Shown here in pieces: positions 1 to 64,000 of a DNA stretch of 64,000 nt. The notes under the pieces were generated by a model. The model saw nothing but the letters and a program-made list of their open reading frames with translations. It was not told the origin of the DNA and did no database searches. Position 1 is the stretch's first letter. Every line of letters begins with the position of its first letter. Source of the DNA: Afipia felis ATCC 53690. GTDB lineage: Bacteria > Pseudomonadota > Alphaproteobacteria > Rhizobiales > Xanthobacteraceae. The position numbers were made by a program, and so were the translations under genes. The DNA is taken from the NCBI RefSeq assembly GCF_000314735.2, contig NZ_KB375270.1, positions 1,612,001 to 1,676,000 of the forward strand. Reading direction: 5' to 3'.

Positions 1-174
1 CACCGCGCCTGAGAGAATGTGCGCGCCGACCTCGGAGCCTTTTTCGATCACCACCACATTAAGCGTGGGATCGACCTGCTTGAGACGGATCGCCGCGCTA
101 AGCCCTGCGGGGCCTGCGCCGACGATGACGACATCGAATTCCATGGAGTCGCGGGGCTGCGGCTCTTCGCTCAT
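1..174 (-). CDS. Electron transfer flavoprotein-ubiquinone oxidoreductase, N-terminal part (cut by window edge)
   Basis: Only the first 58 residues lie in the window. They start [20 protein letters not shown] and carry the dinucleotide-binding GAGPAG motif (residues 20-25), a VIEKG strand end and the AHILSGAV segment that in ETF-QO follows the FAD-binding loop. In the family this inner-membrane Fe-S flavoprotein passes electrons from ETF, reduced by fatty-acid and amino-acid dehydrogenases, to ubiquinone. It is divergent from the uracil-DNA glycosylase gene, with about 180 bases between. The assignment rests on the N-terminus alone, so another GG-reductase-like flavoprotein is possible but less likely. 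Confidence 0.8.
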
Positions 175-354
175 GTGGGGCTCGGCTGGTCCTGCTGGGC
201 GTGGATGGAATGAATCTAAAAAAGCCTTGTACGATTTTCACAAGCAGGACAACCCTGCCGAAATTCATTGCTGCTGTGCGCGCTCCAAAATCCGTTTTGT
301 GGAACGGCAAATCGGGACTCTCATTCCCGGCCCGGACGCTTTACATTGTCGCCC

Positions 355-1170
355 ATGATCACCGAGCGCCCTCCGACTCCGCATGAATTGCTGGCTTTCT
401 ATCTGGAAGCCGGGGTTGATTGCGCGCTGGCTGAGGAGCCATCCGACCGCCTGTCGGAGAGCGAGCCGGAACCTGCGCCCGCGCCACGGCGCATCGCGCC
501 ATTGACGGCAGTACCCGCCGCGCCTCTCGTTGCACCGCAACCAGATCTCGCGCCCGCGCCCGATGCCGCCATCGAATCAGCGCGCGAACTTGCTCCGAAG
601 GCAAAGACGCTGGACGAGTTGCGGGGCCTGCTCGAACAGTTTGACGGCTGTGCACTGAAAGCCACCGCGACGAAGCTGGTGTTCGGCGATGGCAATCCGC
701 AGGCGCGTGTCATGCTCGTCGGCGAAGCGCCCGGCCGCGACGAGGATCTTCAGGGCATTCCCTTCATCGGCCGTTCGGGCAAGCTGCTCGACCTGATGCT
801 CGCCTCGATCGGGCTCGACCGCACCGGCGCCTACATCGCCAACGTTATTCCGTGGCGACCGCCGGGCAACCGCGATCCCTCCCCTCATGAAACGCAGATG
901 TGCCTGCCTTTCATCAAGCGACAGATCGAGCTTGTCGATCCGGACGTTCTGGTCTGTCTCGGCAAGCCGTCATCGCAAGCGGTCCTCGACCTCAAGGACG
1001 GCATCATGAAAACGCGCGGTCGCTGGTTCGATTACAACACCGGCACGCGCACCATCCGCGCGATGGCGACATTCCACCCCGCTTATCTGCTGCGCCAGCC
1101 AATCTACAAGCGGATGACGTGGAAGGATCTGCGCACCATTCAGGCCGCGCTGGCGGCGGGTGCCAAATAG
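355..1170 (+). CDS. Uracil-DNA glycosylase, family 4-like
   Basis: Removes uracil from DNA at the start of base excision repair. The 271-residue protein has an Ala/Pro-rich N-terminal extension (roughly residues 25-75), then the family motifs: GEAPGRDED, PFIGRSGKLLD, NVIPWRPPGNRDPS and the C-terminal HPAYLLRQP active-site loop. The start at 355 gives MITERPPTPHE and the usual N-terminal arrangement; an in-frame ATG at 268 is possible but adds 29 low-complexity residues. The first cysteine pair expected for the Fe-S cluster of family 4 enzymes reads F-D-G-C, so one ligand appears to be lost, while single cysteines remain later (MCLPF and LVCLG). It may therefore bind its cluster differently or lack one. 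Confidence 0.88.
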   Translation: MITERPPTPHELLAFYLEAGVDCALAEEPSDRLSESEPEPAPAPRRIAPLTAVPAAPLVAPQPDLAPAPDAAIESARELAPKAKTLDELRGLLEQFDGCALKATATKLVFGDGNPQARVMLVGEAPGRDEDLQGIPFIGRSGKLLDLMLASIGLDRTGAYIANVIPWRPPGNRDPSPHETQMCLPFIKRQIELVDPDVLVCLGKPSSQAVLDLKDGIMKTRGRWFDYNTGTRTIRAMATFHPAYLLRQPIYKRMTWKDLRTIQAALAAGAK

Positions 1171-1198
1171 AATCCGGAACGCCCGAGAGGCGATGGAA

Positions 1199-1366
1199 AT
1201 GAGCAGATACGTGGTGTCGGCTCTTTGGGTGGCGGCCATGGTGGCCATCATCGTCGGCGTGGACATTATGTTCTTCAGGAATCGCTTCTGGGAACGCCTG
1301 ATGGTGAATGTCGGCATCGTTCTGGTGTTCGCCGCCCTTTATCTTGTCTTTTTCAGACGCCCGTGA
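1199..1366 (+). CDS. Small two-helix membrane protein, unknown function
   Basis: A 55-residue protein with two hydrophobic segments (about residues 5-24 and 35-50) separated by a short basic loop (FFRNRFWERL) and ending in FFRRP. The ATG at 1199 is preferred over the one at 1193, because GAGAGG at 1185-1190 is then spaced about eight bases from the start. It lies 28 bases after the uracil-DNA glycosylase stop and is probably co-transcribed with it. I recognise no domain. The compact, clean hydrophobic pattern and tight spacing support a real gene. Confidence 0.6.
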   Translation: MSRYVVSALWVAAMVAIIVGVDIMFFRNRFWERLMVNVGIVLVFAALYLVFFRRP

Positions 1367-1496
1367 CTTCGGACGTCCAAGACGCCAGCTTCTGACCGAA
1401 CGAACCTCAACCTCAGACAATAAAACTTGAAGCTACGGCACTTTGCCTGCTGGTGGATAAACCTACATGGAGGTCGTCAAACCTCAGGGGACCTTC

Positions 1497-2279
1497 ATGG
1501 CCGCAGAAAATACCGAACATTCAACGACAAAGATCGCACTCGTCACCGGAGGCAGCCGCGGGCTCGGCCACAACACCGCGCTCAGCCTGGCGCGCCGGGG
1601 CGTGGACGTTATCATTACCTATCACTCAAATCAGGTAGAAGCCGACGCCACCGTTGCCGCGATCAAAAAGCTCGGCCGCAACGCTGCAGCGTTGCAGCTC
1701 GACACCGGCGCGATCAAAACCTTCCCGGACTTTGCAACGCGGCTGAAGACCGCACTCAAAGACAATTGGGGGGCGTCGCAGTTCGATTACCTCGTGAACA
1801 ACGCTGGCATCGGCCTCAACAGGCCGTTCGCGGAAACCACCGAGGCCGATTTCGACCGGCTGATGAACATCCATTTCAAGGGCGTGTACTTCCTGACCCA
1901 GACGCTGCTGCCGCTGATCGCCGACGGCGGACGCATCATCAACCTCTCCAGCGGCCTTGCCCGCTTCAGCCTACCGGGCTTTTCCGCCTACGGCGCAATG
2001 AAGGGTGCCATCGAGGTGCTGACGCATTACCTCGCAAGGGAACTCGGTCCGCGCCGCATCACCGCCAACACGGTCGCGCCCGGTGCGATCGAGACCGATT
2101 TCGGCGGCGGCCATGTCCGCGACGACGCTGAAGCCAACCGTCAGGTCGCAAGCGCGACGCCGCTCGGCCGTGCGGGGCTGCCGGACGATATCGGGCCGAT
2201 GATCGCCTCGCTCCTGTCGGACGACAACCGCTGGGTCAATGGCCAGCGCATCGAAGTCTCCGGCGGCATTTTCGTATGA
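1497..2279 (+). CDS. SDR family NAD(P)-dependent oxidoreductase
   Basis: Classical short-chain dehydrogenase of 260 residues: cofactor motif TGGSRGLG (17-24), NNAG (101-104), catalytic Ser at 151-152 (INLSSG), and the YGAMK motif giving Tyr165 and Lys169. The end GQRIEVSGGIFV is typical of FabG-like and sugar or alcohol SDRs. Substrate cannot be read from sequence. The ATG at 1497 follows CAGGGGA at a good distance; an in-frame ATG at 1467 would add ten residues. The next gene, an MFS carrier, starts about 110 bases downstream on the same strand, so the two may form one transcript. Confidence 0.85.
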   Translation: MAAENTEHSTTKIALVTGGSRGLGHNTALSLARRGVDVIITYHSNQVEADATVAAIKKLGRNAAALQLDTGAIKTFPDFATRLKTALKDNWGASQFDYLVNNAGIGLNRPFAETTEADFDRLMNIHFKGVYFLTQTLLPLIADGGRIINLSSGLARFSLPGFSAYGAMKGAIEVLTHYLARELGPRRITANTVAPGAIETDFGGGHVRDDAEANRQVASATPLGRAGLPDDIGPMIASLLSDDNRWVNGQRIEVSGGIFV

Positions 2280-2388
2280 TCGAAAGCGACGGCCCCCTCG
2301 GCGAAAATGCATAGGGGGTCTTCACTGGAGGATGGCTGTTCTGTTTCGGCCGAACATGCGAGAAAAACTTTCTCCATGCAGTGCCGGA

Positions 2389-3603
2389 ATGAAGATGACA
2401 GCCATCGCCGCCGAAGTTCATGACGACCGAAAGGCCCGCGCCAATGTTGCGCGGCTGGCCATCGCCCAGGCGCTGACCGGCGCGAACAATGCCGTGGTCT
2501 TCGCAACTGCGGCCATTGTCGGCGCCTCGATCGCGCCAAGCCTGTCGCTCGCGACATTGCCGGTGACGGTTTTCGTGGTCGGCATGGCGACGGGCACGCT
2601 GCCGACCGGATGGGTGTCCCGCACCTATGGCCGCCGCGTCGCCTTTATGATCGGCTCCGGCTTCGGCGCGCTCTGCGGCGCGCTCGCCGCAATCGCAATC
2701 ATTATGCAGTCGTTCCCGCTGTTCTGCGCCGCCACCTTCTGTGGCGGATTGTACGGCTCGGTCTCCCAATCCTATCGCTTCGCGGCCGCCGATGGCGCAA
2801 GCGCGGCCTTCCGCCCGAAGGCGATCTCGTGGGTGCTGGCCGGCGGCGTGTTCGCGGGCGTACTCGGTCCTCAGCTTGTGCAATGGACGATGGATGTCTG
2901 GTCGCCGCATTTGTTCGCGGCAAGCTTCGCCATTCAGGCAGTCGTCGCGCTGGTGGCGATGGCGGTTCTGTCCACCGTGGATGCACCCCGCCCTGCGGCG
3001 GCGGATATTCATCGCGGCCGTCCGCTGTTCGAGATCATCGGCCAGCGCGATTTCATCGCCGCCGCGCTGTGCGGCACTGTCGCCTACACCATGATGAATC
3101 TGGTGATGACTTCCGCACCGCTGGCGATGCGGCTGTGCGGGCTGCCGATCAGCGATTCCAATTTCGGCATCCAGTGGCATATCGTTGCGATGTACGGGCC
3201 GAGCTTCTTCACGGGCTCGCTGATCGCGCGTTTCGGCGCGCCGGTGATCGTGGCGATCGGGCTCGCGCTCGAAGCGACCGCAGCGACGATCGGCATGTCG
3301 GGCATCACGCCGATGCATTTCTGGGTGATGCTGATCGTGCTCGGACTGGGGTGGAATTTCGGCTTCATCGGTGCATCCGCGCTGGTGGTGCAGACCCATC
3401 GGCCGGAGGAACGCAACAAGGTACAGGCGTTCAACGATTTCCTGATTTTCGGGATGATGGCGGTCGGCTCGTTCGCCTCGGGCCAACTGCTCGCCGATTA
3501 CGGCTGGAACGTCGTCAATGCGGTGGTGTTTCCACCGGTCACGATCGGCCTCATCTGCCTCGGCCTTGCTCACTTGATGCGCAAGCGCGCGCCTTCTCTT
3601 TAG
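2389..3603 (+). CDS. MFS transporter
   Basis: About 404 residues with a 12-helix major facilitator pattern. The loop 2-3 signature is recognisable in GWVSRTYGRRVAFMIG, and a long hydrophilic middle loop (DAPRPAAADIHRGRPLFEII) separates the two halves. Substrate is not evident. The start is uncertain: ATG codons at 2332, 2353, 2389 and 2395 are all in frame. 2389 is chosen because the membrane-protein sequence starts soon after it, while GGAGG directly abuts the 2332 ATG and leaves no spacer. The gene converges on the GntR regulator, with 16 bases between stops. Confidence 0.8.
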   Translation: MKMTAIAAEVHDDRKARANVARLAIAQALTGANNAVVFATAAIVGASIAPSLSLATLPVTVFVVGMATGTLPTGWVSRTYGRRVAFMIGSGFGALCGALAAIAIIMQSFPLFCAATFCGGLYGSVSQSYRFAAADGASAAFRPKAISWVLAGGVFAGVLGPQLVQWTMDVWSPHLFAASFAIQAVVALVAMAVLSTVDAPRPAAADIHRGRPLFEIIGQRDFIAAALCGTVAYTMMNLVMTSAPLAMRLCGLPISDSNFGIQWHIVAMYGPSFFTGSLIARFGAPVIVAIGLALEATAATIGMSGITPMHFWVMLIVLGLGWNFGFIGASALVVQTHRPEERNKVQAFNDFLIFGMMAVGSFASGQLLADYGWNVVNAVVFPPVTIGLICLGLAHLMRKRAPSL

Positions 3604-3619
3604 GCAGGCTTAGTCGACG

Positions 3620-4309
3620 TCAGCCCATGCCGAAGAACATCAGCGTCTTGCGGGTGTATTCCTCGGCGTAGTCCACGATCTTGTCGGAACCCTCGCGCGC
3701 GCCGGCCTCGTCGTTCTCGGCGATCCGCCGCGCGACGAAAGCATGCAGCGTACAGACGCGCTGCAGATCGCCGAACTGCTTGAAATGCACGTACCAGAAG
3801 CGCCGGGTCTGCGCCTCGATCGGCGTGATCGCCTGGGCGGCGTATTTGTTGCGCGCTGTCGCGACGATCAGCGAATTGAATTCGCGGTCAGCCTCGACGA
3901 AGATATGTCCGTTGTTGGTGGCGGCGGATTTCTCGAACATCAACGCCAGTTCGCGGAAGCGCTTGCGTTCGGCCTCGCCCGCGAAGCGCGCCGCGCGACC
4001 CGCCAGCACGTTCTCGATGCCCTTGCGGACTTCGATCATCGCGAGCTGATCGACGAGATCGATCTCCGACACGAATGCGCCGGAACGCGGCACGATCCGC
4101 ACCGTCCCTTCGAACGACAACCGCTGCAGCGCCTCGCGGATCGGCGTGCGGCCGATACCGAGCTTGGCGCTCAGGGTTGCCTCGGAAATGCGTGAACCGG
4201 GCGGCAGCTCGTGTGTGACGATCATCGCCTCGATCAAGCGATAGGCGATCCGCGACTGCGGCTCGTCGTCATTATCGGAAACTTCGGGAAGACTCATGGG
4301 CTGCATCAT
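3620..4309 (-). CDS. GntR family transcriptional regulator, FCD subfamily
   Basis: DNA-binding repressor of 229 residues. The N-terminal winged helix is clear (SRISEATLSAKLGIGRTPIREAL, about residues 38-60, followed by the wing VRIVPRSGAFVSEI). The all-helical FCD effector domain fills the rest. In FCD proteins a metal site uses Asp and three His; here the D-x-x-F-H element reads DREFN, so one His appears replaced by Asn, while the His in TLHAFVARRI is kept. It is divergent from the OFA carrier at 4662, and the 350-base gap holds a perfect dyad, so local control of carrier and amidohydrolase is the natural reading. Starts at 4306 and 4297 are also possible. Confidence 0.85.
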   Translation of the reverse strand: MMQPMSLPEVSDNDDEPQSRIAYRLIEAMIVTHELPPGSRISEATLSAKLGIGRTPIREALQRLSFEGTVRIVPRSGAFVSEIDLVDQLAMIEVRKGIENVLAGRAARFAGEAERKRFRELALMFEKSAATNNGHIFVEADREFNSLIVATARNKYAAQAITPIEAQTRRFWYVHFKQFGDLQRVCTLHAFVARRIAENDEAGAREGSDKIVDYAEEYTRKTLMFFGMG

Positions 4310-4661
4310 AAATGCGCGCGCTCACCGCTGGTGAAAAAAGATAGACGGGACAGTGCGAAGCGCACATCCCGCCGGGCGAATAGCCCTCGCGGGTTCACAG
4401 CCGTCCGCGTCATCCTCTGAGCGGATGCACGCTTAAGGCTTCTCCGACAAACGTTCAACGCCGCGTCACGACGCATTGGCCTGCTTCCTGCTTGGAACGC
4501 TGTGGATGTCCGCCGGACGCTTCCGGCGTCCGGCCCGCAAAGGCCTTGTTTGTTGTTTCCTTTCTGGCATAATCGTATGTCTCTGACATATCAGAAACAT
4601 AACAGAACAAGAAAACAAGGCCCAGCGGAAACGACCCATTCACAAACAAGGGAGCGGTAAA
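4310..4661. other. Intergenic region between GntR regulator and OFA carrier
   Basis: A 352-base divergent promoter region. The right half is AT-rich (about 4545-4620), unlike the surrounding GC-rich DNA, and holds the dyad listed at 4576-4590. A short minus-strand open frame (4455-4649) crosses it but has no family resemblance, and I treat it as chance. No RNA gene is visible. Confidence 0.6.
4576..4590. promoter_or_regulatory. Candidate GntR/FCD operator (perfect dyad)
   Basis: TATGTC-TCT-GACATA is a perfect inverted repeat with six-base arms and a three-base spacer, 72 bases upstream of the OFA carrier start and in the divergent region with the gntR gene. The GTC...GAC core and size fit operators of FCD-type GntR proteins. 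Assignment to this regulator is inference from position. Confidence 0.55.
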
Positions 4662-5966
4662 ATGACGACTACGAACGCACCGGCTGCAACGACGCCATCC
4701 TCGCGATGGTTTCAGTTGTTACTCGGCATGATCGCGATGATGGCGATCTCCAGCCCGCAATATGTTTGGGCCCTGTTCACTGGCCCGCTGACGGAAAAAC
4801 TCAACGCACCGCTCGCGGAAATCCAGGTCACGTTCTCGCTGCTCATCATGCTGCAGACGTTCCTGTCGCCGGCACAGGGCTACCTTGTCGACCGCTTCGG
4901 CCCGCGCCTGCTGTTGTCTTTCGGCGCCGCTCTCACCGGCTTGAGCTGGGTCCTCGCGGCGAACACCTCGAGCCTGCTCGGCCTCTATATTACCTATGGC
5001 GTGCTCGGCGGTATCGGTACTGGCATCATCTACGTCGGCGTGGTCGGCATGATGGTGCAGTGGTTTCCCGACAAGCGTGGCCTTGCCGCGGGCCTCGTCG
5101 CTGCGGGCTACGGCTTCGGCGCAATCCTGACCACATTCCCGATCTCCAGCAGCGTCAAGGCGAATGGCTTGTCGAGCACGCTCATGACCTTCGGCATCAT
5201 CATCGGCGTTGTCGGCGTTCTCGCTGCACTCGGCATGCGTCGCCCCGACAAGGGTACGCCGCACGTCGCGGCCGATGCGCAGGCGCATGGTCTCGTGCAG
5301 GAAACCCGCGACTACGCGCCGCGCGAAATGCTGCGCAGCCCGATCTTCTGGCTAATGTTCGTCATGATGACCATGATGTCGACCTCCGGTCTAATGGTGA
5401 TCTCGCAGATGGGCGCCTTCGCCAAGGACTTCGGCGTCAAGGACGCGCTGGTGTTCGGCCTTGCGGCGCTGCCGCTCGCATTGACGATCGACCGTTTCAC
5501 CAACGGTCTGACACGACCGTTCTTCGGCTGGGTCTCGGACAAGATCGGCCGCGAAAACACGATGTTCATCGCCTTCGGCATGGAAGGCATCGCGATGACC
5601 ATCTGGCTGATCTACGCGCACCACCCGCTGACCTTCGTGCTGCTATCGGGTGTGGTGTTCTTCGGCTGGGGTGAAATCTTCTCGCTGTTCCCCTCGACGT
5701 TGACCGACACGTTCGGCACCAAGAACGCCACCACGAATTATGGCTTCCTGTACATGGCGCAGGGCGTCGGCTCCGTGCTTGGCGGACCGCTCGCTGCCGA
5801 ACTGCATCAGATCACCAATTCGTGGAACGTGGTGTTCGGTGTCGTGATCGTGATGAACTTCCTCACCGCGATCCTGGCGCTCCTCGTTCTCAAGCCGATG
5901 CGCACCAGCCACCGGCGACAGAATGCCACCGGCAACGCCACGTTGGCAGCCCGCGGCACTGCCTGA
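4662..5966 (+). CDS. OFA family MFS carrier, oxalate/formate antiporter-like
   Basis: A 434-residue, 12-helix carrier of the OxlT branch. Family marks: QYVWALFTGPL in helix 1, VDRFGPR after helix 2, QWFPDKRGLAAGL between helices 4 and 5, and RPFFGWVSDKIGR with the helix-8 Arg that binds carboxylate in OxlT. The helix-11 lysine of OxlT (in a WAAKATAS context, from memory) aligns with Gln in FLYMAQGVGS. Loss of that second positive charge argues against plain oxalate:formate exchange and for a monocarboxylate or amide-acid substrate. It lies upstream of a GGT-fold amidohydrolase and divergent from a GntR regulator. A strong ATG follows GGGAGCGG. Confidence 0.85.
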   Translation: MTTTNAPAATTPSSRWFQLLLGMIAMMAISSPQYVWALFTGPLTEKLNAPLAEIQVTFSLLIMLQTFLSPAQGYLVDRFGPRLLLSFGAALTGLSWVLAANTSSLLGLYITYGVLGGIGTGIIYVGVVGMMVQWFPDKRGLAAGLVAAGYGFGAILTTFPISSSVKANGLSSTLMTFGIIIGVVGVLAALGMRRPDKGTPHVAADAQAHGLVQETRDYAPREMLRSPIFWLMFVMMTMMSTSGLMVISQMGAFAKDFGVKDALVFGLAALPLALTIDRFTNGLTRPFFGWVSDKIGRENTMFIAFGMEGIAMTIWLIYAHHPLTFVLLSGVVFFGWGEIFSLFPSTLTDTFGTKNATTNYGFLYMAQGVGSVLGGPLAAELHQITNSWNVVFGVVIVMNFLTAILALLVLKPMRTSHRRQNATGNATLAARGTA

Positions 5967-5975
5967 CAAACACCT

Positions 5976-6000
5976 GCCGGGGCGCTATATGCGCCCCGGC
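5976..6000 (+). terminator. Hairpin between OFA carrier and GGT-like gene
   Basis: GCCGGGGCGC and GCGCCCCGGC form a perfect ten-base-pair stem around TATAT, followed by GTTTCT. The T tract is short, so it may act as a partial terminator or as an mRNA 3' stabiliser that lowers expression of the downstream gene relative to the carrier. Confidence 0.6.
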
Positions 6001-6033
6001 GTTTCTCCCACCCGAAGGATATCGAGTTCAAAA

Positions 6034-7629
6034 ATGCTCCAGACCGTTCGCTCCACCCGCGGCATGGCCGTTGCCCCTCACTCATTGGCCGCACAGGCTG
6101 CGGTCGACGTCCTGCGGGCAGGCGGCAACGCCATCGAGGCCATGGTCGCCGCAGCGTCCACCATCGCGGTCGTCTATCCGCACATGAACAGCATCGGCGG
6201 CGACGGCTTCTGGACCATCTCCTGCCCCGGCAAGCCCGTGGTGGCCATCGAGGCCTGCGGCGCGGCGGCGAGCAGCGTTTCCTGCGACTACTATTCGGCC
6301 AAAGGCTGCGCGACTATTCCCTCGCGCGGACCGGACTCCGCCAACACCGTTGCCGGCACCATCGGCGGCTGGCAGGCCGCGCTCGACATCAGCAAGGAAT
6401 GGGGCGGTCGCCTACCGCTCGGGCGCCTGTTGGATAACGCAATCTTCTACGCCGAAGACGGCATCGCCGTGACGCGTTCGCAAAGCGTCACCACTGCCAA
6501 GAAGCTTGCTGAACTGAAGCCTCTTCCGGGCTTTGCCGACACTTTCCTGATCAACGGCAAGGTGCCGGAAGCCGGCGAACGCATGCGCCTGCCCCAACTC
6601 GGCAAAACGCTGCGCGCGCTCGCCGAGGACGGCCTCGACAGCTTCTATCGTGGTCGCCTCGCCGCGAGCATCGCGAAAGATCTGAAGGCGCTCGGCAGTC
6701 CGGTGTCGGCGGAGGATCTCGCGAAGTATCGTGCAACGGTGCGCAAGCCGCTCGTGCTCGAACACAGCCTCGGCCAAGTCTACAATATGACGCCACCAAC
6801 GCAGGGTCTCGTCTCGCTCATCATCCTCGGCCTGCTCGACCGCCTCGACATCAAGCGCTTCGGGCCGGAAAGCGCGGAATACATCCATTGTGTGGTGGAG
6901 GCGACCAAGCAGGCCTTCATGATCCGCGACAACCACATCACCGATCTCGATTACATGAAGGCCGATCCGCAGTCGTTCCTCGCGCCCGAACATCTCGACA
7001 AGCTGCGCGCAGCCATCCGCATGGACAAGGCACTGCCGTGGGGCAAGGGCAAGGGTCCAGCCGACACGGTGTGGATGGGTGTCATCGACGGCGAAGGACG
7101 CGCGGTGTCGTTCATCCAGAGCATCTATCACGAGTACGGCAGTGGCCTCGTGCTGCCGGAGACTGGTCTCAACTGGCAGAACCGCGGCTGCTCGTTCTCG
7201 CTCGACCCACAGCACATCAACGCACTGCTACCGAACAAGAAGCCGTTCCACACGCTCAATCCGGCACTCGCGCGGCTGAACGACGGCCGGGTGATGGTCT
7301 ACGGCACGATGGGCGGCGATGGCCAGCCGCAGACGCAGGCCGCCGTGTTTACGCGCTACGCCGTCTACAATGAAACCATGCAGGCAGCGATCACCGCACC
7401 GCGCTGGCTGCTCGGTCGCACATGGGGCGATGATACCGACAGCCTCAAGCTCGAAGGCCGCTTCCCCGAGGAAACCCGCCGCAAGCTCGAAGCGCTCGGC
7501 CACGAGGTCGAGATGGTCGAAGACTTCGATGAGATCGTCGGCCACGCCGGCGGCATCGCGCGCGATTCCAACGGCGTGTTCGAAGGCGGCAGCGACCCGC
7601 GCAGCAACGGCGCTGTCGCTGGTTTCTAA
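6034..7629 (+). CDS. Gamma-glutamyltranspeptidase-family Ntn hydrolase (oxamate amidohydrolase-like?)
   Basis: 531 residues with the GGT fold: GMAVAPHSLAAQAAVDVLRAGGNA near the N-terminus, MNSIGGDGFW, and the autocleavage site before Thr345 (ADTVWMGVID), the expected nucleophile of the small subunit. The conserved NRGCSFSLDP, KPFHTLNPA and GGDGQPQ segments follow. There is no signal peptide, unlike periplasmic GGT of glutathione metabolism, so it probably acts in the cytoplasm. Length and the lack of a signal resemble oxamate amidohydrolase (HpxW) of purine breakdown, which would fit the OxlT-like carrier just upstream; this link is a hypothesis. The start at 6034 is chosen because upstream in-frame ATGs lie inside the carrier gene and the hairpin. 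Confidence 0.8.
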   Translation: MLQTVRSTRGMAVAPHSLAAQAAVDVLRAGGNAIEAMVAAASTIAVVYPHMNSIGGDGFWTISCPGKPVVAIEACGAAASSVSCDYYSAKGCATIPSRGPDSANTVAGTIGGWQAALDISKEWGGRLPLGRLLDNAIFYAEDGIAVTRSQSVTTAKKLAELKPLPGFADTFLINGKVPEAGERMRLPQLGKTLRALAEDGLDSFYRGRLAASIAKDLKALGSPVSAEDLAKYRATVRKPLVLEHSLGQVYNMTPPTQGLVSLIILGLLDRLDIKRFGPESAEYIHCVVEATKQAFMIRDNHITDLDYMKADPQSFLAPEHLDKLRAAIRMDKALPWGKGKGPADTVWMGVIDGEGRAVSFIQSIYHEYGSGLVLPETGLNWQNRGCSFSLDPQHINALLPNKKPFHTLNPALARLNDGRVMVYGTMGGDGQPQTQAAVFTRYAVYNETMQAAITAPRWLLGRTWGDDTDSLKLEGRFPEETRRKLEALGHEVEMVEDFDEIVGHAGGIARDSNGVFEGGSDPRSNGAVAGF

Positions 7630-7679
7630 AAGTTCGTCCGCAGCGTCGCAGCGCGCGGCTGCATCCTGCGGATGCGCGC

Positions 7680-7725
7680 GGCGAAGCGATCCGGGTGATT
7701 CCTACCCTACCCGGATTGCTTCGCC
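7680..7725. terminator. Bidirectional hairpin between convergent genes
   Basis: GGCGAAGCGATCCGGGT and ACCCGGATTGCTTCGCC pair with one mismatch around a short loop. It sits between the stops of the GGT-like gene and the GT39-like gene, so it can end both transcripts. There is no strong T run. Confidence 0.65.
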
Positions 7726-7748
7726 CGCAATGATAAAAGAAGAAGTCG

Positions 7749-9269
7749 CTATTTCCCCGCGCGCGGACGCACCACACCCCAGCCGATACGCAACGGCTCG
7801 AGCTGCCCCTCGATCAGGCGATCGAAAGTCCGCGGCACTTCGGCGACAAGGCCGGGGAATGTCTTCGCAATGTCCTCGGGCGGTGCGCCGACGGTGTCGT
7901 GCGCACGCCAGACGACAAGTCCACCACCGGTGTTGACGGTGTCAGCGTCGATCCACGGCGTCTTGCCGGGAAGATCAGAGAACAGCACCCGCGGCCGCGA
8001 CGGCGCGCCGAGCCCGATCAGCGATGCGATCTGCGGGTCGCCGGCGACAACGGGCAGCGGACGATCGGTCCGCAGCCTGTAATTGTCGGCGAAGAATTTT
8101 CCCATCGCGCGCGCGGGCAGCGACGTCTGCACTTCGTCCGTATCGATCCAGGGCTGCACTAGCACTGTCGCCAGAACCACGATCACCGGTACTGCCATGG
8201 CCACCAGCCAGATCGTACGCAGCACCTGCTGACGGCGCAGATAAATCAGGTCGCCGCCCATGATGACGGCGAGAAGGCCGATCAGCAGCAGCGCCACGCC
8301 CTCGCCGCCTGCAACATGATCGAGCCCGAAAGCGGGAGACGCGAGCGTGAACAGCAGCGGAGGCACCACGCCGAAGAAGACCACGAAAGGACGCGCCAAT
8401 GGATCGACCGGCGGACGGAAGATCGCGGGCGCATCTTCTCGCCAGTTTTCTGCCTTGGGCTCGAAGACGCGCGTGTTCGCGACGATCAGCGCGACGACGC
8501 CGAGCGCCGATAACAGAAGCGCGCCGAACAGTTTGCCTGACTGCTGCGCATAGGTCCCCACCGAAGTGAACGTCGGATGCGGGAAGGCGGTGCCGCTGCG
8601 CGCGAGCCAGATCATATAAGGCAGCGCGATGACCGCGATCACGAGCAGCCCGAACAGCGGATCAATCGAGCGCAGCGCAGCGCGGCCCCGCGCAGTCGCA
8701 AGCGCAAACAACAGGAGCAGCAGCAACAGAACCGGCGCCATGACCGTAGTGAGGAACAGAAGCCCGATTTCGATCGACAACGCGAACCATGCGCCGCGCT
8801 GCCTCTCTCCGATTACCCGCCATGCATGCAGCAGCGTGAGCGCCCAGAGCGGCCGCGCGAGGGTGTCGGGACCGAATTCCAGCCCCGGATAGCTGAAGGC
8901 AGCAATCGCAAGCGTGAGCAATGCCGCGAGCACGCCCTGCTGCGCGCCGACCAGAGCACGCGCGAGCGTGAACAGAGCCGCCATCATCACTACGAAACAG
9001 ATCTGCGCCAGCAGATAGACGCCGAAGGCGTAACCACCCACCGCACGGAACGCGACGTCGGCAAGCCAGAACGACAGCGGCGGGCCCATTGTCGTTCCGA
9101 CCTGATATTCGCGGCCGAAAGCCAGCGCGGTGGGCACTTCGCCGGGCGGGCTGAGATAGAGCGCCGCAGGCAGGATCAGCCACACCAGCGCGAGCGCAAG
9201 CACGGCACTCCAGAAAATCCAGCGCGGCTTGGCGCGGACGAGTTCGACGATCAGGGAGGTAAAGCGCAT
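7749..9269 (-). CDS. GT39-like membrane glycosyltransferase (ArnT/PMT fold)
   Basis: 506 residues with ten or more hydrophobic helices and a C-terminal periplasmic-looking domain (about residues 385-506). After helix 1 there is the family-type loop with the acidic Glu of PGEVPTALAFGREYQVG and GPPLSFWLADVAF, as in lipid-linked sugar transferases of the PMT_2 superfamily. Such enzymes move sugars from polyprenyl phosphate onto lipid A or other envelope acceptors. Acceptor and sugar are not readable. The gene starts 66 bases after the rnhB stop and is probably the last gene of the radical SAM-VOC-rnhB operon. Confidence 0.7.
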   Translation of the reverse strand: MRFTSLIVELVRAKPRWIFWSAVLALALVWLILPAALYLSPPGEVPTALAFGREYQVGTTMGPPLSFWLADVAFRAVGGYAFGVYLLAQICFVVMMAALFTLARALVGAQQGVLAALLTLAIAAFSYPGLEFGPDTLARPLWALTLLHAWRVIGERQRGAWFALSIEIGLLFLTTVMAPVLLLLLLLFALATARGRAALRSIDPLFGLLVIAVIALPYMIWLARSGTAFPHPTFTSVGTYAQQSGKLFGALLLSALGVVALIVANTRVFEPKAENWREDAPAIFRPPVDPLARPFVVFFGVVPPLLFTLASPAFGLDHVAGGEGVALLLIGLLAVIMGGDLIYLRRQQVLRTIWLVAMAVPVIVVLATVLVQPWIDTDEVQTSLPARAMGKFFADNYRLRTDRPLPVVAGDPQIASLIGLGAPSRPRVLFSDLPGKTPWIDADTVNTGGGLVVWRAHDTVGAPPEDIAKTFPGLVAEVPRTFDRLIEGQLEPLRIGWGVVRPRAGK

Positions 9270-9335
9270 CGCGCGGGCGAACCGGGGCGGGAGGGCAAAA
9301 AGACCGTTCAGCGCTTGATAAAGGGCTGCGTCCGA

Positions 9336-10100
9336 TCAGGCAACCTGAACGGCCGCCTCCTCCGCCACGATCACCGTTTCGGTCACTTCAAGCAAAGACG
9401 TGTCGGACGGCAGCGTCGTGCCGTTGAGCCTCGCATGCGCCGCTGCCACGGGGGCGAAATGCCGCCGATGATGCGGCGTCGGGCCATGCTCTTTGAGTGC
9501 CGCCAGATGCCGGGGCACGCCATAACCCATATGCGAATCGAAGCCGTATTCTGGATGGATCTGGGCCAGCCGGCACATCAGACGGTCACGCGTGACCTTC
9601 GCCACGATCGAGGCCGCGCCGATCGACAGCAGCAGGCCATCGCCGCCGATCACCGGCTCGCAGTCGCACGGCACCGTGATCTTATCGCGGCCGTCGACGA
9701 AGACATGACGCGGTGCCTGCGGTAGCCCCTGCACCGCGCGCGCCAGTGCCCACAGTGAGGCGCGCAAAATGTTGTCGCGATCGATCCGCCACGGCGGTGC
9801 GGCGGCGACCGACACCATCGCGGTCGCGCAGATCTGCTCGAACAGGGCTTCGCGCTCCTCCGCATCGAGTCGCTTGGAATCGTCGATGCCCTTCGGAATA
9901 CGATCTGGGTCAAGAATAACGGCGGCGGCGACCACCGGCCCCGCGAGCGGACCCCGCCCCACCTCGTCGCAACCAGCTACCGGCCAGATGCCCTGCTTCA
10001 GCAAAGCGCGCTCGCGGCGAAAGCTCGGCCGTGTTGCTGCAGTAGCGCTCCGCGCATTTTTTGGCGCACGTGGAACCGATGATGTCTTGTCGCGACTCAT
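9336..10100 (-). CDS. rnhB: Ribonuclease HII
   Basis: Cleaves the RNA strand of RNA-DNA hybrids and single ribonucleotides in DNA. In 254 residues the family motifs are [20 protein letters not shown] (Asp45, Glu46), [20 protein letters not shown] and [15 protein letters not shown] with catalytic Asp residues, then [16 protein letters not shown] basic 35-residue N-terminal tail precedes the catalytic domain. The ATG at 10100 (MSRDKTSS) is preferred; the upstream extension is Arg/Gly-rich and unlike the family. It lies in an operon with VOC and radical SAM genes that has an SOS box at its head, which would put ribonucleotide removal under damage control. Confidence 0.95.
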
Positions 10101-10153
10101 GCAGCGATGTTTGCGGGCTGAGGCGCGCCCACGCAACCGGAAATCCCCGCTAT

Positions 10154-10612
10154 TCAATCCGCCAGATGAACGAGGTTGTCGTCGCCGACCTCGATGCCGG
10201 GCGCCACCACGACCTCCCAAGGATGTCCGTCGGGATCGGCGAAATAACCGGAATACCCCCCCCCATAATCAGTCCGGTGCGCTGCCTTCAGCAAGGTGGC
10301 GCCTCGCACCAGCGCGAATGCAAGGACCGCATCCACCTCCTGTTCGCTCCCGCAATTCCATGCCAGTGTCGAACCACGAAACGCCAAAGGCCGCGGCTCG
10401 TCAGGAAGCGTCGCGTCTCGCGCGAGTTTGTCCCACGGATACAGTGCAAGCACGGCACCGCCGGTATCGAAGAACGCGACCTCCTCGCCGGTTGCCCGCA
10501 GCTTTCGTGCAAATCCCAGCGCCTCATAGAACGCGATGCTCCTGCTCATATCGCCGACGCCCAGCGTCAGAACCGTGAATCTGGCGACCGGTTTCGGCAA
10601 CACATCACTCAT
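10154..10612 (-). CDS. VOC superfamily (glyoxalase/bleomycin-resistance fold) protein
   Basis: 152 residues built of the two beta-alpha-beta-beta-beta modules of the VOC fold: [21 protein letters not shown] at the N-terminus, and [19 protein letters not shown] at the C-terminus, the latter being the typical metal-ligand strand with Glu. Substrate unknown; family members include lyases, dioxygenases and resistance proteins. GAGGGGTGGG sits a few bases before the chosen ATG at 10612. The gene begins 21 bases after the radical SAM stop and is part of the same minus-strand operon. Confidence 0.82.
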
Positions 10613-10632
10613 TGACCCACCCCTCATTGCCA

Positions 10633-11787
10633 TCAGAACAGATCCAGTTGCTCCTCGCTTTTCGCCGGCTGCACGAAATGCGACGTGGAGAGTTTCACCC
10701 GCTTGCGGTTGAGCCCGAGCCGCTCGCAGGCAATCTCGAAGCGGCGGCCGATCATCCATGCCATCGGGCCGGTACCCTTCATCCGCGTGCCCCATTGTGA
10801 GTCATAGTCCTTGCCGCCACGCATATCGCGGATCAGCGTGAAGACGTGACGGTAACGGTCGGGATAATTCGCGATCAGCCATTCGCGGAACAGGTCGCGC
10901 ACCTCAAGCGGCAGCCGCAACAGCGTGTAGTTCGCCTCCTTCACCCCAGCATGGGCAGCAGCATCGAGAATGCGCTCCATCTCGGAATCGTTGAGCGCGG
11001 GAATGAGCGGCGCCGTCATCACCACGGTCGGAATGCCGGCAGCGGACAATTGCCGCAACGCCTCCAGCCGCCTCGGCGGCGTCGAGGCACGCGGCTCCAT
11101 GGTGCGCGCGAGTTTCGGATCGAGCGAGGTCACCGAGATCGCTACCTTGGCGAGGCCCTTCTCCGCCATCCGCGCAAGGATGTCGATGTCGCGCGTCACC
11201 AGCGCTGACTTGGTGACGATACCGACCGGATGACCGGTCTTTTCCAGCACTTCAAGAATGCCGCGCATAATTTTGTGCTCGCGCTCGATCGGCTGGTACG
11301 GATCAGTGTTGGTGCCGATCGCCATGGTGCGCGGCTCGTAGCCCGGCACCGTCAGTTCCTTTTCAAGAAGCGCGGGGGCATCCGGCTTCATGAAAAGCCT
11401 GCTCTCGAAATCGAGGCCTGGCGACAGGCCGAGATAGGCGTGGGTCGGCCGCGCGTAGCAGTACACGCAGCCATGCTCGCAACCGCGATAGGGGTTGATC
11501 GAACGATCGAAACCGATGTCCGGCGAGTCATTGCGCGAGATCACCTTGCGGGCGGTGTCGAGCCCGACCGTGGTCTTGAACGGCGGCAGCTCGTCGAGGC
11601 TCTGCCAACCGTCATCGAACGCAGCGCGCGCCTCTCGTTCATATCGCCCGCTGGCATTGGTCTGCGCGCCCCGGCCGCGGCGGCGCGCGACATCAATGGC
11701 GACACCGATCTCGGTGAAACCAGAAAGGCCCGCCGCCGGAGCGGCGGAAAGCTGCGGAAGTGGCTCGGATGGTATGGCCCTGTTCAT
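10633..11787 (-). CDS. Radical SAM protein, PA0069/SplB-like family
   Basis: 384 residues with the SAM-binding cluster motif CEHGCVYCYA, preceded by SINPYRG as in the COG1533 group related to spore photoproduct lyase. Other family segments are MAIGTNTDPYQPIE, VTKSALVTRDID and the RKRVKLSTSHF tail. The start at 11787 (MNRAIPSE) is 24 bases from a GAAC-N7-GAAC SOS box; the longer in-frame extension would run through that box and is unlikely. The reaction is not established for this branch. The SOS box and the rnhB neighbour suggest a DNA- or nucleic-acid-repair role, as inference. Confidence 0.85.
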   Translation of the reverse strand: MNRAIPSEPLPQLSAAPAAGLSGFTEIGVAIDVARRRGRGAQTNASGRYEREARAAFDDGWQSLDELPPFKTTVGLDTARKVISRNDSPDIGFDRSINPYRGCEHGCVYCYARPTHAYLGLSPGLDFESRLFMKPDAPALLEKELTVPGYEPRTMAIGTNTDPYQPIEREHKIMRGILEVLEKTGHPVGIVTKSALVTRDIDILARMAEKGLAKVAISVTSLDPKLARTMEPRASTPPRRLEALRQLSAAGIPTVVMTAPLIPALNDSEMERILDAAAHAGVKEANYTLLRLPLEVRDLFREWLIANYPDRYRHVFTLIRDMRGGKDYDSQWGTRMKGTGPMAWMIGRRFEIACERLGLNRKRVKLSTSHFVQPAKSEEQLDLF

Positions 11788-11810
11788 ACTCAAAGGATAA
11801 TCGTCATTTA

Positions 11811-11825
11811 GAACAAAACAAGAAC
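11811..11825. promoter_or_regulatory. SOS (LexA) box of alphaproteobacterial type
   Basis: GAAC-AAAACAA-GAAC is an exact match to the alphaproteobacterial LexA site GTTC-N7-GTTC read on the other strand. It lies 24 bases upstream of the radical SAM start and in the divergent region with the DUF3551 gene, inside AT-rich DNA that looks like a promoter. LexA binding is inferred from the motif. Confidence 0.7.
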
Positions 11826-11903
11826 ATTTTTTATAACATCCCCAATGGACCTCGCATCGGAGCGCGGCGTTGTCGGCGGGGCAAAATTCATGAGGAGGAT
11901 TCG

Positions 11904-12230
11904 ATGAAGACGTATCTTCTGACAGCAGCAGCCCTCGGTCTGGCAACCGCGAGCATCACCTCGTTCAGCAGCGCGCCCGCGAACGCCGGAACCGTCTGTC
12001 TGACCGACACCGACAGCCCGAACACCTATCAATCGTGCAGTTTCTACAGTTTCGGAGCCTGTCAGGCATCTGCACAGGGAGTCGGCGGCTCCTGCGTGAG
12101 CAACCCACGCGGGGACGAAGACAGTTACGGCTATATCGGAGGCCCATCAGCCGCGTTCGGTATGGCCTATAACCGCTATGAAGGCCCGCTCTATCATCGT
12201 GGCTACTACAGCTCCGGCGATCGCTGGTGA
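11904..12230 (+). CDS. DUF3551-like secreted small protein
   Basis: 108 residues with a signal peptide (MKTYLLTAAALGLATASITS, cleavage near SSAPANAG) and a short mature part holding the Cys pattern CLTD...SCSFYSFGACQASAQGVGGSC..NP, which resembles the DUF3551 family abundant in Bradyrhizobium relatives. The four cysteines probably form two periplasmic disulfides. The C-terminus is Tyr/Gly-rich (YNRYEGPLYHRGYY). GAGGAGG lies seven bases before the ATG. Function unknown. It is divergent from the SOS-box operon, so the box could also affect this gene. Confidence 0.7.
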   Translation: MKTYLLTAAALGLATASITSFSSAPANAGTVCLTDTDSPNTYQSCSFYSFGACQASAQGVGGSCVSNPRGDEDSYGYIGGPSAAFGMAYNRYEGPLYHRGYYSSGDRW

Positions 12231-12388
12231 GTTTTTAGGCACCTGATCTCCAACGAGCCGGAGCGAGACGTCGCACTGTCCCGTTTCACATGCACTTCCG
12301 CGCGATGTATCTTGCATGGCGTGGGGTTCTTTGCCTGCGCATGAGATGCTAAGGCAACGTCGTTTCTTTTGACGACGGAGCGCGCCCG

Positions 12389-12964
12389 ATGATCAGCATC
12401 GTCATTCCGACGCGAGGCAACGAAGCCGAGACCGTCGCCACGCTCGCGGCGCTGGTGCCGGGCTCGGCCGCGGGCATGGTACGCGACGTCGTGCTGGTCG
12501 ATCGCGGCGGCGGCAACGGTGACATCGCCCGCGTCGCTGATGTCGCGGGCTGTCGCTTTCTCGCATTCGATGGTTCGCGCGCTGATGCCATCGCAGCGAG
12601 CGTCAAACTCACGCGCGGCTCCTGGCTGATGTTCCTGCATGCGGGCGCCGTGCTCGAATCCGGTTGGATCGACGAGACCGCGCAGTTCATCGAAAGCGTG
12701 AGCATCAGCGGCCGCCACCGTGCCGCTGTGTTCCGCTACGCCCGCTCGCCCTACGCTGAAGGCGGCATCGGCTCCGCCATGCGGCAGATCGCCCGCGCCG
12801 TCATCGGCCCTTCCGCCAATCAGGGTCTGCTGATCGCACGCGATCATTACGACCGGCTCGGCGGTTACGCACCGGGCGCGCGCGGCGCAGAATCGAAATT
12901 GCTGTCGAAGATCGGCCGCTCCGGCCGCGCGCGGTTGCGCACGCGGATTTTTGTTACGGCCTGA
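12389..12964 (+). CDS. Short glycosyltransferase family 2-like protein
   Basis: 191 residues beginning MISIVIPTRGNEAE, the usual nucleotide-sugar-binding start of GT-A enzymes. Later FLHAGAVLESGWIDE occupies the place of the DxD-type acceptor region, and GPSANQGLLIARDHYDRLGGY resembles the conserved GG(Y/F) segment of TIGR04283-type transferases. It is shorter than typical GT2 enzymes (230 or more), and the metal-binding DxD is not obvious (HAGA instead), so activity is uncertain. Its end overlaps the convergent PAP2 gene by 11 bases. Confidence 0.68.
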   Translation: MISIVIPTRGNEAETVATLAALVPGSAAGMVRDVVLVDRGGGNGDIARVADVAGCRFLAFDGSRADAIAASVKLTRGSWLMFLHAGAVLESGWIDETAQFIESVSISGRHRAAVFRYARSPYAEGGIGSAMRQIARAVIGPSANQGLLIARDHYDRLGGYAPGARGAESKLLSKIGRSGRARLRTRIFVTA

Positions 12965-13913
12965 CTTGGCCAAAGCTCGATTGCCGGCCGCGGATATGAG
13001 CAGCCACAATGATCGACAGAATCGCGACGACCACGCCGGCAATCACATCCACGATGTAGTGAGCGCCGAAGCCCGGCGTGCCGAGAATCATCAGCAGATT
13101 GAGCGGAACGCTGAGCCAGCGCAGACGCGCGAGCGGCCAGAGCGCCCAAGCGTAGAGTATCGCGCTCACCGTGTGGAAACTCGGAAACGAGATCAACCCT
13201 TCGAAATCGCACAACGGAATGAATTTCTGGACACCTGTGCGCAAAGCTTCGAGCGTAGGGAAATAGCTCTCCACACGCAGTGAGAGTTCACCATATCCGA
13301 TCGTCGGCAGATCGACGTGGACTAACGCATTTGTCGCCGGAACGAATGCCGCGATGATGCAGGTCATAGTGAGCGATAGTCCATAGGCCACGCCATAAGT
13401 ACGGCATCGCTCCTCCTGACCCGACAACACCAGAGCGAACGGCACGACCACAAATTGCGTCAGAAGCGACGCATATCCCAGATAGACAAAGCCGAGCAGT
13501 CGCGGATGGTCGACGAGAAATTTCAGGTAAGCTTCGCGATAAAATCCGATACTGAGATCGAACGCATGCAGTTCCACATCACGATATGGAAGTGGAATGG
13601 CCGACACCGCATAGGACAACAACAACCCGAGGATCATCATCAGCGTGATCTGCCCGAACAAGATCAGGGCGTCGGCGATCACGGGAATTTTCCGAACGAA
13701 GACATAGAAGCAGGTCAACAACGCGTAGCATGCTGCGACAATCAACAGCGCCGGATTGCTGGCAGTATCCAGACTGAGTCCGGTCTTCCACAACATCGCG
13801 GCGAGGAGCCACGCCATTCCGGCCACGACGGCCCAGACAACCGTGTCTGGACGACGAGCAGCCAGACCGGCCTCACCAGCCGTACGGTCCATGACGATAT
13901 CCGAAGAGGTCAT
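12954..13913 (-). CDS. PAP2-superfamily membrane phosphatase/transferase
   Basis: 319 residues with about eight hydrophobic segments. Phosphatase motifs C2 (FPSFHTVSAI, with the catalytic His) and C3 (GAHYIVDVIAGVVVA, His and Asp) are clear. The basic C1 motif is weaker, as in the inositolphosphotransferase-like (PAP2_3) branch. Such enzymes dephosphorylate or transfer lipid-linked phosphates at the outer face of the inner membrane. It converges on the GT2-like gene, which may hint at shared envelope work, but no operon links them. Confidence 0.8.
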   Translation of the reverse strand: MTSSDIVMDRTAGEAGLAARRPDTVVWAVVAGMAWLLAAMLWKTGLSLDTASNPALLIVAACYALLTCFYVFVRKIPVIADALILFGQITLMMILGLLLSYAVSAIPLPYRDVELHAFDLSIGFYREAYLKFLVDHPRLLGFVYLGYASLLTQFVVVPFALVLSGQEERCRTYGVAYGLSLTMTCIIAAFVPATNALVHVDLPTIGYGELSLRVESYFPTLEALRTGVQKFIPLCDFEGLISFPSFHTVSAILYAWALWPLARLRWLSVPLNLLMILGTPGFGAHYIVDVIAGVVVAILSIIVAAHIRGRQSSFGQVRP

Positions 13914-14075
13914 GCGGCCTCATGAAGCGTGATGGCGGCCGTGAAACTTGTCGGCCTATCATTGCGTGCGTCGTCGGTGAAAACGTACGCGCGAGACATG
14001 AAACAACCCTGAAAAAATACTTACAAATAGCAGGGAAAATGCCCGCACATGCACTGCCACGCCATGCAAGGGAGC

Positions 14076-14630
14076 TCAGGCCTTCGCCTTGCCGCGCTTC
14101 AGGTGTTCGTCCAGCCGCGGCATGATCTCCACGAAATTACACGGCCGCGTGCGGTAATCGAGCTGATGCACGAGGATGCCGTCCCAGCCATCGCGGCAGG
14201 CGCCCGGTGATCCCGGCAGCGAAAAGATAAAGGTCGTGCCCGCAATACCGGCGGTCGCGCGGCTCTGGATCGTGGACGTTCCGATCTTGGCGTAGCTCAT
14301 CATATGGAAGGCGATGGAAAAACCATCCATCCGCTTGTCGAACAGCGGCTCGACCGCCTCCGGCGTCACGTCGCGTCCGGTGAAACCGGTGCCACCGGTG
14401 GTCACCACGACGTCGACGCCATCGTCCGCGATCCATCGCTTCAACTGCGCCTGAATCTTTTCGACATCGTCGGTGACGATCTCGCGCGCTGCGAGACGAT
14501 GCCCCGCCGCCGCGATCCGCTCCGCCAGCGTCGTCCCCGATTTATCATCGGCAAGCGAACGCGAATCCGAGACGGTCAACACCGCGATGTTGAGCGGAAT
14601 GAACGGCTTCGACTGATCGAGGTTCGTCAT
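14076..14630 (-). CDS. moaB: Molybdenum cofactor biosynthesis protein B
   Basis: 184 residues of the MoaB/Mog fold: LTVSDSRSLADDKSGTTLAERI at the N-terminus, VVTTGGTGFTGRDVTPEA (the molybdopterin-binding loop) and SLPGSPGACRDGWD. The family adenylylates molybdopterin before metal insertion. The ATG at 14630 (MTNLDQSK) follows the ypfJ stop by one base, so it is probably translationally coupled to it; an ATG at 14642 would overlap ypfJ. Confidence 0.92.
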   Translation of the reverse strand: MTNLDQSKPFIPLNIAVLTVSDSRSLADDKSGTTLAERIAAAGHRLAAREIVTDDVEKIQAQLKRWIADDGVDVVVTTGGTGFTGRDVTPEAVEPLFDKRMDGFSIAFHMMSYAKIGTSTIQSRATAGIAGTTFIFSLPGSPGACRDGWDGILVHQLDYRTRPCNFVEIMPRLDEHLKRGKAKA

Positions 14631-14631
14631 A

Positions 14632-15579
14632 TCAAAGCGCACTCGCGCCGAACGTGTTGCAGGCTGACACGGTACCCTGCTGGTAGCCGGTCATGAACCA
14701 GCGCTTGCGCTGCTCGGCCGAGCCGTGAGTGAAGGAATCCGGCACCACGCGACCCTGCATCTTGCGCTGCAGGGTGTCATCGCCGATCGCCGCAGCGGTC
14801 CGCAACGCACCGTCGATGTCGCCCGGCTCGATGAAGCCCGGCCGCTTCTTCGCCTCGCGGTTGACCCAGACACCGGCGAGACAATCCGCCTGGAGTTCGA
14901 CCTTGACCTGGATCGCATTGGCTTCCGCCTTGCTGCCCGCCTGCTGCTGCAGCGCGTGCGCCTTGTCGAGGATGCCAAGCAGGTTCTGGATATGATGGCC
15001 CGCCTCATGCGCGATGATATAGGCTGCGGTGAATTTGCAGGCACTGCCCTGACAGCCGCCGAATTTCGTCTCGATCTCCCGGAAGAAGCCGGTGTCGAGG
15101 AAAATCTGCCGGTCGGGCGGGCAGTAGAACGGCCCCATCGCCGATTGCGCCATGCCGCAGCGGCCGCCATTGGTGGCGTTGCGGAACAGGACGATACGCG
15201 GGCCCTTGTAGGTTCGGCCACTGGCCGAGAAGATTTCGTCCCAGCGGTCGTCGATCTCGCCGAGCACGCCGGCGATCATACTGCCCATCTCGTCGGTCGG
15301 TGCACCACGCTTGGCCTGCGAGGACGGCCGGTCGCTTTGATAGCTGGGCGCCTGTCCGCCGCCGCCAGTGAGGATTTCCGCGCCGCCGATCAGAATCCGT
15401 GGATCAATGCCGACAGCCCAGCCGATCAGGCCGAGAACCACCACCGTGCCGATACCGAGCCGGCCGCCGCCGCCCATCGGGAAACCGAAGCCCCCGCCTC
15501 CGCCGCCAAAACCGCCGCTACCACTATCGTCGCGCCGATCGTCGATATCGTCGCTGCGGCGGAAATCGTCATAACGCAT
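14632..15579 (-). CDS. ypfJ: YpfJ-type neutral zinc metallopeptidase
   Basis: 315 residues: a Gly-rich, low-complexity N-terminus (about 20-40), one membrane helix (about 41-57, GIGTVVVLGLIGWAVG), then a periplasmic zinc peptidase domain with H191-E-A-G-H195 and the third-ligand region VELQADCLAGVW. Cysteines 141/153 and 176/181 may form disulfides. Substrate unknown. It precedes moaB on the minus strand with one base between stop and start. Confidence 0.88.
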   Translation of the reverse strand: MRYDDFRRSDDIDDRRDDSGSGGFGGGGGGFGFPMGGGGRLGIGTVVVLGLIGWAVGIDPRILIGGAEILTGGGGQAPSYQSDRPSSQAKRGAPTDEMGSMIAGVLGEIDDRWDEIFSASGRTYKGPRIVLFRNATNGGRCGMAQSAMGPFYCPPDRQIFLDTGFFREIETKFGGCQGSACKFTAAYIIAHEAGHHIQNLLGILDKAHALQQQAGSKAEANAIQVKVELQADCLAGVWVNREAKKRPGFIEPGDIDGALRTAAAIGDDTLQRKMQGRVVPDSFTHGSAEQRKRWFMTGYQQGTVSACNTFGASAL

Positions 15580-17094
<1,515 letters not shown>

Positions 17095-17117
17095 GCCACA
17101 AAACGATCCTGCAAATA

Positions 17118-17145
17118 AAAACGGACGCCGCAAGGCGTCCGTTTT
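17118..17145. terminator. Bidirectional terminator ccrM / GST
   Basis: AAAACGGACGCC-GCAA-GGCGTCCGTTTT is a perfect 12-base-pair stem with a GCAA tetraloop and A/T tracts on both sides. It serves the convergent ccrM and GST genes. Confidence 0.92.
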
Positions 17146-17175
17146 CGTTTGGTAATTGCAGATCGTGCGACGGCC

Positions 17176-17796
17176 TCAGGCCTTTTCCCTGTCGAGCACC
17201 TTCTGCACCGCCGGGCGCTCCTTCATGCGCTCGCGATGCGCGCTCACCTTCGGAAATTCCGCGAGATCGACGCCATCGGCCTTCGCCCAGTTTCCGATCG
17301 TGAACAGATATGGATCACAGACGGTGTAGGCTTCGCCCATCACCCAGGGGCCGCGCAGCATGTTCTGCTCGATCATGGCGACGCACGCACGCATGTTCTC
17401 GGGCACCTTGCGCTTCATGTCCTCCAGCGAACTCTCTTCGCTGGCCCAGCGTGCGCCGCGTCCCTTGTGCGAATGGGCGATGTGCACGCTCGAGCAAAGA
17501 TAGCTGTTGAACGACTGCACCTGTGCGAACGCAAACGGATCGTTCACAGGCGCGAGGTTCGCCTTGGGGAAGGTCTGCGCGATGTAAGCGAGGATGGCGG
17601 GCGTCTCGGTCAGCACGCCCTGATCCGTCACCAGCGCGGGCACGCGGCCCTTGGGGTTGATCGCGAGATATTCCGGAGAATTCTGCTGGTTGGCTTTCAT
17701 GTCGACGCGGTGCGCGTTGTACTGTACGCCCGCTTCCTCCAGCGCGATATGCGATGCCAGCGCGCACGTTCCAACCCCATAGTAAAACTCGAGCAT
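17176..17796 (-). CDS. Glutathione S-transferase family protein
   Basis: 206 residues. The N-terminal thioredoxin-like domain (MLEFYYGVGTCALASHIALEE) has the CALA active-site segment and NPKGRVPALVTDQGVLTETPAI, with the cis-Pro and Glu-Thr that bind glutathione. The helical domain ends with GEAYTVCDPYLFTIGNWA, holding the N-capping Asp. It resembles the beta/YfcG-like branch; substrate unknown. The start ATG overlaps the mutY stop (TGAAATG), so the two genes are coupled. Confidence 0.88.
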   Translation of the reverse strand: MLEFYYGVGTCALASHIALEEAGVQYNAHRVDMKANQQNSPEYLAINPKGRVPALVTDQGVLTETPAILAYIAQTFPKANLAPVNDPFAFAQVQSFNSYLCSSVHIAHSHKGRGARWASEESSLEDMKRKVPENMRACVAMIEQNMLRGPWVMGEAYTVCDPYLFTIGNWAKADGVDLAEFPKVSAHRERMKERPAVQKVLDREKA

Positions 17797-17797
17797 T

Positions 17798-18907
17798 TCA
17801 GTCTCCCAATCCGTGCGCAATGACCTTGCGCATCACATTCGGCAACGCCTCGTCTTTAAGCGTCGCGATTTTGACCCAGCGCATTCCGTGCGGCGCTTTG
17901 GTCTTCGGAGATACTTTGCTCACATATACGGACAACTCCAATGGAAAATGCGTGAAAACGTGCGTCACGTGACCCACTTTCCTCCGCCAGCGCGACATAT
18001 CTTTTAAAACCGGCGCCTGAGCACGCGCCGTTGTCTCATCATGTGCAACGAGCCAATCCGAGCCCGGCACTTCGGTCATGCTGCCGAGCAAACCTTTCTC
18101 GGGCCGCGTGCGTACCAGCAGTTCCTCGCCGCGCGTGACGACGAACGCAGCGCCCCGCCGTAACGCGCCGGTCTTCTTCGGCGCTTTACGCGGAAACGTC
18201 TCCTGTTCGCCTCGCATGCGCGCGAGACAATCATCGCTCAGCGGACACAGCACGCAGGCTGGTTTCTTCGGTGTGCAGATCGTTGCGCCAAGATCCATCA
18301 ACGCCTGCGCGGAATCGCCCGCGCGTGATGATCCGAGCAGTGTCGCGGCGAGACGCTGAATCTCGGGCTTCGCTTTCGGCAGTTCGTCGTCCACAGCGAA
18401 CAGGCGCGATATCACCCGCTCGATATTGCCGTCGACCGGCATGGTCTGCCGCCCGAACGCGATCGCCGCGATCGCCGCCGCCGTATAGGGACCGATGCCG
18501 GGCAATGCGCGCAGGCCATCCTCGGTATCGGGAAATGCGCCACCATGCTCGCACGTCACCGCCACCGCGCAGGCGTAAAGGTTGCGCGCACGCGAGTAGT
18601 AGCCGAGCCCGGCCCACATCCGCAGCACATCGTCGAGAGATGCTGCCGCCATGTCGGTGACGTTTGGCCAGCGGTCGATGAATTTGAGGAAGTACGGACC
18701 GACCGCCTTCACGGTGGTCTGCTGCAGCATGATCTCCGACAGCCAGACGCGGTAGGGATTGGCGAGTTCGCCGGGCAGCGCACGCCACGGCAGCACACGG
18801 CGATGGCGGTCGTACCATTGCAGCAGCAGTTCCGCGCGCGAGGCGGATTTCCTCCCGCCGGACGCCGTGACTTTGTTTCGCCGGGCTGTGGCGCCTGCTA
18901 GAGTCAT
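17798..18907 (-). CDS. mutY: A/G-specific adenine glycosylase
   Basis: Removes adenine mispaired with 8-oxoguanine. 369 residues: catalytic Glu58 in SEIMLQQTT, the helix-hairpin-helix ALPGIGPYTAAAIAAIAFG, catalytic Asp159 in PVDGNIERV, four Fe-S cysteines at 211, 218, 221 and 227 (C-x6-C-x2-C-x5-C), and a C-terminal Nudix-like domain (about 250-365) that reads 8-oxoG. Divergent from the DciA-like gene by 27 bases and coupled to the GST downstream, which suggests an oxidative-stress pairing. Confidence 0.96.
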   Translation of the reverse strand: MTLAGATARRNKVTASGGRKSASRAELLLQWYDRHRRVLPWRALPGELANPYRVWLSEIMLQQTTVKAVGPYFLKFIDRWPNVTDMAAASLDDVLRMWAGLGYYSRARNLYACAVAVTCEHGGAFPDTEDGLRALPGIGPYTAAAIAAIAFGRQTMPVDGNIERVISRLFAVDDELPKAKPEIQRLAATLLGSSRAGDSAQALMDLGATICTPKKPACVLCPLSDDCLARMRGEQETFPRKAPKKTGALRRGAAFVVTRGEELLVRTRPEKGLLGSMTEVPGSDWLVAHDETTARAQAPVLKDMSRWRRKVGHVTHVFTHFPLELSVYVSKVSPKTKAPHGMRWVKIATLKDEALPNVMRKVIAHGLGD

Positions 18908-18934
18908 GGGACTTTTTAGGCATCACAGGCAGTC

Positions 18935-19414
18935 ATGAGCAAGCCCGGCCGTCTTACCTCCAAGCCGTTATCCGCGCTTCTTGCAGGCGTCTTCAACGAC
19001 GCCTTCAAGCGGCAGGGCTTTGCCTCGCGTGAACTGGTGACGCGCTGGAGCGAGATCGTGGGTGCAGACATCGCCGCCTATGCCGAGCCGTTGAAGATCC
19101 AGTGGCAACGGCCGGTCGAAGGCCAGCCAGATATCCCGGCCACGCTGATCCTGCGCGTGGAAGGACCACGCGCGCTGGAAATCCAGCATTCTTCGACCGT
19201 CATTCTAGAGCGCGTCAACCGCTTCTTCGGCTGGAATGCAGTCGGCAAAATTGCGCTGCGGCAGGCGCCGCTCGCGCACCGGGAGAAACGAAAGACCAGA
19301 AAGCCTCCGAGCGAGGCCGCCATCGCTGAACAGGCCCGCGAACTGGACACCGTGGACAACGATGGTCTGCGCACCGCGATCGCGCGGCTAGGCGCCTCGA
19401 TCAAGCGAAATTGA
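18935..19414 (+). CDS. DUF721 / DciA-like protein
   Basis: 159 residues with the DUF721 fold in the first two-thirds: LVTRWSEIVGADIAAYAEPLKI, then TLILRVEGPRALEIQHSSTVILERVNRFFGW. In bacteria without DnaC-type loaders, DciA proteins help load the replicative helicase; alphaproteobacterial members are usually of this short type. The C-terminus is Lys/Arg-rich and probably disordered. Order DciA-DsbA-smc on one strand is common in Bradyrhizobium relatives (from memory). Confidence 0.78.
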   Translation: MSKPGRLTSKPLSALLAGVFNDAFKRQGFASRELVTRWSEIVGADIAAYAEPLKIQWQRPVEGQPDIPATLILRVEGPRALEIQHSSTVILERVNRFFGWNAVGKIALRQAPLAHREKRKTRKPPSEAAIAEQARELDTVDNDGLRTAIARLGASIKRN

Positions 19415-19524
19415 CGCCTTCCAGCCGGGTCGGACGCACCCGGCATTGCCACAATTGTGGTTTCAAGCTAGCAGACAACCCTCACCCCGCGCCCCTGCGC
19501 ACACGCAATCCGGAGTTTCCAGCG

Positions 19525-20178
19525 ATGATCACGCGCCGTACCTTCAATACCGCTCTGGCTTTCGCAGGCACTGCGGCCGCGATCGGCGCATCTCCATGGC
19601 AATTGATCTCCGCGGCAAACGCGCAGGAGCCGGCGCAGATCGCCAAGCCGAGCACACTCGGCGACATGGCGCTGGGCTCAAAAGACGCCCCGGTGACGAT
19701 CATTGAATACGCCTCGATGACTTGCCCGCACTGCGCAGCGTTCGAGAAGGAAGTCTTCCCGCAGATCAAGTCGACCTACATCGACACCGGCAAGGTGCGC
19801 TTCATCTTCCGCGAGTTTCCGCTCGATCAGGTGGCGCTCGCAGCGTCCGCGCTGGCGCGCTGCGTCGCCAAGGACGATTCGAACAAATACTTCGCCATCA
19901 TCGGCATCCTGTTCAACCAGCAGGCGGATCTGCAAACCCAGGCGTTCCAGACCATCAACCGCGTCGGCAAGCAGGCAGGTTTCAGCGAGGCGATGATCAA
20001 GTCCTGCGTGCAGGACGACCTCACGGTGCAGAAGGGCATCCTTGCCGACCGCGAATATGCCAACAAGACGCTGAAGATTGACTCCACACCGAGCTTCTTC
20101 ATCAACGGCAAGCTGGTGAAGGGCGAAACCTCCTTCGACAGCTTCAAAGGCATGATCGACCCGCTGCTCAAGAGCTGA
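19525..20178 (+). CDS. DsbA family thiol-disulfide oxidoreductase
   Basis: 217 residues. The N-terminal MITRRTFNTALAFAGTAAAI has an RR-x-F pattern of a Tat or Sec signal peptide, with cleavage near ANAQE. The thioredoxin domain carries the active site C67-P-H-C70, and a cis-Pro is present in STPSFFINGKLV. It makes or isomerises disulfides in periplasmic proteins. This is the DsbA/DsbG-like branch (DSBA_2/Thioredoxin_4) rather than classic DsbA. It lies between the DciA-like gene and smc. Confidence 0.88.
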   Translation: MITRRTFNTALAFAGTAAAIGASPWQLISAANAQEPAQIAKPSTLGDMALGSKDAPVTIIEYASMTCPHCAAFEKEVFPQIKSTYIDTGKVRFIFREFPLDQVALAASALARCVAKDDSNKYFAIIGILFNQQADLQTQAFQTINRVGKQAGFSEAMIKSCVQDDLTVQKGILADREYANKTLKIDSTPSFFINGKLVKGETSFDSFKGMIDPLLKS

Positions 20179-20475
20179 GCGGGTCCAGCCTCGATTCCGG
20201 AACCGACGTCCGGAGGGGCAGTATCCGGCGATTTTGTTCGCTTTTCCTTCTCCTGGAACCGCGAAAATCGCCCTAAAACCGTTGGAAAATCGGCCGAAAT
20301 CCCCCGGAAACGAACGCGGGGACGTTGCCCTGCCCCCGCCTGCTGGCCATTGTCCGGCCTGAACGGTGGCTTTGGGTGATTCGCTCATGCCTCCGGTCGC
20401 CGGATGGCAATGACATCCGCAATGGATATGGGTACGGCAGGCCCCGCGAGGGGCCGCCAACAGAGTAAGTCTCGC
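20179..20475. other. Gap between DsbA-like gene and smc
   Basis: 297 bases, less GC-rich than the genes around it. I see no RNA gene. There are repeated CCGGA and GAAAATCG-type words (for example 20264-20300) but no clear dyad or terminator with a T run. The smc promoter presumably lies here. Confidence 0.4.
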
Positions 20476-23400
20476 ATGAAACTGACGCGCCTTCGCCTGC
20501 ATGGATTCAAATCGTTCGTCGAGGCGACCGATTTTCTGATCGAACCCGGCCTCACCGGCGTGGTCGGACCGAACGGCTGCGGCAAATCCAATCTGGTGGA
20601 AGCGCTGCGCTGGGCGATGGGCGAGACGTCCTACAAATCGCTGCGCGCCGCCGACATGGATGCGGTGATCTTCTCCGGCTCCGGCAACCGCCCCGCGCGC
20701 AACCACGCCGAAGTCGTGATGACGATCGACAATTCAGATCGCTCCGCCCCCTCCTCGGTGAACGATTCCGAATTGCTTGAAGTCTCGCGCCGCATCGAGC
20801 GCGAGGCCGGATCAGTCTATCGCATCAACGGCAAGGACGTCCGCGCGCGTGACGTGCAGATCCTGTTTGCCGACGCCGCGACCGGCGCGCGTTCACCCGC
20901 CCTCGTCCACCAGGGCAAGATCGGCGAAATTATTCAGGCCCGTCCCGACCAGCGCCGCCGCGTGCTGGAAGACGCCGCTGGCGTCGCCGGTCTTCACGCC
21001 CGCCGCCACGAGGCCGAGCTGCGCCTGAAGGCGGCCGAGACCAACCTCACCCGCGTCGAGGACGTGATCGGCCAGTTGTCGAGCCAGATCGACGGCCTGA
21101 AGCGGCAGGCGCGGCAGGCCATCCGCTATCGTGAGGTACAGGCCAAGGTCCGCAAGGCCGAGGCGTTGCTGTTTCATCTGCGCTGGCTGCAGGCCAACGA
21201 GGATGTCGCCGAATCCGGCCGCACCCACGACCTCGCCGTGCGCGAGCAGGCCGAGCGTGTTCAGCACCAGGCCGAAGCCGCGCGCATTCAGGCGATCCGT
21301 GCTTCCGAGTTGCCCGCGCTGCGCGAGAACGAAGCGCGCGCTGCCGCCGGTTTGCAGCGCCTCACCAACGCGCGCGACATGCTCAACCGCGAGGAGCAGC
21401 TGGCCAAGGAGCGCGCCGCCGAACTCGATCGTCGCCTGACGCAGTTCACCGCCGACATCGTGCGCGAACAGCGCCAGTTGTCCGACGCCGACGTTGCCGT
21501 CGAGCGGCTCGGTGCCGAGGAAGAGACTCTCAAGGAAGAGATCAAGACGCGCGTCGAAACCCGCAGCGGCGCGGACGCCAGGGTGGCGGAAGCCGACGCC
21601 GCACTTGTCGCCGCCGAGCGCACCTTCTCCGAACTCACCACCGCGCTCGCCGATCTCACCGCGCGCCGCCGTCAGATCGAGGCCAACGCCCGTACCCATG
21701 CGGAACGCCTCGCCCGCATCGACCGGGAAATCGCCAATGTCGGCAGCGACGTCGAGAGGCTCGACGCCGAGACTGGCAGCCTCGCCGATCTCGAAACCCT
21801 CGCGCAGGCGACAGTCGCCGCGCAGGAAACGCTCGCGCAATCCGCCAGCACCGTGCAGACCAGCGAAGCCGCGCATGTTGCCGCGCGCGCCAAGCTCGAC
21901 GGCTCGCGTTCGCCTGTCGTCGAAGCCGACAAGCGCGTGCAGCGGCTGGAGACTGAAGCCAAGACCATCGCCAAGCTCGTCACCAGCGAAACCAAGAATT
22001 TGTGGCCGTCGATCATTGACGGCGTCAGTGTCGCCAAGGGTTACGAGAAGGCGCTCGGCGCCGCGCTCGGCGACGATCTCGACGCGCCAACCGATGCGTC
22101 CGCGCCGATGCGCTGGTCGAATCTCGGCATCATGGCCGACGATCCGGCGCTGCCCGATGGCATCGAAGCGCTCGCCACCCACGTCAACGCGCCGCCGGAA
22201 CTGGCGCGGCGTCTTGCGCAGATCGGCGTCGTCAGCCGCGAACGTGGCGCAGAACTTGTCAGCCGCCTGAAGACCGGCCAGCGACTCGTCTCCACCGAAG
22301 GCGACCTGTGGCGCTGGGATGGTTTCGTTGCCGCTGCGCATGCGCCGACCGGCGCGGCGCGGCGTCTGGCCGAACGCGCTCGTCTCGCCGACATCGAGCA
22401 CGAAATTGAACAGGCTCGCGCCGATGCGAGCGCCAAGCGGCAGGCGCTGGAAGCCGCCGAGTCCGAACTGAAATTCGCCGCAGCCGCCGAGTCCGCCGCG
22501 CGCGAAGCCGCCCGTGCAGCACAACGCGATGCCGATGCCGCGCGTGATCGCCATGCGGCCGCCGAGCGCGAGATCAACCGCCACGCCGCGCGCCGCTCCG
22601 CACTCGCGGAAGCGCAGACCCGCCTTGCCGCCGACCGTGCCGAAGCCGATGGCGCTCACACCGTCGCGACACAGGCCATCGCCGAACTGCCCGCGAGCGA
22701 CGAGACGGAAGCACAACTCGCCACTGCGCGCGGCGCGATGGACGAGAAGCGCCAGAGTGCCGCACAGGTGCGCGCCGAAGCGCAGGCGCTCGCCCGCGAG
22801 GCTGAACTCGCCGACCGCCGCGTGCAGGCTATCGCCTCCGAGCGCAACGAATGGCAGACCCGCAAGAACAACGCCACCGCGCAGATCGCAACCATCGAGG
22901 AGCGCACCGCCGAGGTGCAGGCCGAGCGCGAGCAACTCGAAGACGCGCCGGCCCTGTTCGCCGAGAAGCGCCGCGGCATCATCAATGAGATCGAGACCGC
23001 GGAGGCCGCGCGCCGCGAGGCCGCCGATGCGCTTGCCACCGCCGAAAACCTGATGGCGGAAACCGACAAGGCCGCACGCGCCACGCTCGAAGCGCTGTCT
23101 GCCGCGCGCGAAGCCACCGCCCGCGCCGAGGAGCGCATGGAGGCGACCCGCCGCCGCCTCGAAGACATCGAGCGCGAAATCCGCGACATGCTCGAGGTCG
23201 AGCCGCACGGCGTGGCCGCGATGGCCGAAGTGACGCCCGAAACCGAGTTGCCGGAAGTCACGTCCGTCGAAACCGATCTCGAAAAGTTGCGCCGCGACCG
23301 CGACCGGCTCGGTGCCGTCAACTTGCGCGCCGAGGAAGAGCTGCGCGAGATCGAGACCCAGCACACCGGCCTCACCACCGAACGCGACGACCTCGTCGAA

Positions 23401-23940
23401 GCAATCAAGAAGCTGCGCACCGGCATCCAAAGCCTTAACAAGGAAGCCCGCGAGCGCCTGCTGACCTCGTTCGAGACCGTGAACGATCACTTCAAGCGGC
23501 TATTCACCGAACTGTTCGGCGGCGGCCAGGCTGAGTTGCAATTGATCGAGAGCGACGATCCGCTGGAAGCGGGCCTCGAGATCATCGCCAAGCCGCCCGG
23601 CAAGAAGCCGCAGTCGCTGTCGCTCCTGTCCGGTGGCGAACAGGCGCTAACGGCGCTGGCGCTGATCTTCGCGGTGTTCCTCACGAACCCATCGCCAATC
23701 TGCGTGCTGGACGAAGTCGACGCACCGCTCGACGACCACAATGTCGAGCGATTCTGCAACCTGCTGCACGAGATGACGAGCTCGACCGAGACGCGCTTCA
23801 TCATCATCACGCACAATCCGATCACCATGGCGCGGATGAACCGGCTGTTCGGCGTCACCATGGCCGAGCGCGGCGTATCACAGCTTGTGTCCGTCGACCT
23901 CGACGGCGCGATGAAGGTGCTCGACCAGAACGTGGCGTAA
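20476..23940 (+). CDS. smc: Chromosome segregation protein SMC
   Basis: 1154 residues, normal length for bacterial SMC. Head half with Walker A GPNGCGKS (31-38); two long Ala/Glu/Arg-rich coiled coils (about 165-500 and 640-1000); hinge around 515-640; C-terminal head with the signature SLLSGGEQALTALAL (about 1048) and Walker B ICVLDEVDAPLDDHN (about 1075). It condenses and organises the origin regions with ScpA/ScpB, which are not in the window. Start MKLTRLRLHGFKSF at 20476 is the family start; earlier in-frame ATGs give a non-homologous tail. Confidence 0.97.
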   Translation: MKLTRLRLHGFKSFVEATDFLIEPGLTGVVGPNGCGKSNLVEALRWAMGETSYKSLRAADMDAVIFSGSGNRPARNHAEVVMTIDNSDRSAPSSVNDSELLEVSRRIEREAGSVYRINGKDVRARDVQILFADAATGARSPALVHQGKIGEIIQARPDQRRRVLEDAAGVAGLHARRHEAELRLKAAETNLTRVEDVIGQLSSQIDGLKRQARQAIRYREVQAKVRKAEALLFHLRWLQANEDVAESGRTHDLAVREQAERVQHQAEAARIQAIRASELPALRENEARAAAGLQRLTNARDMLNREEQLAKERAAELDRRLTQFTADIVREQRQLSDADVAVERLGAEEETLKEEIKTRVETRSGADARVAEADAALVAAERTFSELTTALADLTARRRQIEANARTHAERLARIDREIANVGSDVERLDAETGSLADLETLAQATVAAQETLAQSASTVQTSEAAHVAARAKLDGSRSPVVEADKRVQRLETEAKTIAKLVTSETKNLWPSIIDGVSVAKGYEKALGAALGDDLDAPTDASAPMRWSNLGIMADDPALPDGIEALATHVNAPPELARRLAQIGVVSRERGAELVSRLKTGQRLVSTEGDLWRWDGFVAAAHAPTGAARRLAERARLADIEHEIEQARADASAKRQALEAAESELKFAAAAESAAREAARAAQRDADAARDRHAAAEREINRHAARRSALAEAQTRLAADRAEADGAHTVATQAIAELPASDETEAQLATARGAMDEKRQSAAQVRAEAQALAREAELADRRVQAIASERNEWQTRKNNATAQIATIEERTAEVQAEREQLEDAPALFAEKRRGIINEIETAEAARREAADALATAENLMAETDKAARATLEALSAAREATARAEERMEATRRRLEDIEREIRDMLEVEPHGVAAMAEVTPETELPEVTSVETDLEKLRRDRDRLGAVNLRAEEELREIETQHTGLTTERDDLVEAIKKLRTGIQSLNKEARERLLTSFETVNDHFKRLFTELFGGGQAELQLIESDDPLEAGLEIIAKPPGKKPQSLSLLSGGEQALTALALIFAVFLTNPSPICVLDEVDAPLDDHNVERFCNLLHEMTSSTETRFIIITHNPITMARMNRLFGVTMAERGVSQLVSVDLDGAMKVLDQNVA

Positions 23941-24005
23941 CGCCGCGAAGCCTGATGCGCCGTTCTTCGCGCGCATCAGGATGGCCAAACGTGTAACATC
24001 GCTTC

Positions 24006-24986
24006 ATGGCCGCCTTTGATCTTCCGCCCGACTTGAAAGCCGCGCTCGTACGAAAGTCCGAAGGACTGTCGCGCGTTGACGCAGCGAAGCGCGCAGGCGC
24101 GATTTCGGAGAGTTATCGCGGCGGCGGCACTTCCGCGCCGATCCGCACCGAGCGGGACGCGCTCGCCTATGCGTTGGCGCGGATGCCCGCGACCTATTCC
24201 GCGATTGCCGCAAGCCTCCACGCACTGCGCGAACAGCGCCCTGATTTCGTACCCGCGACGCTGCTCGATGTCGGCGCCGGTCCCGCGACCGCAAGCTGGG
24301 CGGCGGCACAGACGTTCGAGTCACTCACGAGCTTTGCCGCCATCGACGCTAACACGGCGTTGCGTGCGCTCGCCTGCGACACGGTTGAAGACAGCCGCCT
24401 TGCGTCGATGCGCTATGTTGAAAACGACGTGCTTGCCGGACTCGCGGCGATGGAGAGTGCCGATCTCGTGATCGCGAGCTACGTCATCAACGAACTCGGC
24501 GATGTGGATCGTGACGCGCTCGCGGATCTGATGTGGCAAAGGGCGCGCGATACGCTTTTGGTGATCGAGCCGGGCACGCCTGCGGGCTATGCGCGGATCC
24601 TCACGCTTCGCACCCGGCTCATCGCACAAGGCGCGCATGTGATCGCCCCCTGCCCACACGACAATGCCTGCCCGCTCACTGCGCCGGACTGGTGTCATTT
24701 CTCACAGCGGCTGTCGCGCTCCCGCGCGCACAAGCAGCTCAAGGGCGCGGACGTGCCGTTCGAAGACGAGCGATTCATCTATGTGGCGCTATCGCGACTA
24801 CCGCTCATGGTAAATACCGCTCGCGTGCTCGCACAGCCGACGCTCAACAAGGTTGCGGTCAGCGCCAAGCTCTGCACCAAAGCCGGGCTTTCGCTGGTGT
24901 CCGTGCCCCGTCGCGACAAGTCGGCCTACGCCGCCGCGCGACGGTGGGACTGGGGTGACGCCGTTCCAGGCAAAGTCGCGGAATAA
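24006..24986 (+). CDS. Rsm22-like methyltransferase / ribosome assembly protein
   Basis: 326 residues. A Rossmann methyltransferase domain (LLDVGAGPATASWAAAQ) follows the Rsm22-type N-terminus (AYALARMPATYSAIAASL). A cysteine/histidine set in PCPHDNACPLTAPDWCHFSQR matches the Fe-S ligand region known from mitochondrial Rsm22/METTL17. The mitochondrial relatives act in small-subunit ribosome assembly; the bacterial role is not established. The C-terminal half (KAGLSLVSVPRRDK) is also conserved in the family. It is 65 bases from smc and probably has its own promoter. Confidence 0.8.
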   Translation: MAAFDLPPDLKAALVRKSEGLSRVDAAKRAGAISESYRGGGTSAPIRTERDALAYALARMPATYSAIAASLHALREQRPDFVPATLLDVGAGPATASWAAAQTFESLTSFAAIDANTALRALACDTVEDSRLASMRYVENDVLAGLAAMESADLVIASYVINELGDVDRDALADLMWQRARDTLLVIEPGTPAGYARILTLRTRLIAQGAHVIAPCPHDNACPLTAPDWCHFSQRLSRSRAHKQLKGADVPFEDERFIYVALSRLPLMVNTARVLAQPTLNKVAVSAKLCTKAGLSLVSVPRRDKSAYAAARRWDWGDAVPGKVAE

Positions 24987-25053
24987 ACCGGACCACCCGG
25001 AGTTTGTCCCTGTGACGCGTCCGCGTTTCGTAGTTCTCACAGGGAGTATCCAT

Positions 25054-25449
25054 ATGCCGACAACCTCGCTCAAGATCGCCGCCGCACTCGCTTTTACCGC
25101 TGCCTTCGGCACGCTCGCCTTTGCGCAGGCCGCAGCCCCGGCCAAAACCGCCCAGACTTCGAAAGGTCCTGCCCTCGTCGATGCCAAGGGCATGACGCTC
25201 TACACTTTCGACAAGGACTCCGCCGGCAAGTCCGCCTGCAACGGCCCCTGCGCTAACAACTGGCCAATCCTTGCCGCATCCACCGACGCCAAGGCCTCCG
25301 GCGACTGGACCGTCGTCACCCGCGACGACGGCAGCAAGATGTGGGCCTACAAGGGCAAGCCGCTCTACACCTTCAAGCAGGACACCGCCGCCGGCGACGT
25401 GAAGGGCGACGGCTTCCTGAACGGCGCCTGGCACATCGCCAAGCCGTAA
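25054..25449 (+). CDS. COG4315-type secreted repeat protein
   Basis: 131 residues with a Sec signal peptide (ALAFTAAFGTLAFAQAAAPA) and two copies of the Lipoprotein_15 repeat: KGMTLYTFDKDSAGKSACNGPC..NWP and KGKPLYTFKQDTAAGDVKGDGF. Periplasmic, function unknown. GGGAGT lies upstream of the ATG at 25054. The stop is followed by a strong terminator, so it is a single-gene unit or the end of one. Confidence 0.8.
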   Translation: MPTTSLKIAAALAFTAAFGTLAFAQAAAPAKTAQTSKGPALVDAKGMTLYTFDKDSAGKSACNGPCANNWPILAASTDAKASGDWTVVTRDDGSKMWAYKGKPLYTFKQDTAAGDVKGDGFLNGAWHIAKP

Positions 25450-25488
25450 TCATCCGCCGGACCATCTGCGAACACAGCTCAGTCCCGC

Positions 25489-25514
25489 AACCCGCCTCCG
25501 CAAGGGGGCGGGTT
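25489..25514 (+). terminator. Rho-independent terminator
   Basis: AACCCGCCTCC-GCAA-GGGGGCGGGTT forms an 11-base-pair stem (one G-T pair) with a GCAA loop, followed by TTTCG. Confidence 0.88.
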
Positions 25515-25632
25515 TTTCGTATCCCGCCTGAACTCATCTGCCCTGCAGACACCAATGGACGCACCCTGCGCACATGCAGGGAACGCCTATATCTGCTAGC
25601 GTATTCCTTTCGTCCTCAGGGAGTTTGCTCTC

Positions 25633-26193
25633 ATGTCGTCCAGCTGGATTATCATCGGCATCATTGTCCTTCTCGTGCTTTTCGCTTTCGGCGCCTACAA
25701 CCGTCTTGTGGCGCTATCGCAGCGGGTGAACCAGGCGTTCGCGGACATCGACGTCCAGCTCAAGCAGCGGCACGATCTCATTCCCAATCTGGTCGAAACG
25801 GTGAAGGGCTATGCCACTCACGAGCGCGGCACGCTCGACGACGTGGTGAAGGCACGCAACGCCGCACTCTCGGCGCAGGGACCGGCGCAGGTCTCCGCCG
25901 CAGAAGCCCAGCTCTCCGGCGCGCTCGGCCGCCTGATTGCGCTGTCGGAGGCCTATCCTGATCTCAAGGCCAACGCCAACTTCCAGCAGTTGCAGAGCGA
26001 ACTCTCCGATATCGAGAACAAGATCGCAGCGAGCCGGCGTTTCTTCAACAACGCCGTGCAGGAATACAACACGGGCATCCAGCAGATGCCAGCGGCGCTG
26101 TTCGCGGGAATGTTCGGCTTCAGCCGCAAGGAGTTTTTCGATCTCGGCGAAAGCCGCGGCCAGCTTGAGCAGGCGCCCTCAGTCAAATTCTGA
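25633..26193 (+). CDS. lemA: LemA family protein
   Basis: 186 residues: one N-terminal membrane helix (WIIIGIIVLLVLFAFGAYN), then helical domain with the family's QRVNQAFADIDVQLKQRHDLIPNLV and SELSDIENKIAASRRFFNNAVQEYN, ending in FFDLGESRG. The body probably faces the periplasm. LemA genes often sit beside an HtpX/M48 peptidase, as here (start of the next gene 50 bases on), suggesting membrane protein quality control. The upstream region has an 18-base dyad at 25564-25581 (CCCTGC-N6-GCAGGG). Confidence 0.93.
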   Translation: MSSSWIIIGIIVLLVLFAFGAYNRLVALSQRVNQAFADIDVQLKQRHDLIPNLVETVKGYATHERGTLDDVVKARNAALSAQGPAQVSAAEAQLSGALGRLIALSEAYPDLKANANFQQLQSELSDIENKIAASRRFFNNAVQEYNTGIQQMPAALFAGMFGFSRKEFFDLGESRGQLEQAPSVKF

Positions 26194-26243
26194 CAGGCCG
26201 TCCGCTCGCCCGCTGACATCGCAATCCGGCAAGGCCGCGCACC

Positions 26244-27404
26244 ATGGCTGCATACGGTCTCTACACGCATATCGCATCGAACAAGACGCGTTCGATGCTG
26301 CTACTCGCCGGATTGTTTTGCCTCATCTACGTGATGGTGTTCGCCGGTGCGCTGATCGCCGAGGTGATGAGCGACAGCCGCCTGACGTTCGAGGCCTACA
26401 TCGCGCTTGGCCTGCGCGATCTGGTCCATGCGCTGCCTTATGCCACCATCGGCACGGTCGTCTGGATCGTGATCGCCTATTTCTTCCATCAGAAGATCAT
26501 CGACATGGTGACCGGCGGTCACGACGTGACGCGGCAGGAACAACCGCGACTCTATAACCTGCTGGAGAACATGTGCATCTCACGCGGCATTCCGATGCCG
26601 AAGCTGAAGATCATGGACAGCGACGCGCTCAACGCCTTCGCCACCGGCCTCAATAAGCAGCAATACGCTATCACGGTCACGACCGGCCTCCTCGCCGCAC
26701 TCGACGATCACGAGATCGAAGCGGTGCTCGGCCACGAGCTGACCCACATCCGCAACGGCGACGTGCAATTGATGGTGGTCGCGGTGATTATCGCCGGCGT
26801 GATCGGCTTCTTCGCCGAACTGTTCTTCCGCCTGTTCGTCAATTCGAGCTGGAATCTCGGCGGCATCTCCCGGAGCCGATCAAGCAGTGACGGTGAACGA
26901 AGGGGCGGCGGTGGCGGCGGGGCTGCCATGGGCGTGTTCCTGATCGCGGTGCTGCTGATCGGGGTAGCATGGACGCTCTCCCAGATGGTGCGGTTGGCAC
27001 TGTCGCGCTCGCGCGAGTTCCTCGCCGATGCCGGATCGGTCGAACTGACCAAGAATCCGGACGCGATGATCTCCGCGCTGCGCAAGATCGAGGGTCGCGG
27101 CGAACTGCCGGGCGCGACATCGGCGGTGATGGAGATGTGCCTCGACAATCCGCGCGAGGGATTTGCCGACCTGTTCGCGACCCATCCCTCGGTCGAGGCG
27201 CGGGTCGACGCGCTGGTGCGCTATGCCGGAGGCCACGATCCCGGACCGTTGCCGTTGCCGGCGCCGGATTCGGGGGATGGCGAAACGGAAGTGTCACAAA
27301 CCCGGCCCCTGGGCCCATGGGACGGTGCCCAGATTTCGCACCCACCCGCCGCCAATTCCCCCATTGGCCCCTGGGGGCCACGCCGCTGGCCCTGGCGGCG
27401 CTGA
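26244..27404 (+). CDS. htpX: HtpX-like M48 membrane metallopeptidase
   Basis: 386 residues: two N-terminal membrane helices, zinc motif H164-E-L-T-H168 in VLGHELTHIRNGD, two more hydrophobic helices with an intervening Ser/Arg/Gly loop (SRSRSSSDGERRGGGGGGA), and the third-ligand region SRSREFLADAGSVELTKNPDA. The family degrades damaged membrane proteins. The C-terminus departs from HtpX: after THPSVEARVDALVRYAGG comes a 60-residue Pro/Trp-rich tail ending WGPRRWPWRR. Length exceeds E. coli HtpX (about 293) for that reason. Confidence 0.9.
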   Translation: MAAYGLYTHIASNKTRSMLLLAGLFCLIYVMVFAGALIAEVMSDSRLTFEAYIALGLRDLVHALPYATIGTVVWIVIAYFFHQKIIDMVTGGHDVTRQEQPRLYNLLENMCISRGIPMPKLKIMDSDALNAFATGLNKQQYAITVTTGLLAALDDHEIEAVLGHELTHIRNGDVQLMVVAVIIAGVIGFFAELFFRLFVNSSWNLGGISRSRSSSDGERRGGGGGGAAMGVFLIAVLLIGVAWTLSQMVRLALSRSREFLADAGSVELTKNPDAMISALRKIEGRGELPGATSAVMEMCLDNPREGFADLFATHPSVEARVDALVRYAGGHDPGPLPLPAPDSGDGETEVSQTRPLGPWDGAQISHPPAANSPIGPWGPRRWPWRR

Positions 27405-27612
27405 CAACCCACAGTTTTGGCCCCGAGCGGGGTGTATCGGGCAGGTAAAGAATTGAATTATCCGCTGTTTCTGCCATGTTCCGAAGGAGCAGGCGAAGGC
27501 ATGATCCCGGAGGGCGAGACGGCCCGTTTCCGGACTGATCTTGCTTTGACAAGAGGATATACGTGATCCCGGACGGAATCGGTCCGGGCATAACGGGCGT
27601 TAAGGAAATCTC

Positions 27613-28374
27613 ATGGCGAAGCCGGCAGTTATCGTGGTAGGCGCGGACAAGGGCGGGGTCGGCAAGACCACGGTGTCGCGCACCGTTCTGGACTATTTCA
27701 CCGCTAACAACATTCCGACGCGGGCGTTCGACACCGAAGCGCCGCGCGGAACGCTGAAGCGCTTCCACCCCGAGGTCACCGAGATCGTCGACGTCACGAC
27801 GACGTCCGACCAGATGAAGATCTTCGATACACTCAACACGGCGACGGCCAACGTCACCGTGATTGACGTGCGCGCAGGCCTGATGTCGCCCACCCTCGCC
27901 GCGTTGCGCGACATTGGCTTCCTTGATGCCGCCCGCTCCGGCCAGATCACCTTCGCCGTATTCCACATTCTTGGCCCATCGATCGCCTCGCTCGACGAGA
28001 TCGCCGAAACCGCGAACTTCATGGATGGCGCGAAGTATTTCCTCGTGAAGAATTTCATCAACAACACGAGCTTCTTCGAGTGGGATCAGGCGACCTACAA
28101 CTCGTATTTCAAGCGCATCAAGAACGCGACCGAGATCACGATTCCGAAGCTCAACGAAATGGCTTATGAGCAGGTCGAAGTCTCGTCGGTGCCGTTCCTG
28201 AAATTCGTGGCCAACAAGGGCCCGAGCGACGAGACCGCGAATTACTCCTTCGTGCTGCGCGGCTATGTCCGGCACTGGCTCGGTAATGTCTGGGGCGAGT
28301 TCGACCGCATCAAGCTCACCGATATCGTCGGCAGCACGGACAAGGGCTTCACCCGTCCGGCCGCCGCAGATTAA
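27613..28374 (+). CDS. ParA/MinD-like P-loop ATPase
   Basis: 253 residues beginning with a deviant Walker A (KGGVGKTT, 13-20) preceded by a hydrophobic strand. The switch-I style FDTEAPRGTLKRF and switch-II style VIDVRAGLMSP follow. No ParB, parS or plasmid replication gene is near. Family members bind DNA, membranes or cargo as ATP dimers; which applies here is unknown. AAGGA precedes the ATG well. A second, related-looking gene starts 44 bases after its stop. Candidate partners elsewhere in the genome cannot be seen. Confidence 0.75.
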   Translation: MAKPAVIVVGADKGGVGKTTVSRTVLDYFTANNIPTRAFDTEAPRGTLKRFHPEVTEIVDVTTTSDQMKIFDTLNTATANVTVIDVRAGLMSPTLAALRDIGFLDAARSGQITFAVFHILGPSIASLDEIAETANFMDGAKYFLVKNFINNTSFFEWDQATYNSYFKRIKNATEITIPKLNEMAYEQVEVSSVPFLKFVANKGPSDETANYSFVLRGYVRHWLGNVWGEFDRIKLTDIVGSTDKGFTRPAAAD

Positions 28375-28418
28375 AAATAACAGCCGCGCCAGACCACGGC
28401 TTTCGGCTGGTTTCAACG

Positions 28419-29084
28419 ATGCCGCGTACGCCCGTCTACATCGTCTGCTCGCCGCGTCCGGATGTCGGCAAGACGCTGATTTCACGCGTGTTGAGCGAAT
28501 TTCTGCTGCTGCAGAACGGCAATATGCTCGCCTTCGACATCAACCTGCGCGAACCGTCGCTGCTGGACTACCTGCCCCGCACCACCGAGACCGCCGCGAT
28601 CAATGACACCCAATCGCAGATGGCGTTGATGGACCGCCTCATCGTCAACGACCGCGTCTCGAAGGTGGTCGACCTCGGGCTGCATGCGTTCGACGATTTC
28701 TTCAGGCTCGTCGATGAGATCGGTTTCATGAAGGAAGCAATCCGACGCGGTATCGAGCCGGTTGTGCTGTTCATTCCCGACTCCACCCGCACCTCGTCCA
28801 ACGCGTGGGCGACGCTGCGCAAGACCTTCCCCGTCTCACCGCTGATCGCGATCGATAACGAGCATGTGCTGCATGGCGAGGCACCGAAGGATTTCGCAGG
28901 TGTCAGGCCGCTTCATGTCGCGGCGCTGCCCGCTTTCCTGCGTTCGATCGTGCAACGGACGAACTTCTCGTTCACCCACTATCTGCGTACAGCGCAGGAT
29001 TCATCGTCCGAACTGCATCAGTGGACGCGCGCGAACTACACCAAGTTCAGGAATCTGGAGAAGCGGCTGAAGCTGCAGGACTGA
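28419..29084 (+). CDS. ParA-like protein with degenerate Walker A, partner of the preceding gene
   Basis: 221 residues starting MPRTPVYIVCSPRPDVGKT. The P-loop keeps VGKT but loses the Lys-Gly-Gly lead of ParA (PRPDVGKT in place of KGGVGKT), and the usual switch-II DxxxG is not evident. FDINLREPSLLDYL is in the place of the first gene's FDTEAPRGTL. Length and architecture suggest duplication and loss of ATPase dimer features, perhaps as a regulatory partner. The C-terminus is positively charged (KFRNLEKRLKLQD). Convergent with apt, 7 bases apart. Confidence 0.65.
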   Translation: MPRTPVYIVCSPRPDVGKTLISRVLSEFLLLQNGNMLAFDINLREPSLLDYLPRTTETAAINDTQSQMALMDRLIVNDRVSKVVDLGLHAFDDFFRLVDEIGFMKEAIRRGIEPVVLFIPDSTRTSSNAWATLRKTFPVSPLIAIDNEHVLHGEAPKDFAGVRPLHVAALPAFLRSIVQRTNFSFTHYLRTAQDSSSELHQWTRANYTKFRNLEKRLKLQD

Positions 29085-29091
29085 CCAACGG

Positions 29092-29631
29092 TCAGTGTCC
29101 GTCGAATTCCATCAACGTGCGCACCGGCACGTTCATCGCGCGCAGTTTCGCTGCGCCGCCGAGTGCCGGCAGATCGATGATGAAACACGCCGCGACGACT
29201 TCCGCACCGATCTGGCGCAGCAGCTTCACGGCGCCTTCCGCGGTGCCGCCGGTCGCAATCAGATCGTCGATCAGGATGACGCGCTCGCCGGGCTTCACCG
29301 CATCGGCGTGCATCTCCATCTCGTCGAGGCCATACTCAAGAGAATAAGCGATGCGCACGGTGGTGTGTGGCAGCTTGCCCTTCTTGCGGATCGGCACGAA
29401 GCCCGCCGAGACCTGATGCGCGACCGCGCCGCCGAGAATAAAGCCGCGCGCTTCCATGCCCGCGACCTTGTCGATCTTCGAGCCCGCCCACGGCTGCACC
29501 AGTTCGTCTACCGCGCGGCGAAACGCCCATGCGTTGCCGAGCAGCGTGGTGATATCGCGAAAGATGATGCCCGGTTTCGGATAATCCGGGATCGCGCGAA
29601 CCGAGGCTTTCAAATCGTCAGCAATGGTCAT
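29092..29631 (-). CDS. apt: Adenine phosphoribosyltransferase
   Basis: Makes AMP from adenine and PRPP. 179 residues: [18 protein letters not shown] at the N-terminus, [23 protein letters not shown], and the PRPP loop [14 protein letters not shown]. The start at 29631 (MTIADDLK) with GGAAG upstream is preferred; an ATG at 29646 is also in frame. It starts 16 bases after the trpEG stop and probably shares its transcript, so part of its expression may be under trp attenuation. Confidence 0.96.
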
Positions 29632-29647
29632 GGATGCTTCCGCCATT

Positions 29648-31804
29648 TCACTTCTGCCCCAGCCGGAAGGCGTTTTCCACGATCTTCAGCCCGACATCGC
29701 CTTCCAGCGACATCAGCGATTCAGGATGGAATTGCACGCCGCCGACCGGCAGATCCTTATGCTCGATCGCCATCGGAATGCCGTCCTCTGTGCTCGCGGT
29801 GACAACCAGCACCTCCGGCATGGTGTCAGGCCCCACGAACAGCGAATGATAGCGGCCGATGGTGAGTTCGTTCGGCAAGTTGCGCATCAAGGTTCCGCCG
29901 CGATTCTGAATCCGCGAGGGACGCCCGTGCGCAGGCTGCGCGAGTTGGCCGAGTTGGCCTCCGAAATATTCGCCGATCGCCTGCACGCCGAGACAGACGC
30001 CGAAGATCGGCATCTTCTTTTCCAGCGCCTCATCGATGAATTTCGAAACGCCGAAATCCTCCGGCCGCCCCGGCCCCGGCGACAGCACCAGCAGGTCGAA
30101 CTTCTCGTTCTTGAGCCGCTGCATCGCATGCAGATGCCGCGTCACGCTGACATTCGCTCCCACCTGCCGGAAATAATCCGCCAGCATGTGGACAAAGGAA
30201 TCGTCGCAATCGACCAGCAGCACGCGCTTGCCCGAACCGGTCGCATCCGGAGCGAATGTCGAGAGCGCCTTCGGCGGATCGCCGCGCAGCGCTTGAAACA
30301 AAGCCGCCGCCTTGGTCTGGCATTCTTTTTCTTCTGCGACAGGATCGGAATCGAACAGCAACGTCGCACCGACGCGCACTTCAGCCAAACCATCCTTCAT
30401 GCGGATGGTGCGGATGGTGAGGCCTGTGTTGATGCCGCCGTCGAAGCCGAGGAAGCCTAGCGCGCCCGCATACCAGCGACGCGAGGAGCGCTCGTTGTCC
30501 TCGACGAACTGCATCGCCCACAGCTTCGGCGCGCCGGTCACCGTCACCGCCCAGCAATGAGTGAGGAAGCCGTCGATGGCATCGAAACCGGGGCGCAGCA
30601 TGCCCTCGACGTGATCGACCGTGTGAAACAGTTTCGAATAGGTCTCGATCTGCCGTCGTGCCAGTACCTTGATCGAACCCGGCACGCAGACCCGCGCCTT
30701 GTCGTTGCGGTCGACATCGGTGCACATGTTGAGTTCGAACTCGTCCTTCTGCGAGTTCAGCAATTCCTGAATCTGCTTGGCATCGCTGATGGCGTCGACG
30801 CCCCGCGCGATGGTGCCGGAGATCGGACAAGTCTCGACGCGTTTGCCGTCGGAACGCACGAACATCTCGGGCGACGCCGAAATGAGAAACTCGCCGTCGC
30901 CGAGATTGAGCAGTGCGCCGTAAGGCGACGGATTGATGATGCACAGCCGCTTGAACACTTCGGCCGGGGTGCGTTCGCATGGCTCGGCGAACAATTGCCC
31001 GGGCACTGCCTCGAACAAATCGCCGCGCGCGAACGCCTCGCGGGCCCGCTCGACAGTCGCCTGATAGACGCCCGGCGCGTGGTCGGCAAAACCTTCGCGC
31101 TTGGTCAACGCATAAACGCTGTCGGGCGTATCGCGTCCCTGCCCGCGCGTGGTCGCGCCGCCATAGCCGAATTCATACTCGACCACGACACCCCGTCCGG
31201 TGGCGCGGTCATAGGCGAGCAGCTCATCGGGAATGTAGAGCACGATGTCGCGCTGGTCGGCGTCGCGCTTGCGCTTCTGCTTGAGGTCCTCGATCTGGAA
31301 CACGAGGTCGTAGGCAAACGAGCCGAACAGACCGAGCAACGGCTCGCCCGCGTAGCTCATCGATGCGATGATCTCGCGCACCAGCGACATGATCGAGGCG
31401 CGCCGTGTGCGCTGCTCCTCCTCGACCGGCGCATCGCCGCGCACGATATGGCCTTCGATGCGCTCGGCGGTCTTGGACGTGATCGCGACGGCAGGATTGT
31501 TCAGCGTCGCGGCGAGAAAGGCGATCAGCACTTGGCCGCGCGCATTCAGCGCGTCGATGAAGAATTTTTCGCCGACCGATTCCAGCCGCAGCGGCGGATT
31601 GGCGAAGCCGAGATCGAAACTCTCGTAGCGCCCCGGCACCGTGGTGCCAGACGACAGCACCACGCCGCGGCGGCGGTCGAGGAGATCGATCAGCGCATCC
31701 AGCTTCTGTCCGCCGGAGAACGACGTGACCCGCCGCGAGACCTCAAGGCCCCGCGCCGTGGTGTAATCCGCCGTGGCGGGAAGGGAAAAAACCGTCCTGT
31801 TCAT
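29648..31804 (-). CDS. trpEG: Anthranilate synthase, fused TrpE-TrpG
   Basis: Makes anthranilate from chorismate and glutamine, the first step of tryptophan synthesis. 718 residues: TrpE part (about 1-500) with [29 protein letters not shown] and [13 protein letters not shown], then a linker and a glutamine amidotransferase part (about 525-718) with catalytic Cys604 (GVCLGVQ), His693 and Glu695 (FHPES). The fused form is typical of many Rhizobiales. A Trp-codon leader peptide and attenuator lie upstream. No other trp genes are close by. Confidence 0.97.
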
Positions 31805-31856
31805 GGGTTCCTCTTAAGAGACTTCCACCAGGAACGCCACACAGGACAAACAAAAA

Positions 31857-31912
31857 GACCGCCCATGCATGGCGGCCCTAACGTGATTTCAAGCAAAATC
31901 GCACCGGCCACC
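31857..31912 (-). terminator. trp attenuator (terminator and antiterminator)
   Basis: In the minus-strand RNA, region 3 (GGCCGCC, 31871-31877) can pair either with region 4 (GGGCGGUC, 31857-31864), forming a terminator followed by UUUUU, or with region 2 (GGUGGCC, 31906-31912), forming an antiterminator. A further leader hairpin CGCACC/GGUGCG covers the end of the leader peptide. This is the classic layout of ribosome-mediated attenuation. Pairings were made by eye. Confidence 0.85.
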
Positions 31913-31914
31913 TT

Positions 31915-31962
31915 TTACAAGGTGCGCCACCAGATCAGGGACGTGCGGGTTGCTGCGATCAT
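31915..31962 (-). CDS. trpL: trp leader peptide with tandem Trp codons
   Basis: A 15-codon reading frame, MIAATRTSLIWWRTL, lies about 110 bases upstream of trpEG. Two adjacent Trp codons near its end are the sensor: when charged tRNA-Trp is scarce, the ribosome stalls there and region 2 pairs with region 3, preventing the terminator. The stop codon overlaps the region-2 hairpin, as in other trp leaders. No strong Shine-Dalgarno is visible (GCCGCCC precedes the ATG). Confidence 0.85.
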   Translation of the reverse strand: MIAATRTSLIWWRTL

Positions 31963-32035
31963 GGGCGGCAAATCATCACCCGGACGGGCGGATGTCAAGG
32001 GGAGCAAACTCCCCTGCACCCCACCGGACTGCCTC

Positions 32036-32710
32036 TCACCCCAGATGCTTCTTGAAAAACTCGATCGCCCGACCCCACGCCAGTTCCGCCGCCTGCCGGT
32101 CATGGACCGAGGCGCGCTGCTCGTTGGCGAAGGCATGGTCGGCGTCGTAACGGAAGAACTCACACGATTTGCGTGCCTTCTTCAGACCTTCCTCGAAGGC
32201 GCTGACCGCCTGCGGCGTGAAGAAATCGTCCTTGTTGGCGAAGTGGCCCTGCAACGGCACCCTGACATCAGCCGGCTTCACCGCCTCCGGGGACGGCACG
32301 CCATAGAACGACACTGCGGCCGTCAGCTCGGGAATTTTGGCTGCACCGATGATGGTAATCGCGCCGCCCATGCAGAACCCGGTGAGGCCGACCTGGGCGC
32401 CGTTGCGCTTGAGGTATTGCACCGCGCCGCGCACGTTCTGCTCGGCAGCTTCGATGAAGTTCAGTGAGTTCATCTCCTTCGCGGCGGCATCCGCGTCATG
32501 ATACGGCACCACGACGCCCTCGAACAGGTCCGGTGCCAGCGCATCGAAGCCTGCCATCGCGAAACGATCGGTCATCGACTTGATCTGTTCGGACAACCCC
32601 CACCATTCCTGAATGACGACGACGCCCGGTGCATTGCCGCGCGCGGCGTTGGCGAGATAGCCCTTGGCTTCTTTGCCGTCGGGACGGGAAAAGCTGATGC
32701 TGGTACCCAT
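32036..32710 (-). CDS. Dienelactone hydrolase family protein
   Basis: 224 residues, alpha/beta hydrolase fold with the dienelactone hydrolase triad: Cys113 (GFCMGG), an Asp at 160/161 (NKDDFF) and His191 (DADHAF), plus Glu35 in IQEWWG. It would hydrolyse lactones or small esters; the true substrate is unknown because this family is often used in general metabolism. Start at 32710 (MGTSISFSRPDG) is chosen because the family starts there and the upstream frame has no homology. It stands alone between trpL and the bc1 operon terminator. Confidence 0.88.
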   Translation of the reverse strand: MGTSISFSRPDGKEAKGYLANAARGNAPGVVVIQEWWGLSEQIKSMTDRFAMAGFDALAPDLFEGVVVPYHDADAAAKEMNSLNFIEAAEQNVRGAVQYLKRNGAQVGLTGFCMGGAITIIGAAKIPELTAAVSFYGVPSPEAVKPADVRVPLQGHFANKDDFFTPQAVSAFEEGLKKARKSCEFFRYDADHAFANEQRASVHDRQAAELAWGRAIEFFKKHLG

Positions 32711-32814
32711 AAAAAACCTCGGAAGTCGCAATGGAATTGACGCAGACAATGCCGCCTGCGGCGCTGGAGTGCAACGAGGCAAAGCCGCGCTGGTTCAACT
32801 GTCGCCCAACGAAA

Positions 32815-32836
32815 AAGGGCTCCCGAAGGAGCCCTT
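32815..32836 (-). terminator. Terminator of the bc1 operon
   Basis: AAGGGCTCC-CGAA-GGAGCCCTT, nine base pairs with a CGAA loop; read on the minus strand it is followed by TTTCG. It lies just after the fbcH stop and upstream of the dienelactone hydrolase gene. Confidence 0.85.
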
Positions 32837-32864
32837 GATCTTTGCGAGGCCTTAGCGAAAGCGC

Positions 32865-34919
<2,055 letters not shown>

Positions 34920-34953
34920 GAGTTGCGATCCTGGAAGGTGGAGGCGACTGACG

Positions 34954-35484
34954 TCAGCCGATTTTGATCTTGGTGTCGGAAACGAAGTTGTACGGCGGGA
35001 CGTACAGATTGAGCGGCGCCGGCCCCTGGCGGATGCGGCCCGAGGAATCGTACTGCGAACCGTGGCACGGGCAGAAGAAGCCGTCGTAATTGCCTTCATG
35101 CGCGATCGGGATGCAGCCGAGATGGGTGCAGATGCCGATCACGACCAGCCAATTGTCATGGCCTTCCTTGACGCGGGACTGGTCGGTCTGCGGATCGGGC
35201 AGGCTCGACACGTTCACCGAGCGCGCCTCCTCGATCTGTTTCTTGGTGCGGTTCATGATGTAGATCGGCTTGCCGCGCCAGAACACCTTGATGTCCTGCC
35301 CTTCGGCAATCGGCGACAGATCGACTTCGATCGGAGCGCCGGCCGCGATGGTCGAGGCATCGGGGTTCATCTGGGAAATCAGCGGCCAGACAGCCGCCGC
35401 GCCGCCCACGGCAGCCACGGCTCCGGTCGCGACGAACAGGAAATCACGGCGCGTCGCCGGATGTGCCGAAGAAGAAGCAGTCAC
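34954..35484 (-). CDS. petA: Ubiquinol-cytochrome c reductase Rieske iron-sulfur subunit
   Basis: 176 residues: an N-terminal [12 protein letters not shown] twin-arginine signal-anchor and Rieske cluster boxes C119-T-H-L-G-C124 and C138-P-C-H141-G-S. It moves electrons from ubiquinol at the Qo site to cytochrome c1. The stop lies 34 bases before the fbcH start, so they form one operon (fbcF-fbcH). Confidence 0.97.
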
Positions 35485-35751
35485 GTTTGCAAACCCTTTC
35501 CGAACTGCAACCGCCCGACGACCCCTTTTATTGCGCGGACGAACGCGCCGGAAACGTCAGCCGGTGCCCGCGGGCCTCGCGGGAGCAGAACTCACTTGTT
35601 CTACTCAGCCGGGCAGAACAGGTGATCTAGAATCGATCTATTGGCACCCTTGCCGATTGAGCGCAAGCCCGGTATCGGCTCCCGCTCGTGCGATGCGCAA
35701 ATTCGGCGCATAGCAACGGTTTTTGCCCCCTTTTTTCCGAGCCTGATCGCC

Positions 35752-36228
35752 ATGCGGATCGCCCTGTATCAACCGGACATTCCCCAGAATACCGGGACGA
35801 TTCTTCGGCTCTGCGCGTGCCTCGGGGCCGAGGCGCATATTATAGAACCGGCGGGCTTTCCGGTGAGCGACCGCCATTTCCGCCGTGCCGGGATGGATTA
35901 TCTCGATCGGGTTTCCATATCACGCCATGTGTCATGGACCGCGTTTCGCGCATGGCAGCAGGCGGATGGCGGGCGGCTATTGCTGTTGACCACCAAGGGC
36001 GCCACCTCCTATCTGGCCCATCGCTATGAAGATACTGATATTCTTCTGCTCGGGCGGGAAAGCGCGGGCGTGCCGGACGAGGTCGCCGCGTGCGCTGACC
36101 GGAAGCTGGTGATCCCGATCGCGGACGGTATGCGCTCGCTCAATGTCGCCGTCAGCGCCGCGATGGCGCTCGGCGAGGCACTGCGACAGACGGCCCACGC
36201 TGTCACAAATGGAGACAATACGCCGTGA
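35752..36228 (+). CDS. trmL: tRNA (cytidine(34)-2'-O)-methyltransferase
   Basis: 158-residue SPOUT enzyme methylating the ribose of the wobble base in certain tRNA-Leu. Family marks: MRIALYQPDIPQNTGTILRLC, the knot region LLLGRESAGVPDEV, and IPIADGMRSLNVAVSAAMAL. Start at 35752 matches family N-termini; an upstream start in the same frame adds 37 unrelated residues. The stop overlaps the queE start (GTGA), suggesting coupling of two tRNA-modification genes. Confidence 0.93.
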   Translation: MRIALYQPDIPQNTGTILRLCACLGAEAHIIEPAGFPVSDRHFRRAGMDYLDRVSISRHVSWTAFRAWQQADGGRLLLLTTKGATSYLAHRYEDTDILLLGRESAGVPDEVAACADRKLVIPIADGMRSLNVAVSAAMALGEALRQTAHAVTNGDNTP

Positions 36229-36857
36229 GTTATGCGGTGAAGGAAATCTTCCTGACTTTGCAAGGCGAAGGCATGCAGGCTGGCCGCCCGGCCGTGTTCT
36301 GCCGCTTCAGCGGCTGCAATCTGTGGAGTGGCCGCGAACAGGATCGCGCGGATGCCGTATGTCAGTTCTGCGATACCGATTTCGTCGGCACCGATGGCAC
36401 GCTTGGCGGACGCTATGCCACCGCCGACGATCTCGCAGAGCGAATCGCTACGACCTGGGGGCCTCATCCCGACCATCGTTTCGTGGTGTTGACCGGCGGC
36501 GAACCGATGCTGCAGATCGATGACGCGCTGATCGGAGCGCTTCATGCGCGCGGCTTCATGATCGCGGTCGAGACCAACGGCACCCTGCCCGCGCCTCCCG
36601 GCCTCGACTGGATATGCGTCAGCCCAAAGGCCGACACTGAACTCGCAATCCGGCAGGGGCACGAATTGAAACTGGTCTATCCGCAGACGCAGAACGCGCC
36701 TGAGGATTACACCGCCCTCGCCTTCCAGCATTTCCTGCTGCAGCCGATGGACGGGCCTGATCTGGCGCAAAATACGAAGCATGCGATTGACTATTGTCTG
36801 CGCCATCCGCAATGGCGGCTCAGCGTGCAGACCCACAAGACCATCGGGATCAGGTAA
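36225..36857 (+). CDS. queE: 7-carboxy-7-deazaguanine synthase
   Basis: Radical SAM enzyme of the queuosine pathway. 210 residues with GTG start (MSYAVKEIFLTLQGEG). The cluster motif is the long form C31-x14-C46-x2-C49 seen in some proteobacterial QueE proteins, instead of CX3CX2C. GGEPMLQ and the C-terminal VQTHKTIGIR also match. It ring-contracts 6-carboxytetrahydropterin, the product of QueD, encoded just downstream. Confidence 0.95.
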   Translation: MSYAVKEIFLTLQGEGMQAGRPAVFCRFSGCNLWSGREQDRADAVCQFCDTDFVGTDGTLGGRYATADDLAERIATTWGPHPDHRFVVLTGGEPMLQIDDALIGALHARGFMIAVETNGTLPAPPGLDWICVSPKADTELAIRQGHELKLVYPQTQNAPEDYTALAFQHFLLQPMDGPDLAQNTKHAIDYCLRHPQWRLSVQTHKTIGIR

Positions 36858-36888
36858 GAGAACAGATGAGTTGGAGTAACCGTTCGTA

Positions 36889-37257
36889 ATGTGGGAACTG
36901 ACCAAATCCTTTCACTTCGAGGCCGCGCATTCGCTGTCCGGCACGACGCTTGGCGACATCAGCCAGGAAATCCACGGCCATTCGTTTCGCGCCGAGGTGA
37001 CCATTCGCGGCACGCCCGATCCTGCGACCGGTATGGTGATGGACCTCGGCCTGCTGGAGCGGCGGGTCGCCGACGTGCGCAAGGAGCTCGATCATAAATT
37101 CCTCAACAAGATCGAGGCGCTCGGCCTGCCGACGCTGGAAAATCTGTCGCGCTACATCTGGGATCGCGTCCAGGGCGCGGGCGAGGTGACGCGCGTCAGC
37201 GTTCATCGCGACAGCTGCGGCGAGAGCTGCACCTATTTCGGGCCACAACCCAAATGA
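36889..37257 (+). CDS. queD: 6-carboxytetrahydropterin synthase-like protein QueD
   Basis: 122 residues of the T-fold: FHFEAAHSLSGTT with the first zinc His, then IHGHSFRAEV with the other two His ligands, MVMDLGLLERRV, and LPTLENLSRYIWD near the C-terminus. QueD enzymes normally have a catalytic Cys four residues before HGH; here that place is Ser (DISQEIHGH), with Glu two before. Some alphaproteobacterial relatives appear to share this (from memory). Located between queE and hemF. Confidence 0.85.
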   Translation: MWELTKSFHFEAAHSLSGTTLGDISQEIHGHSFRAEVTIRGTPDPATGMVMDLGLLERRVADVRKELDHKFLNKIEALGLPTLENLSRYIWDRVQGAGEVTRVSVHRDSCGESCTYFGPQPK

Positions 37258-37268
37258 TGGATTGAAAC

Positions 37269-38156
37269 ATGGACGTCTCCCTGCTCGAGAATCGCAAGAC
37301 CACCGCCCGCGCATGGTTCGAAAAGCTGCGCGACGATATCTGCGCCTCATACGAGCGGCTGGAGGATGAAGCGCCCGCCTCGCTCTACGGCGACAAGGCG
37401 GGACGATTCGAACGCACGCCGTGGGAGCGCAGCGACCACACCGGCGCGCCGGGCGGCGGCGGCGTGATGTCGATCATGCGCGGGCGATTGTTCGAGAAGG
37501 TCGGCGTGCATTGCTCGACCGTGTTCGGCGAGTTCGCTCCCGAATTCCGCGCGCAAATTCCCGGCGCGGCCGACGATCCACGATTCTGGGCCTCCGGTAT
37601 CTCGCTGATCGCCCATCCGCGCAATCCGAACGTGCCCGCAGTGCACATGAATACCCGCTTCGTCGTTACCACCAAACGCTGGTTCGGCGGCGGTGCGGAC
37701 CTCACCCCAGTGCTCGACCGGCGGCGCACCCAGGAAGACCCCGATACCATTTCCTTCCACGAGGCTTTCCGCAAAGCCTGTCACGCTCACACGGCGGTTG
37801 CGCCCTACGACAAGTTCAAGAAGTGGTGCGACGACTATTTCTTTCTCGCCCACCGCAAGGAGCCGCGCGGCATCGGCGGTATTTTCTACGATTGGCTGGA
37901 ATCGGGCGACTGGAATGCCGACTTCGCCTTCACCCAGGACGTCGGCCGCACCTTCGCGGCGATCTACCCTGAACTCGTGCGGCGCAATTTCGAGACGCCG
38001 TGGCAGCCCGCCGACCGCGAGGAGCAACTCGTGCGTCGCGGGCGCTATGTCGAATTCAACCTGCTCTACGACCGCGGCACCATCTTCGGGCTGAAGACAG
38101 GAGGCAATGTGGAGTCGATCCTGTCCTCCATGCCACCCGAAGTTAAGTGGCCGTAA
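37269..38156 (+). CDS. hemF: Oxygen-dependent coproporphyrinogen III oxidase
   Basis: Decarboxylates coproporphyrinogen III to protoporphyrinogen IX with O2. 295 residues with the family segments [36 protein letters not shown] (catalytic His region), [21 protein letters not shown] and [18 protein letters not shown]. The start lies 12 bases after the queD stop, so it is probably transcribed with trmL-queE-queD. Near the bc1 genes, it supplies haem for aerobic growth. Confidence 0.96.
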
Positions 38157-38271
38157 ACCACAGTTCCCACGGGCTTTGCCGTCCACTGTGGCCCGCGGGC
38201 TACATCGCGTTTCGGTAAAATCCTCTAGCTTTTGGGCAGAATCCAATTCTGGACCGGGTTTGGGGATTTTC

Positions 38272-39696
38272 ATGAAAAAGTTTCTGTTGGGCTCCGTTGC
38301 CCTGATCGCTTTGAGCACCGCCGCCAACGCGGCCGATCTCGCTGCCCGTTACACCAAGGCGCCTCCGATCGCGCCGGTGTCGAACTGGACCGGCTTCTAC
38401 GCGTTCGGCGGTTTCGGCTACGGCCTGATGGAATCCGACCAGCACTCGACGACCAATGGCATTGCCACCGCGCTCGATAGCCGCATGGGCGGACGCGGTT
38501 ATTTCGGCACCGTCGGTCTTGGCTATGACTATCAGCTCACCCCGGCCTGGGTGGTCGGCGTGTTCGGCGATGCGCAATGGGGCGACATTCGCGGCAGCCT
38601 CATCGACCTGAACAACGGCATCACGGCTCGCCTGAAGAACGACGCCACTTATTCCGCTGGTGCCCGCCTCGGCTATCTGGTTGCGCCGAACGTGCTGTCC
38701 TACGTCAATGCCGGTTACAGCTACGGCCAGTTCAAGGGCGCAACCTTCGATGATGGCGTCACGACCATTGGCAGCTCGCACCGTAACGGCTGGTTCATTG
38801 GCGGCGGCGTCGAGAACGATCTGAACTTCTTCGGCATCAAAGCGCCGGGCTGGTTCATGAAGACCGAATACCGCGTCACCGAATATGAACGGAAGAACAA
38901 CCTGTACACTGATGGCAGCGGCAACGGCATGTCGTTCAAGCCCTACGTGCAGACGGTGTCAACCTCGCTGGTCTACCGCTTCAACTCGCACGTGACGCCG
39001 GGCACCGACGCCGGTACGCCGTTCTATACTAAGGCAGCGCGCACCGCGGCTTACAACTGGACCGGCTTCTATCTCGCGGGCGGCGGCGGCTACGGCCTGT
39101 TCTCGGCCGACCAGCATGCCCTGTTCGGCGGCGGACCTATCAGCACCGACACCCGTTCGGGCGGCCGCGGTTACTTTGGCACCATTGCAGGCGGTTACGA
39201 CTGGCAGATCAACCCGACCTGGGTCGTCGGCATCTTCGGCGATGCCCAGTTCGGCGACATCAGCGGCTCGCTGGCGGATGCAACGATCGGTATGACTGGC
39301 CGCCTGAAGAACGATACCAACTACGCAGCCGGTGCGCGCCTCGGCTACCTGATCTCGCCGAACGCACTGTCTTACGTCAACGCCGGCTACAGCCATGCCG
39401 ACTTCAAGGGCGTGACGTTTGATAACGGCCTCGTCACCAACAAGTCGCACCGTGATGGCTGGTTCATCGGCGGCGGCGTCGAGAACGACCTGAACATCTT
39501 CGGCATCAGTGCACCGGGCTGGTTCATGAAGACCGAGTATCGCGTGGCCGAATACGACCGCAAGACCAGCCAAGTCTACGCTCCGGACGGGTCGCTTACC
39601 CCCCTCGGCATGACGTTCAAGCCCTACGTCCAGACGGTGCAGACCTCGCTGGTCTACCGCTTCAACTGGGGCAGCCCGCTGGTCGCGAAGTACTAA
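38272..39696 (+). CDS. Outer-membrane protein with two tandem Omp31-like barrels
   Basis: 474 residues: signal peptide MKKFLLGSVALIALSTAANA, then two homologous units about 224 residues apart. NWTGFY occurs at 38-43 and 262-267, and long identical blocks (GGGVENDLN, APGWFMKTEYRV, FKPYVQTV, TSLVYRFN) occur in both. Each unit looks like a complete small porin of the Omp31/Omp25 (OMP_b-brl) type, normally a single 8-stranded barrel of about 220-280 residues. The two in one chain suggest intragenic duplication; the linker is roughly residues 240-260. A strong terminator follows. Confidence 0.85.
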   Translation: MKKFLLGSVALIALSTAANAADLAARYTKAPPIAPVSNWTGFYAFGGFGYGLMESDQHSTTNGIATALDSRMGGRGYFGTVGLGYDYQLTPAWVVGVFGDAQWGDIRGSLIDLNNGITARLKNDATYSAGARLGYLVAPNVLSYVNAGYSYGQFKGATFDDGVTTIGSSHRNGWFIGGGVENDLNFFGIKAPGWFMKTEYRVTEYERKNNLYTDGSGNGMSFKPYVQTVSTSLVYRFNSHVTPGTDAGTPFYTKAARTAAYNWTGFYLAGGGGYGLFSADQHALFGGGPISTDTRSGGRGYFGTIAGGYDWQINPTWVVGIFGDAQFGDISGSLADATIGMTGRLKNDTNYAAGARLGYLISPNALSYVNAGYSHADFKGVTFDNGLVTNKSHRDGWFIGGGVENDLNIFGISAPGWFMKTEYRVAEYDRKTSQVYAPDGSLTPLGMTFKPYVQTVQTSLVYRFNWGSPLVAKY

Positions 39697-39723
39697 GACC
39701 GATCAGGTTCACCTAGATCAAGG

Positions 39724-39750
39724 AAGCCCCGGAGCATCGCTCCGGGGCTT
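39724..39750 (+). terminator. Terminator of the double-barrel gene
   Basis: AAGCCCCGGAGC-ATC-GCTCCGGGGCTT, 12 base pairs, followed by TTGTTTTG. Confidence 0.92.
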
Positions 39751-39842
39751 TTGTTTTGCATTCCATGATTCTGCCACCCGCACTTTGTCGCGCCGTCACA
39801 CCGCCCTGCTACGCAAGGCTTCATCTCAAAAGGAGACGAACC

Positions 39843-40064
39843 ATGACGCTGAAAGCGGGTGATGTTGCCATTCTCAAATCGGGCGGGCAGCCGCTGACGA
39901 TCGCCGCAGTCGACGGCGACAATGTCGAATGCCTCTGGATGGGTGCTGAAGGCGATCTGTTCCGGGAAACGCTGCCCGCCATCGCACTCGAAGTCGTAGA
40001 AATCGACCGGTCGGATGACGACGAGGACGAAGACGACGAAGATGATGAGGACGAAGCGGCCTGA
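39843..40064 (+). CDS. DUF2158 (YodC-like) small acidic protein
   Basis: 73 residues. The N-terminal half (LKAGDVAILKSGGQPLTIA, NVECLWM) fits the YodC/DUF2158 beta-barrel fold; the C-terminus is a run of Asp/Glu (about residues 57-72), unusual in composition. Function unknown. AAAGGAG lies eight bases before the ATG. Converges on the CCA transferase gene. Confidence 0.7.
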   Translation: MTLKAGDVAILKSGGQPLTIAAVDGDNVECLWMGAEGDLFRETLPAIALEVVEIDRSDDDEDEDDEDDEDEAA

Positions 40065-40093
40065 TCGGCGCGAACCTCATCTCCTGAAAAGAC

Positions 40094-41362
40094 TCAAAGC
40101 CGGTGATCGTGCCGGAAGCGCTCCAGCGTCTGCTCGGCAATCGCGGCAACGCTCTCGGCATCAAGCGGAAAATTCGCGGCGAGCCATGCATCTTCCGCGA
40201 GCGTCAGAACATGACCGAGCGCCGGCCCCTCTTTCAGTCCGCGCGCGATGAAATCCGCCGCCTTCAATGGAAAGACTGGCGCGCTCCAGCGCCGCGTCAG
40301 CATTGCGAGATCGCGCCAGCGTGCAGCGGAGAAATCCTGTCCCGCGCGCGCCCACGCCAGCATCACGCGTTCAGTGTAACGGTCCGCGCCAAGGCGATAG
40401 ATGCGGCGGCGCGCGACTTCGTCGCTCATCTCCCGCATCCGCCACCAGCGATGCCCCATCGAGTCCAGCCGCTTCGTCTCCGCGTTGGAGAGCCGCAACC
40501 GCACGGACAGGCGCTTGGCGTCTTCAGGCGTCGCGACCGTCAGCGCACCAAGGCGGCGAATGGGATCGGCGGCGAAACCCAGCATCCGCTCGGCCTCCAC
40601 CATATTGGCGAACGGACCATGATAACTGACGCCCGCAGTGATGCGCCCAAGCAGGCCACCATCCTCCATCGCAACCAAAGCGTCGGCGGCGCCCTTCGCC
40701 ACGACGAGCTTAAGCATTTCCATCCGCAGCCGTTCCGCTGACAGCGACGCCAATCCGTCGCGCGCGGCGATACAGGCCTCCACCGCGGCGCGATCCGGCT
40801 CGCCCTGCCCATAGGCGGCGTGAATGCGGAAGAAGCGCAGAATGCGCAGGAAATCTTCCGCGATGCGCCGCGCGGGATCGCCGATGAAGCGCACGCGCCG
40901 CGCCTCGATGTCGGCGAGACCGCCGACGTGATCGTGCACCTTGCCGTCCGCGGACAGCGACAGCCCATTGATGGTGAAGTCGCGACGCTCGGCATCCCGC
41001 ACCCAGTCGCGGCCGAACGCGACCTTGGCCTTGCGGCCGTAGGTCTCGACATCCTCGCGCAGCGTCGTAACCTCGATCGGTGTGCCTTCGATCACCAGCG
41101 TCACGGTGCCGTGCTCTAGGCCGGTCGGCACGCATTTGATCCGCGCGGCGCGTGCGCGGCGCACAACTTCCTCAGGCAACGCCGTGGTCGCGACATCGAT
41201 TTCGCCGACCGGGAGATTGAGCAGTGCGTTGCGTACCGCACCGCCGACGATCCGCCCTTCCTCACCGTCCGCGTTCAGAAGCGCAAGCACGCGCGCAGCC
41301 GGACCGGAGGTGAGCCACGCACCGATGATCGTGGCGGTTGGGGTAGCGGGCCGCTCGCTCAT
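40094..41362 (-). CDS. CCA tRNA nucleotidyltransferase / poly(A) polymerase family
   Basis: 422 residues: N-terminal nucleotidyltransferase core (RIVGGAVRNALL; EIDVATTA with catalytic Asp; RDAERRDFTINGLSLSADG), then the RNA- and metal-binding helical part (FIGDPARRIAEDFLRILRFFR). The class II family adds CCA to tRNA 3' ends or A tails to RNA; alphaproteobacterial single-copy members of this type are usually annotated CCA-adding. Start overlaps the DUF6111 stop by four bases. Confidence 0.9.
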   Translation of the reverse strand: MSERPATPTATIIGAWLTSGPAARVLALLNADGEEGRIVGGAVRNALLNLPVGEIDVATTALPEEVVRRARAARIKCVPTGLEHGTVTLVIEGTPIEVTTLREDVETYGRKAKVAFGRDWVRDAERRDFTINGLSLSADGKVHDHVGGLADIEARRVRFIGDPARRIAEDFLRILRFFRIHAAYGQGEPDRAAVEACIAARDGLASLSAERLRMEMLKLVVAKGAADALVAMEDGGLLGRITAGVSYHGPFANMVEAERMLGFAADPIRRLGALTVATPEDAKRLSVRLRLSNAETKRLDSMGHRWWRMREMSDEVARRRIYRLGADRYTERVMLAWARAGQDFSAARWRDLAMLTRRWSAPVFPLKAADFIARGLKEGPALGHVLTLAEDAWLAANFPLDAESVAAIAEQTLERFRHDHRL

Positions 41363-41622
41363 TTATCGGCCCCCGGAATGAACTTGCCGTTGTCGACATG
41401 CGCCGGCGTATAAGTTGCGCCCGGCGGCGCCCCGGAAAAATTCGCCAGTAAAACGAGACTTAAAATCACCAGCAGGCAAGCGCCGGTGGCCAGCATCACC
41501 ACGATCCGCAGTGGCCATGATGAGCGATGCAGCACGTCGCGGCGGCTTGCGAAAACAAACAGCGCATAGGCCACGAACGGAATCAGGAAAATCCCGATTT
41601 CGGTCAGCAGCGGTCGGATCAT
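41359..41622 (-). CDS. DUF6111 small membrane protein
   Basis: 87 residues with two hydrophobic segments (about 8-25 and 39-63) and a polar tail (PPGATYTPAHVDNGKFIPGADK). Overlaps both neighbours by four bases (Nudix stop, CCA start), which suggests fixed stoichiometry. Function unknown. Confidence 0.75.
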   Translation of the reverse strand: MIRPLLTEIGIFLIPFVAYALFVFASRRDVLHRSSWPLRIVVMLATGACLLVILSLVLLANFSGAPPGATYTPAHVDNGKFIPGADK

Positions 41623-42326
41623 GGTGTGTAGATCCGCTCATACAATACGCGCAGCATGCCTGCCGTCGCGCCCCAGATGTAGCGTTGCTCGTACGGCATT
41701 TCGTAGAAATAGCGAAGCCGTCCGCGATATTCCTTGGTACCCTGCTTGTGGTTCGCCGGGTCCATCAGGAATGCGAGCGGCACCTCGAACGCATCATCCA
41801 CTTCGTCCGTGTTGATGGTGAGGTCGAAGCCCGGACGAATCCGCGCGAGTGTCGGCAGGATTCGGAAACCGAAACTCGTGGAGTAAACATCGAGATAGCC
41901 CACGGGATCGATGAAGTCGCGTGCGAGGCCGACTTCCTCCTTCGCCTCGCGCAGCGCGGCGTCCATCGGCGAGAGATCCTTTGGATCGATCTTGCCGCCG
42001 GGAAACGAAATCTGTCCCGGATGGTCGGCGAGATGACCGGCGCGCGTGGTGAGCAGAACGGAAGGCTGTTCGTGCTCGACGATACCAATCAGCACCGCCG
42101 CCTGCCGGATCGGCTTCTCGCGCGCGACGATCTCCAGCATCCAGTCGGTGCCCCGGTCGCCGGTCTTGGCGACGATGCTCGGATCGGACAATGCGGGGGG
42201 CACCTCGAAATTCAGCCGCGCGCGAGCGCGCTTGAAGAATTCCTTCGATCCCATGTCAATCGAAGCGCGGTGCGGAACCGGAAGCGCATTGGCACCCGCT
42301 TTGTCTTTCAGAAAGCTGTCGTTCAA
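41619..42326 (-). CDS. Nudix hydrolase, CoA pyrophosphatase-like
   Basis: 235 residues. Nudix box: GGKIDPKDLSPMDAALREAKEEVGL, with the CoA-specific element upstream (LLTTRAGHLADHPGQISFPGG). CoA pyrophosphatases (NudL type) cut CoA or acyl-CoA to phosphopantetheine and ADP. It may instead act on other nucleoside diphosphates. Sits between DUF1285 and DUF6111 genes with four-base overlaps on each side. Confidence 0.88.
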   Translation of the reverse strand: MNDSFLKDKAGANALPVPHRASIDMGSKEFFKRARARLNFEVPPALSDPSIVAKTGDRGTDWMLEIVAREKPIRQAAVLIGIVEHEQPSVLLTTRAGHLADHPGQISFPGGKIDPKDLSPMDAALREAKEEVGLARDFIDPVGYLDVYSTSFGFRILPTLARIRPGFDLTINTDEVDDAFEVPLAFLMDPANHKQGTKEYRGRLRYFYEMPYEQRYIWGATAGMLRVLYERIYTP

Positions 42327-42934
42327 GCCGGACCCTTTAACTGCGCGGCGTCGGCGATCGCGAAAAACGCACCGCCCGAGGCTACGCCAAAAATCTCCTC
42401 ACCGCCGATCTGGCGAATCTCGCCGCGATCGACCAGTTCATAATATAGCGGCCGCGTCAGCTTTGCCCACAGGCCCGCGCGGACGTGAAGATAGGGCGCA
42501 AGACCGCCCCGCGGCGCGTCCTCGAAGCGCAATCCGTGGTCGGCATCGCAATCGACCCAGTCACCGACATTGGTGCGAAACGACAAAAGCGGCAATCCGC
42601 CCTGTTCCCCTATCCTCATTTCGACAGCCTGAAACGGCGCATCGTCCACGACGATGCCTATTTTCTCCACCGGCGTGACCAGAAAATAGCGATCGCCCTC
42701 GCGTTTCAGCACGCTGGAGAACAGCCGCACCAATGCGGGACGCCCGATCGGGCTGCCGAGATAGAACCAGGTGCCATCGGAGGCGATACGGATATCGAGC
42801 TCGCCGCAAAACGGCGGATTCCATCGTTCCACGGGCGGCAGGCCGGATGCATTGACGCGCTGCGCCGCCGACGCCAGCGCATCGAGACGCTGGCCGCTCT
42901 CCTCCGCGCCTGTCGGCTGCCCTTGCTTCGCCAT
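42323..42934 (-). CDS. DUF1285 protein
   Basis: 203 residues with the DUF1285 pattern: PPFCGELDIRIASDGTWFYLGSPI, LFSSVLKREGDRYFLVTPVEK and GLAPYLHVRAGLWAKL. No catalytic motif or membrane segment; likely cytoplasmic. MAKQGQPT at 42934 is the chosen start because an upstream ATG at 42964 adds ten unconserved residues. First gene of the DUF1285-Nudix-DUF6111-CCA operon. Confidence 0.8.
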   Translation of the reverse strand: MAKQGQPTGAEESGQRLDALASAAQRVNASGLPPVERWNPPFCGELDIRIASDGTWFYLGSPIGRPALVRLFSSVLKREGDRYFLVTPVEKIGIVVDDAPFQAVEMRIGEQGGLPLLSFRTNVGDWVDCDADHGLRFEDAPRGGLAPYLHVRAGLWAKLTRPLYYELVDRGEIRQIGGEEIFGVASGGAFFAIADAAQLKGPA

Positions 42935-43134
42935 TGTTTTCCCTGACCGTGCGCAATCTGGCACGATTTAGGCACGATTTTCCACATCCAAACGTTCACG
43001 CCCAATCGACGCAACGTGATGGATGTCATCCCGTTGGGCCGTTAAAATGGGGACGGTGGCGCGCGGACCGAATATTTCCCGCAGGTACGGGCTAACATCA
43101 TCCCAATCCGCGAACAAAGCGGCAAGGAGCAGGA

Positions 43135-44136
43135 ATGAACAGCGCAGATGTCGAGAAACTGGAAGACGTGATCGTTCGTTCCGCCGAGCAACTGGCGGGC
43201 AGCATCCGCGCCGCGCGTCAAGCCGTCTCCACCGTGATCTTTGGCCAGGAGCGCGTTGTGGACAACGCGCTGGTGACGATCCTTGCGGGCGGCCATGCAC
43301 TGCTGATCGGCGTGCCGGGTCTCGCCAAGACCAAGCTGGTCGAGACGCTCGGCGTCACGCTCGGCTTGGACGCCAAGCGCGTACAGTTCACGCCTGACCT
43401 GATGCCGTCCGACATCCTCGGCGCGGAAGTTCTCGACGAGAGCGCGGCGGGCAAGCGCTCATTCCGTTTCATCGCCGGTCCCGTATTCGCCCAACTTCTG
43501 ATGGCCGACGAGATCAACCGCGCCTCGCCGCGCACGCAGTCGGCGCTGCTGCAGGCGATGCAGGAGCAGCACATCACGGTGGCGGGCGCGCGGCACGACC
43601 TGCCGGCACCGTTTCATGTGCTCGCCACGCAGAACCCGCTCGAGCAGGAAGGCACCTATCCACTGCCCGAAGCGCAGCTCGACCGCTTCCTGATGGAAAT
43701 CGACGTCGGCTATCCCGACCGCGAGGCCGAACGCAAGATTCTGTTCGACACCACCGGCGCGGAGCAGACGACGGCGAAGGCGGCGATGACCGCCGACACT
43801 CTCATCACAGCGCAGCGGCTAGTGCGCCGACTGCCGGTCGGCGATTCTGTGGTCGAGGCGATCCTCACGCTGGTGCGCTCGGCGCGTCCGGGCGAAGACG
43901 GCGGCGAGCCTGCGAAATCCATCGCATGGGGTCCGGGCCCGCGCGCGAGCCAAGCCCTGATGCTTGCGGTGCGCGCCCGCGCACTGCTCGACGGCCGCCT
44001 TGCACCCTCCATTGATGACGTGCTCGAACTCGCCGAGCCGGTCCTGAAGCATCGCATGGCGCTGACCTTCTCCGCCCGTGCCGAAGGCGAAACCGTCACC
44101 GGCGTGATCGGGCAGTTGAAAGCACGGATCGGTTGA
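43135..44136 (+). CDS. MoxR family AAA+ ATPase
   Basis: 333 residues: Walker A GVPGLAKTKLVE, Walker B LMADEINRASPRTQSALLQAMQE, sensor region ATQNPLEQEGTYPLPEAQLDRF and the C-terminal lid helices (GPGPRASQALMLAVRARALL). MoxR ATPases act as chaperones for maturation or assembly of VWA-domain partners, which are encoded just downstream. AAGGAGCAGG precedes the ATG. Its TGA overlaps the next ATG. Confidence 0.93.
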   Translation: MNSADVEKLEDVIVRSAEQLAGSIRAARQAVSTVIFGQERVVDNALVTILAGGHALLIGVPGLAKTKLVETLGVTLGLDAKRVQFTPDLMPSDILGAEVLDESAAGKRSFRFIAGPVFAQLLMADEINRASPRTQSALLQAMQEQHITVAGARHDLPAPFHVLATQNPLEQEGTYPLPEAQLDRFLMEIDVGYPDREAERKILFDTTGAEQTTAKAAMTADTLITAQRLVRRLPVGDSVVEAILTLVRSARPGEDGGEPAKSIAWGPGPRASQALMLAVRARALLDGRLAPSIDDVLELAEPVLKHRMALTFSARAEGETVTGVIGQLKARIG

Positions 44137-45068
44137 TGGCCGCGGCCCTCAAACCGGCGCTCACCGAAATCGAAGCGATCCGGCGTGCCGACGGCGAAAG
44201 CCGCTCGCTCGCCGCGTCGATGCCGCGTCTCGTGCTGGAAGCACGGCGGATCGCTGCAACGGTGATCCACGGATTGCATGGGCGGCGACGAGCAGGCACC
44301 GGCGAGAATTTCTGGCAGTATCGTCGCTTCGTCTCCGGCGAGGCGGCACAGCGCGTCGACTGGCGGCGTTCGGCGCGCGACGATCACTTGTACGTTCGCG
44401 AGCAGGAATGGGAGGCCGCACACACGGTGTGGCTGTGGCCGGACCGTTCCAGATCGATGGCCTTCGCGTCCAAGGCGGCGCGCGACAGCAAGCTCGAGCG
44501 CGCCATCGTGCTGAGCTTTGCGCTCGCTGAACTGCTGGTCGCGGGCGGCGAGCGCGTCGGCATTCCCGGCCTGATGCGGCCAAGCGCAAGCCGCGGCATC
44601 ATCGACCGGATGGCGCAGGTGCTGCTGCACGATGTGTCCACACGCGACAGCCTGCCGCCGGGCTTTGTGCCCGCCTCGCTCGCCGAAATCGTGGTGCTCT
44701 CGGATTTCTGGTCGCCGCTCGACGAGATCGCGGCGATGATTGCGGGCCTGTCGGCGTCCGGCGCACGCGGCGTATTGCTGCAGATCGTCGATCCGGCAGA
44801 GGAAACCTTCCCCTATTCCGGCCGCGTCGAATTCAATGAACCCGAAGGCGGGGGCGCGATTATTGCGGGGCGCGCGCAGAACTGGAAGGACGATTACACC
44901 GCGAAGCTCGCGCAGCACCGCGACAGCATCCGCGCGGAAACCGCACGGCGCGGCTGGCTGTTCTCCACCCATCGCACCGACCGTTCCGCTGCTGAACTGC
45001 TCTTGTATCTGCATCAGGCGCTTGCCGCGTCGCGCGAAGGCAACGCCAGATCGGGATGGCCGGCATGA
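44136..45068 (+). CDS. DUF58 protein
   Basis: 310 residues with the DUF58 signature GTGENFWQYRRFVSGEAAQRVDWRRSARDDHLYVRE, followed by a VWA-like part (VWLWPDRSRSMAF). This cytoplasmic family is nearly always encoded next to MoxR and VWA genes. ATG at 44136 overlaps the moxR TGA. Confidence 0.88.
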   Translation: MAAALKPALTEIEAIRRADGESRSLAASMPRLVLEARRIAATVIHGLHGRRRAGTGENFWQYRRFVSGEAAQRVDWRRSARDDHLYVREQEWEAAHTVWLWPDRSRSMAFASKAARDSKLERAIVLSFALAELLVAGGERVGIPGLMRPSASRGIIDRMAQVLLHDVSTRDSLPPGFVPASLAEIVVLSDFWSPLDEIAAMIAGLSASGARGVLLQIVDPAEETFPYSGRVEFNEPEGGGAIIAGRAQNWKDDYTAKLAQHRDSIRAETARRGWLFSTHRTDRSAAELLLYLHQALAASREGNARSGWPA

Positions 45069-47902
45069 CCGGATTGCCGCTCTCCTTCACCGAACCGTGG
45101 CTGCTCGCAGGGCTGATCGCCCTGCCCGCGCTGTGGTGGCTGTTGCGCGTGATCCCGCCGCGCCCGGTGAAGGTCGACTTTCCACCGACCCAGCTGTTGC
45201 TCGACATCAAGCCCCGCGAGGAAACACCGTCGCGTACGCCGTGGTGGTTGACAATGTTGCGGCTTCTCGCTGCGGCGTTGGTCATCTTCGCCGCCGCAGG
45301 ACCGGTCTGGAATCCGAAGGGCGGCGCGGGCGCATCCTCAGGCCCGCTGGTGATCCTGCTCGACGACGGCTGGAGTGCGGCCGCAAGTTGGGAAGCGCGC
45401 ATCCGCTCCGCCGATGAACTGATCTCGCAGGCCGATGCATCCCGCCGCGCGATCGCGCTCGTGCCTCTGTCCGAACCTGCACGCGACATCAGCCTGATGC
45501 CCGCAGGCACCGCGCGCGTCGCGCTGCGTCAGTTCGCGCCGAAACCCTACGGCATCGACCGCAGCATCACGCTCCCGCTCATCAAGCGTTTTCTCGGTGA
45601 GATCGGCGACGCCAGCATCGTCTGGCTTGATGATGGAATCGATAGTGGGCGCGGCGCAGACTTCGTGGGCGGCTTGCGCGACGCCATCGGTGACCGCGCA
45701 CTGACGATCTATGAGGGTGGCACGCCGCCCGCGCATGCGCTCGCCGCCGCCGAGAATGCTGCCGCGAAAATGACCGTAAAGGTGCTGCGCGCGAGCGGCG
45801 GTATCGAGTCCGGCATCGTGCGCGCGCTTGACCAGAAGGGCGCGCCGATCGGCGAGACACGTTTCGCGTTCGACGCCGCCGCGCACGAGACCGAAGCAGC
45901 GTTCGATCTTCCGGTCGAATTGCGCAACGATATCGCGCGTCTTGAGATCGCAGGTGAGCGTTCCGCGGGCGCCGTTCAGCTTCTCGACAAGCGATGGCGG
46001 CGGCGCGCCATCGGCATCGTCTCCGGCGCCAGCACCGATATCTCGCAACCCTTGCTGGCCACGACCTTCTATCTCACCAAGGCGCTTGCACCGTTCGCCG
46101 ATGTGCGCACAGCAGAACACAGCGCGCCCGACGACGCGATCAAGCAGTTGCTCGATCAGAAAGTGCCGATGCTGATCCTCGCAGATGTCGGCACGCTGTC
46201 ACCGGAATTGCATGCGCGGCTCGACGACTGGATCGCGCAAGGGGGCGTGCTGGTTCGTTTCGCAGGGCCTCGCCTCGCGGCCGGCGACGACGATCTGGTG
46301 CCGGTAAAGCTGCGGCGCGGCAACCGTAGCCTGGGCGGTACGCTGACGTGGGAGAAGCCGCAACACCTCGCGGCCTTTGCAGCTGATGGACCATTCGCCG
46401 GTTTGCCGGTACCTGACGACGTCACTGTGACGCGGCAGGTGCTCGCAGACCCCGATCCCGCGCTCGCCTCAAAGGTCTGGGCCTCGCTTGCCGACGGTAC
46501 GCCGCTCGTCACTGGCGAACGGCGCGGCAAAGGCGTGCTCGCGCTATTCCACGTCAGCGGCGACACCCGGTGGTCGGATTTGCCGCTGTCCGGCACGTTC
46601 GTCGAAATGCTGCGCCGGATCGTCGACATGGCGGGTTATGCGGATGTCGCCGGAAGCAGCTTCAATTCCGACACCAAGGTCGAGACGGTGGCGCCGACGC
46701 GCGTCCTCGATGGCTTCGGCGCCTTCACCGCGCCACCCTCCACCGCCAAGCCGGTGAAGGCCGATTATCGCGGCCGCGCCAGCCTCGATCATCCGCCCGG
46801 ATTCTACGGCCCGGTCGACGGTCCCGTTGCAGTGAATACGCTCGCAGCCACCGACCGCCTGACGCCGCTCGATACGTCATCGCTCAACGCGACACGCGCG
46901 AGTTACACTAACGCCGAACCGCGCGACCTGCGCGGGACCCTGCTCTCGCTCGCGCTTCTGCTGTTCGTTCTGGATGCGATCATCATCGCTATCCTCGGTG
47001 GCGCAATCGCCGGATTGCTGCGGCGGCGCACCGTTACCACGGCGCTCGCTCTGGCTGTTATGCTGAGCGCGTTTGGTCCGCACGCTCTCGATGCGCAAAC
47101 CCCGCCCGCGAAACCTGCGGCAACCTCGAACGCCGCCAAAGACGACTTCGCCATCAAGGCGGTATCGCAGACGCACCTCGCCTATGTCGTCACTGGCAAT
47201 GCCGAGGTGGACAACATCGTCAAGGCGGGCCTCAGTGGCCTGTCGCTGTTTCTCGCGCAGCGCACGGCACTCGAGGCGGGCGACCCGATCGGCGTGGATC
47301 CGGCCAAGGACGAACTCGCATTCTTCCCGCTGATCTACTGGCCGGTGATCGCGGACGCGCCGAAGCCATCGCAGGAAGCGATCAACAAGCTCGACGCCTA
47401 CATGAAGAACGGCGGCACGGTGCTGTTCGACACCCGTGACGCGATCGACGCGCCGCCGACCTCGAACGGAGAATCGCAGACGCCGGGCATGATGGCGCTG
47501 CGGCAGATCCTATCATCGCTCGACATTCCCGAACTGGAGCCGATCCCGCGCGAGCATGTGCTGACGAAGACTTTCTATCTGCTGCGCGATTTTCCGGGCC
47601 GCTTCACCTCGGGCCAGACCTGGGTGGAAGCGCTGCCGCGCGATGGCGACGATGACGGCGTGGAACGCCCCGCGCGCGGTGGCGACGGCGTCTCGCCCAT
47701 CATCATCACCTCCAACGACCTCGCCGGTGCGTGGGCGCTGCGGCCCGACGGCCAGCCGATGCTTCCGCTGACACCGGGCGAGCCGCGCCAGCGCGAATTC
47801 GCGTTCCGGGCTGGCGCCAACATCGTGATGTACACCCTGACCGGCAACTACAAGGCTGATCAGGTCCATGCCCCTGCTCTGATTGAAAGGCTCGGGCAAT
47901 GA
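45065..47902 (+). CDS. BatA-like membrane protein with DUF4159 domain
   Basis: 945 residues in order: BatA-type N-terminal pair of helices (about 8-28 and 62-80), a VWA-like domain with degenerate MIDAS (D100-D-G-W-S104, lacking the first Ser of DxSxS), a long periplasmic middle part, a further helix pair (about 626-675), a signal-like turn (ALDAQTPPAK), and a C-terminal DUF4159 domain (about 700-945, IYWPVIADAPKPS, NGGTVLFDTRDA, YLLRDFPGRF). The start ATG overlaps the preceding TGA (ATGA). Large, multi-domain, inner-membrane anchored. Confidence 0.82.
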   Translation: MTGLPLSFTEPWLLAGLIALPALWWLLRVIPPRPVKVDFPPTQLLLDIKPREETPSRTPWWLTMLRLLAAALVIFAAAGPVWNPKGGAGASSGPLVILLDDGWSAAASWEARIRSADELISQADASRRAIALVPLSEPARDISLMPAGTARVALRQFAPKPYGIDRSITLPLIKRFLGEIGDASIVWLDDGIDSGRGADFVGGLRDAIGDRALTIYEGGTPPAHALAAAENAAAKMTVKVLRASGGIESGIVRALDQKGAPIGETRFAFDAAAHETEAAFDLPVELRNDIARLEIAGERSAGAVQLLDKRWRRRAIGIVSGASTDISQPLLATTFYLTKALAPFADVRTAEHSAPDDAIKQLLDQKVPMLILADVGTLSPELHARLDDWIAQGGVLVRFAGPRLAAGDDDLVPVKLRRGNRSLGGTLTWEKPQHLAAFAADGPFAGLPVPDDVTVTRQVLADPDPALASKVWASLADGTPLVTGERRGKGVLALFHVSGDTRWSDLPLSGTFVEMLRRIVDMAGYADVAGSSFNSDTKVETVAPTRVLDGFGAFTAPPSTAKPVKADYRGRASLDHPPGFYGPVDGPVAVNTLAATDRLTPLDTSSLNATRASYTNAEPRDLRGTLLSLALLLFVLDAIIIAILGGAIAGLLRRRTVTTALALAVMLSAFGPHALDAQTPPAKPAATSNAAKDDFAIKAVSQTHLAYVVTGNAEVDNIVKAGLSGLSLFLAQRTALEAGDPIGVDPAKDELAFFPLIYWPVIADAPKPSQEAINKLDAYMKNGGTVLFDTRDAIDAPPTSNGESQTPGMMALRQILSSLDIPELEPIPREHVLTKTFYLLRDFPGRFTSGQTWVEALPRDGDDDGVERPARGGDGVSPIIITSNDLAGAWALRPDGQPMLPLTPGEPRQREFAFRAGANIVMYTLTGNYKADQVHAPALIERLGQ

Positions 47903-49965
47903 CGCAGTACGGCATCGCGTTCACCCCCCTGGTCCCCATGTTCGTGCTGTGGCTCGGGCTTGCGGCGACGCTTGTCATCGTGGCGGTCTCGCTGCTGCGT
48001 CGCGCGCGCGGTGCGTTGTGGCGCACAGCCGCGCTGGCCATGATCCTGCTCGCGCTCGCCAACCCCTCCTTGACCCGCGAGGCGCGTGAGCCGCTCTCCT
48101 CGGTCGCCGCCGTCATTGTCGACAAAAGTCCAAGCCAGAGCTTCGGCGACCGTGCCAAGCAGACCGACCGGGCGCGCGACGCGCTGCTTGAGAAGCTGCG
48201 CGCCATCAAGGGCCTCGACGTACGGGTGGCCGACGCCGGACAGGCGGATGGCGAGACCGACGGCACGAAACTGTTCTCCGCACTCTCGGCCACGCTCTCC
48301 GATGTTCCAACCGACCGCATCGCGGGCGCGTTCTTCATCACCGACGGACGTGTGCACGACGTTCCGGCCAATGCCGCAACACTCGGCTTCCAGGCGCCGG
48401 TCCATGCGCTCATCAGCGGCCATTCCGGCGAGCGCGACCGCCGCATCGCCATCGTCTCCGCGCCGCGCTTCGGCATCGTCGGGCAGGCGCAGACCATCAC
48501 CTTCAAGCTCGACGATCAGGGGGTGACGGGCGAGCGCGCCGAGGTCACCATCCGGCGGGACGGCGAAGTGCTGAGCCGCCGCACGCTGACGAGCGGCGAG
48601 ACCGGGCGCATTCGGCTCGAGATTCCCCATGCAGGCCAGAACATCGTCGAGATCGAAGCGTCGCCTCTCGAGGGCGAACTGACGCCGGTGAACAACCGCG
48701 CCGTGGTTTCGATCGACGGCGTGCGCGACAAGCTGCGCGTGCTGCTCGTCTCCGGCGAACCGCATGCGGGCGAGCGCACCTGGCGCAACCTGTTGAAGTC
48801 CGATGCAAGCGTCGATCTGGTCCACTTCACCATTCTGCGTCCGCCGGAGAAGCAGGACGGCACGCCGATCAACGAATTGTCGCTGATCGCCTTCCCGACG
48901 CGCGAACTCTTCCAGCAGAAGATCAACGAGTTTCAGCTCATCATCTTCGATCGCTATGCCCGACAAGGTGTTCTGCCGACTGCATATTTTGACAACATCA
49001 CGCGTTACGTGAAGAACGGCGGCGCAGTCCTCGTGGCGGCCGGACCGGACTATGCCAGCCCGACCTCGATCTGGCGCACGCCGCTCGACGCCGTACTGCC
49101 GGCCGAGCCTGTCGACGTCACCGAGAAGGCCTTTCACGCCCGCCTGACCGACATCGGCAAGCGCCATCCGGTCACGCGCGGACTACAAGGTGCGGCGAGC
49201 GACCCGCCGCATTGGGGCCGGTTCTTCCGCATCGTCGATACCCGCAATCCCACCGTGCCGCCGGTGATGGAGGGTGCGAACGGCGAGCCGTTGTTGCTGT
49301 TGTCGCGGCAGGGCGAAGGCCGCGTCGCGCTGCTGCTCTCGGATCAGATCTGGCTGTGGGCGCGCGGCTATGAAGGCGGAGGGCCGCACCTCGACCTGCT
49401 GCGGCGGCTGTCGCACTGGCTGATGAAGCAACCCGAACTCGACGAAGAGGCGCTGCGGCTGAAAACGCAAGGCCACGATCTCGTCGTCACGCGCCAGACC
49501 ATGGCCGACACCGTCAAGCCCGTGACGGTGACATCACCTTCAGGCAAGATCCGCGAGGTCACGCTCGCCGCAAGCGAGCCCGGCGTGTGGCGCGCAACGC
49601 TTCCCGCCGACGAACTCGGCCTGTGGCAGGCAACCGATGGCTCACTGAAGGCGCTCATCAGCGTCGGGCCGACGAACCCGAAGGAATTCTCCGAGGTCAC
49701 CTCGACGACACAGACCCTCGCGCCGCTGACCAAAGCAACCGGCGGCGACACGCGACGAATTTCAGAATCCGGCACCGTCGAACTGCCGCGCATTCTGCCG
49801 ATCCACGGCTCAACCGTGTTCGAGGGCTCCGGCTGGCTCGGCCTCAAGATGCGCGATGCCAGCGTGGTGCGCGGCATCGGCGCCTTCCCGGTGTTCGCAG
49901 GCCTGATCGGGCTCCTGCTGCTGCTCGGCGCCTTCGCAGCCACCTGGGTGCGCGAAGGACGGTAA
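47899..49965 (+). CDS. VWA-like and GATase-like membrane protein of the MoxR operon
   Basis: 688 residues: two N-terminal helices (about 10-32 and 41-56), a VWA-like domain with an intact MIDAS start (D75-K-S-P-S79) and FFITDG (Asp149), a beta-sandwich middle, and a glutamine amidotransferase-like part (about 290-500; LIIFDRYARQGVLP, NGGAVLVAAGPDYA) that lacks the catalytic Cys. Ends with a C-terminal helix (about 657-680) and a basic tail. Start overlaps the preceding stop by four bases (ATGA). Confidence 0.82.
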   Translation: MTQYGIAFTPLVPMFVLWLGLAATLVIVAVSLLRRARGALWRTAALAMILLALANPSLTREAREPLSSVAAVIVDKSPSQSFGDRAKQTDRARDALLEKLRAIKGLDVRVADAGQADGETDGTKLFSALSATLSDVPTDRIAGAFFITDGRVHDVPANAATLGFQAPVHALISGHSGERDRRIAIVSAPRFGIVGQAQTITFKLDDQGVTGERAEVTIRRDGEVLSRRTLTSGETGRIRLEIPHAGQNIVEIEASPLEGELTPVNNRAVVSIDGVRDKLRVLLVSGEPHAGERTWRNLLKSDASVDLVHFTILRPPEKQDGTPINELSLIAFPTRELFQQKINEFQLIIFDRYARQGVLPTAYFDNITRYVKNGGAVLVAAGPDYASPTSIWRTPLDAVLPAEPVDVTEKAFHARLTDIGKRHPVTRGLQGAASDPPHWGRFFRIVDTRNPTVPPVMEGANGEPLLLLSRQGEGRVALLLSDQIWLWARGYEGGGPHLDLLRRLSHWLMKQPELDEEALRLKTQGHDLVVTRQTMADTVKPVTVTSPSGKIREVTLAASEPGVWRATLPADELGLWQATDGSLKALISVGPTNPKEFSEVTSTTQTLAPLTKATGGDTRRISESGTVELPRILPIHGSTVFEGSGWLGLKMRDASVVRGIGAFPVFAGLIGLLLLLGAFAATWVREGR

Positions 49966-50035
49966 CCGCAAAGCCACAGATGGCGACGGCCTGCGCCGCC
50001 ATCCCCAGCGCCAGATTGACATCCCCGGAACTTCC

Positions 50036-50054
50036 GATGTTACATTGTAACATC
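50036..50054. promoter_or_regulatory. Candidate Zur box upstream of DUF2946 gene
   Basis: GATGTTAC-ATT-GTAACATC is a perfect inverted repeat with eight-base arms. The inner 17 bases, ATGTTACATTGTAACAT, resemble the enterobacterial Zur consensus ATGTTATAATATAACAT (14 of 17, consensus from memory). It is 38 bases upstream of the chosen DUF2946 start and would control it and the TonB receptor. Confidence 0.75.
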
Positions 50055-50092
50055 CGGTGACCTTAAGTCCCGGCATGGGGAATTTGTCTGTC

Positions 50093-50449
50093 ATGGACTG
50101 GGTTCGGTCGAAAGCCAAACGGCTGTCGTTGCTGGCGCTCTTCGCGCTGGCGATGCAGATCGGGCTGTCGTTCGGCCACACCCATGTCGCGGCGTGGTCC
50201 GCCGATCGGATCCAGATCGCCGCCAATTCCTCGACCGGCGGTCCTTCCGCCCATCACGACGCCGACGCGATCTGCGCAGTTTGCGTCACCGCCGCGATGG
50301 CGGCGAGCGGCCTGCATGCGGCCGCACCCGTGCTGCCGCTTCCTGCGTCGTTCTCGACCGTCGCCTTCGCGCTGCAGGCACTCAACGACGCGCCGCCCGC
50401 GCGCACCGCTGCATTTCATTCGCGTGCCCCTCCCCCCGTCCTGACCTGA
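50093..50449 (+). CDS. DUF2946 family protein
   Basis: 118 residues: an N-terminal hydrophobic segment (LSLLALFALAMQIGLSFGHTHVA), a His/Asp patch (AHHDAD) and the DUF2946 centre CAVCVTAAMAAS. Contains GHTH and CxxC elements that could bind metal. Such genes are often found beside metal-uptake TonB receptors. ATG choice is uncertain (50075 also possible). A candidate Zur box lies directly upstream. Confidence 0.72.
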   Translation: MDWVRSKAKRLSLLALFALAMQIGLSFGHTHVAAWSADRIQIAANSSTGGPSAHHDADAICAVCVTAAMAASGLHAAAPVLPLPASFSTVAFALQALNDAPPARTAAFHSRAPPPVLT

Positions 50450-50538
50450 CCTCCATTACGGCCGTTTTCCAGCGGCCGCATTTCAATCACCCGCGACCGC
50501 TGCCGATGTGCAGTTCGCGGTGTCAGGATCAGTTCAAG

Positions 50539-52938
50539 ATGTCCCGTTTCCACCTTCGCGCTTCGCTCGCCAGCGCCTCGGCGATTTCGCTTGCCGTGTT
50601 CGGCCATTCCGTCCACGCGCAACAGGCGACGCCGCCCGCGGCCCCACCCGCTTCAACGCCCGCGCCTGCCGCTTCTTCCGGCACGGTGCTGCCGGAAATC
50701 ATGGTGCATGCACCGAGCCCCATCGACCATCACAGGCATCGCCCTGTCGTCGCGGCGAGGCACGGCAGCGGCTCGGCGCGCGCTCACGGCAAGCCGAAAG
50801 AAAAACCTGCCGCGCCCGCTGTTGCCGAGAACGCGCCTGCGCCTGCACCATCGCAGGGCGCGCTGCCGATCGTCACCGATCAGTTCGCGACCGTGACCGT
50901 TGTGCCGAACGAAGAAATCCGGCGCAGCGGCGCGCAGACCTTCGGTGACCTGCTCAACGACAAGCCCGGCATCACCGGTTCGTCCTTCGCGCCGGGCGCA
51001 TCAAGCCGTCCGATCATCCGCGGCCTCGACGTCAACCGCGTCGGCATCGTCGAGAACGGCATCGGCAGCAACGGCGCATCCGATCTCGGCGAAGACCATT
51101 TCGTGCCGATCGATCCGCTCACCACCAATCAGGTCGAGGTGATCCGTGGCCCGGCCACGCTGCGTTACGGCTCGACCGCAATCGGCGGCGTGGTCAGCGC
51201 CGTCAACAACCGCATTCCTGACGCACTGCCCTGCAACCCGGTAACGCCCGCGCAAACCTGGGGCTACGACGTGAAGGCGCCGCCTTCGACATCCGGCTAC
51301 TGCGCCAATTTCGAAACGCGCGCGGGCTATTCCAGCGTCGACAACGGCCGTGAAGGCGCGGTACTGCTGGATGCGGCAAGCAGCAACTTCGCGATCCATG
51401 CCGACGGCTTCGACCGTAAGACCGATAATTACGCGATCCCGAATTCGCCCTACCGTTTCGATCCGACGCGGCCCTTCAACGGCACGCAGCCGAACTCCGG
51501 CACGCGCTCCTACGGCGGATCGGTCGGCGGCACCTATTTCTTCACCGGCGGCTATATCGGTGCGGCGATCCAGCAGAATAATTCGCTCTACCATATCCCC
51601 GGCATCGACGGCGAAGAGCACAACACGCGCATCGACGCCAAGCAGACCAAGTTCACAGCGAAGGGCGAGTATCGTCCGGACGCGGCCGCAATCGACGCGA
51701 TCCGCTTCTGGGTGGGCGCGACGGACTACAAGCACAATGAAATCGGCCTCGGCGACGACGGCACCGACGGCGTGCGCCAGACTTTCACCAACAAGGAGCA
51801 GGAAGGCCGCCTCGAGGTGCAGTTCGCGCCTGTGAATGTGAAATTCGCAACGATGACCTCGGCCGTCGGCGTGCAGGCCTCACATCAGGAACTGACTGCG
51901 CCGAGCCCTGACGACATCGGCAGCCCGTTCAATGGCCTGTGGGATCCGAACAGCAACACCCGCGTCGCCGGTTACTCGTTCAACGAATTCGCTTTCAACA
52001 ACACCACCAAGGCGCAGATTGCGGGCCGCATCGAGCACGTCAACCTCTCCGGCTCGACGCCGTCCTTCATTCCAGAGTTGTTCAACGACACCTCGGCTAT
52101 CGGACCTGCGGTCGCGCGCAATCTCTCCTTCACGCCCGCGAGCGGCAGCATCGGCCTGATCCATAACCTGCCCTACGGCCTCGTTGCCAGCATCACCGGG
52201 CAATACACTGAACGCGCGCCGAAGCCTGCCGAACTGTTCTCGCGCGGCGGTCATGATGCGACAGTCACGTTCGACATCGGTAATCCGAACCTGAAGGTTG
52301 AGACCGCGAAGTCAATCGAGATCGGCCTGCGCAAGAACACCGGGCCGCTCCGGTTCGAACTGACCGGCTACGACACCCACTTCGATGGCTTCATTTACCG
52401 CAATCTCACCGGCAACACCTGCGACGGCACGGCGTGCGTGGCGAACAACAGCCTCGAACTCAATCAGGCGATCTACTCACAGCGCAACGCGCATTTCCGG
52501 GGCGCGGAATTCCAGTTCCAGTACGACGTGATGCCGCTGTGGTTCGGAACGTTCGGCGTCGAAGGGCAGTACGATATTGTCCGAGCAACGTTCGACGACG
52601 GCAGCAACGTGCCGCGCATCCCGCCGCAACGGCTCGGCGGCGGCGTCTACTATCGTGACGCCAACTGGCTCGCGCGCGTCAACCTGCTCCATGCCTTCGC
52701 GCAGAACGACATCGGCGGTATCGAAACATCAACGCCGGGCTACAACCGGCTGAAGGCCGAACTGAGCTACACGACCAAGCTCGCCAAGACCGACTGGTGG
52801 GGGGCGCAGGAAGTTCGTGTCGGCATCGTCGGCGACAACCTGCTCAACGAGGACATCCGCAACGCGGTGTCCTACACAAAGGACGAAGTGCTGCTGCCGG
52901 GCCTCGGCGTGCGGCTGTTCGCCAACATCAAATACTGA
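50539..52938 (+). CDS. TonB-dependent receptor, ZnuD-like
   Basis: 799 residues: Sec signal peptide (ASASAISLAVFGHSVHAQQ); a Pro/Ala and His-rich segment (about 30-105, with HHRHRP) before the plug; plug domain (about 110-250) with FGDLLNDKPGITGSSF, RPIIRGLDVNRVGIVENGI and VEVIRGPATLRYGSTAIGGV; 22-strand barrel with ZnuD-type EEHNTRID, and C-terminal LFANIKY. His-rich tract, DUF2946 neighbour and Zur-like boxes point to zinc uptake; this is inference. Ends at a strong terminator. An in-frame ATG at 50506 is possible. Confidence 0.87.
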   Translation: MSRFHLRASLASASAISLAVFGHSVHAQQATPPAAPPASTPAPAASSGTVLPEIMVHAPSPIDHHRHRPVVAARHGSGSARAHGKPKEKPAAPAVAENAPAPAPSQGALPIVTDQFATVTVVPNEEIRRSGAQTFGDLLNDKPGITGSSFAPGASSRPIIRGLDVNRVGIVENGIGSNGASDLGEDHFVPIDPLTTNQVEVIRGPATLRYGSTAIGGVVSAVNNRIPDALPCNPVTPAQTWGYDVKAPPSTSGYCANFETRAGYSSVDNGREGAVLLDAASSNFAIHADGFDRKTDNYAIPNSPYRFDPTRPFNGTQPNSGTRSYGGSVGGTYFFTGGYIGAAIQQNNSLYHIPGIDGEEHNTRIDAKQTKFTAKGEYRPDAAAIDAIRFWVGATDYKHNEIGLGDDGTDGVRQTFTNKEQEGRLEVQFAPVNVKFATMTSAVGVQASHQELTAPSPDDIGSPFNGLWDPNSNTRVAGYSFNEFAFNNTTKAQIAGRIEHVNLSGSTPSFIPELFNDTSAIGPAVARNLSFTPASGSIGLIHNLPYGLVASITGQYTERAPKPAELFSRGGHDATVTFDIGNPNLKVETAKSIEIGLRKNTGPLRFELTGYDTHFDGFIYRNLTGNTCDGTACVANNSLELNQAIYSQRNAHFRGAEFQFQYDVMPLWFGTFGVEGQYDIVRATFDDGSNVPRIPPQRLGGGVYYRDANWLARVNLLHAFAQNDIGGIETSTPGYNRLKAELSYTTKLAKTDWWGAQEVRVGIVGDNLLNEDIRNAVSYTKDEVLLPGLGVRLFANIKY

Positions 52939-52957
52939 GGCTCTCTCAAGCCTGAGC

Positions 52958-52985
52958 AAAACGGCCGCCCACGGGCGGCCGTTTT
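52958..52985. terminator. Terminator after the TonB receptor gene
   Basis: AAAACGGCCGCC-(4-base loop)-GGCGGCCGTTTT, 12 base pairs with A and T tracts. Confidence 0.9.
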
Positions 52986-53037
52986 CGTTGGGGGTCTTCT
53001 TGCATTTGAGGCTTCTCTTGACATCTAAGGCATAAAG

Positions 53038-53061
53038 TATGTTATGTTATAACATAACATA
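53038..53061. promoter_or_regulatory. Candidate double (overlapping) Zur box
   Basis: A perfect 24-base palindrome (arms TATGTTATGTTA / TAACATAACATA). Two overlapping 17-base frames, 53039-53055 and 53044-53060, each match the Zur consensus ATGTTATAATATAACAT at about 15 of 17 places (consensus from memory). It lies 58 bases before the start of the COG0523 GTPase gene and likely binds two Zur dimers. Confidence 0.8.
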
Positions 53062-53119
53062 TGAGGAACGATGTCCTATCGCTCCAGGCTCGATGCCCTA
53101 CACAGGCTCTTTGATTTCG

Positions 53120-54334
53120 ATGCAAAAACTCCCCGTCACAGTCTTGTCCGGCTTCCTCGGTGCGGGGAAGACCACGCTGATGAACCATGTCCTCAACAAT
53201 CGCCGCGGTCTGAAGGTGGCGGTGATCGTCAACGACATGAGCGAAGTCAATATCGATGCCGATCTGATCCGTGAGGGCGATGCCAACCTGTCGCGCACGG
53301 ACGAGAAGCTCGTCGAGATGACGAACGGCTGCATCTGCTGCACGCTGCGCGACGATCTTCTGAAGGAAGTCCGCCTGCTCGCCGAAAGCGGCCGCTTCGA
53401 TTATCTGCTGATCGAATCGACCGGCATTTCCGAGCCCTTGCCCGTCGCCGCGACGTTCGACTTTCGCGACGAAAACGGCGACAGCCTGTCCGACGTCGCC
53501 GCGCTCGATACCATGGTCACCGTCGTCGACACAGTGAACCTGCTCAGGGACTACGCATCGGTCGAGTTTCTCAAGGATCGCGGTGAATCCGTCGGCAACA
53601 ATGACAAGCGGACCCTGGTCGATCTGCTCGTCGAACAGATCGAGTTCGCTGATATCGTCATTCTCAACAAGATCGACGCTGCGAGCGCCGGGCAACGTGA
53701 CGCCGCGCGCAAGATCGTCCGCGCGCTCAATCCCGATGCCGATATCATCGAGACCAATTACGCGCGCGTGCCTTACCATCGGGTGCTCAATACAGGCCGG
53801 TTCAATTTCGAGCGCGCGCAACAGCACCCGCTATGGGCCAAGGAGCTCTACGGCTTCGCCGACCACGTGCCGGAAACGGAGGAATACGGCGTCACGAGCT
53901 TCGTGTATCGCGCGCGCCGCCCGTTCGAACCGGTCAAATTCCAGCAATTCCTGCGCGAAAGCTGGCGCGGCGTGATCCGTGCCAAAGGGCATTTCTGGCT
54001 GGCGACGCGCCCGCAATGGCTCGGTGAGCTGAGCCAAGCCGGCGCCATCGTCAAGACCGAGGGGCTCGGCTTCTGGTGGGCGAACGTGCCGGTGGAGCGC
54101 TGGCCCAACGATCCGTTCTGGCGCCAGACGTTGAAGAAGAACTGGAACGATATTTACGGCGACCGCCGTCAGGAAATTGTATTCATCGGGACGGGCATGG
54201 ACGAGGACGCAATCCGCGCGCGGCTCGATGCCTGCCTCGTCAACGGCAAGTCCGGAATGCACACCGATGAATGGTCGGCGTTGCCGGATCCGTTTCCGCG
54301 CTGGCTGCGTGCGGACGAGATCCCGGCCGAGTGA
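53120..54334 (+). CDS. COG0523 zinc-linked GTPase (ZigA/CobW-like)
   Basis: 404 residues: Walker [10 protein letters not shown] (11-19), [15 protein letters not shown] with the metal-binding C71-I-C-C74, NKID G-box, and a long C-terminal CobW_C domain (about 275-404, [14 protein letters not shown]). Large members with long C-termini, under Zur control, are zinc-allocation GTPases. The start at 53120 ([12 protein letters not shown]) is the family start; upstream frame runs through the Zur box. Converges on the GNAT gene. Confidence 0.9.
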
Positions 54335-54337
54335 AGC

Positions 54338-54850
54338 TTACGGCGCCGCACGCCAGTCCGGACGGATCGCGCCGCTGACGCCCTCGAATGCACCCTCTTC
54401 CAACTCGCGTACCAGAAGCCGCGCCGGGTCCACAGGGCCCGGCATCGCAGTGATGCCGCTCGGAATCCGCTTGAAGCCCATGCGGCTGTAATACGGCTCG
54501 TCCCCCACCAGCACGACAAGGCGATGGCCTTTCGCTTTCGCCTGGTTCAGCGCGTGCTCCATCAGCGCGCCTCCGATGCCGCGCCCCCGGAACGGCGGCT
54601 CGACGGTCAGCGGCCCGAGCAGCAGCGCGGGTGTGTCGCCGATACAGATCGGCAATTGCCGTACCGAACCGACCAGCAGCGTGCCGATGCGTGCGGTGAA
54701 CGACAGGTCGAGCAAGTGACCGACATGCTCGCGCAGCCGGTAGGCGCTGAGAACGAAACGGCCGGGGCCGAAGGTACGCTGGTGGAGCCGTTCGATCGCC
54801 TGCGCGTCGTTCGGCGTCTCGGCCAGAATGGTGAGAGAGAGATCGGTCAT
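54338..54850 (-). CDS. GNAT family N-acetyltransferase
   Basis: 170 residues: acetyl-CoA motif V..PPFRGRGIGGALMEHALNQAK, VGDEPYYSRMGFKRI in the acetyl-CoA/substrate groove. Similar to YhbS-type acetyltransferases. Substrate unknown. The ATG at 54850 (MTDLSLTILAE) is preferred to one at 54868. Probably co-transcribed with the Nudix gene just upstream. Confidence 0.87.
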   Translation of the reverse strand: MTDLSLTILAETPNDAQAIERLHQRTFGPGRFVLSAYRLREHVGHLLDLSFTARIGTLLVGSVRQLPICIGDTPALLLGPLTVEPPFRGRGIGGALMEHALNQAKAKGHRLVVLVGDEPYYSRMGFKRIPSGITAMPGPVDPARLLVRELEEGAFEGVSGAIRPDWRAAP

Positions 54851-54928
54851 CGCCCGCGCGAATAGCATTTGCCGCGCCGCCGGTCCATCGGCCAGTTTTC
54901 CGACGGGAGGCGGGTTTGGCTTCGCCCG

Positions 54929-55414
54929 TTAACTCCAGTCCGCCGGAATTGTCCTGTTTTCGAGCACTTCGGCAATCCTTGACCGCGTCCCCCGCGTGGT
55001 GTCGGGCGGCAGATCGGCAGGATCGAAGAAGCCGCAGGCAATAATCTCGTGGTTCGGCTCCGGCATTCTCTCCTGACGAAAATCGCGCACCACATAGACC
55101 GCAACATGATCGCGGCGCGAGACATGGCGGTTGAAATAGACGCCATGCAGGCGCGGCTCGCCGGTGAGTTCGATGCCGCCCTCCTCGTGCAACTCGCGCC
55201 GCAGCGAGTCGATGATGGTTTCGCCCGTCTCCACTCCACCGCCCGGCAGATGCCATCCGGCGACGTAGCTGTGCTTGACCAGAAAGACGTGCCCCCGGGC
55301 ATCGAGCACCACCGCACGGGTGCCCAGCGTCATGCCGCGCGCGAACCGCGCATAAAAATGAAACACACGGCGGATCACCGGCTCGAATCTCAGCCGCAGT
55401 GACTGGAGGTTCAT
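54929..55414 (-). CDS. Nudix hydrolase
   Basis: 161 residues. Nudix box (G-x5-E-x7-RE-x2-EE-x-G) in GGVETGETIIDSLRRELHEE followed by GGIEL. An N-terminal amphipathic segment (SLRLRFEPVIRRVFHFYARF) may bind membranes. Substrate not readable. 78 bases before the GNAT gene on the same strand; divergent from mbfA. Confidence 0.88.
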   Translation of the reverse strand: MNLQSLRLRFEPVIRRVFHFYARFARGMTLGTRAVVLDARGHVFLVKHSYVAGWHLPGGGVETGETIIDSLRRELHEEGGIELTGEPRLHGVYFNRHVSRRDHVAVYVVRDFRQERMPEPNHEIIACGFFDPADLPPDTTRGTRSRIAEVLENRTIPADWS

Positions 55415-55527
55415 CGAAAAATCCTGCGAATGGAAATCATCTGCGAACCCCTTGCGTCTTGCTGCTTGCGCCGCGGCGGACTGCTTGCCACAACCGTTTT
55501 CACTGCACGCTCAAGGATATCCTTGCG

Positions 55528-56484
55528 ATGAAGAAATTTGCGGATCTGACGGAGCGCGAGATGCTGGCGCTCGCCATCTCCAACGAGGAGGACGACAGCC
55601 GTATCTATCATGGATTCGCCGAAGCCCTCGCCGAACAGTTCCCTGCCTCCGCCGCGATCTTTACGAACATGGCGAGGGAAGAAGAAGGCCATCACGACCG
55701 CCTGCTCGAACTCTACCGGAAGACCTTCGGAGATTATCTGCCGCTGGTGCGGCGGCAGGATGTCTCGGGCTTCATCAAGCGCAAGCCGCTGTGGCTGATG
55801 CGGCCACTCGGTCTCAATGCGGTACGCCAATATGCGGCCCAGATGGAAGTCGAGGCCGCGCAATTCTATCGCAAGGCCGCCGATACCACGCACGATGCAT
55901 CACTCCGCACATTGCTCCTCGGCCTCGCCGAGGAAGAAGAACGCCACGAGGCGCTCGCCGAGGAATTGACCGAGCAGCACCTGACGCCCGATGCGCTCGC
56001 CGCCGAGACCGAAACCCAGCGCCGTACTTTTCTGCTGCAATACGTCCAGCCCGGTCTGGTCGGATTGATGGATGGTTCGGTCTCGACACTGGCGCCCCTG
56101 TTCGCCGCTGCCTTCGCCACCCACCAGCCGTTCGCGACATTCCTGGTCGGGCTTGCGGCGTCCGTAGGCGCCGGCATTTCGATGGGCTTTGCCGAGGCGC
56201 TGTCGGACGACGGAGCGCTGACCGGACGCGGCTCGCCATGGATCCGCGGCACCGTCTGCGGCCTGATGACCACGCTCGGCGGCCTCGGCCACACGCTGCC
56301 CTACCTCATTCCCGACTTCACCATCGCGACCACGCTGGCCGTGATCGTCGTCGTGATCGAACTGGCGCTGATCTCGTGGATTCGCCATCGCTTCATGGAC
56401 ACGCCTTGGCTACAGGCTACATTCCAGATCGCAGTCGGCGGAACGCTGGTGTTTCTCGCCGGCATCCTGATCGGAAGTGCCTGA
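55528..56484 (+). CDS. mbfA: Membrane-bound ferritin A (ferritin-VIT1 fusion)
   Basis: 318 residues: N-terminal ferritin-like domain (about 1-165) with diiron-type ligands Glu20 region, EEEGHHDRL (E52/E53, H55/H56), EVEAAQFY and EEERHEAL; then a VIT1 domain with about five helices (about 170-318, LVGLMDGSVSTLAPLFAAAF, GFAEALSDDG). In Bradyrhizobium and Agrobacterium the protein exports iron and protects against iron and peroxide stress, under Irr control. I do not see a clear ICE (Irr) box in the 113-base gap upstream. Confidence 0.92.
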   Translation: MKKFADLTEREMLALAISNEEDDSRIYHGFAEALAEQFPASAAIFTNMAREEEGHHDRLLELYRKTFGDYLPLVRRQDVSGFIKRKPLWLMRPLGLNAVRQYAAQMEVEAAQFYRKAADTTHDASLRTLLLGLAEEEERHEALAEELTEQHLTPDALAAETETQRRTFLLQYVQPGLVGLMDGSVSTLAPLFAAAFATHQPFATFLVGLAASVGAGISMGFAEALSDDGALTGRGSPWIRGTVCGLMTTLGGLGHTLPYLIPDFTIATTLAVIVVVIELALISWIRHRFMDTPWLQATFQIAVGGTLVFLAGILIGSA

Positions 56485-56485
56485 C

Positions 56486-57382
56486 GTGAGTTTCACCCTC
56501 GCCCATCTATCCGATCCGCATCTCGGCCCGATGCCGCCGGCGCGGATTGCCGAACTGCTCGGCAAGCGCGCCATCGGCTACGCAAACTGGAAGCGCAGAC
56601 GTCACGCGATTCATCGTCGCGACGTGCTGGCGCAAATTCTCGCGGACATCCACGCCCAGCGCCCCGATCACATTGCGGTGACGGGCGACCTCGTCAACGT
56701 CGCGCTGCCGGCCGAATTCACGCAGGCACGCACGTGGCTTGAAGGGGTCGGCTCCCCGCAGGACGTTTCGTTGGTGCCGGGCAATCACGATGCCTACTCG
56801 CGTGCGGCGGGGGGCCAGTTCGCGCTGTCATGGGCGGATTACATGCACGGCGACGGGGAGACCGCAGTTCGCTTTCCCTACCTGCGCCGCCGCGGACCGC
56901 TCGCTCTGATCGGCCTCACCACTGCCGTGCCGAGCGCGCCGTTCATGGCAACGGGGCGGATCGGCCACACACAACTTGCAGGCCTCGACGAGATGCTGGC
57001 GCGAGTCCAGTCCGAACAACTATGCCGTGTTGTGCTCATCCACCATCCCTTGCGTTCGGCGCGTGGGCGATGGAGCGCGCGCCTGACCGACGCCGCCGCG
57101 CTGATCGATGTCCTCAAGCGTCACGGCGTCGACCTCGTGCTGCATGGCCACGACCATCGCCACGCCACCGTCTGGTTCGAAAGTCAACGCGGCCGCTTCG
57201 CATCAATCGGCGTGCCATCAGCTTCCGCCTCATCCGGCGGTCATCACCAGCCGGCGGCGTATCAGTTGATTTCAGTTGAACGCGTCGACAACGGCCACTG
57301 GAGTATCACGCGCCGCGTGCGCGGATTCGGCGGCAACGCCTCCGATGGAATCGTCGAATTGAAAAGCGAGCGGCTTCGCTAA
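56486..57382 (+). CDS. Metallophosphoesterase (calcineurin-like)
   Basis: 298 residues. Metal-ligand motifs in order: LAHLSDPHLG, TGDLVN, PGNHDA, LIHHPL and HGHDHRHATVW. Cleaves phosphodiesters; the branch (CpdA-like or lipid-linked) cannot be decided from these motifs. GTG start at 56486 follows GGAAG at 56473; a GTG at 56477 overlaps mbfA. Starts one base after the mbfA stop, so it is translationally coupled to it. Confidence 0.87.
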   Translation: MSFTLAHLSDPHLGPMPPARIAELLGKRAIGYANWKRRRHAIHRRDVLAQILADIHAQRPDHIAVTGDLVNVALPAEFTQARTWLEGVGSPQDVSLVPGNHDAYSRAAGGQFALSWADYMHGDGETAVRFPYLRRRGPLALIGLTTAVPSAPFMATGRIGHTQLAGLDEMLARVQSEQLCRVVLIHHPLRSARGRWSARLTDAAALIDVLKRHGVDLVLHGHDHRHATVWFESQRGRFASIGVPSASASSGGHHQPAAYQLISVERVDNGHWSITRRVRGFGGNASDGIVELKSERLR

Positions 57383-57384
57383 GC

Positions 57385-57954
57385 CTACATGCTCCGCAGC
57401 GCTGCGATCAGTGCGATGCCGAACAGCCCCGCCATCCCGATAACGACGCCAAGCACGAACGGCCAGAACCGGCTGGCGGGCTTCTCCGCGACAACCGCGG
57501 TGCGGGCTGGTGCGATAATATCCGCAGGCAGCGCCGAGACCAGCGCGTGATCGCGCTCGATGATCCGGCGCGCGATGTAATCAGTAATGGCATCGACCAT
57601 CACCGGCACGTCGTGCGATTCGGCGAGCACGGTGCGGCCGAATCGACTGTCCTGCACGAAACGGTAAATCCGCTTGTCGCGTCCCATCGCGACATGGGCG
57701 ATGGAATCGATCCACAGCCGCGGGGTATCGCCCTGGCTGATGCCCCGATCGAACAGATCGATGCCGGGCGGAATCTCACTGAAGAGCTGGTCGAGCGCCT
57801 CGTTGAGGATTTCGAGCCGCGCGGCTTCGGCGTCGCGCAGATCGACCACGACCCCGGTGCGGTCTGCCGCCTCGATTCGTGCCTTGTGCAGCGCCGCGCG
57901 CAGGCTTCCCACGCCGGGGTTCCTTGCCGCTCCGTCGAGACCCTGATCCGCCAT
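57385..57954 (-). CDS. Conserved membrane-anchored hypothetical protein
   Basis: 189 residues: a charged soluble N-terminal part (helical, DLRDAEAARLEILNEALDQLF) and one C-terminal membrane helix (FWPFVLGVVIGMAGLFGIALIAAL). I recognise no domain. GAAGGGT is well placed before the chosen ATG (57954). Converges on the phosphoesterase gene, 2 bases apart. Confidence 0.6.
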   Translation of the reverse strand: MADQGLDGAARNPGVGSLRAALHKARIEAADRTGVVVDLRDAEAARLEILNEALDQLFSEIPPGIDLFDRGISQGDTPRLWIDSIAHVAMGRDKRIYRFVQDSRFGRTVLAESHDVPVMVDAITDYIARRIIERDHALVSALPADIIAPARTAVVAEKPASRFWPFVLGVVIGMAGLFGIALIAALRSM

Positions 57955-58070
57955 GCGGTTACCCTTCACCATCCGAGAGGTTAACCTAGCAGTAACCAAA
58001 ACGGCCCGCTACAGCCTTGAAAAACCATCCCCTCGGCGATTGTTTCCCTCCTCCGGGGGCGTCCCAAAAG

Positions 58071-58099
58071 AAAAAGCCCCGCCTTTTGAGGGGCGGGGC
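58071..58099 (-). terminator. Terminator of the DUF4170 gene
   Basis: GCCCCGCC-(8 bases)-GGCGGGGC, with AAAAA at the left; read on the minus strand the stem is followed by TTTTT, so it ends the DUF4170 transcript. Confidence 0.85.
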
Positions 58100-58146
58100 C
58101 AGTAGAGAGTTCGACGCAAGATTGCGCCTCACCCTGGGAAAGATGT

Positions 58147-58353
58147 TTACGCGCTCACGCGCTGCGGCTCCTCTACGATGGAAAAGCGCACGCTGCCGCG
58201 ATGGCGATTTTCCTCCGACACCGCGCGCCAGGCATCCTCGGCCTCCTTGCGGGTCTTGAACGGCCCCTGGACCTGGGCCGAACCATGCACGAGCTTGTGG
58301 AAGTTCATCGAACCGAACTCTCCACCGATCACCCAGTAACTGCTGCCACTCAT
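58147..58353 (-). CDS. DUF4170 small protein
   Basis: 68 residues with SGSSYWVIGGEFGSMNFHKL at the N-terminus and GPFKTRKEAEDAWRAVSEEN, the DUF4170 pattern of alphaproteobacteria. Function unknown. Start at 58353 rather than 58365 is preferred because the family starts with YWV soon after. It lies 38 bases downstream of nothing on this strand, separate from aceA by direction of reading. Confidence 0.75.
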   Translation of the reverse strand: MSGSSYWVIGGEFGSMNFHKLVHGSAQVQGPFKTRKEAEDAWRAVSEENRHRGSVRFSIVEEPQRVSA

Positions 58354-58391
58354 CTGAGCCTCCATTGGTCAGGTTGAAGTCGGTTCAATCG

Positions 58392-60029
58392 TCAGAACTG
58401 GTTCATGGTGTTGTGAATGCCGCCCGCCTTGAGGGCCGCTTCACCGGCAAAATATCCCTTGTGGTCGTCGCCGATGTCGGAGCCGGCCATGTTCTGGTGC
58501 TTGACGCAGGCGATGCCCTGGCGGATTTCCGCGCGCTGAACGTTTTTCACGTAGCCGAGCATGCCCTGGTCGCCGAAATAATCCTTCGAGAGGTTGTTCA
58601 TCGTCAGAGCCTCCGTGTGATAGGTCGGCAGCGTGATGAGGTGGTGGAAGACACCGGCCCGCTTCGCCGAATCCGCCTGGAACGTACGGATCAATTGATC
58701 GGCTTCGATCGCCAGCGGCGTGTCGTCGTATTCCGCCTTCATCAGCTCAGCACGGTTGTACTTGCTGACGTCCTTGCCGGCTGCCTTCCACTCGTCAAAC
58801 ACCTGCCAGCGGAAATTCAGCGTCCAGTTGAACGACGGCGAGTTGTTGTAGGCGAGCTTCGCGTTCGGGATCACCTCGCGGATGCGATCGACCATGCTCG
58901 CGACCTGCGCGATGTTCGGCCTCTCGGTCTCGATCCACAGCAGATCGGCGCCGTTCTGCAGCGAGGTGATGCAATCCAGCACGCAGCGATCCGCACCCGT
59001 GCCCGGACGGAACTGGTACAGGTTGCTCGCCAGTCGCTTCGGGCGCAGTAGCTTGCCATTGCGGCTGATGATGACGTCGCCGTTGCCGATCTTGGTGGCA
59101 TCGACTTCCTCGCAATCAAGGAAGCTGTTGTACTGGTCGCCCAGATCGCCCGGCTTGTGGCTGACCGCGATCTGCTGGGTAAGGCCGGCGCCGAGCGAGT
59201 CGGTGCGGGTGACGATAATGCCATCCTCCACGCCGAGTTCGAGGAACGCGTGGCGACAAGCGCGGATCTTCGCGAGGAAGACCTCGTGCGGCACGGTGAC
59301 CTTGCCGTCCTGATGGCCGCACTGCTTCTCGTCCGACACCTGGTTTTCGATCTGCAATGCGCAGGCGCCCGCCTCAATCATCTTCTTGGCGAGCAGGTAA
59401 GTCGCCTCAGCGTTGCCGAAGCCCGCATCGATGTCGGCGATGACCGGCACGACGTGAGTCTGGAAGTTGTCGATCTTCGCGATCGCCGCTGCTTCCCTGG
59501 CCTTATCGCCGGCCTCACGTGCCGCATCGAGCTCGCGGAAGATGTCGTTGAGTTCGCGCGAGTCGGCCTGACGCAGGAAGGTGTAGAGCTCTTCGATCAG
59601 CGCGGGCACCGAGGTCTTCTCGTGCATCGACTGATCCGGCAGCGGCCCGAATTCCGAGCGCAGCGCTGCGATCATCCAGCCCGACAGATACAGGTAGCAA
59701 CGGTCGGTCTTACCGCCGAAGTGCTTCTTGATCGAGATCAGCTTCTGCTGCGCAACAAAGCCGTGCCAGCAGCCGAGCGACCTGGTGAATTTGGTGGGGT
59801 CCGCGTCGTACGCGGCCATGTCCGCACGCATCAGGGCGGCCGTGTAGCGCGCAACATCGAGACCCGTCCTGAAACGGTTCTGCAGACGCATGCGGGCAAT
59901 GGCTTCCGCCGTGACGCCGCTCCAGGTGGGCTTGTCCTTAAGCAAGGCTTCAGCCGCCTTGATCTCGCTTTGATAGGAAGACGAACCCGGGATGGCGTGG
60001 GCGGTGATATCGCGCGTCTGATAATTCAT
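58392..60029 (-). CDS. aceA: Isocitrate lyase
   Basis: Splits isocitrate to glyoxylate and succinate, first step of the glyoxylate shunt. 545 residues: catalytic KQCGH at 235-239 (Cys237), with Gln in place of the second Lys of the usual KKCGH, IADIDAGFGNAEATYLL, and the long form with an inserted middle domain found in some proteobacteria and eukaryotes (short bacterial form about 430). Divergent from an ScfR-type regulator, with a 179-base gap holding two inverted repeats. Confidence 0.96.
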   Translation of the reverse strand: MNYQTRDITAHAIPGSSSYQSEIKAAEALLKDKPTWSGVTAEAIARMRLQNRFRTGLDVARYTAALMRADMAAYDADPTKFTRSLGCWHGFVAQQKLISIKKHFGGKTDRCYLYLSGWMIAALRSEFGPLPDQSMHEKTSVPALIEELYTFLRQADSRELNDIFRELDAAREAGDKAREAAAIAKIDNFQTHVVPVIADIDAGFGNAEATYLLAKKMIEAGACALQIENQVSDEKQCGHQDGKVTVPHEVFLAKIRACRHAFLELGVEDGIIVTRTDSLGAGLTQQIAVSHKPGDLGDQYNSFLDCEEVDATKIGNGDVIISRNGKLLRPKRLASNLYQFRPGTGADRCVLDCITSLQNGADLLWIETERPNIAQVASMVDRIREVIPNAKLAYNNSPSFNWTLNFRWQVFDEWKAAGKDVSKYNRAELMKAEYDDTPLAIEADQLIRTFQADSAKRAGVFHHLITLPTYHTEALTMNNLSKDYFGDQGMLGYVKNVQRAEIRQGIACVKHQNMAGSDIGDDHKGYFAGEAALKAGGIHNTMNQF

Positions 60030-60114
60030 TTTATTGCCTACATTTGTTACATGGCATCGCCGAAGAGGACCCTTGCATCCAACGCTACAGATCGAATATC
60101 GTCTAGATATACAG

Positions 60115-60144
60115 AAACTCGTTCGTGATGGGTTGTACGAGTTT
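60115..60144. promoter_or_regulatory. Inverted repeat A between aceA and scfR
   Basis: AAACTCGT (60115-60122) and ACGAGTTT (60137-60144) form perfect eight-base arms around 14 bases. It lies about 86 bases upstream of aceA and 64 bases upstream of scfR, adjacent to repeat B. Possible binding site of the regulator; not assigned. Confidence 0.45.
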
Positions 60145-60172
60145 TACAAGTTATAGCCGGTTAACTTGTAAA
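60143..60172. promoter_or_regulatory. Inverted repeat B, candidate ScfR operator
   Basis: TTTACAAGTTA (60143-60153) and TAACTTGTAAA (60162-60172) are perfect 11-base arms around eight bases. A further half-site, CTTGTAAC (60174-60181), follows in direct orientation, nine bases from the right arm. The TTTACAAG half is like the TTTGCAAA-type sites of RamB/PccR regulators. It is 36 bases upstream of scfR, so autoregulation and control of aceA are both plausible. Confidence 0.6.
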
Positions 60173-60208
60173 TCTTGTAACAATAAAGCGGGCGCGGAGG
60201 AGCCGGAC

Positions 60209-61666
60209 ATGCGCACCCCTACTGAGACGGGCAGAAAACTTTTCGTCGGGCCGCGCTTCCGCCGCCTGCGCAAACAGCTCAACCTGTCACAGACGCAGAT
60301 CGCCGAGGGGCTCGGCCTCTCCCCGAGCTACATCAACCTGATCGAGCGCAACCAGCGTCCGGTGACGGCGCAGATGCTGCTGCGCCTCGCCGAGACCTAC
60401 GATCTCGACCTGCGTGACCTCGCGACCTCCGACGAGGACCGCTTCTTTGCCGAACTGAATGAAATCTTTTCCGATCCGCTGTTTCGCCAGATCGATCTGC
60501 CGAAGCAGGAACTGCGCGATCTCGCCGAGCTTTGCCCCGGCGTCACTCACGCCTTGCAGCGGGTCTATGCCGCCTACACCGAAGCGCGGCGCGGCGAGAC
60601 GCTGGTCGCGGCCCAGTTCGCCGATCGCGACAAGGGCGGCGGCCACGACTATGAGGCCAATCCGATCGAGCGCGTGCGCGACCTGATCGAAGCCAACCGC
60701 AATTACTTCCCCGAACTGGAAACCGCCGCCGAGACGCTGCGCGACGAAATCGACACCGATCCGCAGGGCCTGCGCGCGGCTCTCATCAACCGGCTGCGCG
60801 AAAAACATTCGACCACGGTGCGGATCATGCCGGTGGACGTGATGCGCGAGACGCTGCGACGCTGGGATCGCCATCGCCGCCAGGTGCTGATCTCCGAGCT
60901 GGTCGACAGCGCCGGGCGCACTTTCCAGCTCGCGATGCAGCTTGGCCTTTCCGAGGCAGGCGCGCAGTTCGAGTCCATCATCAACCGCGCCGGGCCGCTC
61001 GACGACACCACGCGCAAGCTCTACCGCATCACGCTTGCGAATTACTACGCGGCGGCGGTGATGATGCCCTACCAGCCATTCCTGAGCGCCGCCGAGACGC
61101 TCGGCTACGATCTGCACGTGCTGACCCGGCGCTTCAATGCCGGTTTCGAGCAAGTCTGCCACCGCCTCACCACGCTGCAGCGGCCGAACGCACGCGGCGT
61201 GCCGTTCTTCCTGCTGCGGGTCGACAATGCGGGCAATGTCTCGAAGCGGTTTTCGTCGGGCACATTCCCGTTCTCGAAATTCGGCGGCACATGTCCGCTC
61301 TGGAACGTGCACTCCACTTTCGACACCCCGGATCGCCTGCTGCATCAGATCATCGAACTCCCGGACGGAAGCCGCTACTTCTCGATCGCGCAGACGCTGC
61401 GCCGTCCCGCCGTGCCGTGGCCGCACGTGCAGCCGCGCTTCGCCATCGGGCTCGGCTGCGAGATCCGTCATGCCTCGAAGCTCGTCTATACCGCAGGCCT
61501 CGACCTCGACCGCGCCGAGGGCACGCCGATCGGCGTCAACTGCCGCCTGTGCGAGCGGGAAAACTGCAGTCAGCGTGCCGAACCGCCACTGACGCGGACC
61601 CTCATTCTCGACGAGACCACGCGGCGCGTGTCATCGTTCTCGTTCTCGAGTGCGCGGGACATGTAA
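60209..61666 (+). CDS. Short-chain fatty acyl regulator (ScfR/RamB family)
   Basis: 485 residues: N-terminal Xre helix-turn-helix (about 15-70, LSQTQIAEGLGLSPSYINLIERNQR), a middle ImmA/IrrE-related sensor region, and a C-terminal domain with a Cys set (CRLCERENCSQR). ScfR proteins sense acyl-CoA levels (RamB, PccR, MccR) and control acetate, propionate or glyoxylate-cycle genes. Divergent from aceA. Start at 60209 (MRTPTETGRK) is chosen over a longer frame that would cross the operators. Confidence 0.9.
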   Translation: MRTPTETGRKLFVGPRFRRLRKQLNLSQTQIAEGLGLSPSYINLIERNQRPVTAQMLLRLAETYDLDLRDLATSDEDRFFAELNEIFSDPLFRQIDLPKQELRDLAELCPGVTHALQRVYAAYTEARRGETLVAAQFADRDKGGGHDYEANPIERVRDLIEANRNYFPELETAAETLRDEIDTDPQGLRAALINRLREKHSTTVRIMPVDVMRETLRRWDRHRRQVLISELVDSAGRTFQLAMQLGLSEAGAQFESIINRAGPLDDTTRKLYRITLANYYAAAVMMPYQPFLSAAETLGYDLHVLTRRFNAGFEQVCHRLTTLQRPNARGVPFFLLRVDNAGNVSKRFSSGTFPFSKFGGTCPLWNVHSTFDTPDRLLHQIIELPDGSRYFSIAQTLRRPAVPWPHVQPRFAIGLGCEIRHASKLVYTAGLDLDRAEGTPIGVNCRLCERENCSQRAEPPLTRTLILDETTRRVSSFSFSSARDM

Positions 61667-61797
61667 GTCGGGGATTACCGCAGTTCGGCTGCCGGATCAT
61701 TGCGCCTGTTGATCACGGGAGTGTGCCTTGTACGCGTCCGCTGACGCACTACATCCGGCTCGCCTGTTTCACCGCATGAATTCCCGAAAGGCCTCCC

Positions 61798-62301
61798 ATG
61801 TCATTTTACGATGGTACCGCTCCGCTGTTCACCCACGCGCTGATCGCACTCTCGAAGGTGCTCGCCAAGGGCGAAGCCTATGCGAAAGAGCAAGGCATTG
61901 CGCCCGAAGTACTGCTCAATGCGCGGCTTTATCCGAATATGTTTTCGCTGACACGGCAGATCCAGCTTGCCTGCGATTTCTCCGGCAAGGCCTGCGCCCG
62001 ACTCGCCGGAACGGAAGTCCCCTCCACGCCCGATACCGAAACCACCTTCGAACAATTACAGCAGCGCATCGCCAAGACCATCGAAGGAATCAAGTCGATT
62101 CCCGCCGCAAAGTATGAAGGCGGCGATACCCGCGACATCACTTTCGGCACCGGAGGGAACACCACCCAGACGCTGCCGGGGCAGAAATTCGTCAACCACG
62201 TCGCGCTGCCGAACTTCTTCTTCCATTGCACGACGGCCTACAACATCCTGCGCCACAACGGCGTTGTACTGGGCAAGCTGGATTTCCTCGGCGCGAACTA
62301 A
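61798..62301 (+). CDS. DUF1993 protein
   Basis: 167 residues with the DUF1993 pattern (MFSLTRQIQLACDFSGKACARLAG; NHVALPNFFFHCTTAYNILRHNGV). The fold is related to the DinB/YfiT four-helix bundle. No catalytic motif. Function unknown. Starts 131 bases after scfR, on the same strand. Confidence 0.85.
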   Translation: MSFYDGTAPLFTHALIALSKVLAKGEAYAKEQGIAPEVLLNARLYPNMFSLTRQIQLACDFSGKACARLAGTEVPSTPDTETTFEQLQQRIAKTIEGIKSIPAAKYEGGDTRDITFGTGGNTTQTLPGQKFVNHVALPNFFFHCTTAYNILRHNGVVLGKLDFLGAN

Positions 62302-62377
62302 CGCTCACGCTGACGAATTTTCAGCCCGATCAACATCGCCGTTTCTTTTCAGGTGCATCGACCACCAGGCCTTTGAA

Positions 62378-63457
62378 ATGACCTCATCGAAACTTTTCGA
62401 GCCTTACCGACTCGGTGCCATCACACTCTCCAACCGCATCGTGATGGCACCTCTCACACGCAACCGCGCCGCGAGCGGCTTCGTCCCGGGCCCGCTCGCT
62501 GCCGAATATTACGGCCAGCGCGCATCCGCGGGCTTGCTCGTCACCGAGGCCAGCCAGATTTCACAACAGGGTCAGGGCTATCAGGATACGCCCGGCATCT
62601 ATTCAAAAGACCAAATCGCCGGCTGGAAAAAGGTGACCGAGGCCGTGCACGCCAAGGGCGGCCACATCTACATCCAGATCTGGCATGTCGGCCGGATTTC
62701 TCACACCAGCCTGCAGCCCGGCAACGGTGCGCCAGTCGCGCCTTCCGCGATCCGCGCCAACAGCAAGACTTTTGTCGGCGGCCAGTTCGCCGAAGTCTCG
62801 CAACCGCGCGCGCTGGAGCTCGGCGAAATTCCCGGCTTGCTCGATACATACAAAAAAGCTGCCGTGAATGCGCTCGAGGCCAATTTCGACGGTGTGGAGA
62901 TTCACGGCGCCAACGGCTATCTGCTTGATCAGTTCGCGCGCGATGGTAGCAACAAGCGTACCGATGCCTATGGTGGGTCGATCGAAAATCGCGCACGGCT
63001 GATGCTGGAGGTCTCGCAGGCGGTGGCCGCTGAAGTGGGTGCAGATCGGACCGGCATCCGGATTTCACCCGTGACACCTGCCAATGATATTTCGGACAGC
63101 AATCCACAACCGCTGTTCGATCATATCGTCGACGGCTTGAGCGCGTTGAAGCTTGGCTACCTCCATGTCGTCGAAGGTGCGACCGGCGGCCCGCGTGACA
63201 ATGTGACTTTCGACTACGGCAGTCTGCGCAGGCGCTTCAACGGCACCTACATCGCCAACAACGGCTACGATCTGGCCCTGGCAAACAAAACACTCGCCGC
63301 CGGAAACGCCGATCTGATCGCGTTCGGCAAGGCGTTCATTTCCAACCCCGATCTGGTCGAGCGCCTGAAGGCGGGCGCGCAGTTGAACCAGTGGGATCAA
63401 GCCACTTTCTATGGCGGCGCGGCCAAGGGTTATACGGACTATCCTGCGCTGGCCTGA
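62378..63457 (+). CDS. Old Yellow Enzyme family alkene reductase
   Basis: 359 residues, FMN-dependent: NRIVMAPLTRNRA, QIWHVGRISH with substrate/FMN His, GVEIHGANGYLLDQFARDGSN, RTDAYGGSIENRARL and ISPVTPANDIS. NemA-like group, reduces activated C=C bonds or nitro and quinone compounds with NADPH. Partner genes not evident; follows DUF1993 by 76 bases. Ends with a strong terminator. Confidence 0.93.
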   Translation: MTSSKLFEPYRLGAITLSNRIVMAPLTRNRAASGFVPGPLAAEYYGQRASAGLLVTEASQISQQGQGYQDTPGIYSKDQIAGWKKVTEAVHAKGGHIYIQIWHVGRISHTSLQPGNGAPVAPSAIRANSKTFVGGQFAEVSQPRALELGEIPGLLDTYKKAAVNALEANFDGVEIHGANGYLLDQFARDGSNKRTDAYGGSIENRARLMLEVSQAVAAEVGADRTGIRISPVTPANDISDSNPQPLFDHIVDGLSALKLGYLHVVEGATGGPRDNVTFDYGSLRRRFNGTYIANNGYDLALANKTLAAGNADLIAFGKAFISNPDLVERLKAGAQLNQWDQATFYGGAAKGYTDYPALA

Positions 63458-63477
63458 GTTACGTTCAACAGAAAAAC

Positions 63478-63509
63478 AAAAAGGCCAGCGCTCAGGCGCT
63501 GGCCTTTTT
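63478..63509. terminator. Terminator after the alkene reductase gene
   Basis: AAAAAGGCCAGCGC-TCAG-GCGCTGGCCTTTTT, 14 base pairs with A and T tracts. Confidence 0.95.
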
Positions 63510-63561
63510 GTTGTCAGCTTTTTTATTTTGCCGTTCGGTCAGACCAATTGAAGCTGCTGCC

Positions 63562-63759
63562 TCAGGCGGCAGCTTCGGCCTTGGCCTTGCCGCTCAACAG
63601 CTCCCGCGCCACGCGCTCGGCTTCGCGCGCGCTGCGAAACAAACGGCCTTCCAGTGGATTGAAGCGGTGGCTTGCGGCGAAGAATCTGAATCCCGCCTTG
63701 TCCCTCACCACGATTCCCGCCGGCTCGGAACTGACTTCGATAATATAGGTGTCTGACAT
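63562..63759 (-). CDS. Small conserved hypothetical protein
   Basis: 65 residues: MSDTYIIEVSSEPAGIVVRD, then RFFAASHRFNPLEGRLFRSAREAERVARELL. AAGGACG is well placed before the ATG, and it ends in an Ala-rich tail (KAKAEAAA). I see no known domain. Converges on the alkene reductase terminator. Confidence 0.65.
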   Translation of the reverse strand: MSDTYIIEVSSEPAGIVVRDKAGFRFFAASHRFNPLEGRLFRSAREAERVARELLSGKAKAEAAA

Positions 63760-64000
63760 TTCGTCCTTGTCCGGATTACTCCGGCCCCCTGATGGCGCAC
63801 TAACGCAAGATGACTGAAAAGGTTTCAGGCGGATGAGCGTTGACACGCAGCCGTCATCGCGCAGGCCGCATCGACGGTCTGGCGCAGCGATACTCGCAGA
63901 GGCGAGAGAACATTCGGGGAGAGATGTTCGGCATTCGAAGTCATCGTTATCAGGATCAGCATGATGAAAGGCTGCCTTTCGGTTGCTTCGTGCCATAAGC
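63760..64000. other. Unassigned end of window
   Basis: 241 bases with no supported gene. There is a short CTCGC-AGAG-GCGAG hairpin near 63894-63907. A gene may start beyond the edge. Confidence 0.4.

Follow-up and report, generated by a model that had tools for sequence, protein, structure and literature searches.

What does a small DUF2946-like ORF contribute when it stands between a Zur-type palindrome and a ZnuD-like receptor gene? The question is raised by a locus of Afipia felis ATCC 53690, which we analyzed within a stretch of 64,000 nucleotides of contig NZ_KB375270.1 (hereafter the window), and for which the initial annotation had proposed a local zinc-starvation regulon consisting of a receptor, a GTPase, and the DUF2946 protein as a helper of the receptor. 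Our comparison of the locus (Table 1) with its relatives in the genus and family suggests that the DUF2946-like ORF is probably not a helper but an arrest-peptide switch for the receptor that is repressed by Zur and released by metal.

Table 1. Positions of the predicted elements in the window, from the leader promoter to the GTPase gene.
Element	Position	Strand	Basis or remark
TTGACA, likely -35 of the leader-receptor promoter	50016..50021	+	sequence
Zur-type operator A, GATGTTACATTGTAACATC, perfect 19-bp odd dyad	50036..50054	.	kept in genus and family
DUF2946-like ORF (118 aa + stop), predicted to be an arrest-peptide leader (uORF)	50093..50449	+	start at M-x-W common to most relatives
HxH (H29, H31), candidate metal ligands just past the export/TM segment	50177..50185	+	alignment
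CxxC (C61, C64), candidate metal site	50273..50284	+	alignment
RAPP arrest motif, at a distance of exactly 46 residues from CxxC	50423..50434	+	motif as in CruR
Anti-Shine-Dalgarno GTCCTGAC (50438-50445) and second CCTGA (50445-50449) containing the leader stop	50438..50449	+	
Intergenic stem-loop CGGCCGTT..AGCGGCCG in the leader-receptor gap	50459..50478	+	sequence, MFE fold
Receptor Shine-Dalgarno region GTCAGGAT	50522..50529	+	complementary to 50438-50445, 8 pairs, one G-U
ZnuD-like TonB-dependent receptor, 799 aa	50539..52938	+	profile and PDB comparison
TTGACA, likely -35 of zigA	53018..53023	+	sequence
Zur-type operator B, TATGTTATGTTATAACATAACATA, perfect 24-bp palindrome	53038..53061	.	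two overlapping sites 5 bp apart
ZigA-type COG0523 GTPase, 404 aa from ATG 53120	53120..54334	+	ZigA profile

The two palindromes that had been reported ahead of the DUF2946 gene and the GTPase gene are both perfect, and neither site occurred in 100 dinucleotide-preserving shuffles of the window, even with up to 3 mismatches allowed; operator B is composed of two overlapping 15-mer sites that are offset by 5 bp. Their claimed closeness to the Zur consensus was borne out on the genome scale: exact matches to the strict pattern ATGTTANNNTRTAACAT are found at only four places in the 4.2-Mb A. felis genome, namely at A, at B, and at two places elsewhere, and each of them precedes predicted zinc genes. 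The two boxes outside the window lie in front of znuCB-like and zevAB-like genes, the latter being a DUF1007 and NicO pair that we take to be zinc genes only by the ZevAB precedent. Zur control of the postulated regulon is thus well supported, but the regulon is not only local. Among 58 strict boxes in 29 genomes of the same genus, 53 could be assigned, 25 to DUF2946 leaders, 15 to znuCB, 12 to zigA, and 1 to zevA, with the leader of genome G011 (L038) not counted among the 25, as its box has one mismatch. Three of the five unassigned boxes (genomes G041, G042, and G044) sit a few kb from a second COG0523 gene. In some genomes, the second COG0523 gene adjoins znu. A small His-rich ORF in front of znuC was considered as a stand-in for a missing ZnuA and rejected, as genomes that have retained znuA possess this ORF as well. 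A strict box precedes each of the 12 close zigA orthologues in the genus. At 17 leader loci of the genus, 13 boxes are symmetric (ACA..TGT or ATA..TAT) and 4 are mixed, and in the family, a box with at most one mismatch is present at 75 of 77 leaders (L216 is one leader without a box). In each of these 75 loci, TTGAC occurs 16-21 nt upstream of the box. The consensus sigma-70 scan reported no promoter at the -35 site of the leader-receptor promoter, and the -10 region of this promoter would, as read from the sequence, fall inside operator A.

The genome encodes four Fur-family proteins, one Fur-like, two Irr, and one Zur-like, and the dyads could therefore be operators of Fur/Mur or Irr instead of Zur. 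Given that 53 of the 58 strict sites precede predicted zinc genes, and that Zur sites of Caulobacter, such as GATGTTATATCATAACAAT, share the half-sites (PMC4176598), we regard this as exceedingly improbable. The Zur-like protein (L004) has Zur as its top NCBIfam match, with 120 bits, under the cut-off of 167 bits. Zur control of the leader-receptor pair and of the zigA block is strongly supported by this comparison, and we infer that Zur binds to both dyads.

A profile of 11 receptors identified Neisseria ZnuD as the top PDB relative (4rdr, E 9.9e-53), but the score of the A. felis receptor against the ZnuD model NF038289 is only 235.7 bits, far under the cut-off of 950, and we therefore label it only as ZnuD-like. 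The described His-rich segment at its N-terminus is real (HHRHRP), and among the 11 aligned receptors, it is confined to the three closest. The GTPase behind operator B, initially assigned to COG0523, could be specified further, as the 431-aa ORF from 53039 passes the cut-off of the NCBIfam ZigA model NF038288 (618.4 versus 600 bits). Its start is likely at 53120, downstream of operator B, and not at 53039 inside the operator.

The leader itself scores 17.1 bits (E 0.0099) against DUF2946 (PF11162), under the Pfam cut-off of 23.7, but all 12 aligned leaders, the A. felis copy included, match DUF2946 at E <=0.01 (best 5.2e-9), and by hand count, 18 of 26 zinc-type leaders of the genus are above the Pfam cut-off. 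Differences by codon position (0.374/0.295/0.481) argue for a translated ORF. Leaders were detected within 1.2 kb upstream of 77 of the 80 named ZnuD-like receptor loci, the three misses being contig ends. This family search required CxxC and permitted gaps of 40-52 residues and looser end motifs. In all 77 family leaders, exactly 46 residues separate CxxC from RAPP (67 leaders) or RGPP (10 leaders), and in all leaders found, this motif is placed 2-5 residues ahead of the stop. CxxC is also present in 17 of 17 genus leaders that were chosen by the N-terminal block, a set that covers 17 of the 20 receptor loci L022-L041 (L028 and L039 have no leader in the available contig stretch, and L041 is a paralogous receptor where we saw no leader). 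The HxH motif is found in all 17 aligned genus leaders. Among the 77 family leaders, 74 have it no more than 70 residues ahead of CxxC, and three lack it. The distance from HxH to CxxC takes 23 different values from 31 to 58 in the 72 leaders measured, and the mean identity in the 46-residue stretch between CxxC and RAPP is only 41%. A constant spacing despite this low identity, together with the variable HxH-CxxC distance, suggests a ruler for the ribosome tunnel rather than a protein fold.

This spacing bears on the idea that the receptor is assisted by the DUF2946 protein as an exported helper that binds zinc. Such a function would agree with the HxH and CxxC motifs, with the presumed cotranscription with the receptor, and with the export segment, which we judged from a helix and from the hydrophobic N-terminal block LSLLALFALA..Q..L.F that is conserved among the leaders. 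However, a helper gives no account of a CxxC-RAPP gap that is invariant while the rest of the leader varies in length, or of a RAPP/RGPP that is always next to the stop; the AlphaFold model shows a helix at residues 2-26 and is of low confidence (pLDDT 66.8, pTM 0.28), and CutF, a relative that was tested, is rapidly degraded after export (PMC9973294). We therefore consider the helper function highly improbable and have abandoned it, as the fixed gap, the terminal motif, and the predicted Shine-Dalgarno pairing described below are marks of a regulatory leader peptide. The predicted protein carries both marks of the arrest peptide CruR, CxxC and the terminal RAPP.

How could an arrest at RAPP reach the receptor gene? 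In a partition-function analysis of 22 zinc-type leaders, the mean probability that the core of the receptor's Shine-Dalgarno sequence pairs with the 15 nt behind the PP codons was 0.77, versus 0.17 with shuffled tails, and 21 of the 22 leaders exceeded 0.5; the window's own leader was the weakest of the 22, with 0.36. For 11 copper-type leaders, the values were 0.99 versus 0.18, and for the family, in which 69 of the 77 leaders were scored, 0.68 versus 0.20, with 55 loci above 0.5 and 14 at or below; by eye, some of the low or unscored loci had a mis-picked ribosome-binding site. Measured from the PP codons, the CTGA of the anti-Shine-Dalgarno ends after 9 or 10 nt in 21 of the 22 zinc-type leaders and after 12 nt in all 11 copper-type leaders. 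With the footprint of a stalled ribosome taken at its generally known size, the anti-Shine-Dalgarno is predicted to lie inside the footprint of a ribosome stalled at RAPP. Hiding the first 10 nt lowered the pairing of the Shine-Dalgarno core from 0.84 to 0.59, the remainder being pairing elsewhere, and in several relatives, the core helix has just 5 bp. In duplex energy, the anti-Shine-Dalgarno did not stand out from the remaining 15-nt windows of its leader (median fraction 0.30 in the zinc-type leaders, 5 of these 22 with a misplaced start), since chance pairing is strong in GC-rich windows. This comparison is a weak test, and the partition-function analysis with shuffled tails did single out the anti-Shine-Dalgarno. 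Covariation at one flanking pair reached a Fisher p of only 0.038 on related sequences, and we do not take this as proof.

In Bordetella pertussis, CruR, with the same motifs and a nearly equal gap of 45 residues, acts by Rho-dependent termination before the receptor gene (PMC9426467), and the A. felis leader may do the same, with the pairing being secondary. We consider this unlikely, as the leader-receptor intergenic region spans 88-127 nt in the 17 genus loci versus 162 nt in CruR, and the position of the anti-Shine-Dalgarno behind the PP codons is kept even where the tail residues vary. Furthermore, a third leader type has the different but again complementary pair CACC/GGTG, though of its two members one scores 0.94 and the other just 0.23. 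In our interpretation, the output of the arrest would be a freed Shine-Dalgarno sequence of the receptor.

In the reports on CruR and CutF, the DUF2946 sensors whose metal was tested respond to copper (PMC9426467, PMC9973294), and the A. felis genome itself has a copper-type leader (L127) in front of another TonB receptor, where we use "copper-type" as our own label for leaders with CC..C and likeness to CruR. Might the leader at the ZnuD-like receptor sense copper as well, or metal or the secretion state in general, and block the zinc receptor when copper is present? This is quite unlikely. Whereas nearly all zinc-type leaders have a Zur box, the 11 copper-type leaders have no box under 2 mismatches, and they possess CC..C and no HxH (0 of 11). 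In addition, a DUF2946 leader of another family (L306) precedes a ZnuA-type protein, in a comparison that included 397 genomes drawn evenly from a larger order. We thus favor zinc as the ligand of the leader, although copper or another metal could take this role.

For CruR, by toeprinting, and for ApdP, it has been described that the ribosome is arrested at RAPP while its P and A sites hold the two prolines (PMC12992588, PMC10951233), and that metal relieves the arrest of CruR via CxxC (PMC9426467). In the A. felis locus, the departure of Zur from the palindrome over the promoter would permit transcription of the leader. When metal is scarce, the leader ribosome would stall at RAPP and thereby uncover the hidden ribosome-binding site of the receptor, and zinc binding to the nascent chain would close this site again; we infer that the effect of metal is to relieve the arrest and not to strengthen it. 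Receptor production would then depend on zinc at two levels, on cytosolic zinc via Zur and on the zinc that the nascent exported chain meets, and ZigA, expressed from a double Zur operator of its own, would help to deliver zinc within the cell. Since copper-type DUF2946 leaders in these genomes have the same RNA design, the choice of metal would rest on HxH/CxxC versus CC..C alone. The complete proposal is that Nitrobacteraceae (Afipia, Bradyrhizobium, Rhodopseudomonas, Nitrobacter, and Tardiphaga) have a two-compartment zinc gate, in which a zinc-sensing arrest peptide acts in series with Zur, the last codons and the stop of the leader serve as anti-Shine-Dalgarno of the receptor, the ribosome halted at RAPP physically keeps the receptor gene open until the chain is pulled away by zinc, and the ligands alone set the metal on an RNA design common to copper-type leaders. 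In this full form, we see the arguments for and against it as evenly balanced.

The DUF2946 leaders studied in the reports on CruR and CutF are copper sensors, with nickel or cobalt suggested for others in one of the two, and the word zinc is absent from the main text of both (PMC9426467, PMC9973294). The leader described here is likely a zinc version of the control so far described for copper. If true, a zinc-responsive, Zur-linked branch across a bacterial family would make metal sensing by nascent chains a general layer of metal homeostasis, and as zinc-type and copper-type leaders are paired in one genome, metal selectivity is directly testable by ligand swaps. How RAPP uORFs relay the arrest to the next gene was left open in the EMBO J paper (PMC12992588), and an anti-Shine-Dalgarno that differs among leader types yet remains complementary would be a concrete and testable answer within this leader group.

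Several known systems share parts of this arrangement. In Caulobacter crescentus, the Zur regulon has identical half-sites, and its targets include TonB receptors and a COG0523 gene; there, the czr operon begins with a DUF2946 gene (CC2720) that has a predicted Zur site, but this operon encodes efflux and is activated by Zur, and the report, as far as it describes the operon, assigns no leader function (PMC4176598). The copper-responsive uORF CruR (Bp2923) of B. pertussis is alike in its DUF2946 family, exported N-terminus, CxxC, and C-terminal RAPP, with a gap of 45 instead of 46 residues, and it is also the first gene before a TonB receptor; the A. felis leader differs by its Zur-type operator, the added HxH, the ZnuD-like receptor, and the shorter intergenic region, and its end is an anti-Shine-Dalgarno, whereas CruR is described with a Rho site (PMC9426467). 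CutF, a copper sensor of Rhodobacter capsulatus, is a DUF2946-family exported leader, and the Shine-Dalgarno sequence of the next gene is hidden in RNA structure, but the motif of CutF is CxxxC, its end is rich in proline, copper switches its target on, and the anti-Shine-Dalgarno is located in an intergenic stem-loop (PMC9973294). The A. felis leader uses RAPP and its own last codons instead, and a metal-off logic is expected. Zinc is among the metals of czcCBA efflux. CzcI of Cupriavidus metallidurans, which is DUF2946/CutF-like and located upstream of czcCBA, was suggested to be a metal-sensing regulator, but it heads efflux rather than uptake genes and is, as described, without the C-terminal proline motif (PMC9973294). 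Finally, SecM, ApdA, and ApdP are small exported proteins that are encoded upstream of the gene they regulate and have a RAPP-like arrest core near the C-terminus (RAGP in SecM), but they sense protein export (PMC10951233, PMC12992588), whereas the A. felis leader has candidate metal ligands and a Zur box.

Judged by its sequence, the small DUF2946-like gene ahead of the ZnuD-like TonB receptor appears to be a leader. Its start is probably the ATG at 50093, at an M-x-W common to most relatives. The window's ORF scores under the Pfam DUF2946 cut-off, which 18 of 26 genus leaders exceed, and 12 of 12 aligned leaders match the family at E 0.01 or better; the DUF2946 likeness proposed in the initial annotation holds at that level, below the cut-off. 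Its suggestion of a helper protein is not supported, given the CxxC and RAPP marks of a leader. CxxC and either RAPP or RGPP, 46 residues apart, are found in 17 of 17 genus leaders, in which the HxH is invariant and substitutions follow a coding pattern. We surveyed 80 named receptor loci from related organisms, including Afipia, Bradyrhizobium, Rhodopseudomonas, Nitrobacter and Tardiphaga, and a leader is present at 77; at the other three the contig extends 2, 34 and 171 nt upstream. The gap of 46 recurs in all 77 (RAPP in 67, RGPP in 10), and HxH lies within 70 residues ahead of CxxC in 74. The Zur box has no mismatch in 61, one in 14 and two in 1, and one leader is boxless. The HxH-to-CxxC distance ranges from 31 to 58 and the CxxC-to-RAPP gap is constant in a stretch with a mean identity of 0.41, as a ribosome-tunnel ruler would predict.

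Both Zur-type palindromes reported initially, one before the leader–receptor unit (site A) and one before the COG0523 GTPase gene zigA (site B), proved on inspection to be perfect dyads, and neither occurred in 100 shuffles of the window, even allowing up to 3 mismatches. Site B comprises two 15-mer sites sharing a 10 bp overlap, and this arrangement with a 5-bp offset is seen at the zigA operator of 9 of 12 orthologues, the window's included. TTGAC stands 16–21 nt ahead of the box in all 75 leader loci whose box has at most one mismatch, so that Zur would occupy the −10 region; a consensus scan reported no promoter at the TTGACA/operator regions.

Coordinates of the features discussed
Feature	Position	Sequence or locus
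TTGACA upstream of site A	50016-50021	window
Site A	50036-50054	window
Leader ORF	50093-50449	window
Receptor gene	50539-52938	window
TTGACA upstream of site B	53018-53023	window
Site B (zigA operator)	53038-53061	window
MoxR, DUF58-like and BatA/DUF4159 genes	43135-49965	window
zevAB-like pair	6292-8260	L016
His-rich ORF before znuC	7556-7786	L017
znuC-znuB	7783-10628	L017
Copper-type leader, own genome	552817-553137	C1 (L127)

The leader's last codons and stop pair with the receptor's Shine-Dalgarno region, across intervening stem-loops, in minimum-free-energy folds of most of the 17 genus loci. For the 22 zinc-type leaders, the mean pairing probability is 0.77, and shuffling the 15 nt that follow the two proline codons of the motif brings it down to 0.17. 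Copper-type leaders, so labeled from CC..C and CruR likeness, reach 0.99 against 0.18 (n = 11), and two leaders of a third type 0.94 and 0.23 against 0.15 and 0.09. The 69 loci scored in the wider family average 0.68 (shuffled 0.20), with 55 of them above 0.5; the window's own copy gives 0.36. Complementarity is preserved in all three types despite differing letters: a CCUGA/UCAGG core in the zinc type, AUUCCUGA/UCRGGAAU in the copper type and CACC/GGUG in the third. The anti-Shine-Dalgarno CTGA ends 9–10 nt past the proline codons in 21 of 22 zinc-type leaders and 12 nt past them in 11 of 11 copper-type leaders. With a footprint of about 10–12 nt beyond the A site, a ribosome stalled at the prolines would cover the anti-Shine-Dalgarno. 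According to the excerpted reports, the two prolines sit in the P and A sites in CruR toeprints (PMC12992588), and likewise in ApdP (PMC10951233). Shine-Dalgarno pairing drops no further than from 0.84 to 0.59 once the first 10 nt are hidden, and the anti-Shine-Dalgarno was not outlying in a duplex-energy test, part of which ran on misplaced starts.

Other DUF2946 leaders were also observed. A copper-type leader precedes another TonB receptor in the window's genome and its relatives (L120-L131); such leaders have CC..C and RGPP or RAPP, show at least 2 mismatches in any Zur-box match, and share the anti-Shine-Dalgarno design (P = 0.95–1.00, n = 11). In the third type (L137, L148), the CACC anti-Shine-Dalgarno fits a ribosome-binding site of another sequence, which reads GGTGAG or GGTGGG. 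Some family members (L288, L290, L291) place a Zur box and leader before a TonB receptor family other than the ZnuD-like one. Outside the family (L301-L309), DUF2946 leaders with RAPP/RGPP precede a ZnuA-type gene (L306), ABC ATPases (L301-L303) or a NosL-like copper gene (L304, L305), the latter two named by eye.

Zinc as the leader's ligand is suggested by the Zur box, the receptor type, the HxH, which all 22 zinc-type leaders and none of the 11 copper-type ones carry, and a DUF2946 leader found in another bacterial family upstream of a ZnuA-type gene (L306, PF01297 match). The tested DUF2946 relatives, CruR and CutF, sense copper in the accounts excerpted from PMC9426467 and PMC9973294. The receptor is a TonB receptor whose best named relative is ZnuD (235.7 bits, far under the model's 950), also its best PDB match, and the GTPase scores above the cut-off for ZigA. 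The same strand carries, further upstream, genes for an AAA ATPase of the MoxR type and for a DUF58-like protein, both recognized by eye, and one for a BatA/DUF4159 membrane protein; these are ordinary genes among which no zinc link was seen.

In the whole genome, the strict Zur pattern occurs at four places: sites A and B, before a DUF1007 + NicO pair, and before a small His-rich ORF with a znuCB/AztAB-like transporter. We take the pair to be zevAB-like, with a presumed zinc role. Its NicO protein has a His-rich loop, and the pair carries a strict box in this genome only; its DUF1007 protein is 51–58% identical to the genus's usual copies (69% for one short fragment), which lack a strict box and lie about 12–16 kb from znuB when on one contig. 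The 29 same-genus genomes contain 58 palindromic 15-mer sites (overlaps merged), with a DUF2946 ORF downstream at 25, zigA at 12, znuB about 1 kb away at 15 and zevA at 1; the script left 5 unassigned. All 12 close zigA orthologues found there, receptor-adjacent or elsewhere, have a strict box; none was found in the other 17 genomes. Of the boxes at the 17 leader loci of the genus, 13 are symmetric (TTACA/TGTAA or TTATA/TATAA) and 4 mix both forms. One of the genome's four Fur-family genes is Zur-like, scoring under the Zur model's cut-off. Excerpts describe the same half-sites in Caulobacter Zur sites (PMC4176598) and Zur sites ahead of COG0523 genes, including in alphaproteobacteria (PMC2770081).

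Of the 22 genomes of the genus in which znuB was matched, 17 have a PF01297 zinc substrate-binding protein (ZnuA/AztC type). The five that lack it are the window's genome and the two whose receptors most resemble the window's (G007, G021), all three about 99% complete, and G009 and G023, 83–84% complete. In the first three, znuC-znuB with a Zur-like box is retained all the same. Between box and znuC lies a short His-rich ORF (about 60–90 aa, one hydrophobic segment, ..PHPAQ..WSILRM..) at 20 of 22 same-genus znuB loci (L017, L062-L082); the other two have no box as anchor, and the genome's own copy matches no Pfam family above cut-off.

CruR is described as a copper-responsive uORF of the DUF2946 family with CxxC and RAPP 45 residues apart (PMC9426467); CxxC and RAPP are common to CruR and the window's DUF2946-like leader, with a gap here of 46. 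CutF belongs to the same family (PMC9973294), and PMC12914433 connects CruR with copper transporters. Among the matches listed, titles and abstract openings of open-licence literature mentioned no zinc-responsive DUF2946 or arrest peptide. Two previous pointers to a DUF2946 role beyond copper are CzcI, a CutF-like protein ahead of the czcCBA efflux genes (PMC9973294), and Caulobacter CC2720 (PMC4176598). Since RAPP/RGPP uORFs upstream of TonB receptor genes have been reported as widespread (PMC12992588), the class is known, and the new part is its zinc/Zur branch with its predicted RNA switch.
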